Shown: in pieces, positions 1 to 64,000 of the stretch
Layout: each line of letters starts with the position of its first letter
Numbering within the stretch: the first letter of the stretch is position 1
Assembly (NCBI RefSeq): GCF_029227915.1
Contig: NC_079882.1
Coordinates: forward strand, 8,804,001 to 8,868,000
From: Hydractinia symbiolongicarpus
Lineage: Eukaryota > Cnidaria > Hydrozoa > Anthoathecata > Hydractiniidae
Reading direction: 5' to 3'
Length of the DNA: 64,000 nucleotides
Notes under the pieces: generated by a model
What the model saw: the letters and a program-made list of their open reading frames with translations, nothing else
What the model was told of the DNA's origin: nothing
Database searches by the model: none
Made by a program: the position numbers and the translations under genes

Positions 1-1928
1 GATTTGTGAAATAACAAAAGGAAGCTTGCATAATCTGCCTCCATGTGGTGAGATGTAATAGTTGATAGTTTTGTAAATGCCACCAAAATCTGGAACTAAG
101 CCTTCTTTAATTTTCCAAGTGTATAGTTGATATTGCTCTCTATGTCGTTGTAGCTAATACATGTTTAATGTTTATGTGGCGGCGTAGATTAGTGGTTATA
201 GCTCTCGTACTCTGTGCGGGAGACCGGGGTTCGATTCCTCTTGACAGCGATTCAACATGGGCGAGTGAATGTTACCATAGCCCCGGGTTAACCCAAGCCA
301 TGTGAGGGAAATTGGGAAGATGGCACACTGTGTGGGTCGTTGGATGTTGCCGGGAGTTGTCTAGTAGAGCCCGGGCTCTAACTGGGTCTGCGTAGCTCAA
401 AATGAGCATTAAATACTCTAGGACTCTCCATCTACGCCATGGCCCCTCCTGGAAATAATAGACAGGGTATATCCCTCGATATTTGTGAGGCTAGCCATGT
501 AAAATATGCACATCTATCTATCTAATACATGTTTAACCATTGAATTTAAAAAAATAATTTTAGTGCCTTTTATGTTTTTTGCTTCTAAAAATTAGTATAA
601 AGTTCAATTATGAGGCAAAACTTTTCAAATTTCTGCAGTAAAGATTTGTTTAGCACTGTCCCAATAACTAATTAAACTATCTTGGTGCATCTGAAATAAA
701 AAGAGCAAGCTTAAAATGCAATAAGTCAAGAGGAGTTCAGTCTAAGAAAAAAGGAATAGAATGAACTTAGTGCAAGAAGGATTTCATTGCTAAAGTTAAG
801 TTTTGAAACTAGTCCCACAATATGGCTGTAATGTTACGTCTTCATAATACATATAATTCTTTTACATCAAATTTTTGTCAATTCCGTCATTCCTGAAATT
901 CATTTTTTTAAAACCTTGCTTTTAGCAAAATTTAAAAGTCATTGTGTTTGCGTAAGTTCATCAACTTTTTCTGACATTATGCCAGCTAGAGAAATGGAGA
1001 GTCATTAGTCTGTGGCTTCTTCCTCAAATTCTGAGAACCTTTACATCAATGATAGAAGAATATCTGGAATCTACTTACCATCATGGCTCTATGATTCACA
1101 TTGGCATTATATTTATTGTATTTGTTTTGCAACTGTACACTCCCGTACACAAACAACAGTGAAGTTTAGTGAGAAAACGAGAGCAAAGCCTTTGTATTTA
1201 AATTTGCCAACTTGTATTAAGTATTTGTGTTTCCACATCAGCATTCAACTTGCTGAGTGCCATCATGAATTAGAAAGGCTGAATTAGAATTTTGAAGAAA
1301 AACAAAAATACTATCAAAACTTAACTTTCATCTTGCATGTCATCTTTATTTGTATTATCATTTCTCTCTATTAACCATTAGGCCTATTGTGGGTCAGATC
1401 CAAAGACACAAAATAATCACTTAATTTTTTACCATAGACGGGCTAAATAAAGAAACTATAATCAAACAATCAATGATCTGCTATTGGCACACTAAGCCAG
1501 GCAGATAGCATTTAAAATTTGCTAGTCGCATACTCTAACAAAATAATCCAAATCAAGGTCCTCCAAAGCAAAATTTGTGGGAAATGGCCATGTTGACGTC
1601 ACCAACAATTAGAATCAGATATATAATTAGCTTATTCAGTTACTTGTGTGTGTGTGTGTGTGGGGGGGGGGGGGCACATCGTTGTGTCTCAACATAGTTT
1701 GACTATTATTGTGGGTGGCAAAATAGTACAAGGGACATTTAAAACTAAGATTACAAACAGAAACTTATAACTAAACTAAACACATACGCGTATAAAAACC
1801 AAAGAACCTAAGAAACAATATACACAAACCAATGAATCATAATCATAACATTGAATTAATAATTTCAGCTTTTTTATACAGAAACATAGCACTTTTATTG
1901 ATAAATTTCTGTAGTTATATATAAAATT
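1..1928. other. Upstream intergenic region of PGK
   Basis: No coding exon is recognised here. The stretch holds one SINE (169-521), a TG run followed by a G run near 1650-1674, and AT-rich DNA. The last 150 bases before the PGK start codon should contain its promoter and 5' UTR, but I could not identify a definite TATA box or initiator. A 91-codon open frame at 1012-1287 has no recognisable domain and was left out. Confidence 0.5.
169..521 (+). mobile_element. tRNA-derived SINE with target-site duplications
   Basis: The 5' part looks like a tRNA promoter: an A-box-like TAGATTAGTGG near 186 and a perfect B box GGTTCGATTCC near 227. A non-tRNA body follows, containing CGTAGCTCAAAATGAGC and CTAGGACTCTC, and the 3' tail is an (ATCT)n run. 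The 15-bp sequence CTAATACATGTTTAA occurs directly before (154-168) and directly after (522-536) the element, as expected for target-primed retrotransposition. No intact cloverleaf acceptor stem is seen, so it is not a functional tRNA gene. The body shares a central segment with the two SINEs at 5.3 and 60.7 kb. Confidence 0.85.
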
Positions 1929-4900
1929 ATGACTTTGAAGAAAGCCACTCTAACTCAACTTGATGTTAAAGGAAAGAAAGTTCTTATCAGGTTCGAAATA
2001 TTATATACTTTTTTTCTGTACAATATTACACTGTAGATATATTAAGGCTTAACATGATTTTATATTTAGGGTTGATTTTAATGTACCTCTTAAAGAGGGT
2101 GTTATAACAAACAACCAAAGGTGAATACAAATATTTTTTTACCTTACTTCCTATTTTATGACCTGCTAACCATTTTCCATGCATGCAGTATATTAATTAC
2201 CTTCCGATCTGGTCTAGATTGTGTCAGCTCTAAACTCAAACTCTTCTTCATCAAATCTGTCCTTATTACTTAGTCTTTCTCGGTCTACCTCTGGGCTTTG
2301 CCCCACAAACTATTTAGTCTCTACACTTTATTACCCAATTATCTTCCTTTATTCTTTTTTTTTTAAATGTCTCAACCCACTCAATCTTAACTGAATAACA
2401 TCTGAAATCTATGTTAAATTCTATTTACCCGATGTTGACAAGGCAGGGGGTAATATCTGGATGATATTTGAAATCTATGTTAAATTCAATTTACCCGATG
2501 TTGACAAGGCAGGGGGGTAATATCTGGATGATATTTGAAATTTATGTCAAATTCTATTTCTCATAGGATTGTCGCTGCTTTACCCACGATACAGCATTGC
2601 ATATCAAATGGTGCGAAAAGTGTTGTTTTGATGAGTCACCTGGGCAGGCCTGACGGACAAGTTAATAAGAAATATACACTTGCACCAGTGGCAGAGGAGT
2701 TAAAAAAATTGCTACAAAGGTATTTTCTATGCAAACAAGTTTTAGGCTATGGCAATTATATGTACATATATATACATGTAGGCCTTCTGTTGTAATTAAA
2801 TGCAACTCATTTTCACTTTAAATCCTTCTTAACTTTAAGAGTAAAAATGTTGAATTCTGGAAACAACAGGATTTATATTACTTGACTCATGTTGCAAGGC
2901 GTTGTTGCTCATTTGTTGTTTTAATGTTTTAAATTGAAGTATAATGTCTAAGCGATTTAATTGAATAATTTTTTAGCCCTTCGGGACTTGCGTATGTGGT
3001 GACTAGGTGCACCCAATGTAAATGTGACAGTTAGTATACACAAAACAACATGCACAGCCTCCAATATGGTGTCTTAGACAAGTATAACAATCATCTTAAT
3101 TGACAAAGGCTTTATGCCTTTATGTGAGGACAAAGGCATGCGATTGCAAACTTCAAAATTAGAAAACTAAGTTATTAACCCTTATTCGTCAAAGATAGTA
3201 CTATGACAACCTGCCCCTCAATTGATGAAGTGTCCTAAATGTTAACTGACATATGATTTTCTAAAATCTAGCCCTCCCTCTTTTTTCATCCAACTTTCTG
3301 TATTTCTCTTTTTTGTGTATGCATTTTTATAAGAACAGGGAGGCTGAAAATAACTAATAAACAAAAACATTTTCAGGCTGTGAACATTTGGAAAAAACAC
3401 CCGAAGCCAAATTTCCTGCTTCATTAAAAAAGTGTATTTCTAGAAATTATATTGGCCCATTTTTTAAAAACACCCATACAAACATTTTGTTAAAAATGGA
3501 CTATTTTAACATTATGACAACAATAAAGGTGGAAGGGTGATATCCATATTTTTTGCATTGATAATACAGTAGCTACTTTATAAAGATAAAACATTCTTCC
3601 TTAAAAAAACTGGGAATTAAAAAGTAGACAAGAAGACCCGGAACACCAGGTAATTTTATTTCAGAACCTGTATAAACTCCAACAGTAGATTGAATAATTT
3701 ATTTATTTAGGGATGTTTTGTTTTTATCTGACTGCGTTGGAAGTGAAGTAGAGAGTGCTTGTTCAAATGCAGCTGATGGTAGGTGAAAGATATATGTGGT
3801 TCTAGGCTGCATAAATTCTTTAATCTTATGTATGTTTGGCAAAACTTCTTTTCATCTTAGGTGAAGTCATTTTGTTGGAAAATTTGCGATTTCATGTTGA
3901 AGAAGAAGGAAAAGGAGTTGACAAGGATGGAAATAAAGTATTATTTTTTTCTGAATATTTATAAGGATAAACACTTCACAATAAAAATAACTACGAGAAG
4001 TTTGATTGATGATGACTTTTTTTTATTTTATTTTATTTTAACGGATATTTCGTCTTGTTACTACAAGACATTATCAACGTAAATTGTTACAATTATCTTA
4101 CAAGTTTTTTAAATATAATTTTCAACAACTACATAATACACAGAGGACGTATAAAACAATACTTAACATAACATATAACACATAACAGCAAACCCAAGAG
4201 TATTTAAATTATATACCGTTGGTAAGGGTAACGTCCACCGCGCGGAGTACAAATGCACTCCTCCCCTTTCAATGGTGAAAACACTGCTTCAATATATATT
4301 TATATATATTTATCACCAGAAAGGTACATCTTGTTTATAAAATATATATATCAAAATATAGTTTATATATACATATCAAAAAAATGTTTTTTGTGTATAA
4401 ACGCCTCTCTTTTATGAACGCCCCTCTCTTATGAACGCCATCTAAAATCATAAAATTTATAAAAATTGAAGAAAATACGGTATAGGTCGAACCGTGTTGT
4501 GGGAAAGGCAATTTCTGTGGACTAAACCTTTTGCGATTATGAAGTAAACCCTCATAAAGTACAACAACTAACAATTTTTAGGAGTAGATGGCTTTATTTG
4601 GAGGTGGTGCTTAATGGAACGCAGTGCTTTTAAAAAAATGCTCTTTCTAGGAAGGAACCGATTTTGTTATGTATCACATATTTTGTTTAGGTGAAGGCAG
4701 AGAAAGAAGCTATTGCTAACTTTCGTGAATCTTTATCAAAACTTGGTGAAATTTACGTAAATGATGCTTTTGGAACCGCACATAGGGCTCATAGGTATAG
4801 ATTCTCAATGTTTGGTTTGTCTTTTTGGTTATGATCTAAAATTTCACATTGCGTACTCTTTTGCAGTTCGATGGTTGGGATCTCGCATAAACAACGAGTA

Positions 4901-6753
4901 GCTGGATTTCTGATGGAAAAAGAACTCAAATATTTTGAAAAGGTGCTTGAAAATCCAGATCGACCATTTCTTGCTATATTGGGAGGGTAATGCATTATAT
5001 TAAGTAATTCATTGTTAAAAACTTTTTCTGTAAAGCAAGAACGAATAATCAGCTTCAAATGAAATATTAAACTTCTTTGGCTTTTGATTTCAGTGCAAAG
5101 GTTGCTGACAAGATTCAGCTAATTAACAACATTCTGGATAAAGTTAATGAATTGATTATTGGAGGAGGGATGGCTTTCACCTTTCTCAAAGTATTAAATA
5201 ATATGGAAGTACGTATAGTTTTAACATTCTGCACGCCATCCATAAAACCTTCTTTTTTTAACTGATGGCATTATTATAGAGCTTATACTTCCAGTGCGAA
5301 AGGTCTTGGGTTCAAACCCCGGCCGAGTCATGCCAGAGACTATAAAAGTGTGAATCTATTCTTTCTGCTTAGCGCTCAGCATGGAAATACGATTGATATC
5401 TTAGGCTGTGCTTGAACAATTTTCGTAGCTTAAATGGGAGCTTTACATGCACTAGGACCCCCTTCGCAGGACCCTCGTTGATAACAGTACCAATAGGAAC
5501 TGAAGAGGCTAGCCTGGGTAAATAATTTCAATAATAATAATAATATCTTTGGTTTAACCACGAATGAACTTTTTTAGATTGGTGCTTCACTTTACGACGA
5601 AGAAGGTTCAAAAATCATCAAGGAATTAATGGAAACAGCCAAATCAAAAGGGGTGAAAATACACCTGCCAACAGATTTTGTATGTGGGTCAAAGTTTTCG
5701 AACGATGCCGAAACTTGTGTAGCAACTGTGAAAGACGGTATCCGTGCTGGTTACATGGTAAGTCTACTTCACGTTTACTTGTGGTGTCAATTGCGAAAAA
5801 AGAGGAGAGGGGAGAGCATCTTCTGAAACGTCGTACAACGTATGGTAAAATCCTTATGATTTGTGGTATGTTTAGGGATTGGATGTTGGACCAGAATCAA
5901 CTGCACAATTTGGTACTGTGATTGACCAATCAAAGTTAATCTTTTGGAACGGGTTAGTACAATATATAAGCCTTTCCAAAACAATTCGAAATCATAAAAC
6001 ATGAAGTTCACTGTAGGTATAATTGTCGTCTGAAATGTAAACTGATGTGTTTATTTCCTTCTTTTTTTGAACTTAGTCCTGCTGGTGTATTTGAAATGCC
6101 AAAATTTGCTGAAGGGACGAAAGGTGTAATGGACAAAGTGTGTGATGCGACTAAACGCGGCGTTGTCACGGTGATTGGTGCGTATCTTATATTTGTTTAC
6201 ACTCCTGATGCCTCAAATGCCTTGATATTTCGATGCAAATCACCTAAAAATTAAACGATTTCTCTCCTAAAACTGAATTCCCAAACCACATAAATTGTGC
6301 TAAAGTTGCAAAATTTTTAAAAGATGTGTCCACCTTGTTGGCTTTTTAACAATCGTTTTTTAAAAAAAATTAATTCTGATTTCTTGCACTTTCGGTATCT
6401 AAAAGTTACCGTTTCCTATTTCAACGATGTCGATTGTGTTTGTAAGAACTTGCTATTTTAACACTCCAAGGAGAATCTTTAAATTCAGACACCCTATCCT
6501 GCGAATGCCAATCTTATATGCTGATTGTATATTCAGGTGGAGGCGATACAGCCACTGCTGCTGTGAAATTTGGACGTGAAAAAGATGTTAGTCACGTGAG
6601 CACCGGTGGTGGTGCCAGTATCGAACTTTTAGAGGGTAAATATACTTGTCGCGAAATGTTTGTAATAAGAGAAGAAATTCTGCATAATTTTTCGTCTGTA
6701 TTTTTTTAGGTAAAGAACTTCCTGGAGTGGCGTTCTTATCAGATACTGTGTGA
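1929..6753 (+). CDS. PGK1: Phosphoglycerate kinase (13 exons, 416 aa)
   Basis: Cytosolic glycolytic enzyme that transfers the acyl phosphate of 1,3-bisphosphoglycerate to ADP. Exons: 1929-1990, 2070-2120, 2567-2719, 3711-3778, 3861-3937, 4691-4794, 4867-4986, 5094-5208, 5578-5757, 5876-5952, 6077-6177, 6537-6635, 6710-6753; they sum to 1251 nt. Family signatures appear in order: VDFNVP in exon 2, [12 protein letters not shown] in exon 3, [15 protein letters not shown] in exon 5, [15 protein letters not shown] across exons 6-7, the hinge region [11 protein letters not shown] in exon 8, and the nucleotide loop IGGGDT plus STGGGAS in exons 11-12. Length matches the 415-417 aa norm and no key residue is missing. 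The start begins the usual PGK N-terminus ([18 protein letters not shown]). Intron 2 carries a tandem repeat reaching its 3' splice site, and intron 8 carries a SINE. It is the only PGK here, so a paralogue elsewhere cannot be excluded. Confidence 0.97.
2399..2566 (+). repeat. 66-bp tandem repeat at the 3' end of PGK intron 2
   Basis: Two nearly identical 66-67 bp units (phases starting at 2404 and 2470) contain TTTACCCGATGTTGACAAGG and a G run. A third partial copy from 2537 runs into the splice acceptor of exon 3 at 2566. The repeated element therefore includes part of the polypyrimidine region of the intron. Confidence 0.85.
5260..5545 (+). mobile_element. tRNA-derived SINE in PGK intron 8
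   Basis: A B-box-like GGTTCAAACCC lies near 5311, followed by a body also found at 60.7-61.0 kb (TTTCTGCTTAGCGCTCAGCAT, CACTAGGACCCCCTTCG, GAAGAGGCTAGCCTGGGTAAA), and ending in an (AAT)n tail at about 5529-5544. The tRNA-like head is more decayed than in the 60.7-kb copy. It is inserted in the same orientation as PGK, between exons 8 and 9, and does not touch the splice sites. The exact 5' boundary and target duplication are uncertain. Confidence 0.8.
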
Positions 6754-7304
6754 GATTGAACTCGTATGAGCGCTTGAACACAAACATTTCGTAGATGTCT
6801 TACCATGTCATAAACATTTCATTTATTTTGATATCTTTTCATTTTTGTAGTGATGATAATTACGAAAAATATATTTTATATAGTCGTGCTTCATCCCATA
6901 CCTTTTTCGTCTCAATTACAGCTGTGTTTTGTGTGATTACATTTTACCAAGTATATCGTGACATTTTTTGAATGATTACATTGTCCGTGGTAAGCCCTAT
7001 TGGTTATAAAAACTGGAGAGCCATAAAACATAGAAGTTAATTTCTTCTCACTGTTGAGGCTTTAAACTATTTTTGAGTGTAAATGGGTATCTTCTGATCC
7101 ACGTATATTCATTAACTCCTAATGATATTTTTGCGAAGAAATTTACTGAAAATGGACCATGCTTCATCCAGTCTCCGTTGTTTTTTTTTTTTGTCTGTCA
7201 CTCAATTGTTAAAGCCAAAAGAGCTTACCCCGAAAAATAAAAACATTCAAAAGGGCTTGTATTTAAACTTTTTTATACATCTTTAGAGAGTAAATAATAC
7301 AGTC
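6754..7304 (+). other. PGK 3' UTR and PGK-COMMD6 spacer
   Basis: AT-rich DNA with no coding signal. A canonical AATAAA at 7236-7241 is a candidate PGK poly(A) signal about 480 bases after the stop; other usable hexamers may exist. The promoter of the downstream COMMD6-like gene must also lie here or within its 5' UTR. Confidence 0.4.
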
Positions 7305-7968
7305 ATGGTGTTTGACAAAAATCAAATTAATATCGGCGAGTTAACCAAATTTGATTGGAAGATAAGTATGGCAACTAGCTCAAACACTTGCAAAAACTTT
7401 GATTCTCCTATGGTGACATTGGTACTGTGGTTAAAAGATTTAGCTGGTGTAGAAACTCGAAAAAGTATCGAGTTGAATTTGTCAGAATTCCAGGTATTGT
7501 CATATTGTAGACAAAAAATAATAAGATTTAATTTGAGGGCGGAAACACTTTCGTGGTGCGAAAATCACTTTTCGTGAATAAGTTTTTCTGCATTAGAGAG
7601 TTTTATGCATTTCGCAAAATAAAAAACTTTGTTGGTTTAAGTTGTTAACAACAAAATTTAATGCAAACGTTTAAGATAAAAATATATAGCACATTGTGTA
7701 TAAATACAAATTTCCTCATTTATATTTTTTAAAGATTTTTACTGCTTTTAATTTCGCGGTTTTGACTCATGCAATGAAGTATTTACTTTCCTTGTTTTAT
7801 GTTATCTGTTAGGTTGTGCGATAGAAAATGTGAAAAACGTTTACATAAAATATCTCCGCAATTTTTTATCAGGGTTATAAAGTTCTAAAGCTTGTACTAA
7901 TCTGTTTTTATATTTAGAACTTTTCAAAACAACTGAAGGAAGCACGGTCTGTTCTAGCTACTTCTTAG
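7305..7968 (+). CDS. COMMD6: COMM domain protein, COMMD6-like (2 exons, 79 aa)
   Basis: Exons 7305-7493 and 7918-7968 (189 + 51 nt) join in frame to a 79-residue protein, close to the 85 aa of human COMMD6, the smallest COMMD. Nearly the whole protein is a COMM domain: FDWKISMATSSNTC matches the COMM tryptophan-containing strand, followed by a strand pair and FQNFSKQLKEA, whose pattern matches the F-x-x-F-x-x-Q-x-K-E ending of COMMD6. COMMD proteins form heteromers with CCDC22/CCDC93 (Commander) in endosomal recycling and modulate NF-kB and cullin ligases. The short N-terminus without a helical HN domain points to COMMD6 rather than other COMMDs. The gene is tail-to-tail with the asparaginase gene, with only 96 bp between stop codons. 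A 5' non-coding exon upstream of 7305 is possible. Confidence 0.85.
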
Positions 7969-8021
7969 AAGCTTCACGGGGCGTTTGTTTTATGAATCAC
8001 ACTACATATAAATTGTATATA

Positions 8022-8027
8022 TTTATT
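8022..8027 (-). terminator. Poly(A) signal of the asparaginase gene
   Basis: AATAAA on the minus strand about 40 bases after the asparaginase stop codon. It lies in the 96-bp gap that also has to hold the start of the COMMD6 3' UTR. Confidence 0.6.
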
Positions 8028-8064
8028 TTCTTTTTAACATTTATATCGTTAATATTGTTCTTCT

Positions 8065-10961
8065 TTATAAACTTTCAAAATTCAATTCACATGGTAGCAA
8101 TCCATGCTCCACACCACGTGGCGATACCGAAGCCCATGCCATGTTGCTGGTGTTAAATGCTTTCCCAATCTTTCCATGTTTGTCGATTAAAATGATGCCA
8201 CCGCGGCCACCCGTCATATCTAATGTACGGTCGATGCTTTTCTGTGCCGCATCTTGCGCTGACAAACCTTGTTCCAAATAAAAGACAGCCTAAATAAAGT
8301 GAACGTTCACTTTGAATGTATCTACTATAAGAAAGACGCCCTCATTTCTAAAAACGCCGTTTCTAAGTAACACACACTTCGAACTTGTCAATTAGGATCT
8401 CAAGTATTTGATTGAATGCAAAATTCTAAAGAGTTCTAATTTTGCTGACGTCAGCACGTGTTAATTCCACGATATTTCGGATCTTTCTTGTCGTGAAAGG
8501 GGATACGCAATCCTTTTTAGGTACCCAACCCACTTCAAGTAAGCCGAGCTGTTCTTAAAATCATCTGAAGCATGATACATTTAATGAGAAAACACTAACC
8601 TCCCTGCATATAGTGCTTCTTATGAGACATTCTCCGTGACCAGTTGATGAACAACCGCCAGTAGCATTAGCGTACGCACCACAACCCAGTAGCGGACTAT
8701 CACCAACTCGTCCAAGTTTTTTGCCTGGCATTCCGCCTAATGGACAATAACAGTACTTCGAAACAGGATAAAACATTGAGAGTTTTAAGAGACAACTCGC
8801 GCAATTGGAAACAATAGGAAAATGGCTGCACAAAGCTAGCTGTTTTTTTTTCTAATATTCGCAAGAAAATTACTTTCGTGAATACGCAATATTTGGCGCA
8901 TCGCTTGAAATCAACTTCGTTCCCAAGGCATCTTAAATCTTCGTACCGCCGTCAGGTAGCAGAAAAGATACAAGATGTCCTAGGAATGAATGAGACTGGG
9001 TTGAAACCCGAGTAATATGGTTTACGTAATCATGGCGCGAATTCGTAAGAAATTCGTGCCTTGCATGAATATGTTTCATCTTTTAAAAAAAGCCACAAAT
9101 TTTCACAAAAATTTCACGAATTCACAATTTATTAACTTATGCGAAACTGATTTTGCGATTTACTCTTAAAAATTCTTCAGAACTTTAATTTTGTGAATAG
9201 GGGCCAAATTCACAAAATAAATCCTGCAAAAATAAGTAAGTGACAATAATTTATTTTCGCGAAGCGTTTTTCTTGTAACTACGCGAAGACTAATTTTTGA
9301 AAGTGCTGCGTAAATTTTTAGCAAAGACGTATTCTTCACCAAGTATAAGGAATAAAAATGTTCGAGAAAAATGCAGAAAGATGTATCTATAATAGTAAGA
9401 ACTATTAAAAAATACATGCCGCGAGAAAGTAATGATATGGTTAATTACTTCTATTTTTTACAAACTTAACTATTTTCGCGCAATTTATTTTTGCGAATGG
9501 GGACTTATTTTGGCGAAAATTTCCCAATTATGGTTACGCCAAAATTAGAAAGAAGAAAAATATCCAACCAGTAGATGTAGCACATGCAATATTTCCATCG
9601 TTGTCAATAGCAACTGCTCCGACAGTGTCATGGCCGTTCTGAGAAAATCTGTTTTCCTTCATTATCGTTTTAAAGGTGGATTCCAAATCGGAAATGTCTT
9701 TCGCGTTTACAATTTGGTTCATATATGCTTCAATATGTGCATCAAAGGTACCTAAACGAAAGGCTAGGCGTCTATTACCGAGCCTGGAATAGTATCACTG
9801 GCTACGTAATCTAGATTTACCTTCCTTGACGACGAAACTTTTACAGACCGACTCGTTAGAAATTAGTTTGCTTGGATCTAATAAGATAGGGAAATTTATT
9901 GATTCAGCAAATTTTATTGCTCCCTCTCCACATAACAAACAGTGACAGGTTTCTTCCATAACTTTGCGTGCCAGAGAAACTGGATTCGCAATATCTCTTA
10001 CACATGTAACACCTCCTAAATATGATTAAAAATAGAATTAGCAATCAGTTAACTGGGTTTATTGTATTCTTTATGGGTGTCTGCTAACCTGTTTTAGTTG
10101 TTCTGCCATCAACAATTATAGCATCCATTTCGATAGTTCCACTCTCTGTTAGCACTGAGCCGTGGCCTGCATTAAAAACAGGGTTGTCTTCCAAACTCCG
10201 TACAGCTTTTTCGACTGCATCTAATGCTGAACCACCCTAATTAAAAAGGTAGCAATCCAATAATAGTGTTGGTAGCATTCTAAAAATAACATTCACCACA
10301 CTTTAATAACAGACTCGGGCTAGGAACTGAAAATTTAATTTTGAAGTGAAAATTTGGCGTAGATTTGATTTGGCGACTTTCTGAAATTTTGGTGTGGATT
10401 AATTTTGGTGTATTAAAATTTTTTGCCTAATTTGAATTGACTTCAGCAAGTGATAAGAAAGTATTAGTTTTCTTGAAAAAAGTTAAATTTAGAAAAATTT
10501 CACAAACTTTAAATGCAAACATTCTTGCAAAATTTTTGTTTTCATTTCTGCAGCTGCAAAATATTTAACAGTTTCATGAATAGCAGTTATTCTCTTCTAG
10601 CAAAAGTTTGTAACAAACAAAATTGGTTGTTATTATTTATGTAAAAATCCACAAAATTAAAATGTAACATCTTTGGCCTTGGTTAATTTTTTAGGAAGTC
10701 ACAGAATTAAATTTTTTTGTTATTATAAGTCAAAATTTATATGTAAAGGAAATTCTTGGAGCGTAAATAGGTCCTCAAATTCACAATGTATATATACCTT
10801 TAACAGTTTTTGTTTAAAAGTAACAAAGGTACCTCAATAAGTACTGCATACCCACTTCTGGCAGCAGACTGTGTTCCTTCTTTATATCTTTTCCAATAAG
10901 ATTCAGAAATATTAAATGCTCCTCCATGGACAATGATACATGGCTGAAAAGTGTCTGTCAT
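8065..10961 (-). CDS. ASRGL1: Isoaspartyl peptidase/L-asparaginase (6 exons, 338 aa)
   Basis: N-terminal nucleophile hydrolase of the plant-type asparaginase family, which cleaves isoaspartyl dipeptides and asparagine. Exons in transcript order: 10833-10961, 10089-10236, 9821-10015, 9569-9751, 8600-8736, 8065-8289 (1017 nt). Visible motifs: IVHGGAF at the N-terminus, [11 protein letters not shown] in exon 2, the autocleavage/nucleophile site [11 protein letters not shown] in exon 4 (the Thr is the expected catalytic residue exposed by self-cleavage), CATSTGG across exons 4-5, GRVGDSP and the substrate-binding STGHGE in exon 5. At 338 aa it is longer than human ASRGL1 (308), mainly before the cleavage site. 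Taspase-1 is less likely because of length and the GRVGDSP context. The chain reads through cleanly, so it appears functional. An AATAAA on this strand lies at 8022-8027, just past the stop. Confidence 0.95.
9010..9535. repeat. Dispersed CGCGAA-rich AT element in asparaginase intron 4
   Basis: A stretch of repeated short words such as TTCGCGAA, AATTCACAAA, TTTGCGAAT and GGGGACTTATTT in both orientations. Similar CGCGAA-rich DNA occurs at about 59965-60105 in the peroxidasin gene. It has no open frame and no clear ends; it looks like a decayed non-autonomous element or several nested copies. Confidence 0.45.
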
Positions 10962-13900
10962 TTCCTCTAATATATACAGTAGCCTGTTACATCATTACAA
11001 CAGAGCAAATTTCAATCAATAAACCTTTACAATAATTCAATTGTACATGAGTTCCTATGGCTCTCCATCGTTTTACAATATTAGAAGAAAGGAGGTAAAA
11101 AACCTGTTTTTATAAGAGTTTGGTACAGACAAAAGCGTGTTTTCTCCAGTTTTTTTAACTTCCTTTGCATCAATTTCTTTTAACTTTTCAGGAAATGATA
11201 CAACTAGATACAACTTATGTGTACTTTTCATTAAAAACAAAACGCGGAATAAAAAGTTATCACAATAGAACTCTTATAAAAGGGTGATGTTTACCTCCTC
11301 TGATTGCAAAATAAGCTGCGATGGAGTGTTAGTTTTCCCTAATTATCGTAACGATGTATTGTGAAAAGTGAATTTAAGAGATCCAAGAATTGTATACGAC
11401 ATATATATATATGATTTTTGTATTATACCTTGAAAATAAGATAATACATTTTTGTGTGAATTAATTTTTACAAATCCCCTTTTTAATAAATTTTGCATTA
11501 AATTTTGTGATACAAATATAAACAAATTGTCAAGACTATAAACTAACTACATAAACAGAAATTCTTACATAGAACTCTTACACAAGCAATATTTATTCAT
11601 AAACACATGGGAAGCTAGCTAAACTTGAAATTAGAATATCAATTTCTAAGTTTTGTGTAGTTTTCAATTTTACGGCATGTTATTCATGTGACTTTAATGT
11701 CTTGTAAGCACTACACGAATTTAGTAATTTCGTGTAAAAAGGCAAGGAAAACATAAAGGGATTAGTCTAAGTCATTTGCCTCGCCTAAGATAAATAAAAC
11801 ACTGTTTTTAAAAATCGAAAGCGCACAAGAAGAAAAATATGGACGGTCGAACTCATAGATTTTTCTGCCACCGACTGAAGCTGGAGGTGGGTTATTAATT
11901 ACGATGGCCCCTATGGCTCACTTCTTTTTTAATTTGAAAGCACTTCTCTTCTTCTTCTCTCCTCACGTTACTTTTTTGTATGTTGACACTTCTCTTCTGA
12001 CTGCTTAACACTTTTCAGCATGTGGTCCAGAACCATCTCTTAACACGGAAATTTTAAAATCTGGTCTGCAATTTTACACCCATGTCGGCTCCATTAACAC
12101 AACCTAACCTTACCCGACAATGTCGTATTCCTGGCCCCGTCAACAACTTAAATGCGCATCCAACACACAACGTTAAACATCGTACAACATCGCTCCCAGG
12201 ACCTGTAGTTTTTTTTAAATGAGGATAAAAGTACATATAAAAAAAGCTACAGGCCCTGGGATCGAGGTTAAACATCGTAATGTTGCTAATACATTCTAAT
12301 ACCTAGTGCAATATACTATAATACACTGTAATACTTTGTAGTATTCGGTAATACACTGTAATACTTTGTAGTATTCTCAGTAATACATTGTAATACCTTG
12401 TAGTATTCGGTAATACATTGTAATACCTTGTAGTATTTGGTAATACATTGTAATAACTTGTAGTATTCGGTAATACACTTTTTTAATCTCTCTGTGATCC
12501 ACTTAACCGCAATTACCGAGATCGCAATGCAAACGGTGCATTGTAGAATATTTTTTTGTTTGATATTGTGCCGGTACCGGTGGAATAACAGACCAGATAA
12601 CAGAAATTTAAAAATAATAGTTATCAATGCCACGCACGAAAATGCATTAAAACGAGTAAGCTCATGTGTTATTAGGAGAGCACCTATACATGCATACCCA
12701 AAACATTGTAACCTACGTAAAGCCATGGTGCCTTAACAAAAATTTATCTGTAAAGTAAGTCAACTGTCATTAAAAGAACATTTCAATACACTTAACCGAT
12801 GCTCTAATCACCGTATTCTCACAAAGCAAGAAATACAGACATCCAATTAAAAATTCATTGCTGAACAATTGTATTAGCTGACATGCGTGAAAATTATGTG
12901 TTATTGCGCTAAGATCGCGTGATATCACACCATATGTCGTATTATACTGAGTAATATTACACTATGTGATGTACGTAATTAAGTAACCTTATTATATCAC
13001 ATTTCATGAATCATAGGAAATCACTTTCATACGACTTTTTTACCGAATAATGAGCTGTTAGGTAATTCAAGAAGTTCAGGACAATTTTTATTAAGAAGAA
13101 AAAGCAACTCAAAGAGAGGATTAAGGAATGGTATTACAGAGATCTGTTTTAAAGGGGAAAGAAATTAGTTTTTAAGAAAAGGAATAGTTTTTGTCATTTT
13201 GATAATACAAAAAGCAAATATTTCTGCACATTTTTGAAGCTATTTCCTAAATAGGGTTTATGAATTTAAAAAAATATTGTTTGTCACTGAGTAAATGCCC
13301 CCATGAAGATACGGATACAGTGGCTTTTTCATGCACGCAACAAAAAGGAGAGGTACAGTAATTCGTTTTCCAGTTAAACATTTCAAGCGCTTTAATAATT
13401 CTAGCGTTTTTATTGGTAATAGACACCTACTTGTTTAGTTATTCTGAGTTATTGGTTTCTTAAACTCAGATTGCATTCAGATAACATTTACAATTGTTCA
13501 ATTGCGTAGAAACAAGGACTGAAAAAGGATTCGAATATACAGTTTGAAATTTTTTTTTATTAATTTTTTTATTCTTTTTCCATATAGCTATATGACTGGA
13601 GGCGTTGCGGGTTGAATATTTACAAATTAAAATTAAAAAAAATAATCATGATATTCATAAAAATGGTAACAAAATATCAAAAGTCAAAACAGAGAGATGA
13701 AAAAATAATGTGACTTTTATAATTTTTCTAGTTTGACAATGCTGCTATGAAATATCTTCGTTTTAGTACTTTAACACCGTCGCAAACGCAAGAACTTCCT
13801 TAAGTCCTTATAGGCACCAAGTGAGCAGTTAAGCTGTCGTCAGGCCAAGAATACGACAATGTTTTTTAGAGTTGACATTGTCGGGTACAGTGAGCTAGTG

Positions 13901-16900
13901 TTGAATGAATTCAACACCAATCTCAGCAAGGGTACATGACTGTATGGGGCGCGAACAGTAACCATCCTTTGCGAAGGTTAATAAATACACTTTGGCGCGC
14001 TTTCAAAAAGGGCGGAATAAATAGCAATCAGATCAAAATAAACTTTATTTTTGGAAGGTATGTATATGGGCTATGATTAATTTTGTTTTAGGACGTGGGT
14101 TTTGTATGTTATATGTTAAGTTATGTGTAATGTACAATTCATTCATCATAATTTTTTTTTATTTTGATTTACAATTTAGCTATATTCGAAATTGCTAGTT
14201 AGCTAGCTAGTTTTTATTTTTTGTGTTTTGTTGTTTTGAAAGAAGGAAGAAGGAAGTAACTGCTTGACCTCATGACGCATATTTTTGTTTAATAATGATA
14301 AGCTATCTCTTTTTACACCTAGCTAGTTAATAAATTAGGTTTCATTCCAAAATGTAAGGGGTGAATAACGCAGCATATTTTTTCTAAAATTAGTGTCTAG
14401 CTACATGGTAAAGCCAAATACCAAGCGTCAATATTGTATAGCTAGATGGCTTCCGTGTGTTTTGATTTTGCGAACTAATTGCGCTTGCGCAAAGTGCTGG
14501 CAGTCAAAATAAACTCTCTCCACCACGCTTTTAGCACCATTCCAGTTGCGACAACGAACTATAAACATCTAACATCCATTTAAAAAAATTTAACCTACAA
14601 TTATTTAAGATTTCTGAGAGGGTAAACTCTTGCTTACGGCACATGTTTTACCTCATCAATTATAGCAAATGTTTCTTTTCTAGGCTATATTCGCAACAGG
14701 AGTAGACAAGGAAAATAGTGCAAAATTACAGGCTTTTTTTCTTTGGCGGGTTGGCATTTTTAAAAAAACTCAAATTTCATTTGGAAGAATTGGGTCAGGT
14801 AAAAATGACTTAACTAGTGACAGGAGGAGTGTTTCTTGATAGTTTATTATGAGCAGGACATCAAGCCTTGTATCCTGAAGATATATATTAGACAAATAAC
14901 ATAATTGCTGATATACTGCAATAGTATCACAAATGGACAGTTTGAACAAGCAGTTTTAAAAATGGCAGCACATGTGCTAAATATGTTTCGCATGAAAGCC
15001 TGCCTTTTTATTCCAATCAAAGCCAAAAACAGTTTGTAGTTTTGAATTTTTATTTTAACCTTTTTGCCGTCACCAGCATACGCTCTACCATTCTGGCTTC
15101 CTTGCACAAGGTTTGTCAATTACTCATTATTCACTTATTTTCTTTTGTTCGAAATACAGTTCAATGTATGCTTAATTCTCAGTTTATTTGCATCTCCAGT
15201 TCTTGTTTACCTATATTGACTGTCCTTTATGTCATTTCTAGGACCTTTTCACCTACATTGTATGCTTGGTTGTTTCTTTTCCTTTTGCACATCCTATGTA
15301 TTTCCATCCTTGTTCTTATCAGTTTAATCACTTCGTGGACACCACAGTTACTTACTTAGGCCTGGAAATTTGTAGATTTTGTAAAGTAGACTTTGCAGAA
15401 ACGATACCGTAACGACCATAACAGTTAGGTCTAAACCCATAAATACAAAAAACCATTTCATAATTTTCATAAAGTTAATGGCAAGACTTACTCTATAATG
15501 CAATGTGTTTTTTTCTGTATTATAAGTAATTCAAGTCACTGCAACGACTGCCATATATATGTGTAAATGTATAAACCACATTGGCATGCAAGTCATACTT
15601 ATGGGCATGGGGAATATCTCAAGTCATTTATAACACTAAAACGAAACCATGGGAACAATGTGGATGGAAATTTAAAAAGAGAAGGACAAATTTTCTCAGT
15701 GTAATATTAAACATTTAAACTGTCTAAAATTTTATTACGCATATTGACAGTGGATATTTTTGATGCTATTTTTTCTTTCTCTGAAAGTAACAGTTCAACT
15801 GAAATCAAACAGGCTTATTCAAAAACTAAAATATTTCTAAATGTAATTCTATTCTTGTCCCATACATATTTCAGTTTTTGACATAGAGGACAAGTGAAAA
15901 ATATGCCTGTTTGTGATGTTAAAAATTGAATGAATGCAGAACGATATATTCTTAAAAAATGTGATTACATCATTATGTCTAGACCGTTAATAATAAAACA
16001 CCAGATCACAAATGACAACATCACATTCTGTATAAATCAATGATTAATTAGCCATAATAGTTATTCTCTAAATAAAATACAAAAAAACAACAAAAAAGCT
16101 TGATAGTAAAAGTTTTGAAATATAATCCATGTTCAAAATATTCTTGACTTTTTTGACACAACTACTGGACTGGACTTCATTGATTTTCGGGAATGTCTGT
16201 CGGTTCAATACCCTTCAATACTGCCTTAGTTATCCCCATTGTTTATATTAGTTGTAAAAATCTGTGGAGATTTAGTTGTCAGAATTTTTGTGTTGCCAAA
16301 TCACGCTAAATCACACATATATTCTATAAATAACAAATACAATATATTTTTTTTTGACTTTACTAGGGCGAATCCCTGAGTTATAATATAGATATCGCTG
16401 ATAATTTTACTCTTCCGGCGTACGTATACAGCACTTTTTTTTTCAAATTTTATTTATGAAACAACCAGTTTTAATGAACAGTTCATTCATTATATTTAAT
16501 TAGTTTCCAATTAGAAATTTAAAAACATATGATGAAGTTACAGACATGTAACATAAATTTTTTACATATAATTTCCAACATCATAAAAGTTTAGATATAA
16601 TGGTTGGTGCCAATGCACTTAATTTTGTAGTAAACATTGGATTTTTGTTTTGTACACAAAAACCTTTTGGCTTGTATTCTGATAAAAAACGTTTTTCTTT
16701 TTGTTGTTTATATGAATTGTCATCTTATGTTATGTAATGTTCATAATTTATATGATTGCCAGAAATTTTTACAAAATAATTTAGTGTATTTGGTGTACTG
16801 TAAAAAAACTAACTGATTGAATTGATAATAATATTTCCTCATGAGTAAAAAAGATGTACAGACAACTCATAGCATTTCCATGGTTAGTTACCTTGCTGTC

Positions 16901-17586
16901 ACAATGGTAATAAAATTTAAATATTACAATAGAAATGATAAAATGATTGTCACAATATGATGCTTGTAATCTATGTTTTATTTTTTGTTGCTGGGTGTGC
17001 AGTATAAACAAGAAATTTGAGTGATTAGAAATCTGTAAAACAACTACTAAAAAATCATCTCTTTAGTGTTTCAAAAAATGTCCAGTGAAGTAAACAACGT
17101 TAAGCATATTGTTTGTTGGTAAAAAGCGGTTTTCACTTTAGGATCATAGACTTTATTTAAAATATTTAAATTAAAATGCTTTTGGGATTGCATTTTGAAC
17201 AATATATAAAAAAGTTTGTTTATTAATTTCCAACTTTTATAAATCCCAAAGATAATAATTCATAGTTTTTTTTTAAATTCATGTAATCAAAGTCCTTATT
17301 TGTCAAACTTGTAGCTGCTTATTTTAAATAGAAGTAAAATTATATGCAACTATTATTGTATTCTATAAACCCTGATCTTTTACCATCTCCACAAGCACTA
17401 AATAAAGAAATATATACAAGATATCCAAGAAAATCACTACATCCAGTGATATGCTGGTTATTTTAGAAACAATGTGATTCATATTTATCAAAAGTGTAAA
17501 CTTGTGGGAACAAATATCTGTATATTTTCAAGCACAAATCATTCTGTACATGATATTAATTTTGTTATTTTAGCTGTTAGAATAAT
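10962..17586. other. 6.6-kb intergenic region
   Basis: No gene is recognised between the divergently transcribed asparaginase (-) and protein 4.1 (+) genes. It must hold both promoters and probably 5' non-coding exons of the 4.1 gene: an AG directly before 17581 suggests that the first coding exon starts at a splice acceptor. Contents seen: a tandem repeat at 12286-12478, homopolymer tracts, and GCTAGCTAG-rich palindromic DNA near 14195. Small open frames (e.g. 15042-15359, 12316-12726 on the minus strand) have no domain signature; the second is an artefact of the tandem repeat. Confidence 0.5.
12286..12478. repeat. ~30-bp minisatellite
   Basis: About five to six copies of a unit close to GTAATACATTGT followed by AATACCTTGTAGTATTCG, with small variations. 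The words GTAATAC and GTAGTATTC within each unit are nearly self-complementary, so single strands could form small hairpins. Confidence 0.8.
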
Positions 17587-20500
17587 ATGGTTGCAATGGC
17601 AACTGAAAGTAGAAAACGAACAGTCGAAGACACTGATAGTGGCAGTGCTAAAAAAGCAAAGAAAAAATCATCTTCGCATTATGATTGTGAAGTCACCTGT
17701 TTAGATGGATCCAAGTTAAATCTAACTGTGAATGTATGTGCTTAAACCTATGCTTCTGTTTTCTACCTTTTCACTATCTTATCATTTTCTTCTTATTGTT
17801 ATATTATATTGCTTGCATCATTTTTACATTATTTTTTCAGAAATCTGGAAAAGGGGAAGTCCTTTTTATGAAGATCATTGAAGACCTATCGATTACTGAA
17901 AAAGAATATATGGGCTTGTTATTCAACGATGATAAAGGTGTCAAGGTAAATATATTTTCAAGTAAATTATTATAAAGTTGGACTTTTTATTATCATAATT
18001 ATTTTTATTATTTATTATTATTATTATTATTTCAAATATTTATACAGTCACCTAAGTATGAGAAACACTGTTACCAATGTGGGTCCTGTGTTCTGAATGT
18101 TCACATTAGGTATACATCCATTGCCTACCCAATTTTCCTTACATGGCATGGGTTGAACCGCAGCTGTGGTGAAAGCACTTGCTAAACATGCCCACACTGT
18201 GCACGTATACGCATCCAAATATGCACAAATCAATTAAGGAGTGCTATTGATAGCACATGCAAAATACTAAATTTAATAACAGGTTCACCAATGTATAGCA
18301 CACCTAACAATGTAGCATACTTGATATGTGCGTTTTGCTACACATGTCCTAAAACCTTTCTGAAAAAAATTGAAAAAAGTTCATTATTGCATTTTTTCTA
18401 AAGCATATTTTTTTTGGACAGGTTTGGCTTGATATTCATAAGGACATGAAGCATCAATTAAAAGGTGATAAAACCGTATAATTTTTTTCCTAAACAATTT
18501 GCTTTAATTATAAACTATTTTGAATAAATAAAATTTGAAAATCTAACAAACTATTTGTCAGTAAGCGTGAATTATGTAACTTTTTTTTGTAGATGCGAAA
18601 CCCAATTTCGAACTAAGGGTAAAGTTTTATGAACCTGAGCCTACAAGATTGCAAGATGAGTACATGAGGTACATATATGATTTTCCCCATGTACTAACGA
18701 AACATGGAAGAAAAATTTTTATATTATGTTTTTCTATTTTAGATATCTTCTTTATTTGCAACTGAGAGAAGACATTACTATGGGGAGGTATATGATCTTT
18801 TTTACAGTCTCAGTATAATGATTTTTTGTCTTCATTCTAAAGGTGTTGTTGTAACCCCATTAGTCCTGAATTTACACTATTAACACTGTGTGGTTATAAC
18901 AGTAGTCTTGTAGTAGTTTTCCTATTTCATGAAGCCTCTAAGAATTATTTTCTTTTGTTTCAGATTGGTCTGCTCTGACAATATATACGTTACATTAGGA
19001 GCATATACAGCACAAGGTAAAATATAATAACATTAGTCAAGGCCCATGAAAAAATTCACTTAGGAAAGGATAACAATGAAAAAGAACTGTCATTTAAATT
19101 TTTATGACATCGGCAATGACCCATCCATACACAAAAATAATTTAGAAACTTGGTTACACATTGCTTCTATTGTGTAGAGTTAAAAACATTAATCAATAAA
19201 ATGTGTAAAGTCATGTACTTTTGACGAACGATACTGACATAATTGGGTTTAAAGGTTTTTTGATGTCATTAACTTGTCCATTTCAGACTGGATTCAGGAA
19301 CCCAGGTTTGGAAAACTTACCCAAATTAATGCCACGTGGTCCCTAATTATCCACACGGTAAAAACTGACTGACGTCACCACCTCGTTTCTAAGTTACTTG
19401 GCCTCAAAATTTCAAGTGAATTGACATTAAATTAGTGTTATTAATGTCATGCCGTAACATCAGAAAATTTAACAGATGAGGCATAACTTTTTTTGGCTAT
19501 TTGTTGGAAGCTTTATTGAATGGTAATGATGGATTATTACTTTTTCTAGCTGAACTTGGAGATTTCCATCTGTCAGAACATGATCATAATTACCTGGATG
19601 ACTATGATTTTGCACCAGAAAAGGTATGTTAAAGGAAGGAATTCACTGATTGCAAAGTAAAAAGAAACATTGTATAACATTCTCTTTTGGGCCATAAACC
19701 AAAAATAGGGTAAGATCAACAAATGCAACAAACAACAGTATTCAGGCCTAGTCAGGAATGGCGTGCGATCGTACGCGCACACACCCACACATGCCATGGT
19801 CAAATGTTCCTGTGCGATCTTCGCACGCCGAAAAAAACACTAAATACATGTGTGCGCTAATCGCACACCAAAATAAATAATATTCTGTTTAATGAAGGCA
19901 TACGGGAATAATATACAGTGCAGATCATGAGTAAAGCTACACATCTTTGAGAGTACGAGTACAAATAAATGGGAGTAAAATAATTCAGAGTGAGAGAACA
20001 ATGCGAATGCAAGTAAAATAAATAAGAGTAATCAATAATTAAAATACTCGCAAGTAAATCTTTAAAAAAATATTATGTTACTCGCGAGTTATATTAAAGA
20101 AAAACATAAGACATTAATTTTAATTCACCATTTATTTATTTTTTAATTTAGTTGCTCTTTTGAAATTAATAAATAAATTTTAAAGTTCAACTTTTCCGTC
20201 TTTTACTTCTTTAAATGCTTTCGCTACTTTCGTTACATGAAATCACTTCCAGCATGTTCTTTCGCAAGCACAGAGTCAGCATGATATCTAATTATAGTTA
20301 TGGTGATCAATTGCCATATGCAGACTTTGCTTTCTGAATATTTTCAACAAATATTGCTTTATAACTCAGACAACAATCTGTATAATTTTAAAACATCGCC
20401 ATAGAAACAGGACGTCACAAAGCTTGTTATTGTTATGTTTAGGGGGGAATGTTTTAAGATCGAAGCAACAATAATAACATGAGGGATTTTTTTATAAAAA

Positions 20501-23500
20501 AAACAGTTTAATGTTTAATGATATATTTTTTTTGAGAAATATAAAAATAAAAAATATTTACCTCTAAAAAAATATTTACAAAAAAGTTGTTAACTGAAAG
20601 AGTTTTATGACTAACATGCATGTTTTATAATTTTTCTTCGTTCTGTTGATACGTTGTATACTTTTTTTTTCAAAAATAATGAGCACATTGCACATTTTAG
20701 TTTCGTCGCAACAAATTACCTGCTTTTTAAAACATGACAAAATTAGTGTTGCTGTATACGAGTTCTATGATTACTCGAGAGAAAAAATGGAACAAAAATA
20801 AGCACACGCCATCGCACGCCATTGAGAATTATGCTGTGTGAACATTGCACGCCTCAGAATGATAAAAAGTGTCATGACGTGCGAAGCTCGCACGCCAGCA
20901 TTTTTCTTCCTGACGAGGCCTGGTATTAATTTATTTAAGTTTTAAAACATTCCTTCTATGCATTTTTGTCACAATAATTTTTGTTTAGAGTGCCACAATG
21001 AACAAAAATATTCATGAATTGCATAAAGAACACAGGCAAGTTTTGGATTTCTTTAATTATTATACTATCTTATCGACTTTTATGTGGTAAGGTATTATCT
21101 CTTTTATAATTAACTTTTTATATATTTATAACTTATTTCCATTGATTTGTCTTTGTTTTGATTTAGGGGTCAGACACCTGCTCAGGCTGAGTTAAACTTT
21201 TTGGAAGTTGCGAAAAAAATTCCACTTTATGGTGTTGATATACATCATGCCCATGTAGGATGTTTGTGTATATATTTTATCAGATTGATAACTTGTATTA
21301 TATTTTACTTTATTTGTATGTTTACATTTGATTGGAAATTTCAGGATGTAGAAGGTCCAGTTGACATAGGAATGGCTGCACTTGGTATAAACATATACCG
21401 CAATGATCAACGTGAATGCCTTTTTAAATGGTAGGTGAATTTTTCGACTTGATTAATGTAGTTTTCAATGTCAATATAATTTTTGTGTAAGGCAGAAACT
21501 TAACAAGAATGTTCAAAAAATTTTTGTTGGTAATTTTCCTTTCTTGCTTTTTTTACTGATACAAGCAGTTATCACACAGTGCTGAGAGCATATTGTAAAT
21601 ATCTTTCAAAATTTGATGTTTTTGTTTGAATATTTTACGAGAGTTTAGGTGAGTGAAATATACAAGAACTAAAAAATGAGCTTTTGACAATATTTTTTGA
21701 GAACAGGTATAAACCAAGCATTAATCGTTGTATATTTGGTATACTTGGGCAAATCATTGTTTAATTTCAGTCATGTTTCATAATGTTCTTTGTTCAACAG
21801 CGAATAAGGTTTTACAATTTAATTTGAATAATCGAATTAAAAACATGTCTTCTTCAATGTGTTTAAAATCTCATTGAAGTCACAATTAAAATAAACATTC
21901 TTAGTGGTGGAGTCTACAGGCTCTCTGGTGACATTTTAATGACTATATAATGCAAATAAAAAAAGAACTTGACTGTATTATATAGAAAAAAGAAGAATTG
22001 AACTTTATGTTTGTATAATTATATTTTATTTGAAAGAAATTTTTGTAATAAATTTACTGACCTAGTTTTTTAAACAAACAACTTCAATTCAACCTAATAG
22101 AACCAAAGTTTTTTGCAAGCTAATTTAGCTAATCAGAGAGAAAATTAGTAAAACAATGCTTTCTTGGTAGAAAAAAGTATAAAATATTTTGTGAAGATAA
22201 GCCAATCAAAGTGCAGAAAAACGTAAACATAATACTTTTTTTATAATTCCTATGCAAGATCAAACATGAAAATCAAGTTGTACCATTCATATAAAGATTG
22301 TCCTAAGAATCTATCAGTCCAAGTAGGCGTGCTAGTTACAGGTATCACATTTTCATTCAAAAAACAACCATGAAAGCTCCCTTTGTTGCGATAATGTGTG
22401 GATGCAATACAAGCCCTAAGCTTAGTAACAATTTAAAATAATATCTAAATAGTACACTGGGTATATTTTTAGCTAACAATTTAAAAAAAATGTTTAAATG
22501 ATTATCAAGAGCCTTCATGTCAAATTTTCTCTTCTAGGCAGTCAGTAGATGCAATTTTGTACAACAGAAGAAAGTTTACTGTGAAGTTAAAGGAGCCGCT
22601 GGTAAGAAAAACACTTTCACAACTATTACTTGCAATAAACACAAGATTTTCATGTGAGAAATGTCTGTTATAGGAAAACGACCACAACAAGGAGAACAAA
22701 CCAAATTTGACATACATTTACTATTCAGATTCAGCCAAAGAATGTAAACAATGTTACAAGTCTGCAGTGGAGTACCACACCTTTTTCCGCTTGACACGTC
22801 CTGATGCACCACGGAAGAAGGCTGATAAATTAAAACTTGGTTCAAGTTTTCGATACAGGTTAGTTAATATAAGAAATTATTAACTGATAGCTATTTTCAA
22901 CTGGTTAATACGGGAAATCCGTAGCGCTGATTGGATAAAAATCCTGAACGACAGGCTTTATACAGCACGGTATAACTTTTAACCTCTTAGAAATCATAAT
23001 GGTAGCTATAAATGTAAACAAATAACATTGCCAGAGAATCATGAAAACATACAAGCTACATACAAGTCTTGAAATTTTACTTAATAACTATATTTTTACA
23101 AAACAGCTTTTTTTAAAGCTACAAAAAGCAACAACATGATCGTTTTAAGTATCATTGAAGAACTGGAAAATAATTTCGATTTTGGAATTGAGTTTATGCC
23201 ATCCCAATCTTTGACGTCAGTTTCTACAAGCGACGATGAAATCAGCGATTTTTTGTTCGCCAGTAAATCTAAGAGAACGACATATCAAGATTTAGCAGCT
23301 TCTCGACGATTGAGATTGTTTATGAAAGAAAATAATGCTCATCAGACTCGTGATTTTCTCGATCTATCACCATGTGAGTTGAATCAGCTGATGTGTCAAA
23401 TTTTCATGCAAGCTAAAAAAATAGAAAAAAACCTGAAAAAAAATAATTTGTACCAACTGGACACACTGAATTTTTTCAGGAACACATGGCAAGGAGTTCT

Positions 23501-26500
23501 CGATGATAATGGGAAAAAAGCAAACATTAAAACTGACAAAGAATTTGACAGATCGCGAAAAGTTTTGGCTAGCAGACGGAAACACCTCACACAACTTGGA
23601 ATAGGGAATAAACCCAATGCCACCACGTCCCTTGGAAGAAGGTGAAGTTGACAAACTTTTTGAAGTCAAATACTTCGATGTTGGAGATGGTAAAACACTT
23701 CAACGAACTATGTGGTGGATTGTAACAACATGCTTTGGTTATCGTGCCAGGGATTATTTGAGAAAGTTAAAATACGGGGACATAAAACTTTGTGTCGATA
23801 CAAACGGGAGAAAATACTTGGAATGGGATAAAGAAAGAGGAAGCAAAACAAGGACAGGAGAAAAAAGCAACCCCCATCAGTGATCTATTAACCCTCGAGC
23901 ATATGCTACAAGCACTGACCGTTGTCCTGTAAGGGTTTACGAACTCTTTGTTAGTCACTGGCCAGACACAAGTAAAACAAGTGACTCGCCAATTTTTTTA
24001 GCTGTTGTTCCAGCCCAGCACGCTAAAAATAATGTTTTGTATTTTGATCGACCTTTGGGTAAAAATTTATTGGAAAAAATTTCTCTCTGATGCTTCTGAT
24101 TTATTACAGAACAAAAATAAAGTTCCAAAATCTCGAATCTTTCCGCCAGAAAAACAGCCATTTCAACTCTTTCTCAATTTCATTTCTCAATTAAGTGGTC
24201 ACAAAAACATTGAAAGTTTAAAATCATACCACACGGCTTCAAGTAAACGGCAAGAGTAAAACATCACAAACAAGTCGTTAAGGCCCATAGAAAAATCCAC
24301 TCAGGCAGAAGTAAAATTAACAAAGAAGGGTCAGTTGAATTTTGATGACGTCAGCAACTCATCCACAAAAATAATTTAGATAATTCAGCGTATCGACATC
24401 GCAAGCTTGGTCTATACTTTTGACCTCGGTAATATTTCTCGGTATAGATAGACAAAACAGTTAATATCGTATTAAGAAAAATATTTTATAATATTTACTA
24501 GTTCTTTAAATAGCAACTTTTTTATTGAATTTATAGTGACCGAACACTGTACCAATTGAGACACAAGCCAAGTTTTAATGATAGTAATGTGAGTGATACA
24601 TCGTTTAATCGAACACCAAGTAAAAGAAGACCAAAGCCTGATCTGAAGGAAGTGTCAGAAGAAGGTATGTCTTTATTGTGAAAGAAATCGTTATTATCCT
24701 GCAAGTTTTCTTTTGGAAAGTTTGCAGGACTATTTATCTTCAATTTATTTCAAGCATATATTTTTATATTAGAATCTCCTATGCAATATGAAGAAATTGA
24801 AATGGATGAATCCAATCCAGATGATGATAAATATGATCCAAAGGTGATAATAGGATTCTCACATATTTTAAATGTTTACCCTCTTAAAACATCTGTTGAG
24901 GCTTCATAGTTTTTCTGATTATGATTAAGGAATGGGAAGTTGTTGAGAAGACGCTTCCTGATGGAACAAAAAAAAGATACAGAAGAAGGGTTATTATTGT
25001 AAAGCCCAATAAGAACAAAAATGATATACCAATGGTTGAAGAAACTCCTTTAGGGCATGAGCTAATTCCCATTGATGAATCAAATCCTGAGGATGAGAAA
25101 TACAACCCAAAGGTGTTTGTTATATATTTTAGTTTGCTAAATGCATTATTGCTTATAGTTGCTCACATAAAAACCTTACTAAACTTTGCTTCCCTTACCA
25201 GCATTAACTTTAGTTTTATAAAATCAGTTTATTTAACCTGTTTTATTTTAGGATTGGGTTATCGTGGAAAAAACACTTCCAGATGGTACAAAGAAACGAT
25301 ACAGACAAAGAAGACCTGGAGGAAATGTTCCAATGGTTGAAGAAGGTCCTGTTTACTATCAAGAGGAAAAAGTTGATGAAAACAATCCAGAAGATGACAA
25401 GCATGATCCAGAGGTATGTTATTTACTTAAAAATTACTCTAATGATCAAGAAATATTTCCTGGGTGGGATTAAGGCTACTAGCCAGTTAAGCTAATCCAC
25501 CCATTATGCAAACATAACCTTTTTGTACTTCCTCAATTCAGTTCTTTTAAAGTATATTGTCTATTTCATTTATAAACACCGCGTTTATTTTAACAGGAAT
25601 GGGCCACTGTTGAAAAGAAACTTCCTGATGGTACAAAGAAGAAGTACCGCAGAAGGATTATAACAGTGACAAGAAAAGGTGAAGACGATCCTATGAATGA
25701 TCAAGTTACTATTCCATTTAAAGAAGTTGAAATTGATGAAAGAAACCCAGAAGATGAAAAATATGATCCAAAGGTTAAATTTTAGGATTCCATTTTTATT
25801 TTAGTGATAATTTTGATTCAGCTAGCCTCTATTTCATACTTCAAATTTTAAATAACCTGTAAACTGTCATTTTTAGGAATGGGAGACGATTGAGAAAAAA
25901 ACTCCGCGTGGAAAAAAGAAAAGACTTCGACGAAAAAAGATTCATATTGTTAATGTTGTTGCAAGAAGACCATTGGAAGATGGAAAGCCAGACAATTCTT
26001 CTGTTACTGTTGTGGAAAGCCCCTTTGATTACGAAGAAGTTGAGCTCACTGAAGCAAATCCAAACGATGAAAATTTTGATCCAGAGGTATGTTGATGCTT
26101 TCAAAAAAGGTTGTTGCAGTAAGTTGTTGTAAACGTTAGATTCTGATTAAACGTATTTTTTATTACAGTTATTTGAAGTTGTAGAAAAACCTCAGCCTGA
26201 TGGAACAAAGAAAAGATTTAGGAGAAGAATTATAATTTTAACTAAACCTAAACTAAGTGATGACAAGAAAGATGTAGAAAGTAAAGATGGTATCATTCCG
26301 ATGATTGAAGAATCTCCAATTCGTTATGAAGAAGTTGATGTTGACCATGCACATCCAGAGAATGATGATCAATTTAAACCACAGGTATGAGATTTTGTTG
26401 GTAAAATTTATAAAATAAATGTTGGATCACTGCTTTTAAATTATAAGTGGAACATAATGCAATGAATCAAGCCTTACCAAGGTCAGGTCTACAATAAGTT

Positions 26501-29500
26501 CATTCTGCTGGAAAACTTGCATGATTATACACATGTAGGACTGGGATATTGTGGAAACAACCGATCCTGATGGTAATAAGAAGAAACTGAGAAGAAGAGT
26601 CATCGTTGTGACTACGTTAAAGAAAAGAAAAGGAGATAATGACGATGTTCCAATGGTTGAAGAAGGTCCCGTTAGTTATCAAGAGGAAGAAGTTAATGAA
26701 AACAATCCTCAAGATGGCAAGTATGATCCAGAGGTGTGTTTTTTAAAACAAAAAATATTAATTACTACATAAAGTTAGAAATTTAATGTTCACTAAGATA
26801 TGACAATTGGGGTTTATTTTTTCAAATATTTGTACTTATTTTAAAAGGAATGGGCCACTGTTGAAAAGAAACTTCCTGATGGTACAAAGAAGAAGTGCCG
26901 CAGAAGGATTATAACAGTGACAAGAATAGGTGAAGACGATCCTGTGAATGATGAAGATAATATTCCATTTGAAGAAGTTGAAATTGATGAAAGAAACCCA
27001 GAAGATGAAAAATATGATCCAAAGGTATATTTTAGGATTTCATTTTTATTTTAGTGATAATCTTTAGTCAACTATCCTCTAATACATTCTTCAGAATTTA
27101 TATAATCTGTTAACTGTCATTTTGAGGAATGGGAGACGATTGAGAAAAAAACTCCGGGTGGAAAAAAGAAAAGACTTCGAAGAAGAAAGATTCGTATTGT
27201 TAATGTTGTTGCAAGAAGACCATTGGAAGATGACAAGCCAGACAATTCTTCTCTTACTGTTGTGGAAAGCCCCTTTGATCACGAAGAAGTTGAGCTCACT
27301 GAAACAAATCCAAAAGATGAGAATTTTGATCCAGAGGTATGTTGATGCTTTCAAAAAAGGTTGTTGCAGTAAGTTGTTGTAAACGTTAGATTCTGATTAA
27401 ACGTATTTTTTATTACAGTTATTTGAAGTTGTAGAAAAACCTCAACCTGATGGAACAAAGAAAAGATTTAGGAGAAGAATTATAGTTTTAATTAAACCTA
27501 AACTAAGTGATGACAAGAAAGATGTAGAAAGTAAAGATGGTATCATTCCGATGATTGAAGAATCTCCAATTCGTTATGAAGAAGTTGATGTTGACCATGT
27601 ACATCCAGAGAATGATGATCAGTTTAAACCACAGGTATAAGATTTTGTTGTGAAATGCAACAAAACAATACTTGATTTAGCCTTCGTTTGTGTAATTAAG
27701 CAGTTAGATACATACGGAAAGTTTGATTTCATGTTGTAACATGGATATTTACATATTTATATATGTCAATAGGACTGGGAAATAGTGGATAAAATCGACC
27801 CTGATGGTAATAAAAAGAAACTGAGAAGAAGAGTCATCGTTGTGACTACGTTAAAGAAAAGAAAAGGAGATAATGATGATGTTCCAATGGTTGAAGAAGG
27901 TCCTGTTTGCTATCAAGAGGAAGAAGTTAATGAAAACAATCCTCAAGATGGCAAGTATGATCCAGAGGTGTGTTTTTTAAAACAAAAAATTAATTACTAC
28001 ATAAAGTTACAAATTCAATGTTTACTAAGATATGACAATTGGGGTTTATTTTTTCAAATATTTGTACTTATTTTAAAAGGAATGGGCCACTGTTGAAAAG
28101 AAACTTCCTGATGGTACAAAGAAGAAGTACCGCAGAAGGATTATAACAGTGACAAGAAAAGGTGAAGACGATCCTATGAATGATCAAGTTACTATTCCAT
28201 TTGAAGAAGTTGAAATTGATGAAAGAAACCCAGAAGATGAAAAATATGATCCAAAGGTTAAATTTTAGGATTCCATTTTTATTTTAGTGATAATTTTGAT
28301 TCAGCTAGCCTCTATTTCATACTTCAAATTTTAAATAACCTGTAAACTGTCATTTTTAGGAATGGGAGACGATTGAGAAAAAAACTCCGCGTGGAAAAAA
28401 GAAAAGACTTCGACGAAAAAAGATTCATATTGTTAATGTTGTTGCAAGAAGACCATTGGAAGATGGAAAGCCAGACAATTCTTCTGTTACTGTTGTGGAA
28501 AGCCCCTTTGATTACGAAGAAGTTGAGCTCACTGAAGCAAATCCAAACGATGAAAATTTTGATCCAGAGGTATGTTGATGCTTTCAAAAAAGGTTGTTGC
28601 AGTAAGTTGTTGTAAACGTTAGATTCTGATTAAACGTATTTTTTATTACAGTTATTTGAAGTTGTAGAAAAACCTCAGCCTGATGGAACAAAGAAAAGAT
28701 TTAGGAGAAGAATTATAATTTTAACTAAACCTAAACTAAGTGATGACAAGAAAGATGTAGAAAGTAAAGATGGTATCATTCCGATGATTGAAGAATCTCC
28801 AATTCGTTATGAAGAAGTTGATGTTGACCACGCACATCCAGAGAATGATGATCAGTTTAAATCACAGGTATGAGATTTTGTTGTGAAATGCAACAAAACA
28901 ATACTTGATTTAGCCTTCGTTTGTGTAATTAATTAGTTAGGTACATGCGGAAAGTGTGATGATTTCATGTTGTAACATGAATATTTCATATTTGTATATG
29001 TCAATAGGACTGGGAAATTGTGGATAAAATCGACCCTGATGGTAATGAAAAGGAGATAAGAAGAAGAGTCATTGTTGTGACTACATTAAAGAAGAGAAAA
29101 GGGGATAGTGATAATGTTCCAATGGTTGAAGAAGGTCCTATTGAGTATGAAGAAGTTGAAATTGATGAATCGAATCCTGAGGATGAGAAATATAATCCTA
29201 AGGTACGAAAGTTGATGTGTAAAAAGACAACAGCGTAAGCGTATATTTTTTCTGTTTTTCATGCTAAGATTTTTTGTTTACTATATTTTCATAGGATTGG
29301 GAAGTTGTTGAAAAAACACTACCTAATGGAACGAAGAAAAGATACAGAAGAAGAATCATTGTGATTGCTGTTGCTAGGAAAAATAAACCTGATGACGTCA
29401 CATCGATAGTTGATAAAGCTCCAATTCAATATGAAGAAGTTGAAATCGATGAATCAAATCCTGAGGATGAGAAATACGATCCAAAGGTGGGTTATGGATA

Positions 29501-32500
29501 TTTACTATTGATGGACTTCTCTTCTGAAAAACAGGCAAACATTGCTTCCTAGCAGTCATAGCAGTCACAAATACGAATATCTTTTTTCCGTTTAAGTTTT
29601 CTGCGATGCGATTTTTAATTTTTTGTATGTTTTATTTGATTGTGTTATTTAGGATTCACCCGAGTTTGTTAAGTTTTGTAGAACCCACTGAATTTTGTTG
29701 TATGTTTTGAAAATAGTTTTAAATGTCATTATGTTACTTAGGATTGGGAAGTAGTGGAAAAAACTCTTCCTGATGGTTCAAAGAAAAGAGTTAGACGCCG
29801 CATTGTTGTCATCTCTGTCATAAGGAAAAACAAACCAAAAGATGATGACAGTGTTGTTGAAGAAGCTCCAATTCAATTCGAAGAAGTCGAAATTGATGAA
29901 TCTAACCCTGAAGATGAAAAATATGACCCAAAGGTACGATAAAACTTCTTATCAATTTCCATAAGTTATCCAAGAACACATATCGTCAGTCTAGGAAAGT
30001 ACACAATTAACATTTTATATGCTTGATTTATGCTTAGGATTGGGAAGTAGTGGAAAAAACTCTTCCTGATGGTTCAAAGAAAAGAGTTAGACGCCGCATT
30101 GTTGTCATCTCTGTCATAAGGAAAAACAAGCCGAAGGATGATGACAGTGTTGTTGAAGAAGCTCCAATTCAATACGAAGAAGTAGAAATTGATGAATCTA
30201 ACCCTGAAGATGAAAAATATGACCCAAAGGTACGATAAAACTTCTTGTCAATTTCCATAAGTTATCCAAGAACACATATCGTCAGTCTAGGAAAGTACAC
30301 AATTAACATTTTATATGCTTGATTTATGCTTAGGATTGGGAAGTAGTGGAAAAAACTCTTCCTGATGGTTCAAAGAAAAGAGTTAGACGCCGCATTGTTG
30401 TCATCTCTGTCATAAGGAAAAACAAGCCGAAGGATGATGACAGTGTTGTTGAAGAAGCTCCAATTCAATACGAAGAAGTAGAAATTGATGAATCAAATCC
30501 TGAAGATGAAAAATATGACCCAAAGGTACGATAAAACCTGTTGTCAATTTCCATTCTAGAGCTGTACACAATTAAAGTTTTGTATATTTGATTCATGCTT
30601 AGGAATGGGAAGTTGTTGAGAAAACTCTTCCAGACGGTACCAAAAAGAAAGTTAGACGGAGAGTAGTTATAGTGTTATTGGTGGCTGGAAAGAAAGGCAA
30701 AGACCTTCCATTGGTGGAAGAACGACCTGTTGTTTATGAAGAAATGGAAGTTGATGATGAAGAAGAACCAGATGATAATAATCTCGATCCTGATGTATGC
30801 ACATTTTATTTCAACTCTAAATTAAGTGAATTTTGTCCAATGTTATGTTTTTCTGAACGTCTTGTTAGGAATGGGAAGTTATTGAGAAGAATCTCCCTAA
30901 TGGCGAAAAGAAAAAATACCGAAGAAGACTGGTCAATGTGATTCTCACTAAGAAAGGTGAAGACGATCCTATGCTTGATGAAGCACATATTCCATATGAA
31001 GAAATCGAAATTGATGAAACCAATCCATCAGATGGTAGATATGACCCTGAGGTATCTATTTGTTGTGTTGGACTTCTTTTGCTGTGGTGCTACTAGTTCT
31101 TCATACTTCTTACTTTATTATAGGAATATGAAACTGTCGAAACAACACGCCCAGATGGCACTAAGAGAAGAGTGGTGCGCAAGAAGGTTGTACTTGTTAA
31201 AGTAACCGCTATTAAGCCCAAGACAGATGATAAGAATGCGATTGTTGCACCAGTGATGGTTGTTGAAACGCCCTTCAATGAAGAGGTGCCCATAGACGAA
31301 AATGATCCACAAGATGATAAGTTTAACCCCGAGGTAAAAAAAATAAATAAATTATAATTTCTTTGATTTTATATTTGATTTTTGTCTTTTAACCTTCTGT
31401 AAGTATTTAATGGAGAGGGCGAAAAGAAACCAGTAAATTTTCATATTATGTTTTGATATTGTTTTCTTGTAACATTTAGGATTGGGAAGTTGTAGAAAAA
31501 TCTCAACCTGATGGAACAAAGAAAAGATTTAGGAGAAGAATTATAGTTTTAACTAAACCTAAACTAAGTGATGACAAGAAAGATGTAGAAAGTAAAGATG
31601 GTATCATTCCGATGATTGAAGAATCTCCAATTCGTTATGAAGAAGTTGATGTTGACCATGCACATCCAGAGAATGATGATCAGTTTAAACCACAGGTATC
31701 GTTCTATTTCCATCATACTTTATATCAACTTCTTTAATACTTTGCAGTTTAATTTTCATTCGGTATTGACTACAATTGGCATTGACAAAAGTGGGAGACC
31801 GCTTAACCCCAAAGATACCAGGCTTTTTATGTATACAAATCTGTACCATTTTTTGACATACTTTTAGTGTGTCATAAAAATGGTAGCAGTAGCTTGTGAC
31901 GTCATCGGAAGCCTAAAATTTTCACAAAATGCCACTATCTGCTTAAGATTTAATTGATTAATTAAGTTTTTGGCAGCAAAATAACTGTTATTAAACGGTT
32001 TTTTTTCAATTTTCACATGAAAACATGTTAAAACTCCCCGAAAATTCGAATTTTTTTTTTTGGGGGGGGGGGAAATCAAGTTTATCACGTGTTCAGACTT
32101 GGCAGAATGATTCCTTTTGATAAATTAAAGTTGCGATATTCCTAGGGAAAGTTATTAAATTTTCCTGTTCATAAAGATTATTTCATACCTTAGACTCTAG
32201 AAGTAAGGGACCTAAAAATTTGGCTTGCAGGTATCTACTAGATTAATATAGAAACTCAGGAAGTATCAATGCAGCATAGCAAAAAGGGTTATCAAGAAAC
32301 ATTGGCAGACCCTGGTATTTAGCTAAGCTTTATATTTATAGGATTGGGATATAGTAGAGAAAACGCTTCCAGATGGTACGAAGAAAGTTTTCCGTCGAAG
32401 AGTTATCACTGTGGCAACTATCAAGAAAAGAAACGGAAAAGCTGATGACGTCATGCCGAAGGTGTCAGAAGCACCAATTCAATTTGAGGAGGTTGAAGTT

Positions 32501-35500
32501 GATGAATCAAATCCTGAAGATGAGAAATACGATCCTATTGTAAGCTCCCTTTTATGTTTTATTTCAATTTCTGCTTGCTTTTATGCATTGTTGTATGTTA
32601 TACAAAAAAGCTTGGTTGGACGTTTAATTTTCTTCTATTTGCTAATCATAATTTTCTAAGGATTGGGAAATTGTTCGAAGAACTCGCCCTGATGGTGTAA
32701 GAATTCGAGTGAGACGTCGAGTTGTATCTATCACTGTTGTTAAAAAACCAAAACAACCGGAAGACCAGCCAATAGTGGAAGAAACACCATTACAGTATGA
32801 AGAAATTGAGATTGACGAGACTAACCCAGAAGACGAGAAATACGATCCAAAGGTAAATTAACTCTCAAATCCGAAAATAAAAAATAACATCAGAGTACAA
32901 TATCTCGTTAAAATATCTGGGTTTTAATCCTAGGATTGGGAAGTTGTCGAAAAAACACTACCTGATGGAACGAAGAAAAGATACAGAAGAAGAATCATTG
33001 TAATTTCTATTGGCAGAAAAAATAAACCTGATGACGTCACTCCAATAGTTAACGAAGCTCCAGTTCAATATGAAGAAGTTGAAATCGATGAATCAAACCC
33101 TGAAGATGAGAAATACGATCCAGAGGTAAGAAAAATTATTTGGCATGACTTATTGCATTATAAAAATTATTTCTGATAAAACGTAATAAATTTTTTCTTC
33201 AGGATTGGGAAATTGTTGAAAAGGAACTCCCTGATGGAACAAAAAAGCGATATCGACGACGTATTATAACTATCGTTACAACGACGACAACGACGTATAT
33301 TGTTCACCCTGATGGCAGACAAGAAGAAGTGTCCACGGAGACATCACCAGTTGTCACTGTTCTTAATGGACCTGATGGGTATTGTCACTAATCTTCTTTC
33401 TGAATTTATATTATACTTTTTTCTCTTACGTATTTTTTTATTTTTTTTTTATTTTTTGTGGTTTATTTAGTAAAAGTGAAAAACTACCAGATGATTACGT
33501 TATTGTCTCTGAAAACACCACTACAACGGAGAGTGGTTTAGAAGAACTCGATGGAGAAGTGCAACTGCCTGTACTCGACGTCAACATGGACGACATCCTA
33601 ACTGAAATAAAGTATGACCTCGACCTACATAGTTATTTGATATTGATATTCGTTGCATCGATAGTAGTTCGATATTTATAGGCGTTACTTAGATAATTTC
33701 TTGATAAATAGTCGTTGTTCGAAACTGAAACATTTGGTTCACTTTTCAATTTTGTTTTAGTGCCATGTCTCGAAGTTTGGATGATGAAGGCAAAGGAGTA
33801 GACAAGCCTCAGAAAATCAAAGAAAACGACAAGCTGAAGACGTTGGATGATGAAATGCAAAAATTGCAACTGGAACAAGATGAGGAGACGGAAGAGGAAC
33901 GTCGAAAAAGGGAGGAAGACCGAAGAAGAAGAAGTGAGGAAGAGAAGAGACTAGGCGAAGATCTGAATGCAACTATCGACAGTATTTTCACACTACCTGA
34001 AGAAGAACTCGCGGAAAGACCAGAACGTAAGTTGCAGCTTTGAAAACTTTCCAACACAATTAGCTATAAATTTATCACAATTAGTATCACATTTAACCAT
34101 CTTTCTTCGTGGCTTAGGACCTCGTTTCCAAGATATATCGTTTGAAATACCGGAAGATCACATAAAAGTTGAAAGTGACGACGATTTAGAATTTGTCAGT
34201 GTCGCAGATGCCGAGTATATCGGCATTGATACCGACGAAATGATTAGAACAGCGTCTTTGTTACGACAAAAGAAAGAGGATGAAAAGAAAACAAAACCCA
34301 CAGCAGTAAGTGGTGAACAAATTTAAAATTATTTAAAAGAATTCCTTTTTTTATCTTCTGCTTAGTACTTACTCAGTGAATTTTTTTTCAGATCGTAAAA
34401 CCAAAACCGGCAAAAAGATCAGCCACCGTGCCAAACCAACGCGCATCTACTGGTGATATCGTAACCCCAAGAAAATTATCGGCTGGTCCAAAACCCGCAC
34501 GGTATTTTTATTTTTCGATATTTCTTCGACATGACTTTTATTATAATCAGCAAAGGCAGTATACGATATCATATAGTTTTTGTATTATTAATATTTAGTC
34601 CGTTATCTAACGTTGGTTTGGATCAGAGTGACTACCATCGTCCCCATGAGTCAGGAAGTTCTCAAATCATCTACACTGTTACCGATGTCTCAAATGTGGA
34701 ACAAGGTGCAGGGGGCTTCGTGCGAGCTGTGAAAGGTAATTAAAAAGACACAACAGGTAGTTTTAGTTCTTTTATCTCTATCACACTTTTAAAATATTTA
34801 TTTCCATCTACTTGTAGCTAAACATGAAGGCATTGCTACGGAGGAGGAGAAATCTGTCCGTCGTTCATCGAGAGTTTCGTCAGACGGCGAACCACCATAC
34901 ACACCAAAAGGACATGTGCCCACTCGTACCGTCAGTTTCGACGAGAACGATAAAGCGAAAGTTATTCGAACAAAAGCACCGCCTGCTGTAGCAGCCAAAC
35001 CCACCGTTATCGTACCGGCCACTTCGGAGTTACCAGATGAGGAAGTGGTGTTCGAAGTTAACCAGGCAAGCATGTTTCGCTTTTGTATTTCGATTTTTTT
35101 GAGTCTAACTTTTACGTATTTTTAAAGAGCTTTTTTAACTTCGTGTGTAATAGATTCCTGAAGAATCGCATCCCGACATCGAACACGACATTATCGAGCC
35201 GACAGACCTCCCTCAGGTCGAAACTCAACCCGTCATTTTCCGACCAATCGAGGATGACGTTAAAGTTGGTAAGTGCTAAAGTTATTATTACTAGTAGGTA
35301 GCCACGGGTTTTCGTCCCTTTTATATCGTATTTACTTTATCGTATGTAGCGCACTATAAAATTGCACAGAGATGACAGACAGGAATTATTAATATGGAGA
35401 TTTTCGCCCAGGATAGCCTCAAAATAATATTTTTCCATCCAGCCATTATTGTTTCCATATATAACGCTTTAATGTTATGTCTCCTTATTTTTAGTCCCTG

Positions 35501-36791
35501 TAGGAGACGAACCAGACATAGTTGAAACACATGTTGTTCACATCGTCCCACAAACTGAATCTAGAACCATCGAAACTATTCACGTTTTTCCTCCTGATGT
35601 TAACACTCACGAAACAGAAAGTCAATGCATCGTCACAACACACACGCTTCCAACTGAAGTTATCACAAAAACCATCACCATCGAAGGCGACACGGAGAAC
35701 ATGACGCCCGAAGAGCTACAAAAACTCATTGCGGAAGCAGGTGGAGACTCCGAGTCAATCGAAACATCGACATATACGCAAGTTGTCAAGGTGAATATAT
35801 GTTTTTCATTTTTGATTTCTTAATTATCTGTGTTTATTTACCTGCATTGCTAAACAGAAAGTATAATTAATTATGCGGTGACGTATTTAGACAACTACTG
35901 TTCAAAAAGTAATCACTGGCCAAACGATCACTGTAACTGGTGATGGAACAGAAGAAGAAATGAACAGGGTAAGTGTGATATATCAGGTTGTGTAGTTTGT
36001 GTTGCGTACTTTTGATTTACCTGAATGTTTTTTAATACAAAATAATCAAAACAATAATTTTGTAACGTTTTGTGGTATTTATTTGCGCGAAGTGTTGTAA
36101 GATGCATTAACAATGCGCACCTCGCTTTCAGGACGTACAACTTGATGACAACGAGGCAGTAGCCGCTGTGAGTATTCGATTTTTTGCAATTTTGCACTTC
36201 ACTGGACGTAGACACTCCACCGTAGACGCATTTGACTTGCACGACTTGATATTAACGCACGATGTGATATTGTCGCACTGTTATCACACAAAAGCCTCAC
36301 TTGATCACTTTTCGTAGTAAATCATGTAAAAAGTGATAATTCTTTTGCACTTTAAGACTTAAAAAGCTGTTTAACGTATTTTTATTTGTTAAACAAAAAT
36401 ATATTTTTTCAACAACACTATTTATATGCGTAATTTTCACGACTTTTTGGGTTGACGTAATGTCATATGACATAAAGCCGCACACTGTAAAATAAAAAAA
36501 TTGCAAAAAATCTTTACTGAGCTTGGTTGCTAAACAAATACAGCCTTGATCCATAGAATTAAAACATTAGGGGCATTTTTCACGAATTAAAAGCATTGAT
36601 ACAATTCAAATTTTAGGGTCTTAATCATGTATCTTCAAATTTTTTTCCTCATTTCTCTTTAGATGATTCGAAACGCTGTTGAAAGCGCAAACGAAAATGC
36701 CGGTGACGACAGAACAATTGTGTTAACGGCCGTTCAAACATACGAAGAAGAAGTTGACGACGAGGACGAACATGGTGACACGGAAATTTAA
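17587..36791 (+). CDS. EPB41-like: Protein 4.1 homologue with giant exon-repeat array (51 exons, 2673 aa)
   Basis: Membrane-skeleton adaptor of the band 4.1/coracle family. N-terminal exons: 17587-17733, 17841-17945, 18422-18464, 18593-18668, 18743-18787, 18964-19016, 19550-19623, 20989-21035, 21167-21254, 21345-21430, 22538-22601, 22674-22858 (FERM, residues about 35-337), then 24537-24664 (FERM-adjacent region with FNRTPSKR, like the 4.1 R-T-x-S-K-R phosphosite) and 24773-24843. Repeat exons 24930-33378 are described separately. C-terminal exons: 33471-33611, 33761-34026, 34118-34305, 34392-34501, 34599-34735, 34818-35065, 35154-35268, 35495-35790, 35891-35968, 36132-36167, 36663-36791. The sum, 8022 nt, is in frame. 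FERM hallmarks: VWLDIHKDMKHQL, RVKFYEPEP, TPAQAELNFLE, LYGVDIHHAHD, VEYHTFFRLT, GSSFRYS. The C-terminus (VITGQTITVTGDG and the final AV-x-x-A run) resembles the 4.1 CTD. No vertebrate-like spectrin-actin domain is evident. Start: first ATG after an AG; a second ATG lies three codons on. Confidence 0.9.
19743..20922. mobile_element. 1.18-kb TIR element in protein 4.1 intron 7
   Basis: Ends form an inverted repeat: CAGGCCTAGTCAGGAA at the left and the complement of CAGGCCTCGTCAGGAA at the right. GTATT flanks both sides directly (19738-19742 and 20923-20927), a 5-bp target duplication. Subterminal regions are full of GTGCGAT/CGCACGCC words in both orientations, while the middle is AT-rich without an open frame. 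It looks like a non-autonomous DNA transposon with many subterminal transposase-binding-like motifs; the superfamily is not determined. Confidence 0.75.
23136..24259 (+). pseudogene. Decayed Crypton/DUF3504-type tyrosine recombinase
   Basis: Lies in the intron between exons 12 and 13 of the protein 4.1 gene, same strand. Frame 1 (23136-23645) encodes an N-terminal region ending in ASRRKHLTQLGIGNKPNAT. After a frameshift near 23620 a second frame gives LEEGEVDKLFEVKYF, TLQRTMWWIVTTCFGYRARD and YLEWDKERGSKTRTGEKSNP; an in-frame TGA then interrupts before NPRAYAT and CPVRVYELFVSH. Further stops and a shift follow, ending with QLSGHKNIESLKSYHTASSK. These blocks match, as I recall the family, the DUF3504 tyrosine recombinases related to Crypton elements (also exapted in KCTD1, ZMYM and QRICH1): Arg in FGYRARD and His in LSGHKN are catalytic-type positions. 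At least two frameshifts and several stops make it inactive. No active protein is inferred. Confidence 0.8.
25597..29202 (+). repeat. Four-exon higher-order repeat (about 1.25 kb period)
   Basis: Within the array, exon types A (starting EWATVEKKLPDG), B (EWETIEKKTP), C (LFEVVEKPQPDG) and D (DW-x-IV with DPDGNKKKLRRR) recur in that order, introns included. A begins at 25597, 26848 and 28080; B at 25877, 27127 and 28360; C at 26169, 27419 and 28652; D at 26539, 27773 and 29008. Intron sequences between equivalent exons are also similar, so the duplications are genomic and recent. Confidence 0.92.
29742..30602 (+). repeat. Three 296-bp exon-plus-intron tandem copies
   Basis: Exons at 29742, 30038 and 30334 are spaced exactly 296 bp apart and are almost identical (64 codons each, VEEAPIQFEEVE in the first and VEEAPIQYEEVE in the others). 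Their introns share GTACGATAAAAC followed by CAATTTCCAT; the third intron is shorter and has diverged. This is the youngest-looking local duplication in the array. Confidence 0.93.
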
Positions 36792-37797
36792 AACTAATTA
36801 TAATAATTTAACCTTTTGTATATAAAGTATCACTGGTTGATATTTCTTTCCAACCTTATTTTACTATCTTTTTAACGACAAGTCTTGACGATAATAAATA
36901 ATTTTAGTGGGAGAGTGATGTCTATTTATTCCTTCTTTTTAATAACAAATGAACGAAGGACAGCTGTTTTAGGGAATGCCTATACAGGTGCAGAGTTAAC
37001 CCTTTAAAAGATTATTTGTGTGAAAACATTTAATTTACATTTAATTAAATATAATTCAATTGGATATAAACATTTACCTCCTTCCCTTAAGTTTCGCGAT
37101 TGAATAATAAAAGACGTGTGCTAAACTTTCTAAAGCCTAGTTCTCACCATGCATTGCTGATGTTTGTTTGCTATCAACCTCGATCCAAGGGCCAGAAATG
37201 TCAATAAGCGCTGCGCAGGAAAGACACAAAAAGCCCTGGGGACGAGCATAAAGTTTTCTATTATCTCTTAGAAAAAATGTAAGATGTCCTGAAGACGAGG
37301 TGTAAATGGATATGCACTTGGATAATTGATCTTCAATTCTTTTTATAGGCTTTTTATAGCCAGACTCACGCCTAAATTCACAAGGTTCGTTCGCAACTTG
37401 AAATCGATTAAGATGCCGGCAATGGCGTTACAGGTCAAATAAAAATAAATAAATTATAACATTTTAAATCAAATTTGAAGAATTTCATGAAAGCGCTTAA
37501 CCTTCAATCAAAAAATTGTGAAAGTTTTCTCCCCCAAAAGCTCAAGGGCGTTAAACTGACAGTACTTGGTGTAAGACGTGGACGCCGTAAAGTGTGGGTT
37601 TGAGAAGCCTAATTATGGTTTTTTTTACAAAAGCTATTTAAAATACCCGACGCTAATTTATTTTATTCCTCTCAAAAATTCTCCTATTTTACACTATATA
37701 CAAATTATCTTTGTTACATAATTTTTTTCTCACAATGCAGCTTGCATGTGCGTCAACTCAACTAATCGACAGACCTCCTAAGATGACGGACATTCTT
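36792..37797. other. Convergent 3' spacer between protein 4.1 and MIB1 genes
   Basis: About 1 kb between the two stop codons. AATAAA at 36893-36898 (+) is a candidate poly(A) signal for the 4.1 gene, and TTTATT words at 37657-37667 are candidate signals for MIB1 on the minus strand. The middle contains CCCTGGGGACGAG (37236) and AAGATGTCCTGAAGACGAGG (37281), words that recur near 8.97 kb and 58.1-58.4 kb and probably mark a dispersed repeat. No coding exon is seen. Confidence 0.5.
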
Positions 37798-40700
37798 TTA
37801 AAATAATAAAATTCTTTTTTCTATGGGTTTTCTACAAAGCGGACAATCAGAAAGTTTGTCGCCACAAAGTTGACAGGAACCATGACCGCATAAAAAGATC
37901 ATGTTTTTCCTTCGATCCAGACATACAGCGCAGACAGTCTAAAAGTAAAAACACGGTTACAGCATGATGACAAAATTGGCTAATGCTCAAACACGATACA
38001 AGTTAACACTGATATAAATAAACGACACAAAGTCACGATATGCAACATAAATTCACGGTATTTGACACAAATTACAGGCATACGACAAAAATTCAGGACA
38101 TACGACACAAATTCACGGCAAAACGACACAAATTTACGGTGTACCACACATAATTGCGGTATACTGACACGGTACATGGCGCAAATCTACGGTATACGAT
38201 AGCTGATTTTTCAAACCTGATCTTTTATTTCTTGCAATTGTTTTTCTAAAATGGTAACGTCGTCATTGCTTGCAGAAACAGGACGATCAGGCTTTACCGC
38301 TGCTGACGTAGATTCTAAAAAAGAAATTTGGATGTAAAAACCCGTTTTAACTCAGCTACTTTAAAGTTGTTTTCCAATATCTCACTAAATGTCATTGACC
38401 AGTGTCGTTATAAGCCCTCTATTTACAAACTTTAAAAACATCCATGCGTCGCAACTTCAATGAGTTTTGAAACACCTACCATCTACAGAACACAAATCTT
38501 TAATGGAGACAGTTTCTTCTATAGTAGCGCGACATTGTACACACTTCTTCATCAAACTTGAGCAGCCTAAAAAAATTAAAATTCAGGGAAATGAATTTTT
38601 CCGAGATTATAGGATTAAGGAGTTATATAGATTATAGGAGTTTTCGTAAATAGCTAAGGAAAAATTGAATATTTGATTTAGTCGTGCAATATAATTCAGG
38701 AAATGGTTTTTACTCTCTTCATCTTAAACATCTCTCTAAAAAATATCTTCCTATATCCTTTTCTCCATCGTCAAAAAATTTCTCGACCCCTTGCTAATTC
38801 GCGAACGAGAGAGCCCATTGTATACAAATTTCAATAATTTAGCAAGTATTAAATTCGCTTTTTCCAAACATTTGAAAATAAAAAAAAATCGCACAATTTA
38901 TTCATGCAAACTTCAATATCCTCAGTGGAATTCGAAATTAGTAGCATATTACTTACCGTTGCATGCCCCCATATGACCACAAGGTTTAAACAACACACTT
39001 GCTTTCCTGTCCGAGCAAACTAGACATTCGTCAATCTAGAAAAATAAAATTATTATCTTTTCTGAAAAAATTGTATTAGAAAACTTATCTTATAAATCTT
39101 AATAAGTGTGAACATACCTTTTGTTTGGACTGCACAAACTGGCGACATAATAAGCACTTTTTAATTCTCGGTGAACAGACAGAACACGCGACGACGTGAA
39201 AGCATGGAAGAAAGACAACGTCGCGATGTGCGTCTGAACAAACAAGACATTCTAAATTCACGTGGTCTAGATTTTCGGATGTAGGAGATTTTCTAAAAGA
39301 TAAAAAAAGAAATATTGCAAAAAGTTTGTGTACACTTTATTTCTTTTATAAGCATTGTGTTTCTTCCAGCCTCAAATGTGCTTCCAATTAGTTTTCAGTT
39401 ATTTCCCACCCTTGTTAATGTAGTTCAAACAATAAGAAAATACCGTAAATCCTCGATTAAGCGCCGACCTCGAATAAACGCCGCATTTTTTAAATTTACT
39501 TTAAATTGGATTTATCTCAAAATTGTGCTTTTGATTTAGTGTCACCCTGATTAAGTTCCGCCCTTGATTAAGTACCGCGCTAAAAAATCTATTTTTGAAT
39601 AAAACTAGATTTAAATTTTCGATTAAGGCGCTGCGGCACTTAATCGAGAATTTCCGGTCAAACACAATTAAAACTTACTTCATCCATTCTGCATGACACG
39701 CTTCTAACATTTTGCGTAAATTGAGGTCTGGACACAAGTCAAACGGAGTCTGTCCTTTATTGTTTTTAATTTGTAGTTCAGCACCATTTGCAGCCAAAAA
39801 GCATGCGATAGATGCGCTTCCCTGCTTAGATCCAGGAGCACCAAACCCGACAAGAAGCTATTACATCAATAAAAAAATGTCATTAAAAGAAGCTGAACGT
39901 AAATGAGATGTTTTGTCTTGCCTACCTTACTGATATCTTTCACGTCTTGCAATTCTTTAAGCTGCAGGAGAGTGTGATATCGCAGAGCTTCGTGGAGAGG
40001 CGTATCTCCATCTTTATCTTGCAAACTTAAATTCGCACTTTCACCGACCAATAGCTAATAAAACAACTTTAATATAAATGCCATATCTAACAGCAATTTT
40101 TTTTCTTTGGAAACAAGGTGAACTTGCCTTGACAATTTCACCATGCTGTCTTTGTATGGCCAAATGTAAAGGCGTTTGCAAATTTGTATTCTGATAATCT
40201 TTGTTGGCCTTTCCTAGTCTCAACAGAAGTTCTACTACATCAACGTGGTTGTTCAAAGCAGCTAGATGCAATGCGCTGTAACCATCGTCTTTTGGCTCGT
40301 TCACAACCCAGGGCTTATCATTTTTAGTTAACATTATTTCAATGGCTCTAAATAAAAAACAAAAACAAGTTGATTGGAAGCTACATTATGACACAAAACG
40401 CTTCGTATCAGTAATGACTCGGAACGTTTCACATCGGCGATTACTCGTAATTTTTCGTATCGGTAATGACACATGATTTTTCCTATCGATCAAAAAGCCG
40501 TTTAAATAAGTAGGCCATAAAACATAATTTTTACCTTGAATTTCCTCTCAATGCCGCATGATGTATCCCGTTGAAACCATTATTATTTGTTAAAGAAATA
40601 TCAATTCCACCTTCGATTAAGATTTCCACAATATCACATCGCTTTTTTGTTATCGCGTCATGTAAAGCCGTATCACCTTCTGAATCTTGCAAATTTGGAT

Positions 40701-43700
40701 GCGCCCCAGCGTTCAGTAGGGCTTTGACGCTTTCCAAGTGCCCTTTGTTGACTGCAACATGAAGACTGGTTTGACGTCGGTTGTTGCGGGCGTTCAAGTC
40801 GGCATTAGCTTCATGCAGCATCTTGATGACAGTGCCTATAAAAAAATAATTTATTGTGTTTAATGCAGACTGCAAAGAGATGTTTATTTGGGAATAAATA
40901 AACAAGTAAATTTAAATACCATTATCACTAAAAGTGGCATGGTGGATTGCTCTGTCGCCATCTTTGTCCTACGTCAATAAAATCACTATACATGACATCC
41001 ATAATACCACACAAACTGTATTTTTTATATTGCCAAAACATCACCTGTATTTCTGTGTCTGCCTTCAACTTGATAAGCAATTTAACAGCATCAGTTTGAC
41101 CATTTTGACAAGCAGCTTGTAATGCGGTGTGACCAGCAAATATCGAATCAACCTAACACATCAGAAATGAATGTATCAAAGAGAAAAAAATGACGAAAAA
41201 AAATAACCAAAGCTTCTTTTTTTACAAAATACATACGTGGACGCCATATTCTTTATGAATCTCCTCAATCTGCTTGACATTCCCTTCTGCTGCAGACTTC
41301 ACTAACAACTCCGCAGGTTCTTTTGAAGAATGACCTTCAAACAACTTCTTAAGGAGTGACGAAACGTCATCTAATCATAAAAAACAATAAAATAAAAAGA
41401 AACAAACAAACAAATGAATTTAAACATAAAAACTTTATTTACCTCCATTGCTTCCTCTAGTTGCTCCAATCTTTCGAACACATCTCGCATTGAACGTCCA
41501 CGTGGTCTCATTCACATCAACCTAAAGTACAGAAAAAATATCAGGATAAACAAAATGAAAACAAATGTTTTTAAAATTAAGTAAAAGCTATTCGGTGTTA
41601 AACCATCGTCAGTGCTATGTAGATCAAGTTTATAAGCTTAGTGACGTCATCTGCTGACAAAAATTACAATACCTTCAAATCACCGTCACTGTAAACATAT
41701 TGCACATGACCGATTTTTCCTAAGGTCTATTAAAATAAAGCATACAGTGAAATTTAAATTACGCACGCAAAAAATAGGGCCTTAATTTTCTGTAGTTTGT
41801 GACGTAAGTAATGGAACAATATGAACAGAAATTGGAAAAAGTATTTTAAAAAAATTAATAAATTTGTTTTCGTAATTGACAAATGGAGCGAGCAAGGAGA
41901 GAGGGGTTGGTCTCCTTGCTCGAGGTCTGTAATATTTAAATGAATGAGTGAAAGAATGAATGAATGAAATTGAAAAAAACGTACAGGTATCATAGCTTCT
42001 GTCCATTCGCCATGCCCAAGTTGTAAGCAACTAACTTGTTCAGCATCTGACAAAATTTGCACTATGTCTCCAACAGCAAAAGTGCCCTGAGTCGTCGAAG
42101 AGTCTTCATTGGCTGTTGACACATTTATGTTGGTGGACGATAAATTCATGTTGGCGAATGCTTCAATACTGAGCTGATTTCTTCTTATGCGATTATCTTT
42201 TGTTAATACTGCTGGGTTAAAAGTCCACCTTAAAAGTAAAAATTAACACACATAAGGCTTAAAAATGGTAGAAAATAAACAACTGCTTAGTTCGTTAGGC
42301 AAGTATTGTATTTCCTCTAATAAGTCCCTGGCAGCCTAGTGTTTTATTTTCAAATATCGGATGGCAACTTATTGAAGGAAGCTTTAAAACGAGGGAGTGG
42401 TACACTTACTTCAAACTTTTAACATCAAGGCAGTCCGACAAGAAAACGGGATAACCACCAAATTTTTTTGAACAAGTGAAATAGTAACAAGACTCCATTT
42501 TAAAAGAGTAAAGACTTTTAAAAGAACTACTTTAAGGGAAAGAAACTTTCGTGGTAATTCAAGTTTCCACTGACTGGAGAGCTGGAGACTAACGCAATAA
42601 GACCCAGAACACACGGTCTAATATATTTCTATGTTATCTCTTTTTAATACAAGTAGTAAATCTTTAATCAAAATATAAATTAATAACTTTACACCTGATT
42701 TCGGTCTTTATTGTAAAAATCACCACCAGTTATTTTTTATTCTTGCAAAATAAACAAAAGAAACAAATGTAAAAGCTAATTCCCATAAACATCTCTTAAA
42801 AGACCAGTAAGTCTTGGGAATTACTTTTCAAAAAGTAATTCCAAAAATTTCGCAGTGATTTTGCATCGTCCCTTAAAGTGACTCACACTTATGAGACATA
42901 GCTTTATCCCTAATAATAGCTGTGGCCACTCAAGAGGCGGTTATTAGAGGAAGGGGCAGTTATTAGAGGAAGGGGCATTTATTAGAGGAAGGGGCAGTTA
43001 TTAGAGGAAGCGGCAGTTATTAGAGGAAGGGACAGTTATTAGAGGGAGGGGGTGCTTATAGTTGATCATTTTCAACAGGCTACGCCATTATTGAAGTTGA
43101 AGGAAAGAGGTGCTTAAAGGTGGAAATGTGCTTGGGAAATGAATTACAGCACTACACTAAATTAAATTGAAATGAAACAAATAAATAAAATTGAAAATAA
43201 TATTTTACCTGTTTCCACTTGGATATGAAACAATTACATCACCATCTTCATCAAAACCTGATATTAATCCCATTTCTTGAAGTGCCTGAACCAAAAAAGC
43301 TGAATGTAAATTTTTTTTCCTATTTTTTAAAACGACATTTAAGTTACAAAGAGCTTCCTTTGGTTTTGGACAGGTATTTGACCTTTTTCTTGCCAACAAT
43401 TTGTCATACTGAACATAATTTTGGCATTTTCAAGTTACCCGAAATTTTCTTGAAATAATTGAGCAATAATTCCAAGGTTTTTGTAGGAAAATTGATGATG
43501 CTTTGCAAAGATTTTTCATAATGTAGGATGTCTGGATGGTTTCTAAGGTGTGGAAAGCCTGTACATAATGTTCCATCATGATTAAATGCAACCATATAGT
43601 AACTTTAGAGGAGTTGCCTTATCTCTCATTACTTCATTTCAACAAAAAAAGTTAAATCAAATATTACCTCTAGCATACCATACGTCCATCCACCATGGCC

Positions 43701-46700
43701 TAACTGCAAGGAACGTACAAGTTCGACATCCAAATCAATTCTGACACAATCACCAACTTTCCAAGCTACGGCTACTGTGTTCTGGTTAGGTCTCTCATTC
43801 AGCAAAGGTAGATGGTCTCGATAAACAGATGGACCTTTTGCATCTGATGAACATTTTAAATCCACCTATTAGTTGAAATGTATAACAAGAAATCAATTTA
43901 AATTCTACTGTAGAATCCTATATAAAATGTTAAAAAGTCCCACCACCTAATGCCATAAAAAGTGTGGGTCAATTTTATTTGCAATTTGACTGAAATCACT
44001 CTTATATGCAGCCATTTGTAACAAAAGATAATATAACAATTATTTGACAAAAATAAAATTACAAAGCAAATTATATAATAAATTTGAGATTTCTTTGTTT
44101 CTGAGAATTGTGTTTCCTAGCATTACAAGTAAACATCAAATTGAAAAAGTATATATTCCAGAAATAAGTAACATTCTGGAAAATTTATTTTCTAGAATAC
44201 CATTGTCCTAAATCCCACTGAAAATCCAATACTTCCACCCATGTCAATTCCAAACTGAAGTTTTAATTTGACTACTCGGGCTACTTAAGGCCAGTGTTTT
44301 TTTATTCGACGGTCATTTTTAAGCAGTTTAAGCGGTTTTCTGCGTTATTGAACAACTACAATTTTTGCGACAAAAGATGTAAAAGCGCGTCTTATGTGGT
44401 CTATTTACAGGGTAACCCTGTCGTAAGTTTATATAAATCGCCAAAGTGTCAAAAACGCGCATTCTGGTAAATCTAAAGCTATTTTTGAAAATTGACTACG
44501 CTGGATCTTCGCGGGAGGTAAATATTTCAATTTGATACAGAGTATTCGTAAGACACTTCATGCCAAGACTTGCTTTTATGCTACTTCTCGCGAAATTAAA
44601 GATCCTTTAATGGTGTAGATAACCACTTGAAAAAACTGCGTGTAAAGCGCGTTTATGGCATATGACGTCATCCAAATTTTTGAATTCTGTGTTTTACTAT
44701 TCATATAATGATATGGTGGCCAATAAATTATGCCACAATCTTTATAACTTGAGTTATTGAAAATGACCCTGAAATAAAAAAGGACTGGCCTTAAGTAGCC
44801 CGAGTAGGTTCTCAAAACAGCTCAACCTTTGTCTGTTTAAACTCATCATCATTCTAAGCGTAATCATTTTCCATGTAATCTTAGTTTTAAACTCAAATTT
44901 CTCTGCAACAATACTGTCCTAAAGTCTCTATGTTTTCTTATGAATTTATCCTCCTCTTTTCTTTCAAAGTACTCCAACTGAACCAACCAACTGAAATTAT
45001 TTGCATAACATCTCTAATGCACGGAATATCTTGCCTGCTTCTTAACTAATCTGAACTCTTTCTGACAATTCGCATATCATTCCTTTCTAAATGGTCAAGG
45101 TCCTCCTGCTTCACTGTCCATGTCTCACTACCATACAATATAACACTTCTTACACAGGCCTTGTACAACCAACCTGTTTGTGTTAGATTTTGAAAATAAT
45201 CTAAATCTGAACCATTGAAAAGACAAACAAATCATCCACAGGGTTGTTACACTTTGTATAAGGGCTTTTGATGAGTATTATCAACCTTTTTTGGAGAAGA
45301 TGAAAGTGTTTTGATAGAAATAAATTGAGATTTAAGCATATTTTTATATTTTCGAGGAGAAAAATATCATGAGTAAAGAATAAATATTGCTATACGAATA
45401 TGTGGCATTTCTATGTATTTTGGAAATACAAACAGGTAAATGTTGTAAAATTGAGAAAATTTGATAAAAAAAATTAAAAATCCACTTTTAGCAGAACTGT
45501 GGAGACAAAATTATGTGCCCAGATTAAGCTCATAAACATTATGTTTGATTAAATCTACTTAAATAACTGCATACCATTCCTTCAAATCCCATTCTGTATA
45601 GATTTTTAGCTCCATTTTCCCAATTAACGTAAGCTGCACTTCTTGGGGTTGTTACACTCCAATCTTGTATTTCTGAAACTTTTCCTCTTCTACCAGCCTC
45701 TCCTGTAAAAAAATAACACATTGGATTGGAAGATGTTTACTGAAACACATAAATAACATCTTTGGTATATGTTACCAGTAATTAGAACCCTTGGTATCTG
45801 CTTAAAAAAAACTTAGAGCATTAGTTTTTAGAGGATGTTTTATAGGAGCTTTCAAAGAAAATTTTAAAAAAAGATAATGGACTTTGTCTGTTATTAGACA
45901 GACACACACAATTTCCGCATTATTATATGATAATAATTACATAACTTATTAAAAAAAATGATATGTGAATTGTAAATATGATATATGATTTAGTGTTTTG
46001 TTTTCTAACATACCATCTTGGATTTCCCAATTCCAATCAACACCTCTTATAACTCTAGCTCCTGGAAAAATTCCCCGAGTTGTGATCTTTTTGCTCTTTC
46101 GTCTTGTATCAAGGAGTATACTATAATGATACTTGGATTATTACTTTTACAAGAATATTAAAAATTCATCACAGTTTGATCATATCACATATTGAAAACA
46201 AGCAATAATATATAACTGTGTAAATTTCTGAATAATTTCAGCACCTTATTCATAGAACTTCTTCACAGACTATGAATTTCGGAATTAATTTTTGCTGATT
46301 TAACATGCAAGAAATTAGTAAGCTATATTTTTGCAGATCTGGTAAAAGTGGGATAAATTATTGTGCATTTGAAAAAAAATGTAACTTAAAAATTGATTTT
46401 TTTAAAAAACTAAAAAAAGCTTCTTTTGAAAATTTACATTACAACTTTTTTTTAAAATGTTTTGTTTCTGGTCTACTAAATTTTCAAAAAGCTTTTAGAT
46501 AAAGTCAAAACACTTGTATTTTATTATTACTATTGTCATATTATTAATTAACTCATTGTGAGAAACTCAGATTTTGTAGCAGCGTAAAGTTCCTGAATAC
46601 TGCCAAAATATCAAAATATGAGAAGTTTTAAAATACTCAGTTCATATGGGTGCAAATCTAAACAAAAAGTGATCATGATTGTACATGGTTCGGATTATAA

Positions 46701-47458
46701 CCACATTATAATACATAACTATCAAAATAGGATTGTACCAAGCATAAAATAACGTAGAAGCGACATTTTTCTTTTCTTTGAAAAAGGTATCTATATAAAC
46801 CTTTAATCTGAAAATTATTGTTTAAACGCACCTTTCTGAATTGGGAGTGCTAATTCTATAAAATCTGTGTCTTAAAGTGTGCCTGTCACCGTGATAACAA
46901 GTACTACAAAGATCGTAATTGCTACACTCAGTGCACTTCCAGCGTGCACCATATATAATTTGTGTGCGACATCCATCACACATTGAATTTTCGTGCCTGA
47001 TACCTAAATATTACAAAGAAAAGCTGCAAAGATGCTGACACACTGCCTTACAAAACGTTTAGTAAAAAAGTATACTATACCTGCATGACTATCATGGTAA
47101 TGAACAAGTGAGTTTATTCTAGGATAAACTTGCTTGTTTAAGACATGATGAGATGATATATTTATATTATTTAATGACAATGACTTGAACAGATAAGTGG
47201 TGATTTTTTAAAGTTACCTGCAGGACCTAAGTCAAGAATTCTTAAATCATGTGCACCAGAGCATCTATAATTTGCAGCTGTTCCATTGTCCCAAACAACA
47301 ACAACTTCCTCAGAACTTTCAAAACTACGAACTGTTCCAACATGTCCCTCTCCTCCATCTTGTTTCCCCCATTTCCAATCAGGACCTCTTATTATTCTTG
47401 AACCAATGTATACAAGCAGTGACTGTAAGTTGGTTGATAGATCAGCTGCACTTGCCAT
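37798..47458 (-). CDS. MIB1: Mind bomb 1 E3 ubiquitin ligase (21 exons, 999 aa)
   Basis: RING E3 that ubiquitinates Delta/Jagged ligands and drives the endocytosis needed for Notch signalling. Exons in transcript order: 47218-47458, 46832-47003, 46014-46120, 45575-45702, 43668-43865, 43209-43285, 41985-42228, 41673-41726, 41443-41521, 41237-41370, 41045-41152, 40920-40968, 40535-40835, 40128-40347, 39926-40054, 39679-39857, 39118-39292, 38957-39035, 38480-38566, 38217-38314, 37798-37938 (3000 nt). Domains: MIB/HERC2 ([19 protein letters not shown]), ZZ zinc finger ([19 protein letters not shown]), second MIB/HERC2 ([15 protein letters not shown]), two Mib repeats with LQLGHGGWT and LQLGHGEWT, about eight ankyrin repeats, then three RINGs ([30 protein letters not shown]) ending in [14 protein letters not shown] and RILLF at the C-terminus. 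Three RINGs and 999 aa (human MIB1 1006) point to MIB1, not MIB2. One intron is GC-AG. Confidence 0.96.
38020..38201. repeat. Degenerate ~20-bp tandem repeat in MIB1 intron
   Basis: Eight to nine imperfect units resembling ACGGTATACGACACAAATT, each with several substitutions, in the intron between the last two MIB1 exons. It is probably an old minisatellite. Confidence 0.7.
39442..39658. mobile_element. Short MITE in MIB1 intron
   Basis: A 217-bp element with about 24-bp terminal inverted repeats: the left end reads ACCGTAAATCCTCGATTAAG and the right end, complemented, ACCGGAAATTCTCGATTAAG. The interior repeats GATTAAGT-x-CCGC words and has no coding capacity. Similar TAAACGCC/GAACGCC-rich words near 4395-4440 and ACGCC words near 8335-8365 may be relatives. 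Confidence 0.75.
42939..43052. repeat. ~20-bp minisatellite in MIB1 intron
   Basis: Six copies of GTTATTAGAGGAAGGGGCA with few changes, between MIB1 exons 6 and 7. The plus strand is purine-rich (GGAAGGGG), so the MIB1 transcript carries the pyrimidine-rich strand. Confidence 0.9.
44272..44807. mobile_element. 536-bp MITE with long terminal inverted repeats in MIB1 intron 4
   Basis: The left end CTACTCGGGCTACTTAAGG (continuing CCAGT) is repeated exactly, inverted, at the right end; pairing continues imperfectly through a T/A-rich tract and GGTCATTTT to about 48 bp. There is no open frame. No convincing target-site duplication was found at the boundaries chosen, so the true ends may be a few bases off. 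Confidence 0.85.
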
Positions 47459-49597
47459 TTTAAGTTTTTTTTTCTACATTTTTTATGAATCCTGAAGGTC
47501 AAGAGGAGTTAATGTCAAAATTATCCTGTTGCTTCTTATTAAAAACAAAAGGTTTTTTTAGATTGACTTAATATTTGTTCAGATTTAACAATATAACTTT
47601 TTTTCTTCCAAAATTTGTTCTTATATTCTATATAGTCTGTCTGTTTTTTGTTCATTCACTCACTACATTTAGCTGAGATAACTTCTGGTATGCAATGTAG
47701 TTGAGTATGCGAAAAAAACTCCCTAGAAATATTGCAACAAAACTGTATACTTTAAATAAAAACCCAGACTGTTGTTTTATGGAAATATGATATAATATTA
47801 ACAAGAACAGTTGTTGTTTACACAGTTCAGATAAAATATTTCTTACCAATGCCTGACCAAATAATCTACTATGGGTCTGAATTATGAAATCATAGCTAAA
47901 GTATAAATTTTGGTTTCGTTTTATTAATGAGGGTGATTAAAAATCTTGTTGCTGTCTAAGCGGCACTTTGCTTCAAGCTTCTATGAAATACTCCCACTGT
48001 GTCACTAAATATGGACTCACATTCTGAAAGCGAATATTGTCAACAGGTTGAGCTGCTTATTTTCACAACTTCAAAGGGATTTTTCTTGTAAAGTTACTAG
48101 TTTTAACTAAAATATTATATTATTTCCTGAATCAGCACATTAATTTGAGTTGATGTAGATAACGTAAAAACCACACTAAGAAATCAGTTAAAAAAAACTT
48201 TGCTAAAAATTAATGAAACTTTATAAGAGAAAAATATTCTTTAATGGTTCTAATATTCAGGGCTAGATATTTCCTTGGATAGAAAGAACTTACATCTTGT
48301 GGCTATTAATTTTTGTTGTTTATTGTTTGTATAGATTTTGGGTGATTAATCATTACAAATTTCTTGCATGTTACTGAATATTTTTTAAAAGAAAAGCTTT
48401 TTCGCAGTGAAACATTTAAACAATTCACCCAAAGATGAAATTTTCCCTAGCATTTCTTGATTCAATCTTGGGAAATAATTTTTAGCATAATATTTTGCTG
48501 ATACATAATTTTGCAAATGTGGATGCAATCAAGAGTTAAATGATTGGCTTGGTTTATAGGCAGATTCTCCTGGCAAAAAAGTCAGTTTTTTGAACCAAGG
48601 GTTGTTTTTTTCTTTGTTGTTGTTTTTTGGGGGGTCGGGGGCAGAAACGTTACACTATGCAAGTCATATAATAAATTCAGGTGAGTGTATTTTTATCCCA
48701 CAGCTGATTTAATAATCGCCACATTAGGGCATTTTATATGGCAGCTATTTTCTGTCAAATAAAAAATGCAGAGATACGGAGAGGAGTTAGGCCTTGTCTG
48801 CTTAGTGGTGAGAACTTTTAATTCGTTTTTGTAACACAAAAAATATAAATCAAGGAATTTTTGCAGGCAGATTTTTACCTATAAACTTAATTTTAAAATC
48901 TGCACCTTCTTTGGTCGCCATTTATTTTCCATTCGAATGTTTATTTCTGGCTTTAAAACAATAACAAAGTTCATGGTCAGTGTACGTAAAATAAACCTGG
49001 GATATATTCATAATTTTAACCTACTTCATATATGACCATAGTTTCCATAGTATATTTTACAGACTCGCTTGAGTTTCCGCACCGATTTATTTTTTTTGGC
49101 GTCGAAACAAAAAGTTACATAATACGTCCACATCGTGGAGGCAGGTATGCCAAAAATATATATAAAATATACATATAAAAAACTTTATCCCATAAGAATT
49201 GAATAAGCAGAAGTTGGATTGAATACAATGCTGACCTCCTATGTTTTAAGCCAACGTCATAAAACAAAGGTTATATTATTTTATAATAAAACAAACATTA
49301 AAAATCCTTTCGGTTTTTATGACGCTGTGTGTTAAAATAATTTTTTGACATAGAGATGTTGTAACTTGATACGATTTTTTAAAAAATTGCAGTTGATTCT
49401 TAAATTGTTCAGGAAGAACGCGTCTCCGTTTATTTACACTTTCCAGCCACCTTGTGTTTATACAAAGATGAGTAAGAAAGTAATGGTTATCGTCCATGTG
49501 TGAACATCAAAGTAACTTGGTGATTTTTTAAAGGAAGGCATACATTTCAAAACATATAAAATGATATATTAGGTATCTTTAAAAAAAGATCACAGAC
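47459..49597. other. Divergent promoter region between MIB1 and peroxidasin
   Basis: 2.1 kb between the divergent start codons of MIB1 (-) and peroxidasin (+). It must contain both promoters and 5' UTRs. I see AT-rich DNA with a G-rich tract near 48630 and no coding exon. A 73-codon minus-strand frame at 49276-49497 has no recognisable domain. Confidence 0.45.
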
Positions 49598-52500
49598 ATG
49601 TTGTACAACATTTTTATAATAATTATCATATTTTTAAATTCTGGTTTGGCTCAACGACAAAGAGAAAAAATTTGTCCACGAGGCTGTCGATGCGGACTGC
49701 CGCTAACAGTAAGATGTATAAATATTGGATTGAAACGTATACCGAGTGCGAATATACCTAACGATACAATCGTTTTGTAAGTATTTATGTTTAACTCTAT
49801 GTTTAACTCTATCTACATTTCAAGTTTATTTCTTGATTGGCTTTCTGGCTTGAACAACCGGCAGCGGCGCAATCTCGACCCACAGCTTATTTTCGCTTTT
49901 CTGGTAATAATTTGAGACGTGTTTCATTCACGCGCCACATATTAGAAAGAGAAGGCCTGGGAACTAGATTGGCCGCACCAAACAGTTGCCCATCGTGTCT
50001 GGTCCGCTAAATAGTTTCCGGGTAAAATAGTGTTTCGCTTTCGTTTTTTACACTATATGCATCGCGATCACCTCTACAACATAGCCATGATGATGCTACC
50101 TTTTTTCTTTGCCACATTAGGTTTAGGTTTGTAAACTTTACATTATTTCTTATAGTTTTATATTTGCCCCTTCTTTTAGAGATTTGAGGTATAATCAAAT
50201 CAGCGAGATAAAAAAGGAAGATTTTAATACTCTTCCTCATCTTGAAAGATTGTAAGTGGCTTCTTCTGTTATTCTTTGTTTATTTTTATATTTTTTTCTA
50301 AATAACGACATTTAATATATTTTATGTAATAGATTTCTTGGAAACAATTTGTTAAAAGATATTGAACCATTTTCATTTTTAAATCTTAAGAAGTTGAAGC
50401 ATTTGTAAGTACTTAGATATTAGATGTAGCCACATATGCTTGACTTTGTCTGTAAAGTTTGATACTAAAAAAACAAAGGTGTTAATTTACTTATGTTTAT
50501 TTGTTTTGATGTTGTGTTAGATTGGGATAAGTGCTTTATAAACATAGCGTTAAAGCCCAATAATTTATATATAATATCCTTTTTCTTTTCATAGATATTT
50601 ATTTAGCAACAAGTTAGAAAGTATAAATGAAAATACTTTCTCTGGTTTGTCAAATTTAGAACAGTTGTAAGTTATTTCTAGTTTCTTTTTTTTAAAAAAA
50701 ATGTGTGAAACCTTTTCTGTTCAATTTTTCAAAAAAAAAAGTTCAATAAACCTGCCACCCAGGCAAAATCTTAGTTGGAATTGGAGTAAAAAAATAAATT
50801 GACCTAACCCCTAAGTAGTAAACTCTTTTTTAAAAAATAAAAAAATATTTAGATATGCAGTGTTTATCTTGTAAATTGGTATGTAAATAAAAAAATGCAT
50901 TTAAATTTGTCATAAAGTTTAATTGTTATAACAGAAATTAAGATGATGTGACATTTATTAAACTTTTAAAGATAATTCTGTTTCTTTGAGATGAAAACAT
51001 TCTTTGTTTGTTTTCCTTTTTTCTACATCCGTTCAGGATATGTTGTGAATGTCGTCATGTTGTTTTATTCCTTTGTGATTAATTTGTTACTGAATTCCGA
51101 AAATTATTAACAACATTTTAAAATATAAAATTTAGTTTTTTTCTAATAAGTTAATACATTTGCCAGGGTGTGATGCCCATGACTAAACTAAGACGTTAAA
51201 ATGTTGATGAGTTACTACATAAATCCACTTTCGGCAAGCAAACAATTTTTAAGGCACTTAATTTAGTATATAATTAATATATATGTATCAAATAAGGAAC
51301 TAAAATAAATAAATATTTTAAATGTATGGGGTTGTGCAGACTGTAATCCACCATTCTCAGTAGCCGTTAAACGACAGTTTTTCAATTAAAATTTTTCCCA
51401 AATTTCTTAATTTATTAGAGTAGCTAATTATATTTATTACAAAATATGGGACTAATATTTTTGTGAAGGAATAAGATTTCAATAATGGCTTAGAGCTGAT
51501 GGAATTTCCATTGGGATTTAGCAGTCCTTATTTTTCATTTCTGGATTACACCCTGTTATGCCATAAGTCGCCTGAGTTGACTAAATATGTTCTCAAGGAC
51601 AAATGTAAACAGAATAATTAGCTAAGTGACGAATTAAGTTGATTTAAAACATACTTGTTATTAGGTTATCTATATCATTCATAGATCTATAGATCATAAA
51701 TATATAAATATCATAAATATTATAGATATAGTTTACTTTAACTTTTAACTGACTTTCTTTTTTATGTGTTATTTTGCACTTTCTCTGTGATACTTCAACA
51801 AGACCACATAGATAAGCACAAATCATTTTTAGCATAATTAATAACATTTAAGATTAAACATTTTAATTGTGAAAAAATTAAACATTAAGCATTGATTTTT
51901 TCATATTGTAGTAAAGCTGTTCATTGTATTTTACTAGAAAACACTGTTGTGCACAACCTAAACATTAGCATACCAAAAGATGTGGTGTAAATGCTAAAGT
52001 TGCTGTTTTTTATTGTGAATTAAATGAATTTTATCTAAGTTTAACATAAGAATTACAGAATTTAAAATTGTAACTTTCAAACCTTTCTCATCTTTCTAGT
52101 TTGAAATGTCCATGAGCAAGCAATCATAACTGTAGTCATAAAAATAATACCAAAAACATTTTTGTAATAATGCTTGTAATGCTATTTAAACAGATAATTC
52201 TTAAATCCCTGCTGTGCTGAAATTTATTAAAATAGATTTTTACACTATCTAACCTATTGTTTTAAAGTTGAGTTAACATGACACAGAATGTTCAGCCTTT
52301 TCCTAAAACCAGGAGAGTGAATGTGTTAGTATATCTTGCTATTATTTATTAAAACATGATTCGTAGCTTTTTAATAGCTTCTCTTAATTTCTTCATATTT
52401 CTGCAAAAATTTATGATTTCATTTTCTCGCTTCTCCCTTAAATGTGTAAACAAAAAGCATTCTTACAGACAATTTCTAATTATACAAAACAACACTCCAA

Positions 52501-55500
52501 AAAAAGTATTTTTTTTTTTGCTATGGGCTGTGTGTGGGGGGGGGGGGTGGCATATCTATTTAAGAGGGTGTTTATTTTAAGTTGAAATTATACAGAAATG
52601 ATTCCATCATATTTTTTCTTTCTTTTAGATACTTACAAAATAATGAAATTGAAAGAAATTCACCGAAAGCATTCTCTGATCTCGTGTCCTTACAAAGATT
52701 GTGAGTTGGTTTTTTATTGCCAGAGTGACATATACAGACCACATTAAAAATTCCTATCCAGGTAATTTCAGTCTTTGACTGCAATGCAAATGCCAAATTG
52801 GTTATGGCCTGATCACGGCAGGATGTTTATACAAGGAAAGTAATTTAGCTAGGAATTTAAATTTTTTTTGTTTGTTTCATTGCATTTTTATTGTTTTTTT
52901 TTTTTTTTGTATTTGTATTGTATTTTATTTTCTTAAATATTAAATTCATCAAAAATAATTCTTTTTAGATATCTACATCGAAATAAGCTGACAGAAATTG
53001 ATAAGCGTGTTTTGTCACCAATGAAACAATTACGCAGATTGTAAGCCTTGTTTTTTTTTCATCACTGACCATAATCTTGCCAATATCAATAACTGCTCCT
53101 AGAGTAACCAACAATCTAGGAAGACCTGGAAAAGAAGTTCAAAATTGCAACAAATAGTCAGGGAATTTAGTATGTTTTTCAAATGTCAAGAAAAGATTGT
53201 GGAATTTTGTTGTGCAAAGCTCAGCTGTCGAATATATAACTGCAAATTGAGCATTTCTTTGAAAATTTTGTTTTCGTAAGTTAGGGAATATAAATAAAAC
53301 TTGCGGAAAATTTAGAGGAAGGTCAAGGACAATGAAAATGACAATGAACCGACCACCCTACGTATAATTTAGATTTTCAATTCAAGGCTTACTACTTTTT
53401 TTTTAACCAACTTGATTGTTTTTAAATAACTTTAGGAAACTCAGTTCAAATCACATTCCGTGCACGTGCCATTTTGCGCGACTTGTGAAAGACATCACAC
53501 TTGAAGGGAACATACATCTGGGAGCTACTTGTATTTACAAAGATGTAGAACACCAAGCTAACAGTTTGAAATACTCAGATCTGGGATGCTGTGAGTTGTA
53601 TTTCAATATACTAAATTTATTCCCGTAGTTTTTAAAATATGACACTTTTTTATATCAGATGAATTTGTAAAATTCACAAGGATTAACCTTTTGGCAGAGA
53701 AAACGATTTTTCACTGAATAAAAAAAATCTTTTTTTGCCGGTTACCTATTCAAAAACAGCATAATTTGAGACTCGATTATAGCTACTTTAAGACTACATA
53801 GTTAAAATCTCCGAAAAAACAACTCGGTTGGTTTGCTAATAAAGCCCGGACACGTCTTCCCCAAAAGGTTAAATTTCCGCCATTTATTCCAGCAATTTTT
53901 TTATTTATGCATGTTGCTTGTGCAACTCCCTTTCATCATTGAGGACATACTTTAGGCGCTCTAATTTAGAAATAAGATCAAAATTCAAAAGTTTAAGGAT
54001 TCATTAATTCTCAAAAGACTCGTATCATGAAAAATTCTTCCCAGTCTGTCGAATAAAAATAAAAAGGATGATTTTCATAAAAAAGTGTGAACTGTATACG
54101 GAAAGTATAAACTTTTAAAAATAGGAGAACTTTTGCTGAAAACATTAGATTTGATACCAATAGGAATATGCAAAAGTATGACAGGTTTGTTGTTCTTTAT
54201 TTTATCAACCTGTCTTTATTGCTGTTTAGATAAACCGACATTTATAACCGATCTTACAAGGCAGATAGCAGTGCTTGGCGGCATAGTAAAATTGCCATGC
54301 AAAGCCAAAGGGAATCCCCCACCCGAAATATCGTGGCTAAAAGATGGTAACCGCATCAATGCAAATATAAGTCATGAGTTTCAAAGCGATGGCACCTTAG
54401 TGTTAAGTCCGATCACGGTAGAATCTTCTGGCTTCTACCAATGTGTTGCTGAAAATGTTATTGGGATTAAGGTCCTTGGTACAACTGTTGGAATTGTTGC
54501 GGATGAAGGTGAGAGTCAGGTAAATTAGAAAAAAAAACATGCAAATATTTAAGAAATAAACTTAAATTTTTACCTTTTTATAGTCATACCTACTTTTCTT
54601 GAAACACCAACAAATATTGATGCTATTGTTGACAGCATAGCGTTGTTTAACTGCCGTGCTACTGGATACCCAAGACCAAGTGTTATATGGGTGAAAAATG
54701 GTCAACTGGTGAGTAATAAAGGTTAAAATATCCCATGCTTTTCATGCTAAAAAGTAACGTGATTATTACCTTTACTTTTGTTATATTTTCTTAAACAGAT
54801 ACAAGAAGAAAAAGATAGATTTAAACTCTCAACAACTGGCGACTTAGAAATTCAATCACTTCAAATTAGCGATGCTGGTTATTATACCTGTCGTGCAGAA
54901 AACAACGTCGGGAGTGTGACACACACAGCTAAACTAGTTGTGAAAGGTACGTCGTCGGTGTTGTTGCTATTGTTGTTGCTAGCGTCGTTGTTTACGTCTT
55001 TGTCGTTTTTGTTTTTGCTGTCGTTGTTTTTTGTTTTTGTTATTGTTTTTTGTTTTGTTATTGTTGTTGTTGTCGTCGTATTTGTTGCTTTGATTTTGTA
55101 ACAAACTACATTTTCAATTTTAGCTCCCCCGTCATTTACAAGAACACCGAGTAACCAAAACATTTTAGACGGCGAAACGGCCTCCTTTAAATGTAAAGCA
55201 ACTGGCTATCCTGCACCGGCTATTGCTTGGCTCAAAGACGGCAACCGATTACCTTCTGACGGCAAGCATGTCGTGTTACCATCTGGTACGCTGCGAATAC
55301 TGTATGCTCGTAAAGAAAACGCGGGTACATATGAATGTCAAGCCATAAATGTTATTGGTGTGGTTGCTGTGCGTGCAAATTTATCAGTCAGAGCGCGAAG
55401 TAAGCCGCCATTTATTGACGAATTCTTTTGAAAACAAATACAGAACAGGTTTACTTAACTTATTTATTTTTTAGTCAAGCCAAAAATTACTGTAAAGCCC

Positions 55501-58500
55501 GCAGATATGACTGTACAGTCTGGAAATACAATAAATTTTCATTGCGCAGCAGAAGGCGCGCCGAAGCCGGTTATCGCATGGAGAAGAAACGGTGTACAGG
55601 TTGGTGACTAAGTTGTTTACTTTTTTTATCTAACCCTTTGCACAACATCGACACCCTATGTTATTAATGAAACTATATTGTTTACATAGGTAACTAATGG
55701 CAACCGATTTAGTGTAAACTCGGTGACTGGTGTAATTGAAATTAAAGATATTGGAAATGTTGATGCTGGTCGATGGGAATGCGTGTCTAGGAACAGTGTT
55801 GGATTTGCTTCAGATTCTTTCAGTCTCACAGTTATTGGTATGCAATCTATACCAAGTTCAGATGTTGATCGTGTCTGTACTGTGTATGCTATGGATATTC
55901 TACTTTATTTCTTTATTTATAAAAGTTTAATTATCATTGGTTACTTTACAGGTCCAAAAAATGGAACATATGAAGGTGATCGCTTTGTTGTTGAATCTGT
56001 CAAGCAAGCTCTTCTAGAAGTTGATGGTGCTATCGAATTGACAAAAAAGAAATTACAAACATTTCAGCCACGGTCACCTGCGGACTTATTAGCATTATTT
56101 CGTTTTCCTTCTCCTGATGCTATAAAAATTGCAAGGTCAGCAGAAATATTCGAAATAGCTTTGGAACTCATTCAAAAGAGTGTAGATTCAGGTATTTTGC
56201 ATAAAGGGATGAAACAGAACTACCATTTTAATGGGTTGGTTTCACCAGAACGCATTCGGTTACTGGCCAATCTGTCTGGATGCACTGCACATCATCGTCT
56301 TGTTAACTGTTCGAACCTTTGTTTTCACCGAAAGTATCGCTCATATGATGGTTCTTGCAACAATTTTAACCACCCTATGTGGGGTGCTGCTCTTACGCCC
56401 TTTTCCCGCCTCCTAATCCCTAACTATGAGAATGGTTTTAACACTCCAATTGGATGGAATGACACTCAGCTGCCAAGTGCCAGAAAAGTTTCCTTAGATA
56501 TCATATCTAGTGCTAACGTTACGGCAGACAAACAATATACACATATGTTAATGCAGTGGGGTCAATTTTTGGATCATGATATGGATTTTACTGTCACTAG
56601 TCCCAGTACCTCTCGTTTTAATGATGGTACCTCTTGTCGTGAAAGCTGCGAAAACCAACAACCTTGTTTTCCTATCAAAATACCAGAGGACGATCCTCGT
56701 ATCAAGCGATACAAATGTATGGAATTCACTCGATCAAGTGCTGTCTGTGGAAGCGGTTCTACGTCTGTATTTTTCGACACAATTACGCCCCGTCAGCAAA
56801 TAAACCAAATTACGTCATTCATTGATGCGTCTAACGTGTACGGTTCTTCTGAAAAAGATGCATATGACTTAAGGTCCTTTGAAGAAGATAGCGGTTACTT
56901 AAAACAGGGAATGCATTATAAAGATGGGAAGTTTCTGTTGCCTTTCAACCAGAACACTCCTATCGATTGCCAAGTAAACAAATCTGAAAGTCGGGTGCCG
57001 TGTTTTTTAACAGGAGATCACCGTGGCAACGAACAACTTGGTTTGCTTTCCATGCATACGTTATGGATGCGACAACATAATCTCTTAGCGCGACGGCTCC
57101 GTCGTTTTAATCCACATTGGAAAGGCGAGAAGGTATACCAGGAAGCGAGAAAAATCGTAGGCGCACAAATGCAGCACATTTCTTATACCGAATGGCTCCC
57201 GAAAATACTCGGTAAACAAGGAATGGCGAAATTGGGTGAATATACCAGATATAATCCGAATGTTGAGCCGACAATATTTAATGCATTCGCTACTGCTGCT
57301 TTTAGATTCGGTCATACTTTAATTCAACCATTTCTTGCTCGTCTGAATAAATCATTTGACGAAATTCCCGAAGGTAATTTACCATTGCATAAGGCTTTCT
57401 TTTCCCCCTACCGCTTGATCGAGGAGGGCGGTATTGATCCTTTATTAAGAGGTTTATTTGGAACTCCAGTAAAAGACCGAAAAGCAACCCATCAACCGTT
57501 TAATTCCGAACTCACTGAACACTTATTTGAAATGGCGCATGCAGTCGCACTGGATCTTGCTGCGTTGAATATCCAACGTGGAAGAGACCATGGGTTACCT
57601 ACATACAAGAGTTGGCGTTCGATTTGCAATATGAGCGATGTTAACCGTTTTGAAGATTTAAAGAATGAAATAAAAAACAAAAAACTTCGAGAAAAATTGA
57701 AAACAATTTATGGATCAGTGGATAAGATTGATTTAATAGTTGGTGGAATATTAGAAGACCCTCTCCCTGGTTCGAATTTAGGTCCTTTGTTTATGTGTTT
57801 AATCTCCTTGCAGTTCAAAAGGCTCCGCGATGGAGATAGGTTTTGGTACGAAAACCCGGGAGTGTTTACACCAGAACAACTTACTCAAATCAAACAAGTA
57901 AGTATTTTTATTTTTATATTAACGTGAGGAGGTAAATGTCTTTGGAGTGAGAGAAATGCCTTGTCGAAGGAAAAACAGGAAAAGTGAGCAGTTTTCATTT
58001 TAACTAATGATGAAGGAACTAATGAACTTTTATGATTACAGGACAGGAAAAGACAATACACCCCCAACCAGTATCATTTCTGACATAGGTATCGCCCTCC
58101 CGATATTAGAAAAGATACAAGATGTCCTGGGGATGAAGTTGAATACACAACAGCAATATTTTATTTATAAACTAATTCTATGCATTGGTGATTGGTCTTC
58201 CTGGACTCTTAATTTTCCTTAACCTAATCCCTGGGTTTTCCCAATAAGGTAGTTAGTCTTTGGCACATATGTATATTTCCGTCAACGATTAGTCAGCGTG
58301 TAACACATCCTCGTCTTCATGGTTTGTTGCCTATACCAAAGTCGATAGCGCTTTACGATGTCAAAAAGGCAAAACCCTCTGGGGACGAGGTTGCTTGTAA
58401 CAAACTGTTTAAGTGGTAATTAGAAATAGTCCACATTGTCCCGGAATTATTTATTTTGACCACATTCTGTTTAGGCAACGTTGAGTCGTGTTATATGTAT

Positions 58501-60363
58501 TCTGACTACTAACTCTAGGTAACTTTTCTGACTACGTTCTGTTTAGACAACGTTGAGCCGTGTTATATGTATTCTGACTACGTTCTGTTTAGACAACGTT
58601 GAGTTGCGTTATATGTATTCTGACTACGTTCTGTTTAGACAACGTTGAGTCGCGTTATATGTGACAACAGTGATGATATACGTCACGTGCAACGTGATGT
58701 GTTCACACGTGTGACGCGCACATCTGACTACACACCCTGTTCCCAACATCCTGTCGTCGACGTAAGGTTTTGGAAAGAATGTTGTAACGGAGATGACGGT
58801 ATGCTCTTTGTTTTTTCATATATACGTTAAGGGAATAAATTTGGGCGCAATCGGCGGAATTTGACGGGAATTTAATTTTGATGAAGAAAAAACTTTATTC
58901 AATAAAAGTTTGCAAACTGGTTTGTTTTTTGTATATCAACATTAGTTTTTTACAAAATTAGATCAAAAAGAAAGCCACTCGTTGTAAATACTAACATCAA
59001 GACTGAAACAAGACTATTGAAATCCTCGTGCAGAACCACATGAAAATTCACTGGTTGTTTAAAAAATTTAGCTGGCAGTAAAAATAGATTTAATTTGGTT
59101 AGATTTGACGGATGTCAGGAAAAAATAATTTTGACGGGAATTTAATTTAGCGGGGTTTTTTTCAAATTGCTATTAAAATTCCTTTCCTTAAGCTTTACTA
59201 CGTTAAGTGAGCAAGAGAAATTAGGTTACTACTGCTATTGTTTCGTGAGCGCTCTTGAAGTCAGCTGCGTTGGACATCACTATTCAAAGTAAAAATATTT
59301 TCTGATTGAACTTTTCAGCTTGTTCTTCTTCGGATCACACAAACACACTGACCAATTATCTTCAAGAAAATCGTTCGAGCTCTCCGCGGAAGAGGTCAAC
59401 GCACCGTCACCGAAGATCTTTTACTGATATTGATGAAAGTCCGTTTAACTTTAATAACACTGTCGTTGAAGAAACAGAACTACCTGTGGTGGTTGGTAAA
59501 AAGCAAAACTTAAAATCTAAAATTAAACTACTGAATAAGATAAAATCGATGACAAAGAAAATAAAAAAGTTCTCTCGAATACTTAAAGAAATGAAGAAGC
59601 AGGTACAGAATATGTTGCTAATTCTTATTACTTTACATGTTCAAAAGTCTCTGCTTTTAAAATGGAAAATAACAATTTGTGTTCATTTAGTTATCAGAAT
59701 TAAGAAATGAAATACTTGATGACTCGACAGATTTAAGCGAAGCATCTCCTTCAAAGAGCTGTGTTGAAAACGATATTGTGAGAGATGATGGAGAGCACTG
59801 GTTTGATATTTTTAACAGGAAATGTTTTTGCGTGGTAAGTCCAAGTTTCTCTTTTGTCACCTCTTTTTACTGTTCTGAAGTGCACATGAGTGCTGTTAGA
59901 AATCATCTAATTGGAGAAAGAAAGGGATAACACCATGACAGACGATAATTTTTGCAAAGTCCGAAAAAATACATTTCGCGATGATTAATATTCGCGAATT
60001 GATTTTTTCTCGACTCTTTTTTTTTTTGCAACTTTAAAATTTTTACGCCACTTTTTATTGTGGATAAAATTCGCGAAAATTAATCAACTCTAGGCAACCT
60101 TTTGCCAAAGAAGAATTAGTTAAAGGCATTAAGTTTGAAGGTATGGTAACACAATTTTTGAATAAATTAAAATGCCCCCAGTTGTAGTTGACCGGGGCAA
60201 GTTCAGTTTGTTAAACCATTCCCAACTCCCCTCGCTTGATGTACAAAAATTTTGCACTGGTGCATTGACAAGTTTTATTTTAGCAAAAATATCATTGCCG
60301 ACCATAACTTAAAAACAAATTCCGCGTTTTATTTAGAACAAGAAAATCAACTGCTCCAAATGA
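49598..60363 (+). CDS. PXDN: Peroxidasin (18 exons, 1451 aa)
   Basis: Secreted heme peroxidase that makes hypobromous acid to form sulfilimine crosslinks in collagen IV. Exons: 49598-49776, 50180-50251, 50333-50404, 50595-50666, 52629-52700, 52969-53040, 53436-53590, 54230-54508, 54584-54708, 54799-54946, 55124-55399, 55475-55599, 55690-55837, 55952-57897, 58639-58798, 59319-59602, 59691-59834, 60337-60363 (4356 nt). Order: signal peptide; LRRNT (ICPRGCRCG); LRRs in five successive 72-nt exons; LRRCT; four Ig domains (residues about 232-598); peroxidase (about 600-1300) with distal QWGQFLDHDMD, proximal FRFGHTL and NIQRGRDHG; Lys-rich coiled region; a shortened VWC (CFCV then NKKINCSK and stop). 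AATAAA at 60391-60396 supports that end. Human PXDN is 1479 aa with a full VWC. The conserved R-E-H-N is R-Q-H-N here. Confidence 0.95.
50180..53040 (+). repeat. Five 72-nt leucine-rich-repeat exons
   Basis: Exons 50180-50251, 50333-50404, 50595-50666, 52629-52700 and 52969-53040 are each exactly 72 nt with the same intron phase (2-2). Each encodes one 24-residue LRR of the type L-x-x-N-x-L/I, and each donor splits the Leu codon TT|G or TT|A. This one-exon-per-repeat layout is known for LRR genes of the peroxidasin/Slit type. Confidence 0.9.
54947..55123 (+). repeat. Imperfect GTT/GTC triplet tract in peroxidasin intron 10
   Basis: The intron between the two Ig exons is largely TTGTTG, GTCGTC and TTTTTGTT triplets. 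It stays open in several frames, which creates spurious reading frames on both strands but no protein domain. Confidence 0.8.
58461..58660 (+). repeat. 46-bp minisatellite spanning a peroxidasin 3' splice site
   Basis: The block TTCTGTTTAG/ACAACGTTGAG/TCGCGTTATATGT occurs four times: the post-AG positions are 58475 (72 bp before the next), 58547, 58593 and 58639, the last three exactly 46 bp apart. Only the copy at 58639 continues into the open frame for SRVICDNSDD that matches peroxidasins; the earlier three run into ATTCTGAC and are decoys. Confidence 0.9.
59965..60105. repeat. CGCGAA-rich element in last peroxidasin intron
   Basis: Contains TTTCGCGATGATTAATATTC, GCGAATT, and AAATTCGCGAAAATTAATC, the last partly the inverse complement of the first. 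It is related in word content to the tract at 9.0-9.5 kb. Boundaries are uncertain. Confidence 0.5.
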
Positions 60364-60390
60364 AGAGGATCTTGTGCAAAAGCTGCACAA

Positions 60391-60396
60391 AATAAA
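60391..60396 (+). terminator. Poly(A) signal of peroxidasin
   Basis: AATAAA 28 bases after the proposed peroxidasin stop at 60363. Its position supports the short last exon. Confidence 0.65.
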
Positions 60397-60729
60397 TTTT
60401 AACTTAATATTATCATGTGTGCGCAAGAACGAATCAACCTCAGAATTTGTATTCTTGCTGTATTTAAATTCTTGTGGTAACCATCTTTAAAATGGAGCGT
60501 TACCAGCAGTCATTTCACTGGATGCATCTGGAACATTATTTATTCACGCTTGAGAATTTGGTTTGGTTGCAAGCACGTTCCATCAAATTTTATCGTTAAG
60601 TCGATTATTTTAGAAAGAAACATATTCCTTAGGATGTAATGGTTTGTTTTCATTTCGAAGTCCCTCTTCAGTGTTCCAAGACATCGGACTTGGTAAAAGC
60701 TTGGAGCCTCAATGCTACCCATAATGGAA

Positions 60730-61036
60730 ATTGGTAGGCTGACTGGTAAAGCGTTTGCTTCCAGTGTGGGCGGTCTTGGTTTCAAACCCTGGCTGAGTCA
60801 TACCTGAGACTATAAATCTTTGAATGAATCCTTTCTGCTTAGCGCTCAGCATGAGAATAGGATTGATGTCTTAGGCGGTTGTCTAGTTGAACGACTGCTG
60901 TGCTTGTATGACTTTCGTAGCTCAAATAGGAGCTTTAAATGCACTAGGACCCCCTTCGTAGGACCCTCGTTGATAGCAGTACCAATAGGAACTGAAGAGG
61001 CTAGCCTGGGTAAACAATTTCAATAATAATAATAAT
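60730..61036 (+). mobile_element. tRNA-derived SINE, same family as the PGK-intron copy
   Basis: The tRNA-like head GGTAGGCTGACTGGTAAAGC carries an A-box-like segment; a B-box-like GGTTTCAAACCC (one extra T relative to consensus) lies near 60778. The body is nearly identical to that at 5.26-5.54 kb, including GAAGAGGCTAGCCTGGGTAAA, and ends with an (AAT)n tail. Compared with the PGK copy it keeps an extra segment GCGGTTGTCTAGTTGAACGA that is also echoed in the SINE at 0.2-0.5 kb. Confidence 0.85.
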
Positions 61037-62049
61037 GTAAAATTAATATTCATTTTTTGAAATTAGTACAACAAAAACTTCTTATTTTTCACACTAAACA
61101 AACGACATTAAAAACAACAACAAATTTATTGGCAAGAAACTTCAACTTGTTATAAAACCGCGGTTACACTTTCTTTTTTATAAACAATTGACTTTTTGCA
61201 CTTCGCCCCGAACATTGTTTAGCTACTTAGGAAAAACACCCCAGAAAATTGTCTAGTCATTTTTTACCTGGGTAAGATTGTACGAGGCGAATTGTTTATT
61301 TTCAAAGTATTTCAAAATGAGTCAAGTGTTTAACCTCAGAACATGAAAATTTGCAAAGTATTCATTCAAAGTGCCACTGTTGCAAGGGTTTTAGATCTGA
61401 CAAACTTAGGACTTCAACTCGAACCATGGAAATTTATATGTTATTTGACCAATTATTTGGCAAGCAAATCGGTAATTTTCGACAATTTATTCGCCAAGTG
61501 AAAGTTGTTTGGCAATTGTTTAAAATTTTGGCAATTTTTTGGGCGATTGTTTATAAAAAAAGTGTAACATTGAATTTACATTCCAGCAAATTGTCCTTTT
61601 GAAAACTCTTTTGTCAAACTTGACTTATTTAAAGTTAGATCGCTTCGTTGCGAAGTAGAAAGTTAGAATTTCGTAGACAAGAATAAAAAGACCAATAAAA
61701 AAAACAATATTGACGTTAAAAACATGCTAACCTCAGCATATTTAGTAACAATACAACTATATGGCAAAATTACAACATTATGTAGAAAAACGTATTAAAG
61801 GCCTTTCAGCATTCGGGTAGATTTTTCTCTGATTGATAGGTCCTGAACAAATGGCCAAAAGAATTTCGGCCAAAGTATAAAACTATATCGGCCCACCTGA
61901 ACGAAGAGCCTAAAAATCTGACTCTAGAAAACTTACAACACTCAAAATACAAAACTTGTAACCATGGAAACTTACTAAACCGCGTTAACAACAATTTTTT
62001 AAACGTACTTTAGTGGCAAACATGAAAATTACATAAAACATTAAAATCT

Positions 62050-63528
62050 TTAAAAATTATTAACATCTCGAGCAGGTAAAAGATAATCAGACGTGAGAGG
62101 AGATAAAACGAATCCATTGGATTGAGATGAAAATAAACTGCTTTCGCCAGAGGAGTTCGTTAAAATTGGATATAATTCAGAGGAAGCATCCTCACAAGTA
62201 CTATCTGCGCATGACTGGACAGCGGTCGAAGTTTGACTTGAAGAATGCAAATTCACATCGGTGTAAACAAAAGTCTCACTTGAAAATCTTTCCTCGTGCT
62301 TTTCGTTGTCCTCAAATATTTCGCCTTCATTATTCCACGAGTTTTCCATGATCCAGATATCCTTAGATGTCGGATTAGTTGAAAGGTAGTCATGGCAACA
62401 CTCGACCATGTTAAGATTCACATCAAAATAATCCCCATTTGTACCTAGACTGGACGTCTTTTCACTATTGAGAACCGTCTTTGAAAGATCTTCAAAGGAC
62501 ATTAATTTTTCGGATTGAATCACCTCACTAAAACAACAATGTTAACTTTCTGTCGAAGAATCTTCAGAAACGGTTGCGTTTGAAACACGCGATAGAAAAT
62601 TAAAATAAACAATAAAAAAATGTAATGGGTCCTCCCTAAAATATACACTAGCGAGACAAAAAAATTGACTGCTTTTGAGAGGTCCCCCCTTTAAAGATTC
62701 ATTTTTTTCCCTAATTAAATATAGAGAAAATAAAGTACTCCAGAGACGATAATGAGAAGCGAATAGCTCAGGGCCGAAACGCAACAAGAAAAGTTCCCGT
62801 ACTTTTACAGACCCTTCGAAGCCCTTTTCACTGCGTATCTGAAAGAGTGTTCTAGTTAGAAAAACGACAATGCCCTGAATAAAAATAAAAAATAAATAAA
62901 TTTAGCAGTATAAAAAAATTGTTGTAAAAAAGTGAAAACAAAAACATTTCTGCTGATATTCGCTTTATAGATAAATTTAAGACGAAATGCTCCGGCAAGA
63001 CCCCGTAATAAGTGTTCGGAATAAGATCTTACGCTGTGAGATTTTTTGTTATTCGTATAAAACTCCTGTCTTATAGAAAGTGTTTGATTTAGAGAGGTTC
63101 CACTCTGTAATATTCAACAAGTCATGTAAATGTTTTCGGCATGAATAAACTTTAGTAAAACAGAAATTTTAACGAACCTGCATTTCAATGAAAAGTGAGG
63201 TGACAATACCCCTGTACACTTATCTTGATCTTGTGTATATGAAGGTAGAAGTGGGTCTCTACGGCAAGAGTCTTTGTCGTATAGTATACCGTAAGTTAAA
63301 TGCTCAGTCGATGGGATCATAAAGGAATCACAACACTCCAGAGAAGAGTCATGTTTTGAATTTATATATTTGGAATCGTTTTCATTAAGTAAGCCTATGA
63401 AAAAATGTAAACGGTATATAGTATTGATAAAAAAGTAAACTGCTGAATTTAATTAATATTTACTCCCTACTTCTAATTTCTTCTTCTAAATCCTTGATGT
63501 AGATTACTGTGTGGAGGATAATACTTGC
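62050..63528 (-). CDS. 3' part of an unidentified gene, possible bHLH factor (partial)
   Basis: Four exons join in frame on the minus strand: 63471-63528, 63178-63394, 62809-62838 (only 30 nt) and 62050-62527, giving 260 codons plus a stop; the 5' end lies beyond the window. The first exon encodes ASIILHTVIYIKDLEEEI, whose spacing (small-x-I/V-L-x-x-x-I-x-Y-I-x-x-L) resembles helix 2 of a basic helix-loop-helix domain; the basic region would be in an upstream exon outside the window. The rest is Ser/Glu/Asp-rich with Tyr and Cys-Cys motifs (ECCDSF, ECCHDY) and no known domain, compatible with a transactivation tail. The bHLH reading is an inference from one helix; another coiled coil is possible. 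Exon junction phases agree (1, 2, 2), which supports the chain. I cannot name the gene. Confidence 0.6.
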
Positions 63529-64000
63529 CTAAAACACAACGCAAACTTTTAATGGTCAAACTTATATATTTATAACATGCGTACGAAGTAATTAAGTTTT
63601 TTCTTCATTACAGAGTGCTCAATAATTTAATAGAGTCAATAAAATGTCACAAATGAATCATGCTGAAGATTGTGTTCACAGAAGGCATGAAACTTTAAGT
63701 TTTAACCATGAAGAATGGTTCCAAACGAAGTTTTTTTTTTCATTTGTGGCACTATTATTGATGATAAGTTATTATCTGTTATTTTAGAGAAAGAAGATGA
63801 AAAGGAGAGGATTTTTTATTTAAATTTATAAACTTTTTAAGTTTTTTGCTAAATCTGGGTTTATACACTTTCAAAAGCGTGTTTAATAAATAACACAGGT
63901 TCAGTAGAAGTAACACAAAAAGTTATCTTTTATTTCAACTGACTATTCTTACTATCTGAAGTCTTCTTGTCTAAACTTACTTTTGTTACATCACAATCTA
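63529..64000. other. AT-rich end of window
   Basis: No exon is recognised in the last 470 bases on either strand. It is probably intron of the minus-strand gene that ends at 62050. Confidence 0.4.

Follow-up and report, generated by a model that had tools for sequence, protein, structure and literature searches.

The window analysed here, a stretch of 64,000 nucleotides from Hydractinia symbiolongicarpus (NC_079882.1, positions 8,804,001 to 8,868,000 of the forward strand), contains a gene of 51 coding exons on the plus strand (17587-36791), which is the protein 4.1 gene of this hydrozoan (Table 1). Protein 4.1 is a well-studied linker of the membrane skeleton, and its family comprises vertebrate 4.1R/EPB41 and EPB41L1-3 as well as fly coracle. 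Splicing by hand, carried out prior to any database comparison, affords a single open frame of 2673 aa, in which all introns are GT-AG or GC-AG. The product equals the deposited H. symbiolongicarpus protein P0001 ("titin-like isoform X2") except for the 12-aa exon 50. The gene harbors a long repeat array, first noticed in a sequence-only reading of the window at 24773-33378, which is exactly the interval from the start of exon 14 to the end of exon 40. This array is real. A fusion of two adjacent genes or a misassembly is most improbable: assembly is difficult across near-identical repeats, and the gene is known here from the genome and deposited models, but the deposited Hydractinia model represents the same chain, and the deposited Clytia and Hydra proteins share the order of FERM, array and tail.

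Table 1. Features of the Hydractinia protein 4.1 gene (positions within the window).
Feature	Position	Strand	Basis
Exons 1-12: start codon, FERM N/M/C lobes, residues 1 to ~338	17587..22858	+	gene model, Pfam
Exon 13: most of the FERM-adjacent (FA) region, 3' of a 1.7-kb intron	24537..24664	+	Pfam FA
Exon 14: module 1 acidic half, phase 1 to 0	24773..24843	+	gene model
Exon 15: module 1 basic half, linker, module 2 acidic half	24930..25112	+	gene model, module profile
Exon 16: module exon, phase 0/0, shortest, 54 aa	25252..25413	+	gene model, module profile
Exons 17-20: four-exon cassette, copy 1 (25597-25773, 25877-26086, 26169-26384, 26539-26733)	25597..26733	+	
Exons 21-24: cassette, copy 2 (26848-27024, 27127-27336, 27419-27634, 27773-27967)	26848..27967	+	
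Exons 25-28: cassette, copy 3 (28080-28256, 28360-28569, 28652-28867, 29008-29202)	28080..29202	+	
Exon 29: module exon	29295..29486	+	gene model, module profile
Exons 30-32: three near-identical module exons (29742-29933, 30038-30229, 30334-30525), tandem period 296 bp	29742..30525	+	
Exon 33: module exon	30603..30794	+	gene model, module profile
Exon 34: module exon	30869..31051	+	gene model, module profile
Exon 35: module exon	31124..31333	+	gene model, module profile
Exon 36: module exon	31480..31695	+	DNA comparison with exons 19, 23, 27
Exon 37: module exon	32342..32539	+	gene model, module profile
Exon 38: module exon	32661..32852	+	gene model, module profile
Exon 39: module exon	32934..33125	+	gene model, module profile
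Exon 40: module 26 basic half and Thr-rich flank, phase 0 to 2	33203..33378	+	gene model, flank comparison
Exons 41-51: charged linker, VEQGxGGFV block, diverged C-terminal region; stop ends at 36791	33471..36791	+	

The FERM domain is of the 4.1 type and is followed by an FA region. Pfam detects FERM_N (5.6e-13), FERM_M (6.8e-25) and FERM_C (2.3e-17), and FERM plus FA of protein 4.1 span residues 36-371, with FA (PF08736, residues 330-371) scoring 35.5 bits, above its cut-off of 30.6. Among PDB sequences, the head is closest to EPB41L3 (232.8 bits) and 4.1R (212), followed by PTPN3 (163) and FARP (160); Foldseek with the model of a Clytia relative likewise places the FERM domains of EPB41L3 and 4.1R on top. 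An excerpt of PMC1459144 describes true 4.1 proteins as consisting of FERM, FA and CTD, with a SAB domain in mammals. Because SAB is stated for mammals, it is not required of an invertebrate 4.1, and SAB (PF04382) indeed finds no match in the scanned pieces (residues 1-578, a 975-residue C-terminal piece and the module exons). The tail matches neither PF05902 (CTD) nor any other Pfam family. In hhalign comparisons, the hydrozoan tail aligns with coral 4.1 tails (98.3%, E 2e-14) and with those of P0011/P0013 (97.7%), and coral tails align with the vertebrate CTD (89.8%, E 1.8e-6); the direct comparison of hydrozoan tail and vertebrate CTD reaches 19%, and the two coral-mediated steps overlap over only ~26 columns. 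The tail is related to coral 4.1 tails, with an indirect and partial link to the vertebrate CTD. Hence, the proposed placement of the array between FERM/FA and CTD stands for FERM/FA and for the position, and only in part for the CTD, which has diverged. As for a second 4.1 gene, the exon-12 peptide matched only itself in the genome (two candidates scored), and a genome search with the FA profile matched only the array-bearing gene, below the cut-off.

The array consists of 26 modules and comprises 1712 residues (381-2092) between FERM/FA and the tail, instead of the ~1690 estimated initially. Rather than 26 phase-0 exons, there are 25 (exons 15-39, phase 0 at both ends), together with 26 phase-0 introns. 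The regularity is not due to chance: phase 0 occurs in 26/26 array introns as compared to 10/24 of the others (naive P 1.3e-10, duplicated exons not being independent). A module profile recovers all 26 Hydractinia modules at E<1e-19, albeit having been built partly from these same modules, and when the 480.9-Mb genome was searched with a single module, 27/27 hits among the best candidates scored lay within the array. The repeating unit is an acidic strand with an Asp/Glu/Pro loop, followed by a Trp-containing basic hairpin that ends in R-R-R. Each array intron cuts a module mid-way, between acidic loop and basic hairpin; the gene does contain one exon per copy, as assumed earlier, but the exon is not the unit. 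Since the introns split the two halves, skipping or copying runs of the 25 phase-0 exons gives whole hybrid modules, whose acidic and basic halves stem from different copies.

In an AlphaFold2 model of P0010, each of the 12/12 modules displays three strands, at a mean pLDDT of 56, a pTM of 0.36 and values of ~45-74 in the module cores (alignment of 16 sequences); the model of a single exon reaches pLDDT 63. The three-stranded fold is therefore a prediction of low to medium confidence. Pfam scans of the 25 module exons taken singly gave just three unrelated families with one member each (E 0.03-0.12), the best E among PDB sequences was 0.26, and Foldseek with the pLDDT 63 model gave 2.5 at best, i. 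e. the module has no convincing relative by Pfam, PDB-sequence or Foldseek comparison. A compact sheet of three strands that opens with W-E and has a D-G turn is reminiscent of the WW domain, but the likeness is superficial and visual, and no WW Pfam match occurs in any of the 25 module exons. Derivation from the FERM F3 lobe yielded only chance-level matches (E ~10). The deposited names, "titin-like" in Hydractinia and Clytia and "uncharacterized protein LOC100206545" in Hydra, do not mention protein 4.1. "Titin-like" is a misnomer: Ig and fibronectin-III domains are absent from Pfam scans of residues 1-578, the 975-residue C-terminal piece and the 25 single module exons.

Charge and residue statistics were compiled for 54 modules from six proteins, a set that omits seven Hydra P0009 modules (near-copies) and other Hydractinia and Clytia isoforms. 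The alternation of charge seen at the outset is borne out, as the acidic half is negative in 54/54 modules, whereas the basic half averages between +3.8 and +4.9 in the three hydrozoans, with a range from -1 to +9. In P0011, the basic half is only +1. Such a pattern, in an array of 19% K+R and 26% D+E, would suit a self-associating polyampholyte, in which the acidic half of a module binds the basic half of another module or another molecule, so that a cross-linked cortical mesh or condensate forms. This is nevertheless quite unlikely: with a net array charge of -113, pairing would be incomplete, single-module proteins keep both halves where pairing within an array cannot be the function, and salt bridges inside a module account equally well for the pattern.

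At E<0.01, the profile detects 26 and 22 modules in two sequences from Hydractinia, 12-16 in six from Clytia, 9 and 7 in two from Hydra, and one each in the jellyfish Rhopilema, P0013 and P0011. No module was found in five coral-type 4.1s and 104 vertebrate proteins among the matches listed, a sample drawn from 120 of 1363 matches. The array is not confined to Hydractinia but occurs in other hydrozoans as well, in differing copy numbers. When the module was looked for outside protein 4.1, the nine hydrozoan proteins were the only matches among proteins of ~1470-4680 aa, and P0010 was the only one at ~470-1500 aa among the 7999 best word-sharing candidates scored; since the latter search overlooked P0012 and P0013, which are known to carry a single module, it supports absence elsewhere weakly. 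Of the 26 Hydractinia module flanks, that of module 26 is closest to the 3' flank of the Rhopilema module (63; next 39; median 25), and the Thr-rich flank in exon 40 is common to both. The same comparison is tied for P0013 (50 and 50) and does not discriminate for P0011 (37 against 35).

Array length also varies between deposited sequences of one genus. Hydractinia isoform X3 lacks exons 23-26, in five full-length sequences from Clytia the only differences within the array are entire modules that are near-identical, and Hydra P0009 fuses the acidic half of P0008 module 1 to the basic half of P0008 module 3. These isoforms are database models, in which near-identical repeats may have been mis-joined, and the Clytia and Hydra pieces were cut by sequence pattern rather than at observed exon borders; because this pattern missed one Hydra border, module counts were taken from the profile searches. 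In Hydra, the two sequences come from separate contigs, show further differences elsewhere and may be alleles or strains. The expectation that repeat exons can be skipped in frame agrees with these whole-module differences in all three genera, and array length looks changeable by exon skipping or duplication.

Traces of recent duplication are evident. Exons 17-18 and 25-26 have identical introns. Exon 36 shows 95-96% DNA identity to exons 19, 23 and 27, while the introns on either side of it are unrelated. In a tree of the 54 modules over 50 columns (13/49 inner branches well supported, 22 open), used for species clustering only, modules group by species (13 label changes vs 24.2 shuffled). 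Together with young exon pairs that bear no sign of constraint (dN/dS 0.74 and 0.91 in two), the identical introns and the grouping by species would fit neutral growth, in which an insert that is tolerated but functionless became longer by tandem duplication and conversion of exons. Yet most of the exon pairs tested are under purifying selection, with dN/dS <=0.35 in 14/19 (dS >1, i. e. saturation, in 8 of those 14), and residues are kept among Hydra, Clytia and Hydractinia, which renders neutral growth highly unlikely. The ratio is undefined in 3/19 pairs; among these, the pair of exons 17-21 has dN 0.05 and zero synonymous change.

The kept residues include the Trp, present in 22/26, 14/16, 9/9 and 3/3 modules of the lineages compared, and the second R of R-R-R (25/26, 16/16, 8/9 and 2/3). 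They also bear on the possibility of a passive entropic spacer, which would only set the distance between a FERM-bound membrane protein and a partner of the tail, with module surfaces that bind nothing. A spacer would agree with linkers that are 8-26 residues long and modelled at low confidence, as well as with the variation in copy number among species, and the titin PEVK region provides a precedent of exon-encoded, alternatively spliced repeat springs, as outlined in an excerpt of PMC6469411. A pure spacer, however, would need neither the Trp nor the second Arg, the module cores are predicted to be three-stranded, and the low dN/dS values argue against it as well, making this alternative unlikely.

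With R-R and W mostly retained across the lineages compared, the array is best read as a FERM-anchored, multivalent, splice-tunable arm, and this reading is probably correct. A single module, as found in Rhopilema, was probably multiplied in hydrozoans through successive phase-0 exon duplications, up to 26 copies in Hydractinia. The resulting beads-on-a-string arm would start at the membrane, where FERM/FA would bind membrane proteins, and offer many copies of one weak putative binding site at the cell cortex; its valency and reach would depend on how many module exons the mRNA contains, possibly through regulated splicing. More tentatively, the module may represent a small domain family that is new and is seen to date only in protein 4.1 of hydrozoans, one jellyfish and P0011/P0013, in which intra-domain introns let splicing mix half-domains, cells choose the module number and thereby the valency and reach of the membrane skeleton, and similarity is maintained via exon-limited conversion, perhaps through cDNA. 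Across the cnidarian proteins examined, the series of 0, 1, 7-9, 12-16 and 22-26 modules allows the origin and expansion of an exon-repeat protein to be followed. Hydra, Clytia and Hydractinia are amenable to manipulation, and if the isoforms are regulated, they would represent a natural means, open to genetic work, of controlling length and valency at the cell cortex of very deformable epithelia.

Among the matches listed for the open-access literature, titles and abstract openings name no repeat-array protein 4.1. Within the 4.1 family, the Hydractinia head of FERM and FA is closest to EPB41L3 and 4.1R, whereas the 26-module, 1712-residue array and the strongly diverged tail, with no Pfam SAB or CTD match, set the protein apart. 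The Clytia and Hydra proteins represent the same gene or relatives and carry the same module, in 7-16 copies as opposed to 22-26 in Hydractinia. With titin PEVK, as portrayed in that excerpt of PMC6469411, the array has in common that many short exons, similar to one another and alternatively spliced, follow each other in the gene of a cytoskeletal protein. It differs, in a comparison via Pfam and PDB scans only, by modules with predicted strands, a Trp, R-R-R and introns that fall mid-module.

The protein 4.1 gene was spliced by hand before any database comparison, and its introns are GT-AG or GC-AG throughout. In the protein search and comparison, the deposited Hydractinia protein P0001, "titin-like isoform X2 [Hydractinia symbiolongicarpus]", equalled the hand model minus the 12-residue exon 50. 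The name "titin-like" is unsupported, as Ig and FN3 domains are both absent in Pfam scans. G+C in the 64-kb window, which spans C8:8804001-8868000, ranges from 27 to 40% (2-kb steps). Among the neighbours, we take the haem peroxidase to be peroxidasin-like, the ankyrin-repeat and ZZ-finger gene to be probably mind bomb, and the asparaginase-2 gene to be perhaps taspase-like. The intron between exons 12 and 13 holds open stretches with a weak QRICH1-domain match that falls below the cut-off (E 2e-4); the second of them has no domain match. They are perhaps the remains of a decayed transposable element of the Crypton type (tyrosine recombinase).

Features of the window
Feature	Position	Strand	Basis or remark
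Phosphoglycerate kinase gene	2.5-7 kb	+	PGK match, limits by eye
Asparaginase-2 gene	8-11 kb	-	limits by eye
Protein 4.1 gene	17587-36791	+	51 coding exons, single frame, 2673 residues (hand-spliced, script-checked)
Open stretches, exon 12-13 intron	23088-23880	+	
Module array	24773-33378	+	exon 14 start to exon 40 end
Exon 19	26169-26384	+	
Exon 23	27419-27634	+	
Exon 27	28652-28867	+	
Exon 36	31480-31695	+	
Exons 49 and 50	35891-35968, 36132-36167	+	
Ankyrin-repeat and ZZ-finger gene	39-47 kb	-	limits by eye
Animal haem peroxidase gene	49-58 kb	+	E 2e-201, limits by eye
Tandem repeat	12310-12479		period about 30 bases
Tandem repeat	42932-43051		period about 19 bases
Tandem repeat	58526-58662		period about 46 bases

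FERM_N, FERM_M, FERM_C and FA all score above the Pfam cut-offs. Among solved structures, the head is closest in sequence to EPB41L3 (232.8 bits) and 4.1R (212), followed by PTPN3 (163) and FARP (160), and the predicted FERM fold of a Clytia relative has EPB41L3 and 4.1R as its best structural matches. For the tail, Pfam gives no match. A hydrozoan tail profile finds coral tails with 98.3% probability (E 2e-14). The step from coral tails to vertebrate CTDs has a probability of 89.8% (E 1.8e-6, 39 columns) and overlaps with the first alignment in about 26 coral columns only; the direct comparison of the hydrozoan tail with vertebrates reaches 19% only. Judged from the FERM/FA matches and this chain of tail alignments, the gene product is a protein 4.1 whose tail is probably a C-terminal domain that has diverged strongly.

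Between head and tail lies the array, whose limits in the sequence-only reading are exact. The insert, put there at about 1690 residues, is present but comprises 1712 (residues 381-2092). A profile search places 26 modules in it, each at E < 1e-19 with a profile built partly from these same modules. When one module was compared with the whole genome (480,894,487 bases, 76 contigs), 27 of 27 places, among the best candidates scored, fell in the array. Every one of the 26 introns between exons 14 and 40 is in phase 0, versus 10 of the remaining 24. Of the 26 phase-0 exons claimed, 25 (exons 15-39) are indeed phase 0 at both ends, but exons 14 and 40 carry half-modules, the former acidic only and the latter the last basic half.

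The further claim of one module per exon does not hold, since the constant unit differs from the exon and the intron sits mid-module. Acidic strand, loop and hairpin keep near-constant spacing across the Hydractinia modules, whereas the linker from a basic hairpin to the next acidic strand varies from 8 to 26 residues. In the AlphaFold2 model of Clytia P0010, three strands appear in 12 of 12 modules (396-401, 418-423 and 429-437 in the first), with pLDDT of about 45-74 in the cores and mostly about 30 in the linkers (mean 56, pTM 0.36). The model of a single exon (mean pLDDT 63) gives a hairpin at 2-8 and 14-22 and the next module's acidic strand at 45-50. Linker variation, constant spacing and predicted strands together indicate that the array introns cut the modules between acidic loop and hairpin. 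P10, G12, P56 and D58 are invariant among 25 aligned module exons. No convincing relative of the module was found in Pfam, PDB sequences or Foldseek, and none of the open-access papers listed on cnidarian or hydrozoan protein 4.1, FERM, coracle, band 4.1, titin-like proteins or exon duplication describes the array in its title or abstract opening. Tandem repeats in cnidarian proteomes are treated in PMC2805694, in passages that mention neither FERM nor 4.1.

Exon skipping thus joins half-modules of two modules, and whole modules remain: the deposited Hydractinia isoform X3, without exons 23-26, has 22 modules by profile, versus 26. Five full-length Clytia sequences differ in the array only within a near-identical N-terminal run of modules and share the eight later pieces. 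In Hydra, P0009 has a module that unites the acidic half of P0008 module 1 with the basic half of P0008 module 3; the two sequences lie on separate contigs and differ further outside this join. All these isoforms are database models, in which near-identical repeats are prone to mis-joins; they suggest regulated splicing of array modules. Exon 50 is included in X3 and not in X2, and Clytia P0003 is without the 26-residue segment corresponding to exon 49; the tail, too, therefore appears to be spliced variably.

Exons 17-20, 21-24 and 25-28 form a four-exon cassette present three times (87-90% identity across 1.2 kb). Identity rises to 99-100% between exons 17-18 and exons 25-26, downstream introns included, and exons 30-32 repeat with a period of 296 bp. 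By these identities, growth of the array is in part recent. A tract of exon 36 that runs from codon 3 to the exon end has 95-96% identity with exons 19, 23 and 27, while the introns flanking exon 36 match theirs no better than shuffled sequence does (53 columns aligned upstream, 77-79 downstream). Such a near-identical exon between unrelated flanks points to an exon-limited copy by gene conversion, perhaps cDNA-mediated. Exons 19, 23 and 27 are themselves 97-99% identical, yet here, too, the intron following exon 19 bears no relation to the introns that follow the other two. Of 19 exon pairs tested, 14 have dN/dS ≤ 0.35, values that are rough because dS exceeds 1 in eight of them; two young pairs give 0.74 and 0.91, and three are undefined, one with dN 0.05 and zero synonymous change.

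Across 122 proteins scanned at E < 0.01, modules number 26 in Hydractinia. Six Clytia sequences have 16, 13, 13, 12, 12 and 12 (the final value is for the truncated P0010), and two Hydra sequences have 8 and 7, which iteration changes to 9 and 7. Rhopilema and P0013 have one each, as does P0011 with filters off. Among the matches listed (120 of 1363), no module was found in five coral-type proteins (P0014 Desmophyllum, P0027 Porites, P0031 Oculina, P0029 and P0030) or in 104 vertebrate proteins. The 3' flank of the Rhopilema module best matches that of Hydractinia module 26 among all 26, scoring 63 where the runner-up scores 39. With P0013, two flanks share the top score of 50, and P0011 yields no clear winner. 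Likely, one original module stood at the present last-module position and was amplified upstream in hydrozoans. In a tree of 54 modules, with few forks resolved, 13 label changes were counted versus 24.2 in shuffles, which suggests lineage-specific growth for much of the array.

Probably, the array works like beads on a string, as an arm anchored at the membrane by FERM/FA that would display many copies of one putative weak binding site, their number and reach being set by exon content. The W is present in 22/26 Hydractinia, 14/16 Clytia and 9/9 Hydra modules and in 3/3 single-module proteins, and the second R of R-R-R in 25/26, 16/16, 8/9 and 2/3, respectively. As this conservation exceeds what a spacer would need, a binding role is favoured. 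In all 54 modules compared, the acidic half carries a negative charge. The single-module proteins have the same acid/basic polarity (weak in P0011, +1), which speaks for a role of this polarity within the module and not in pairing between modules.
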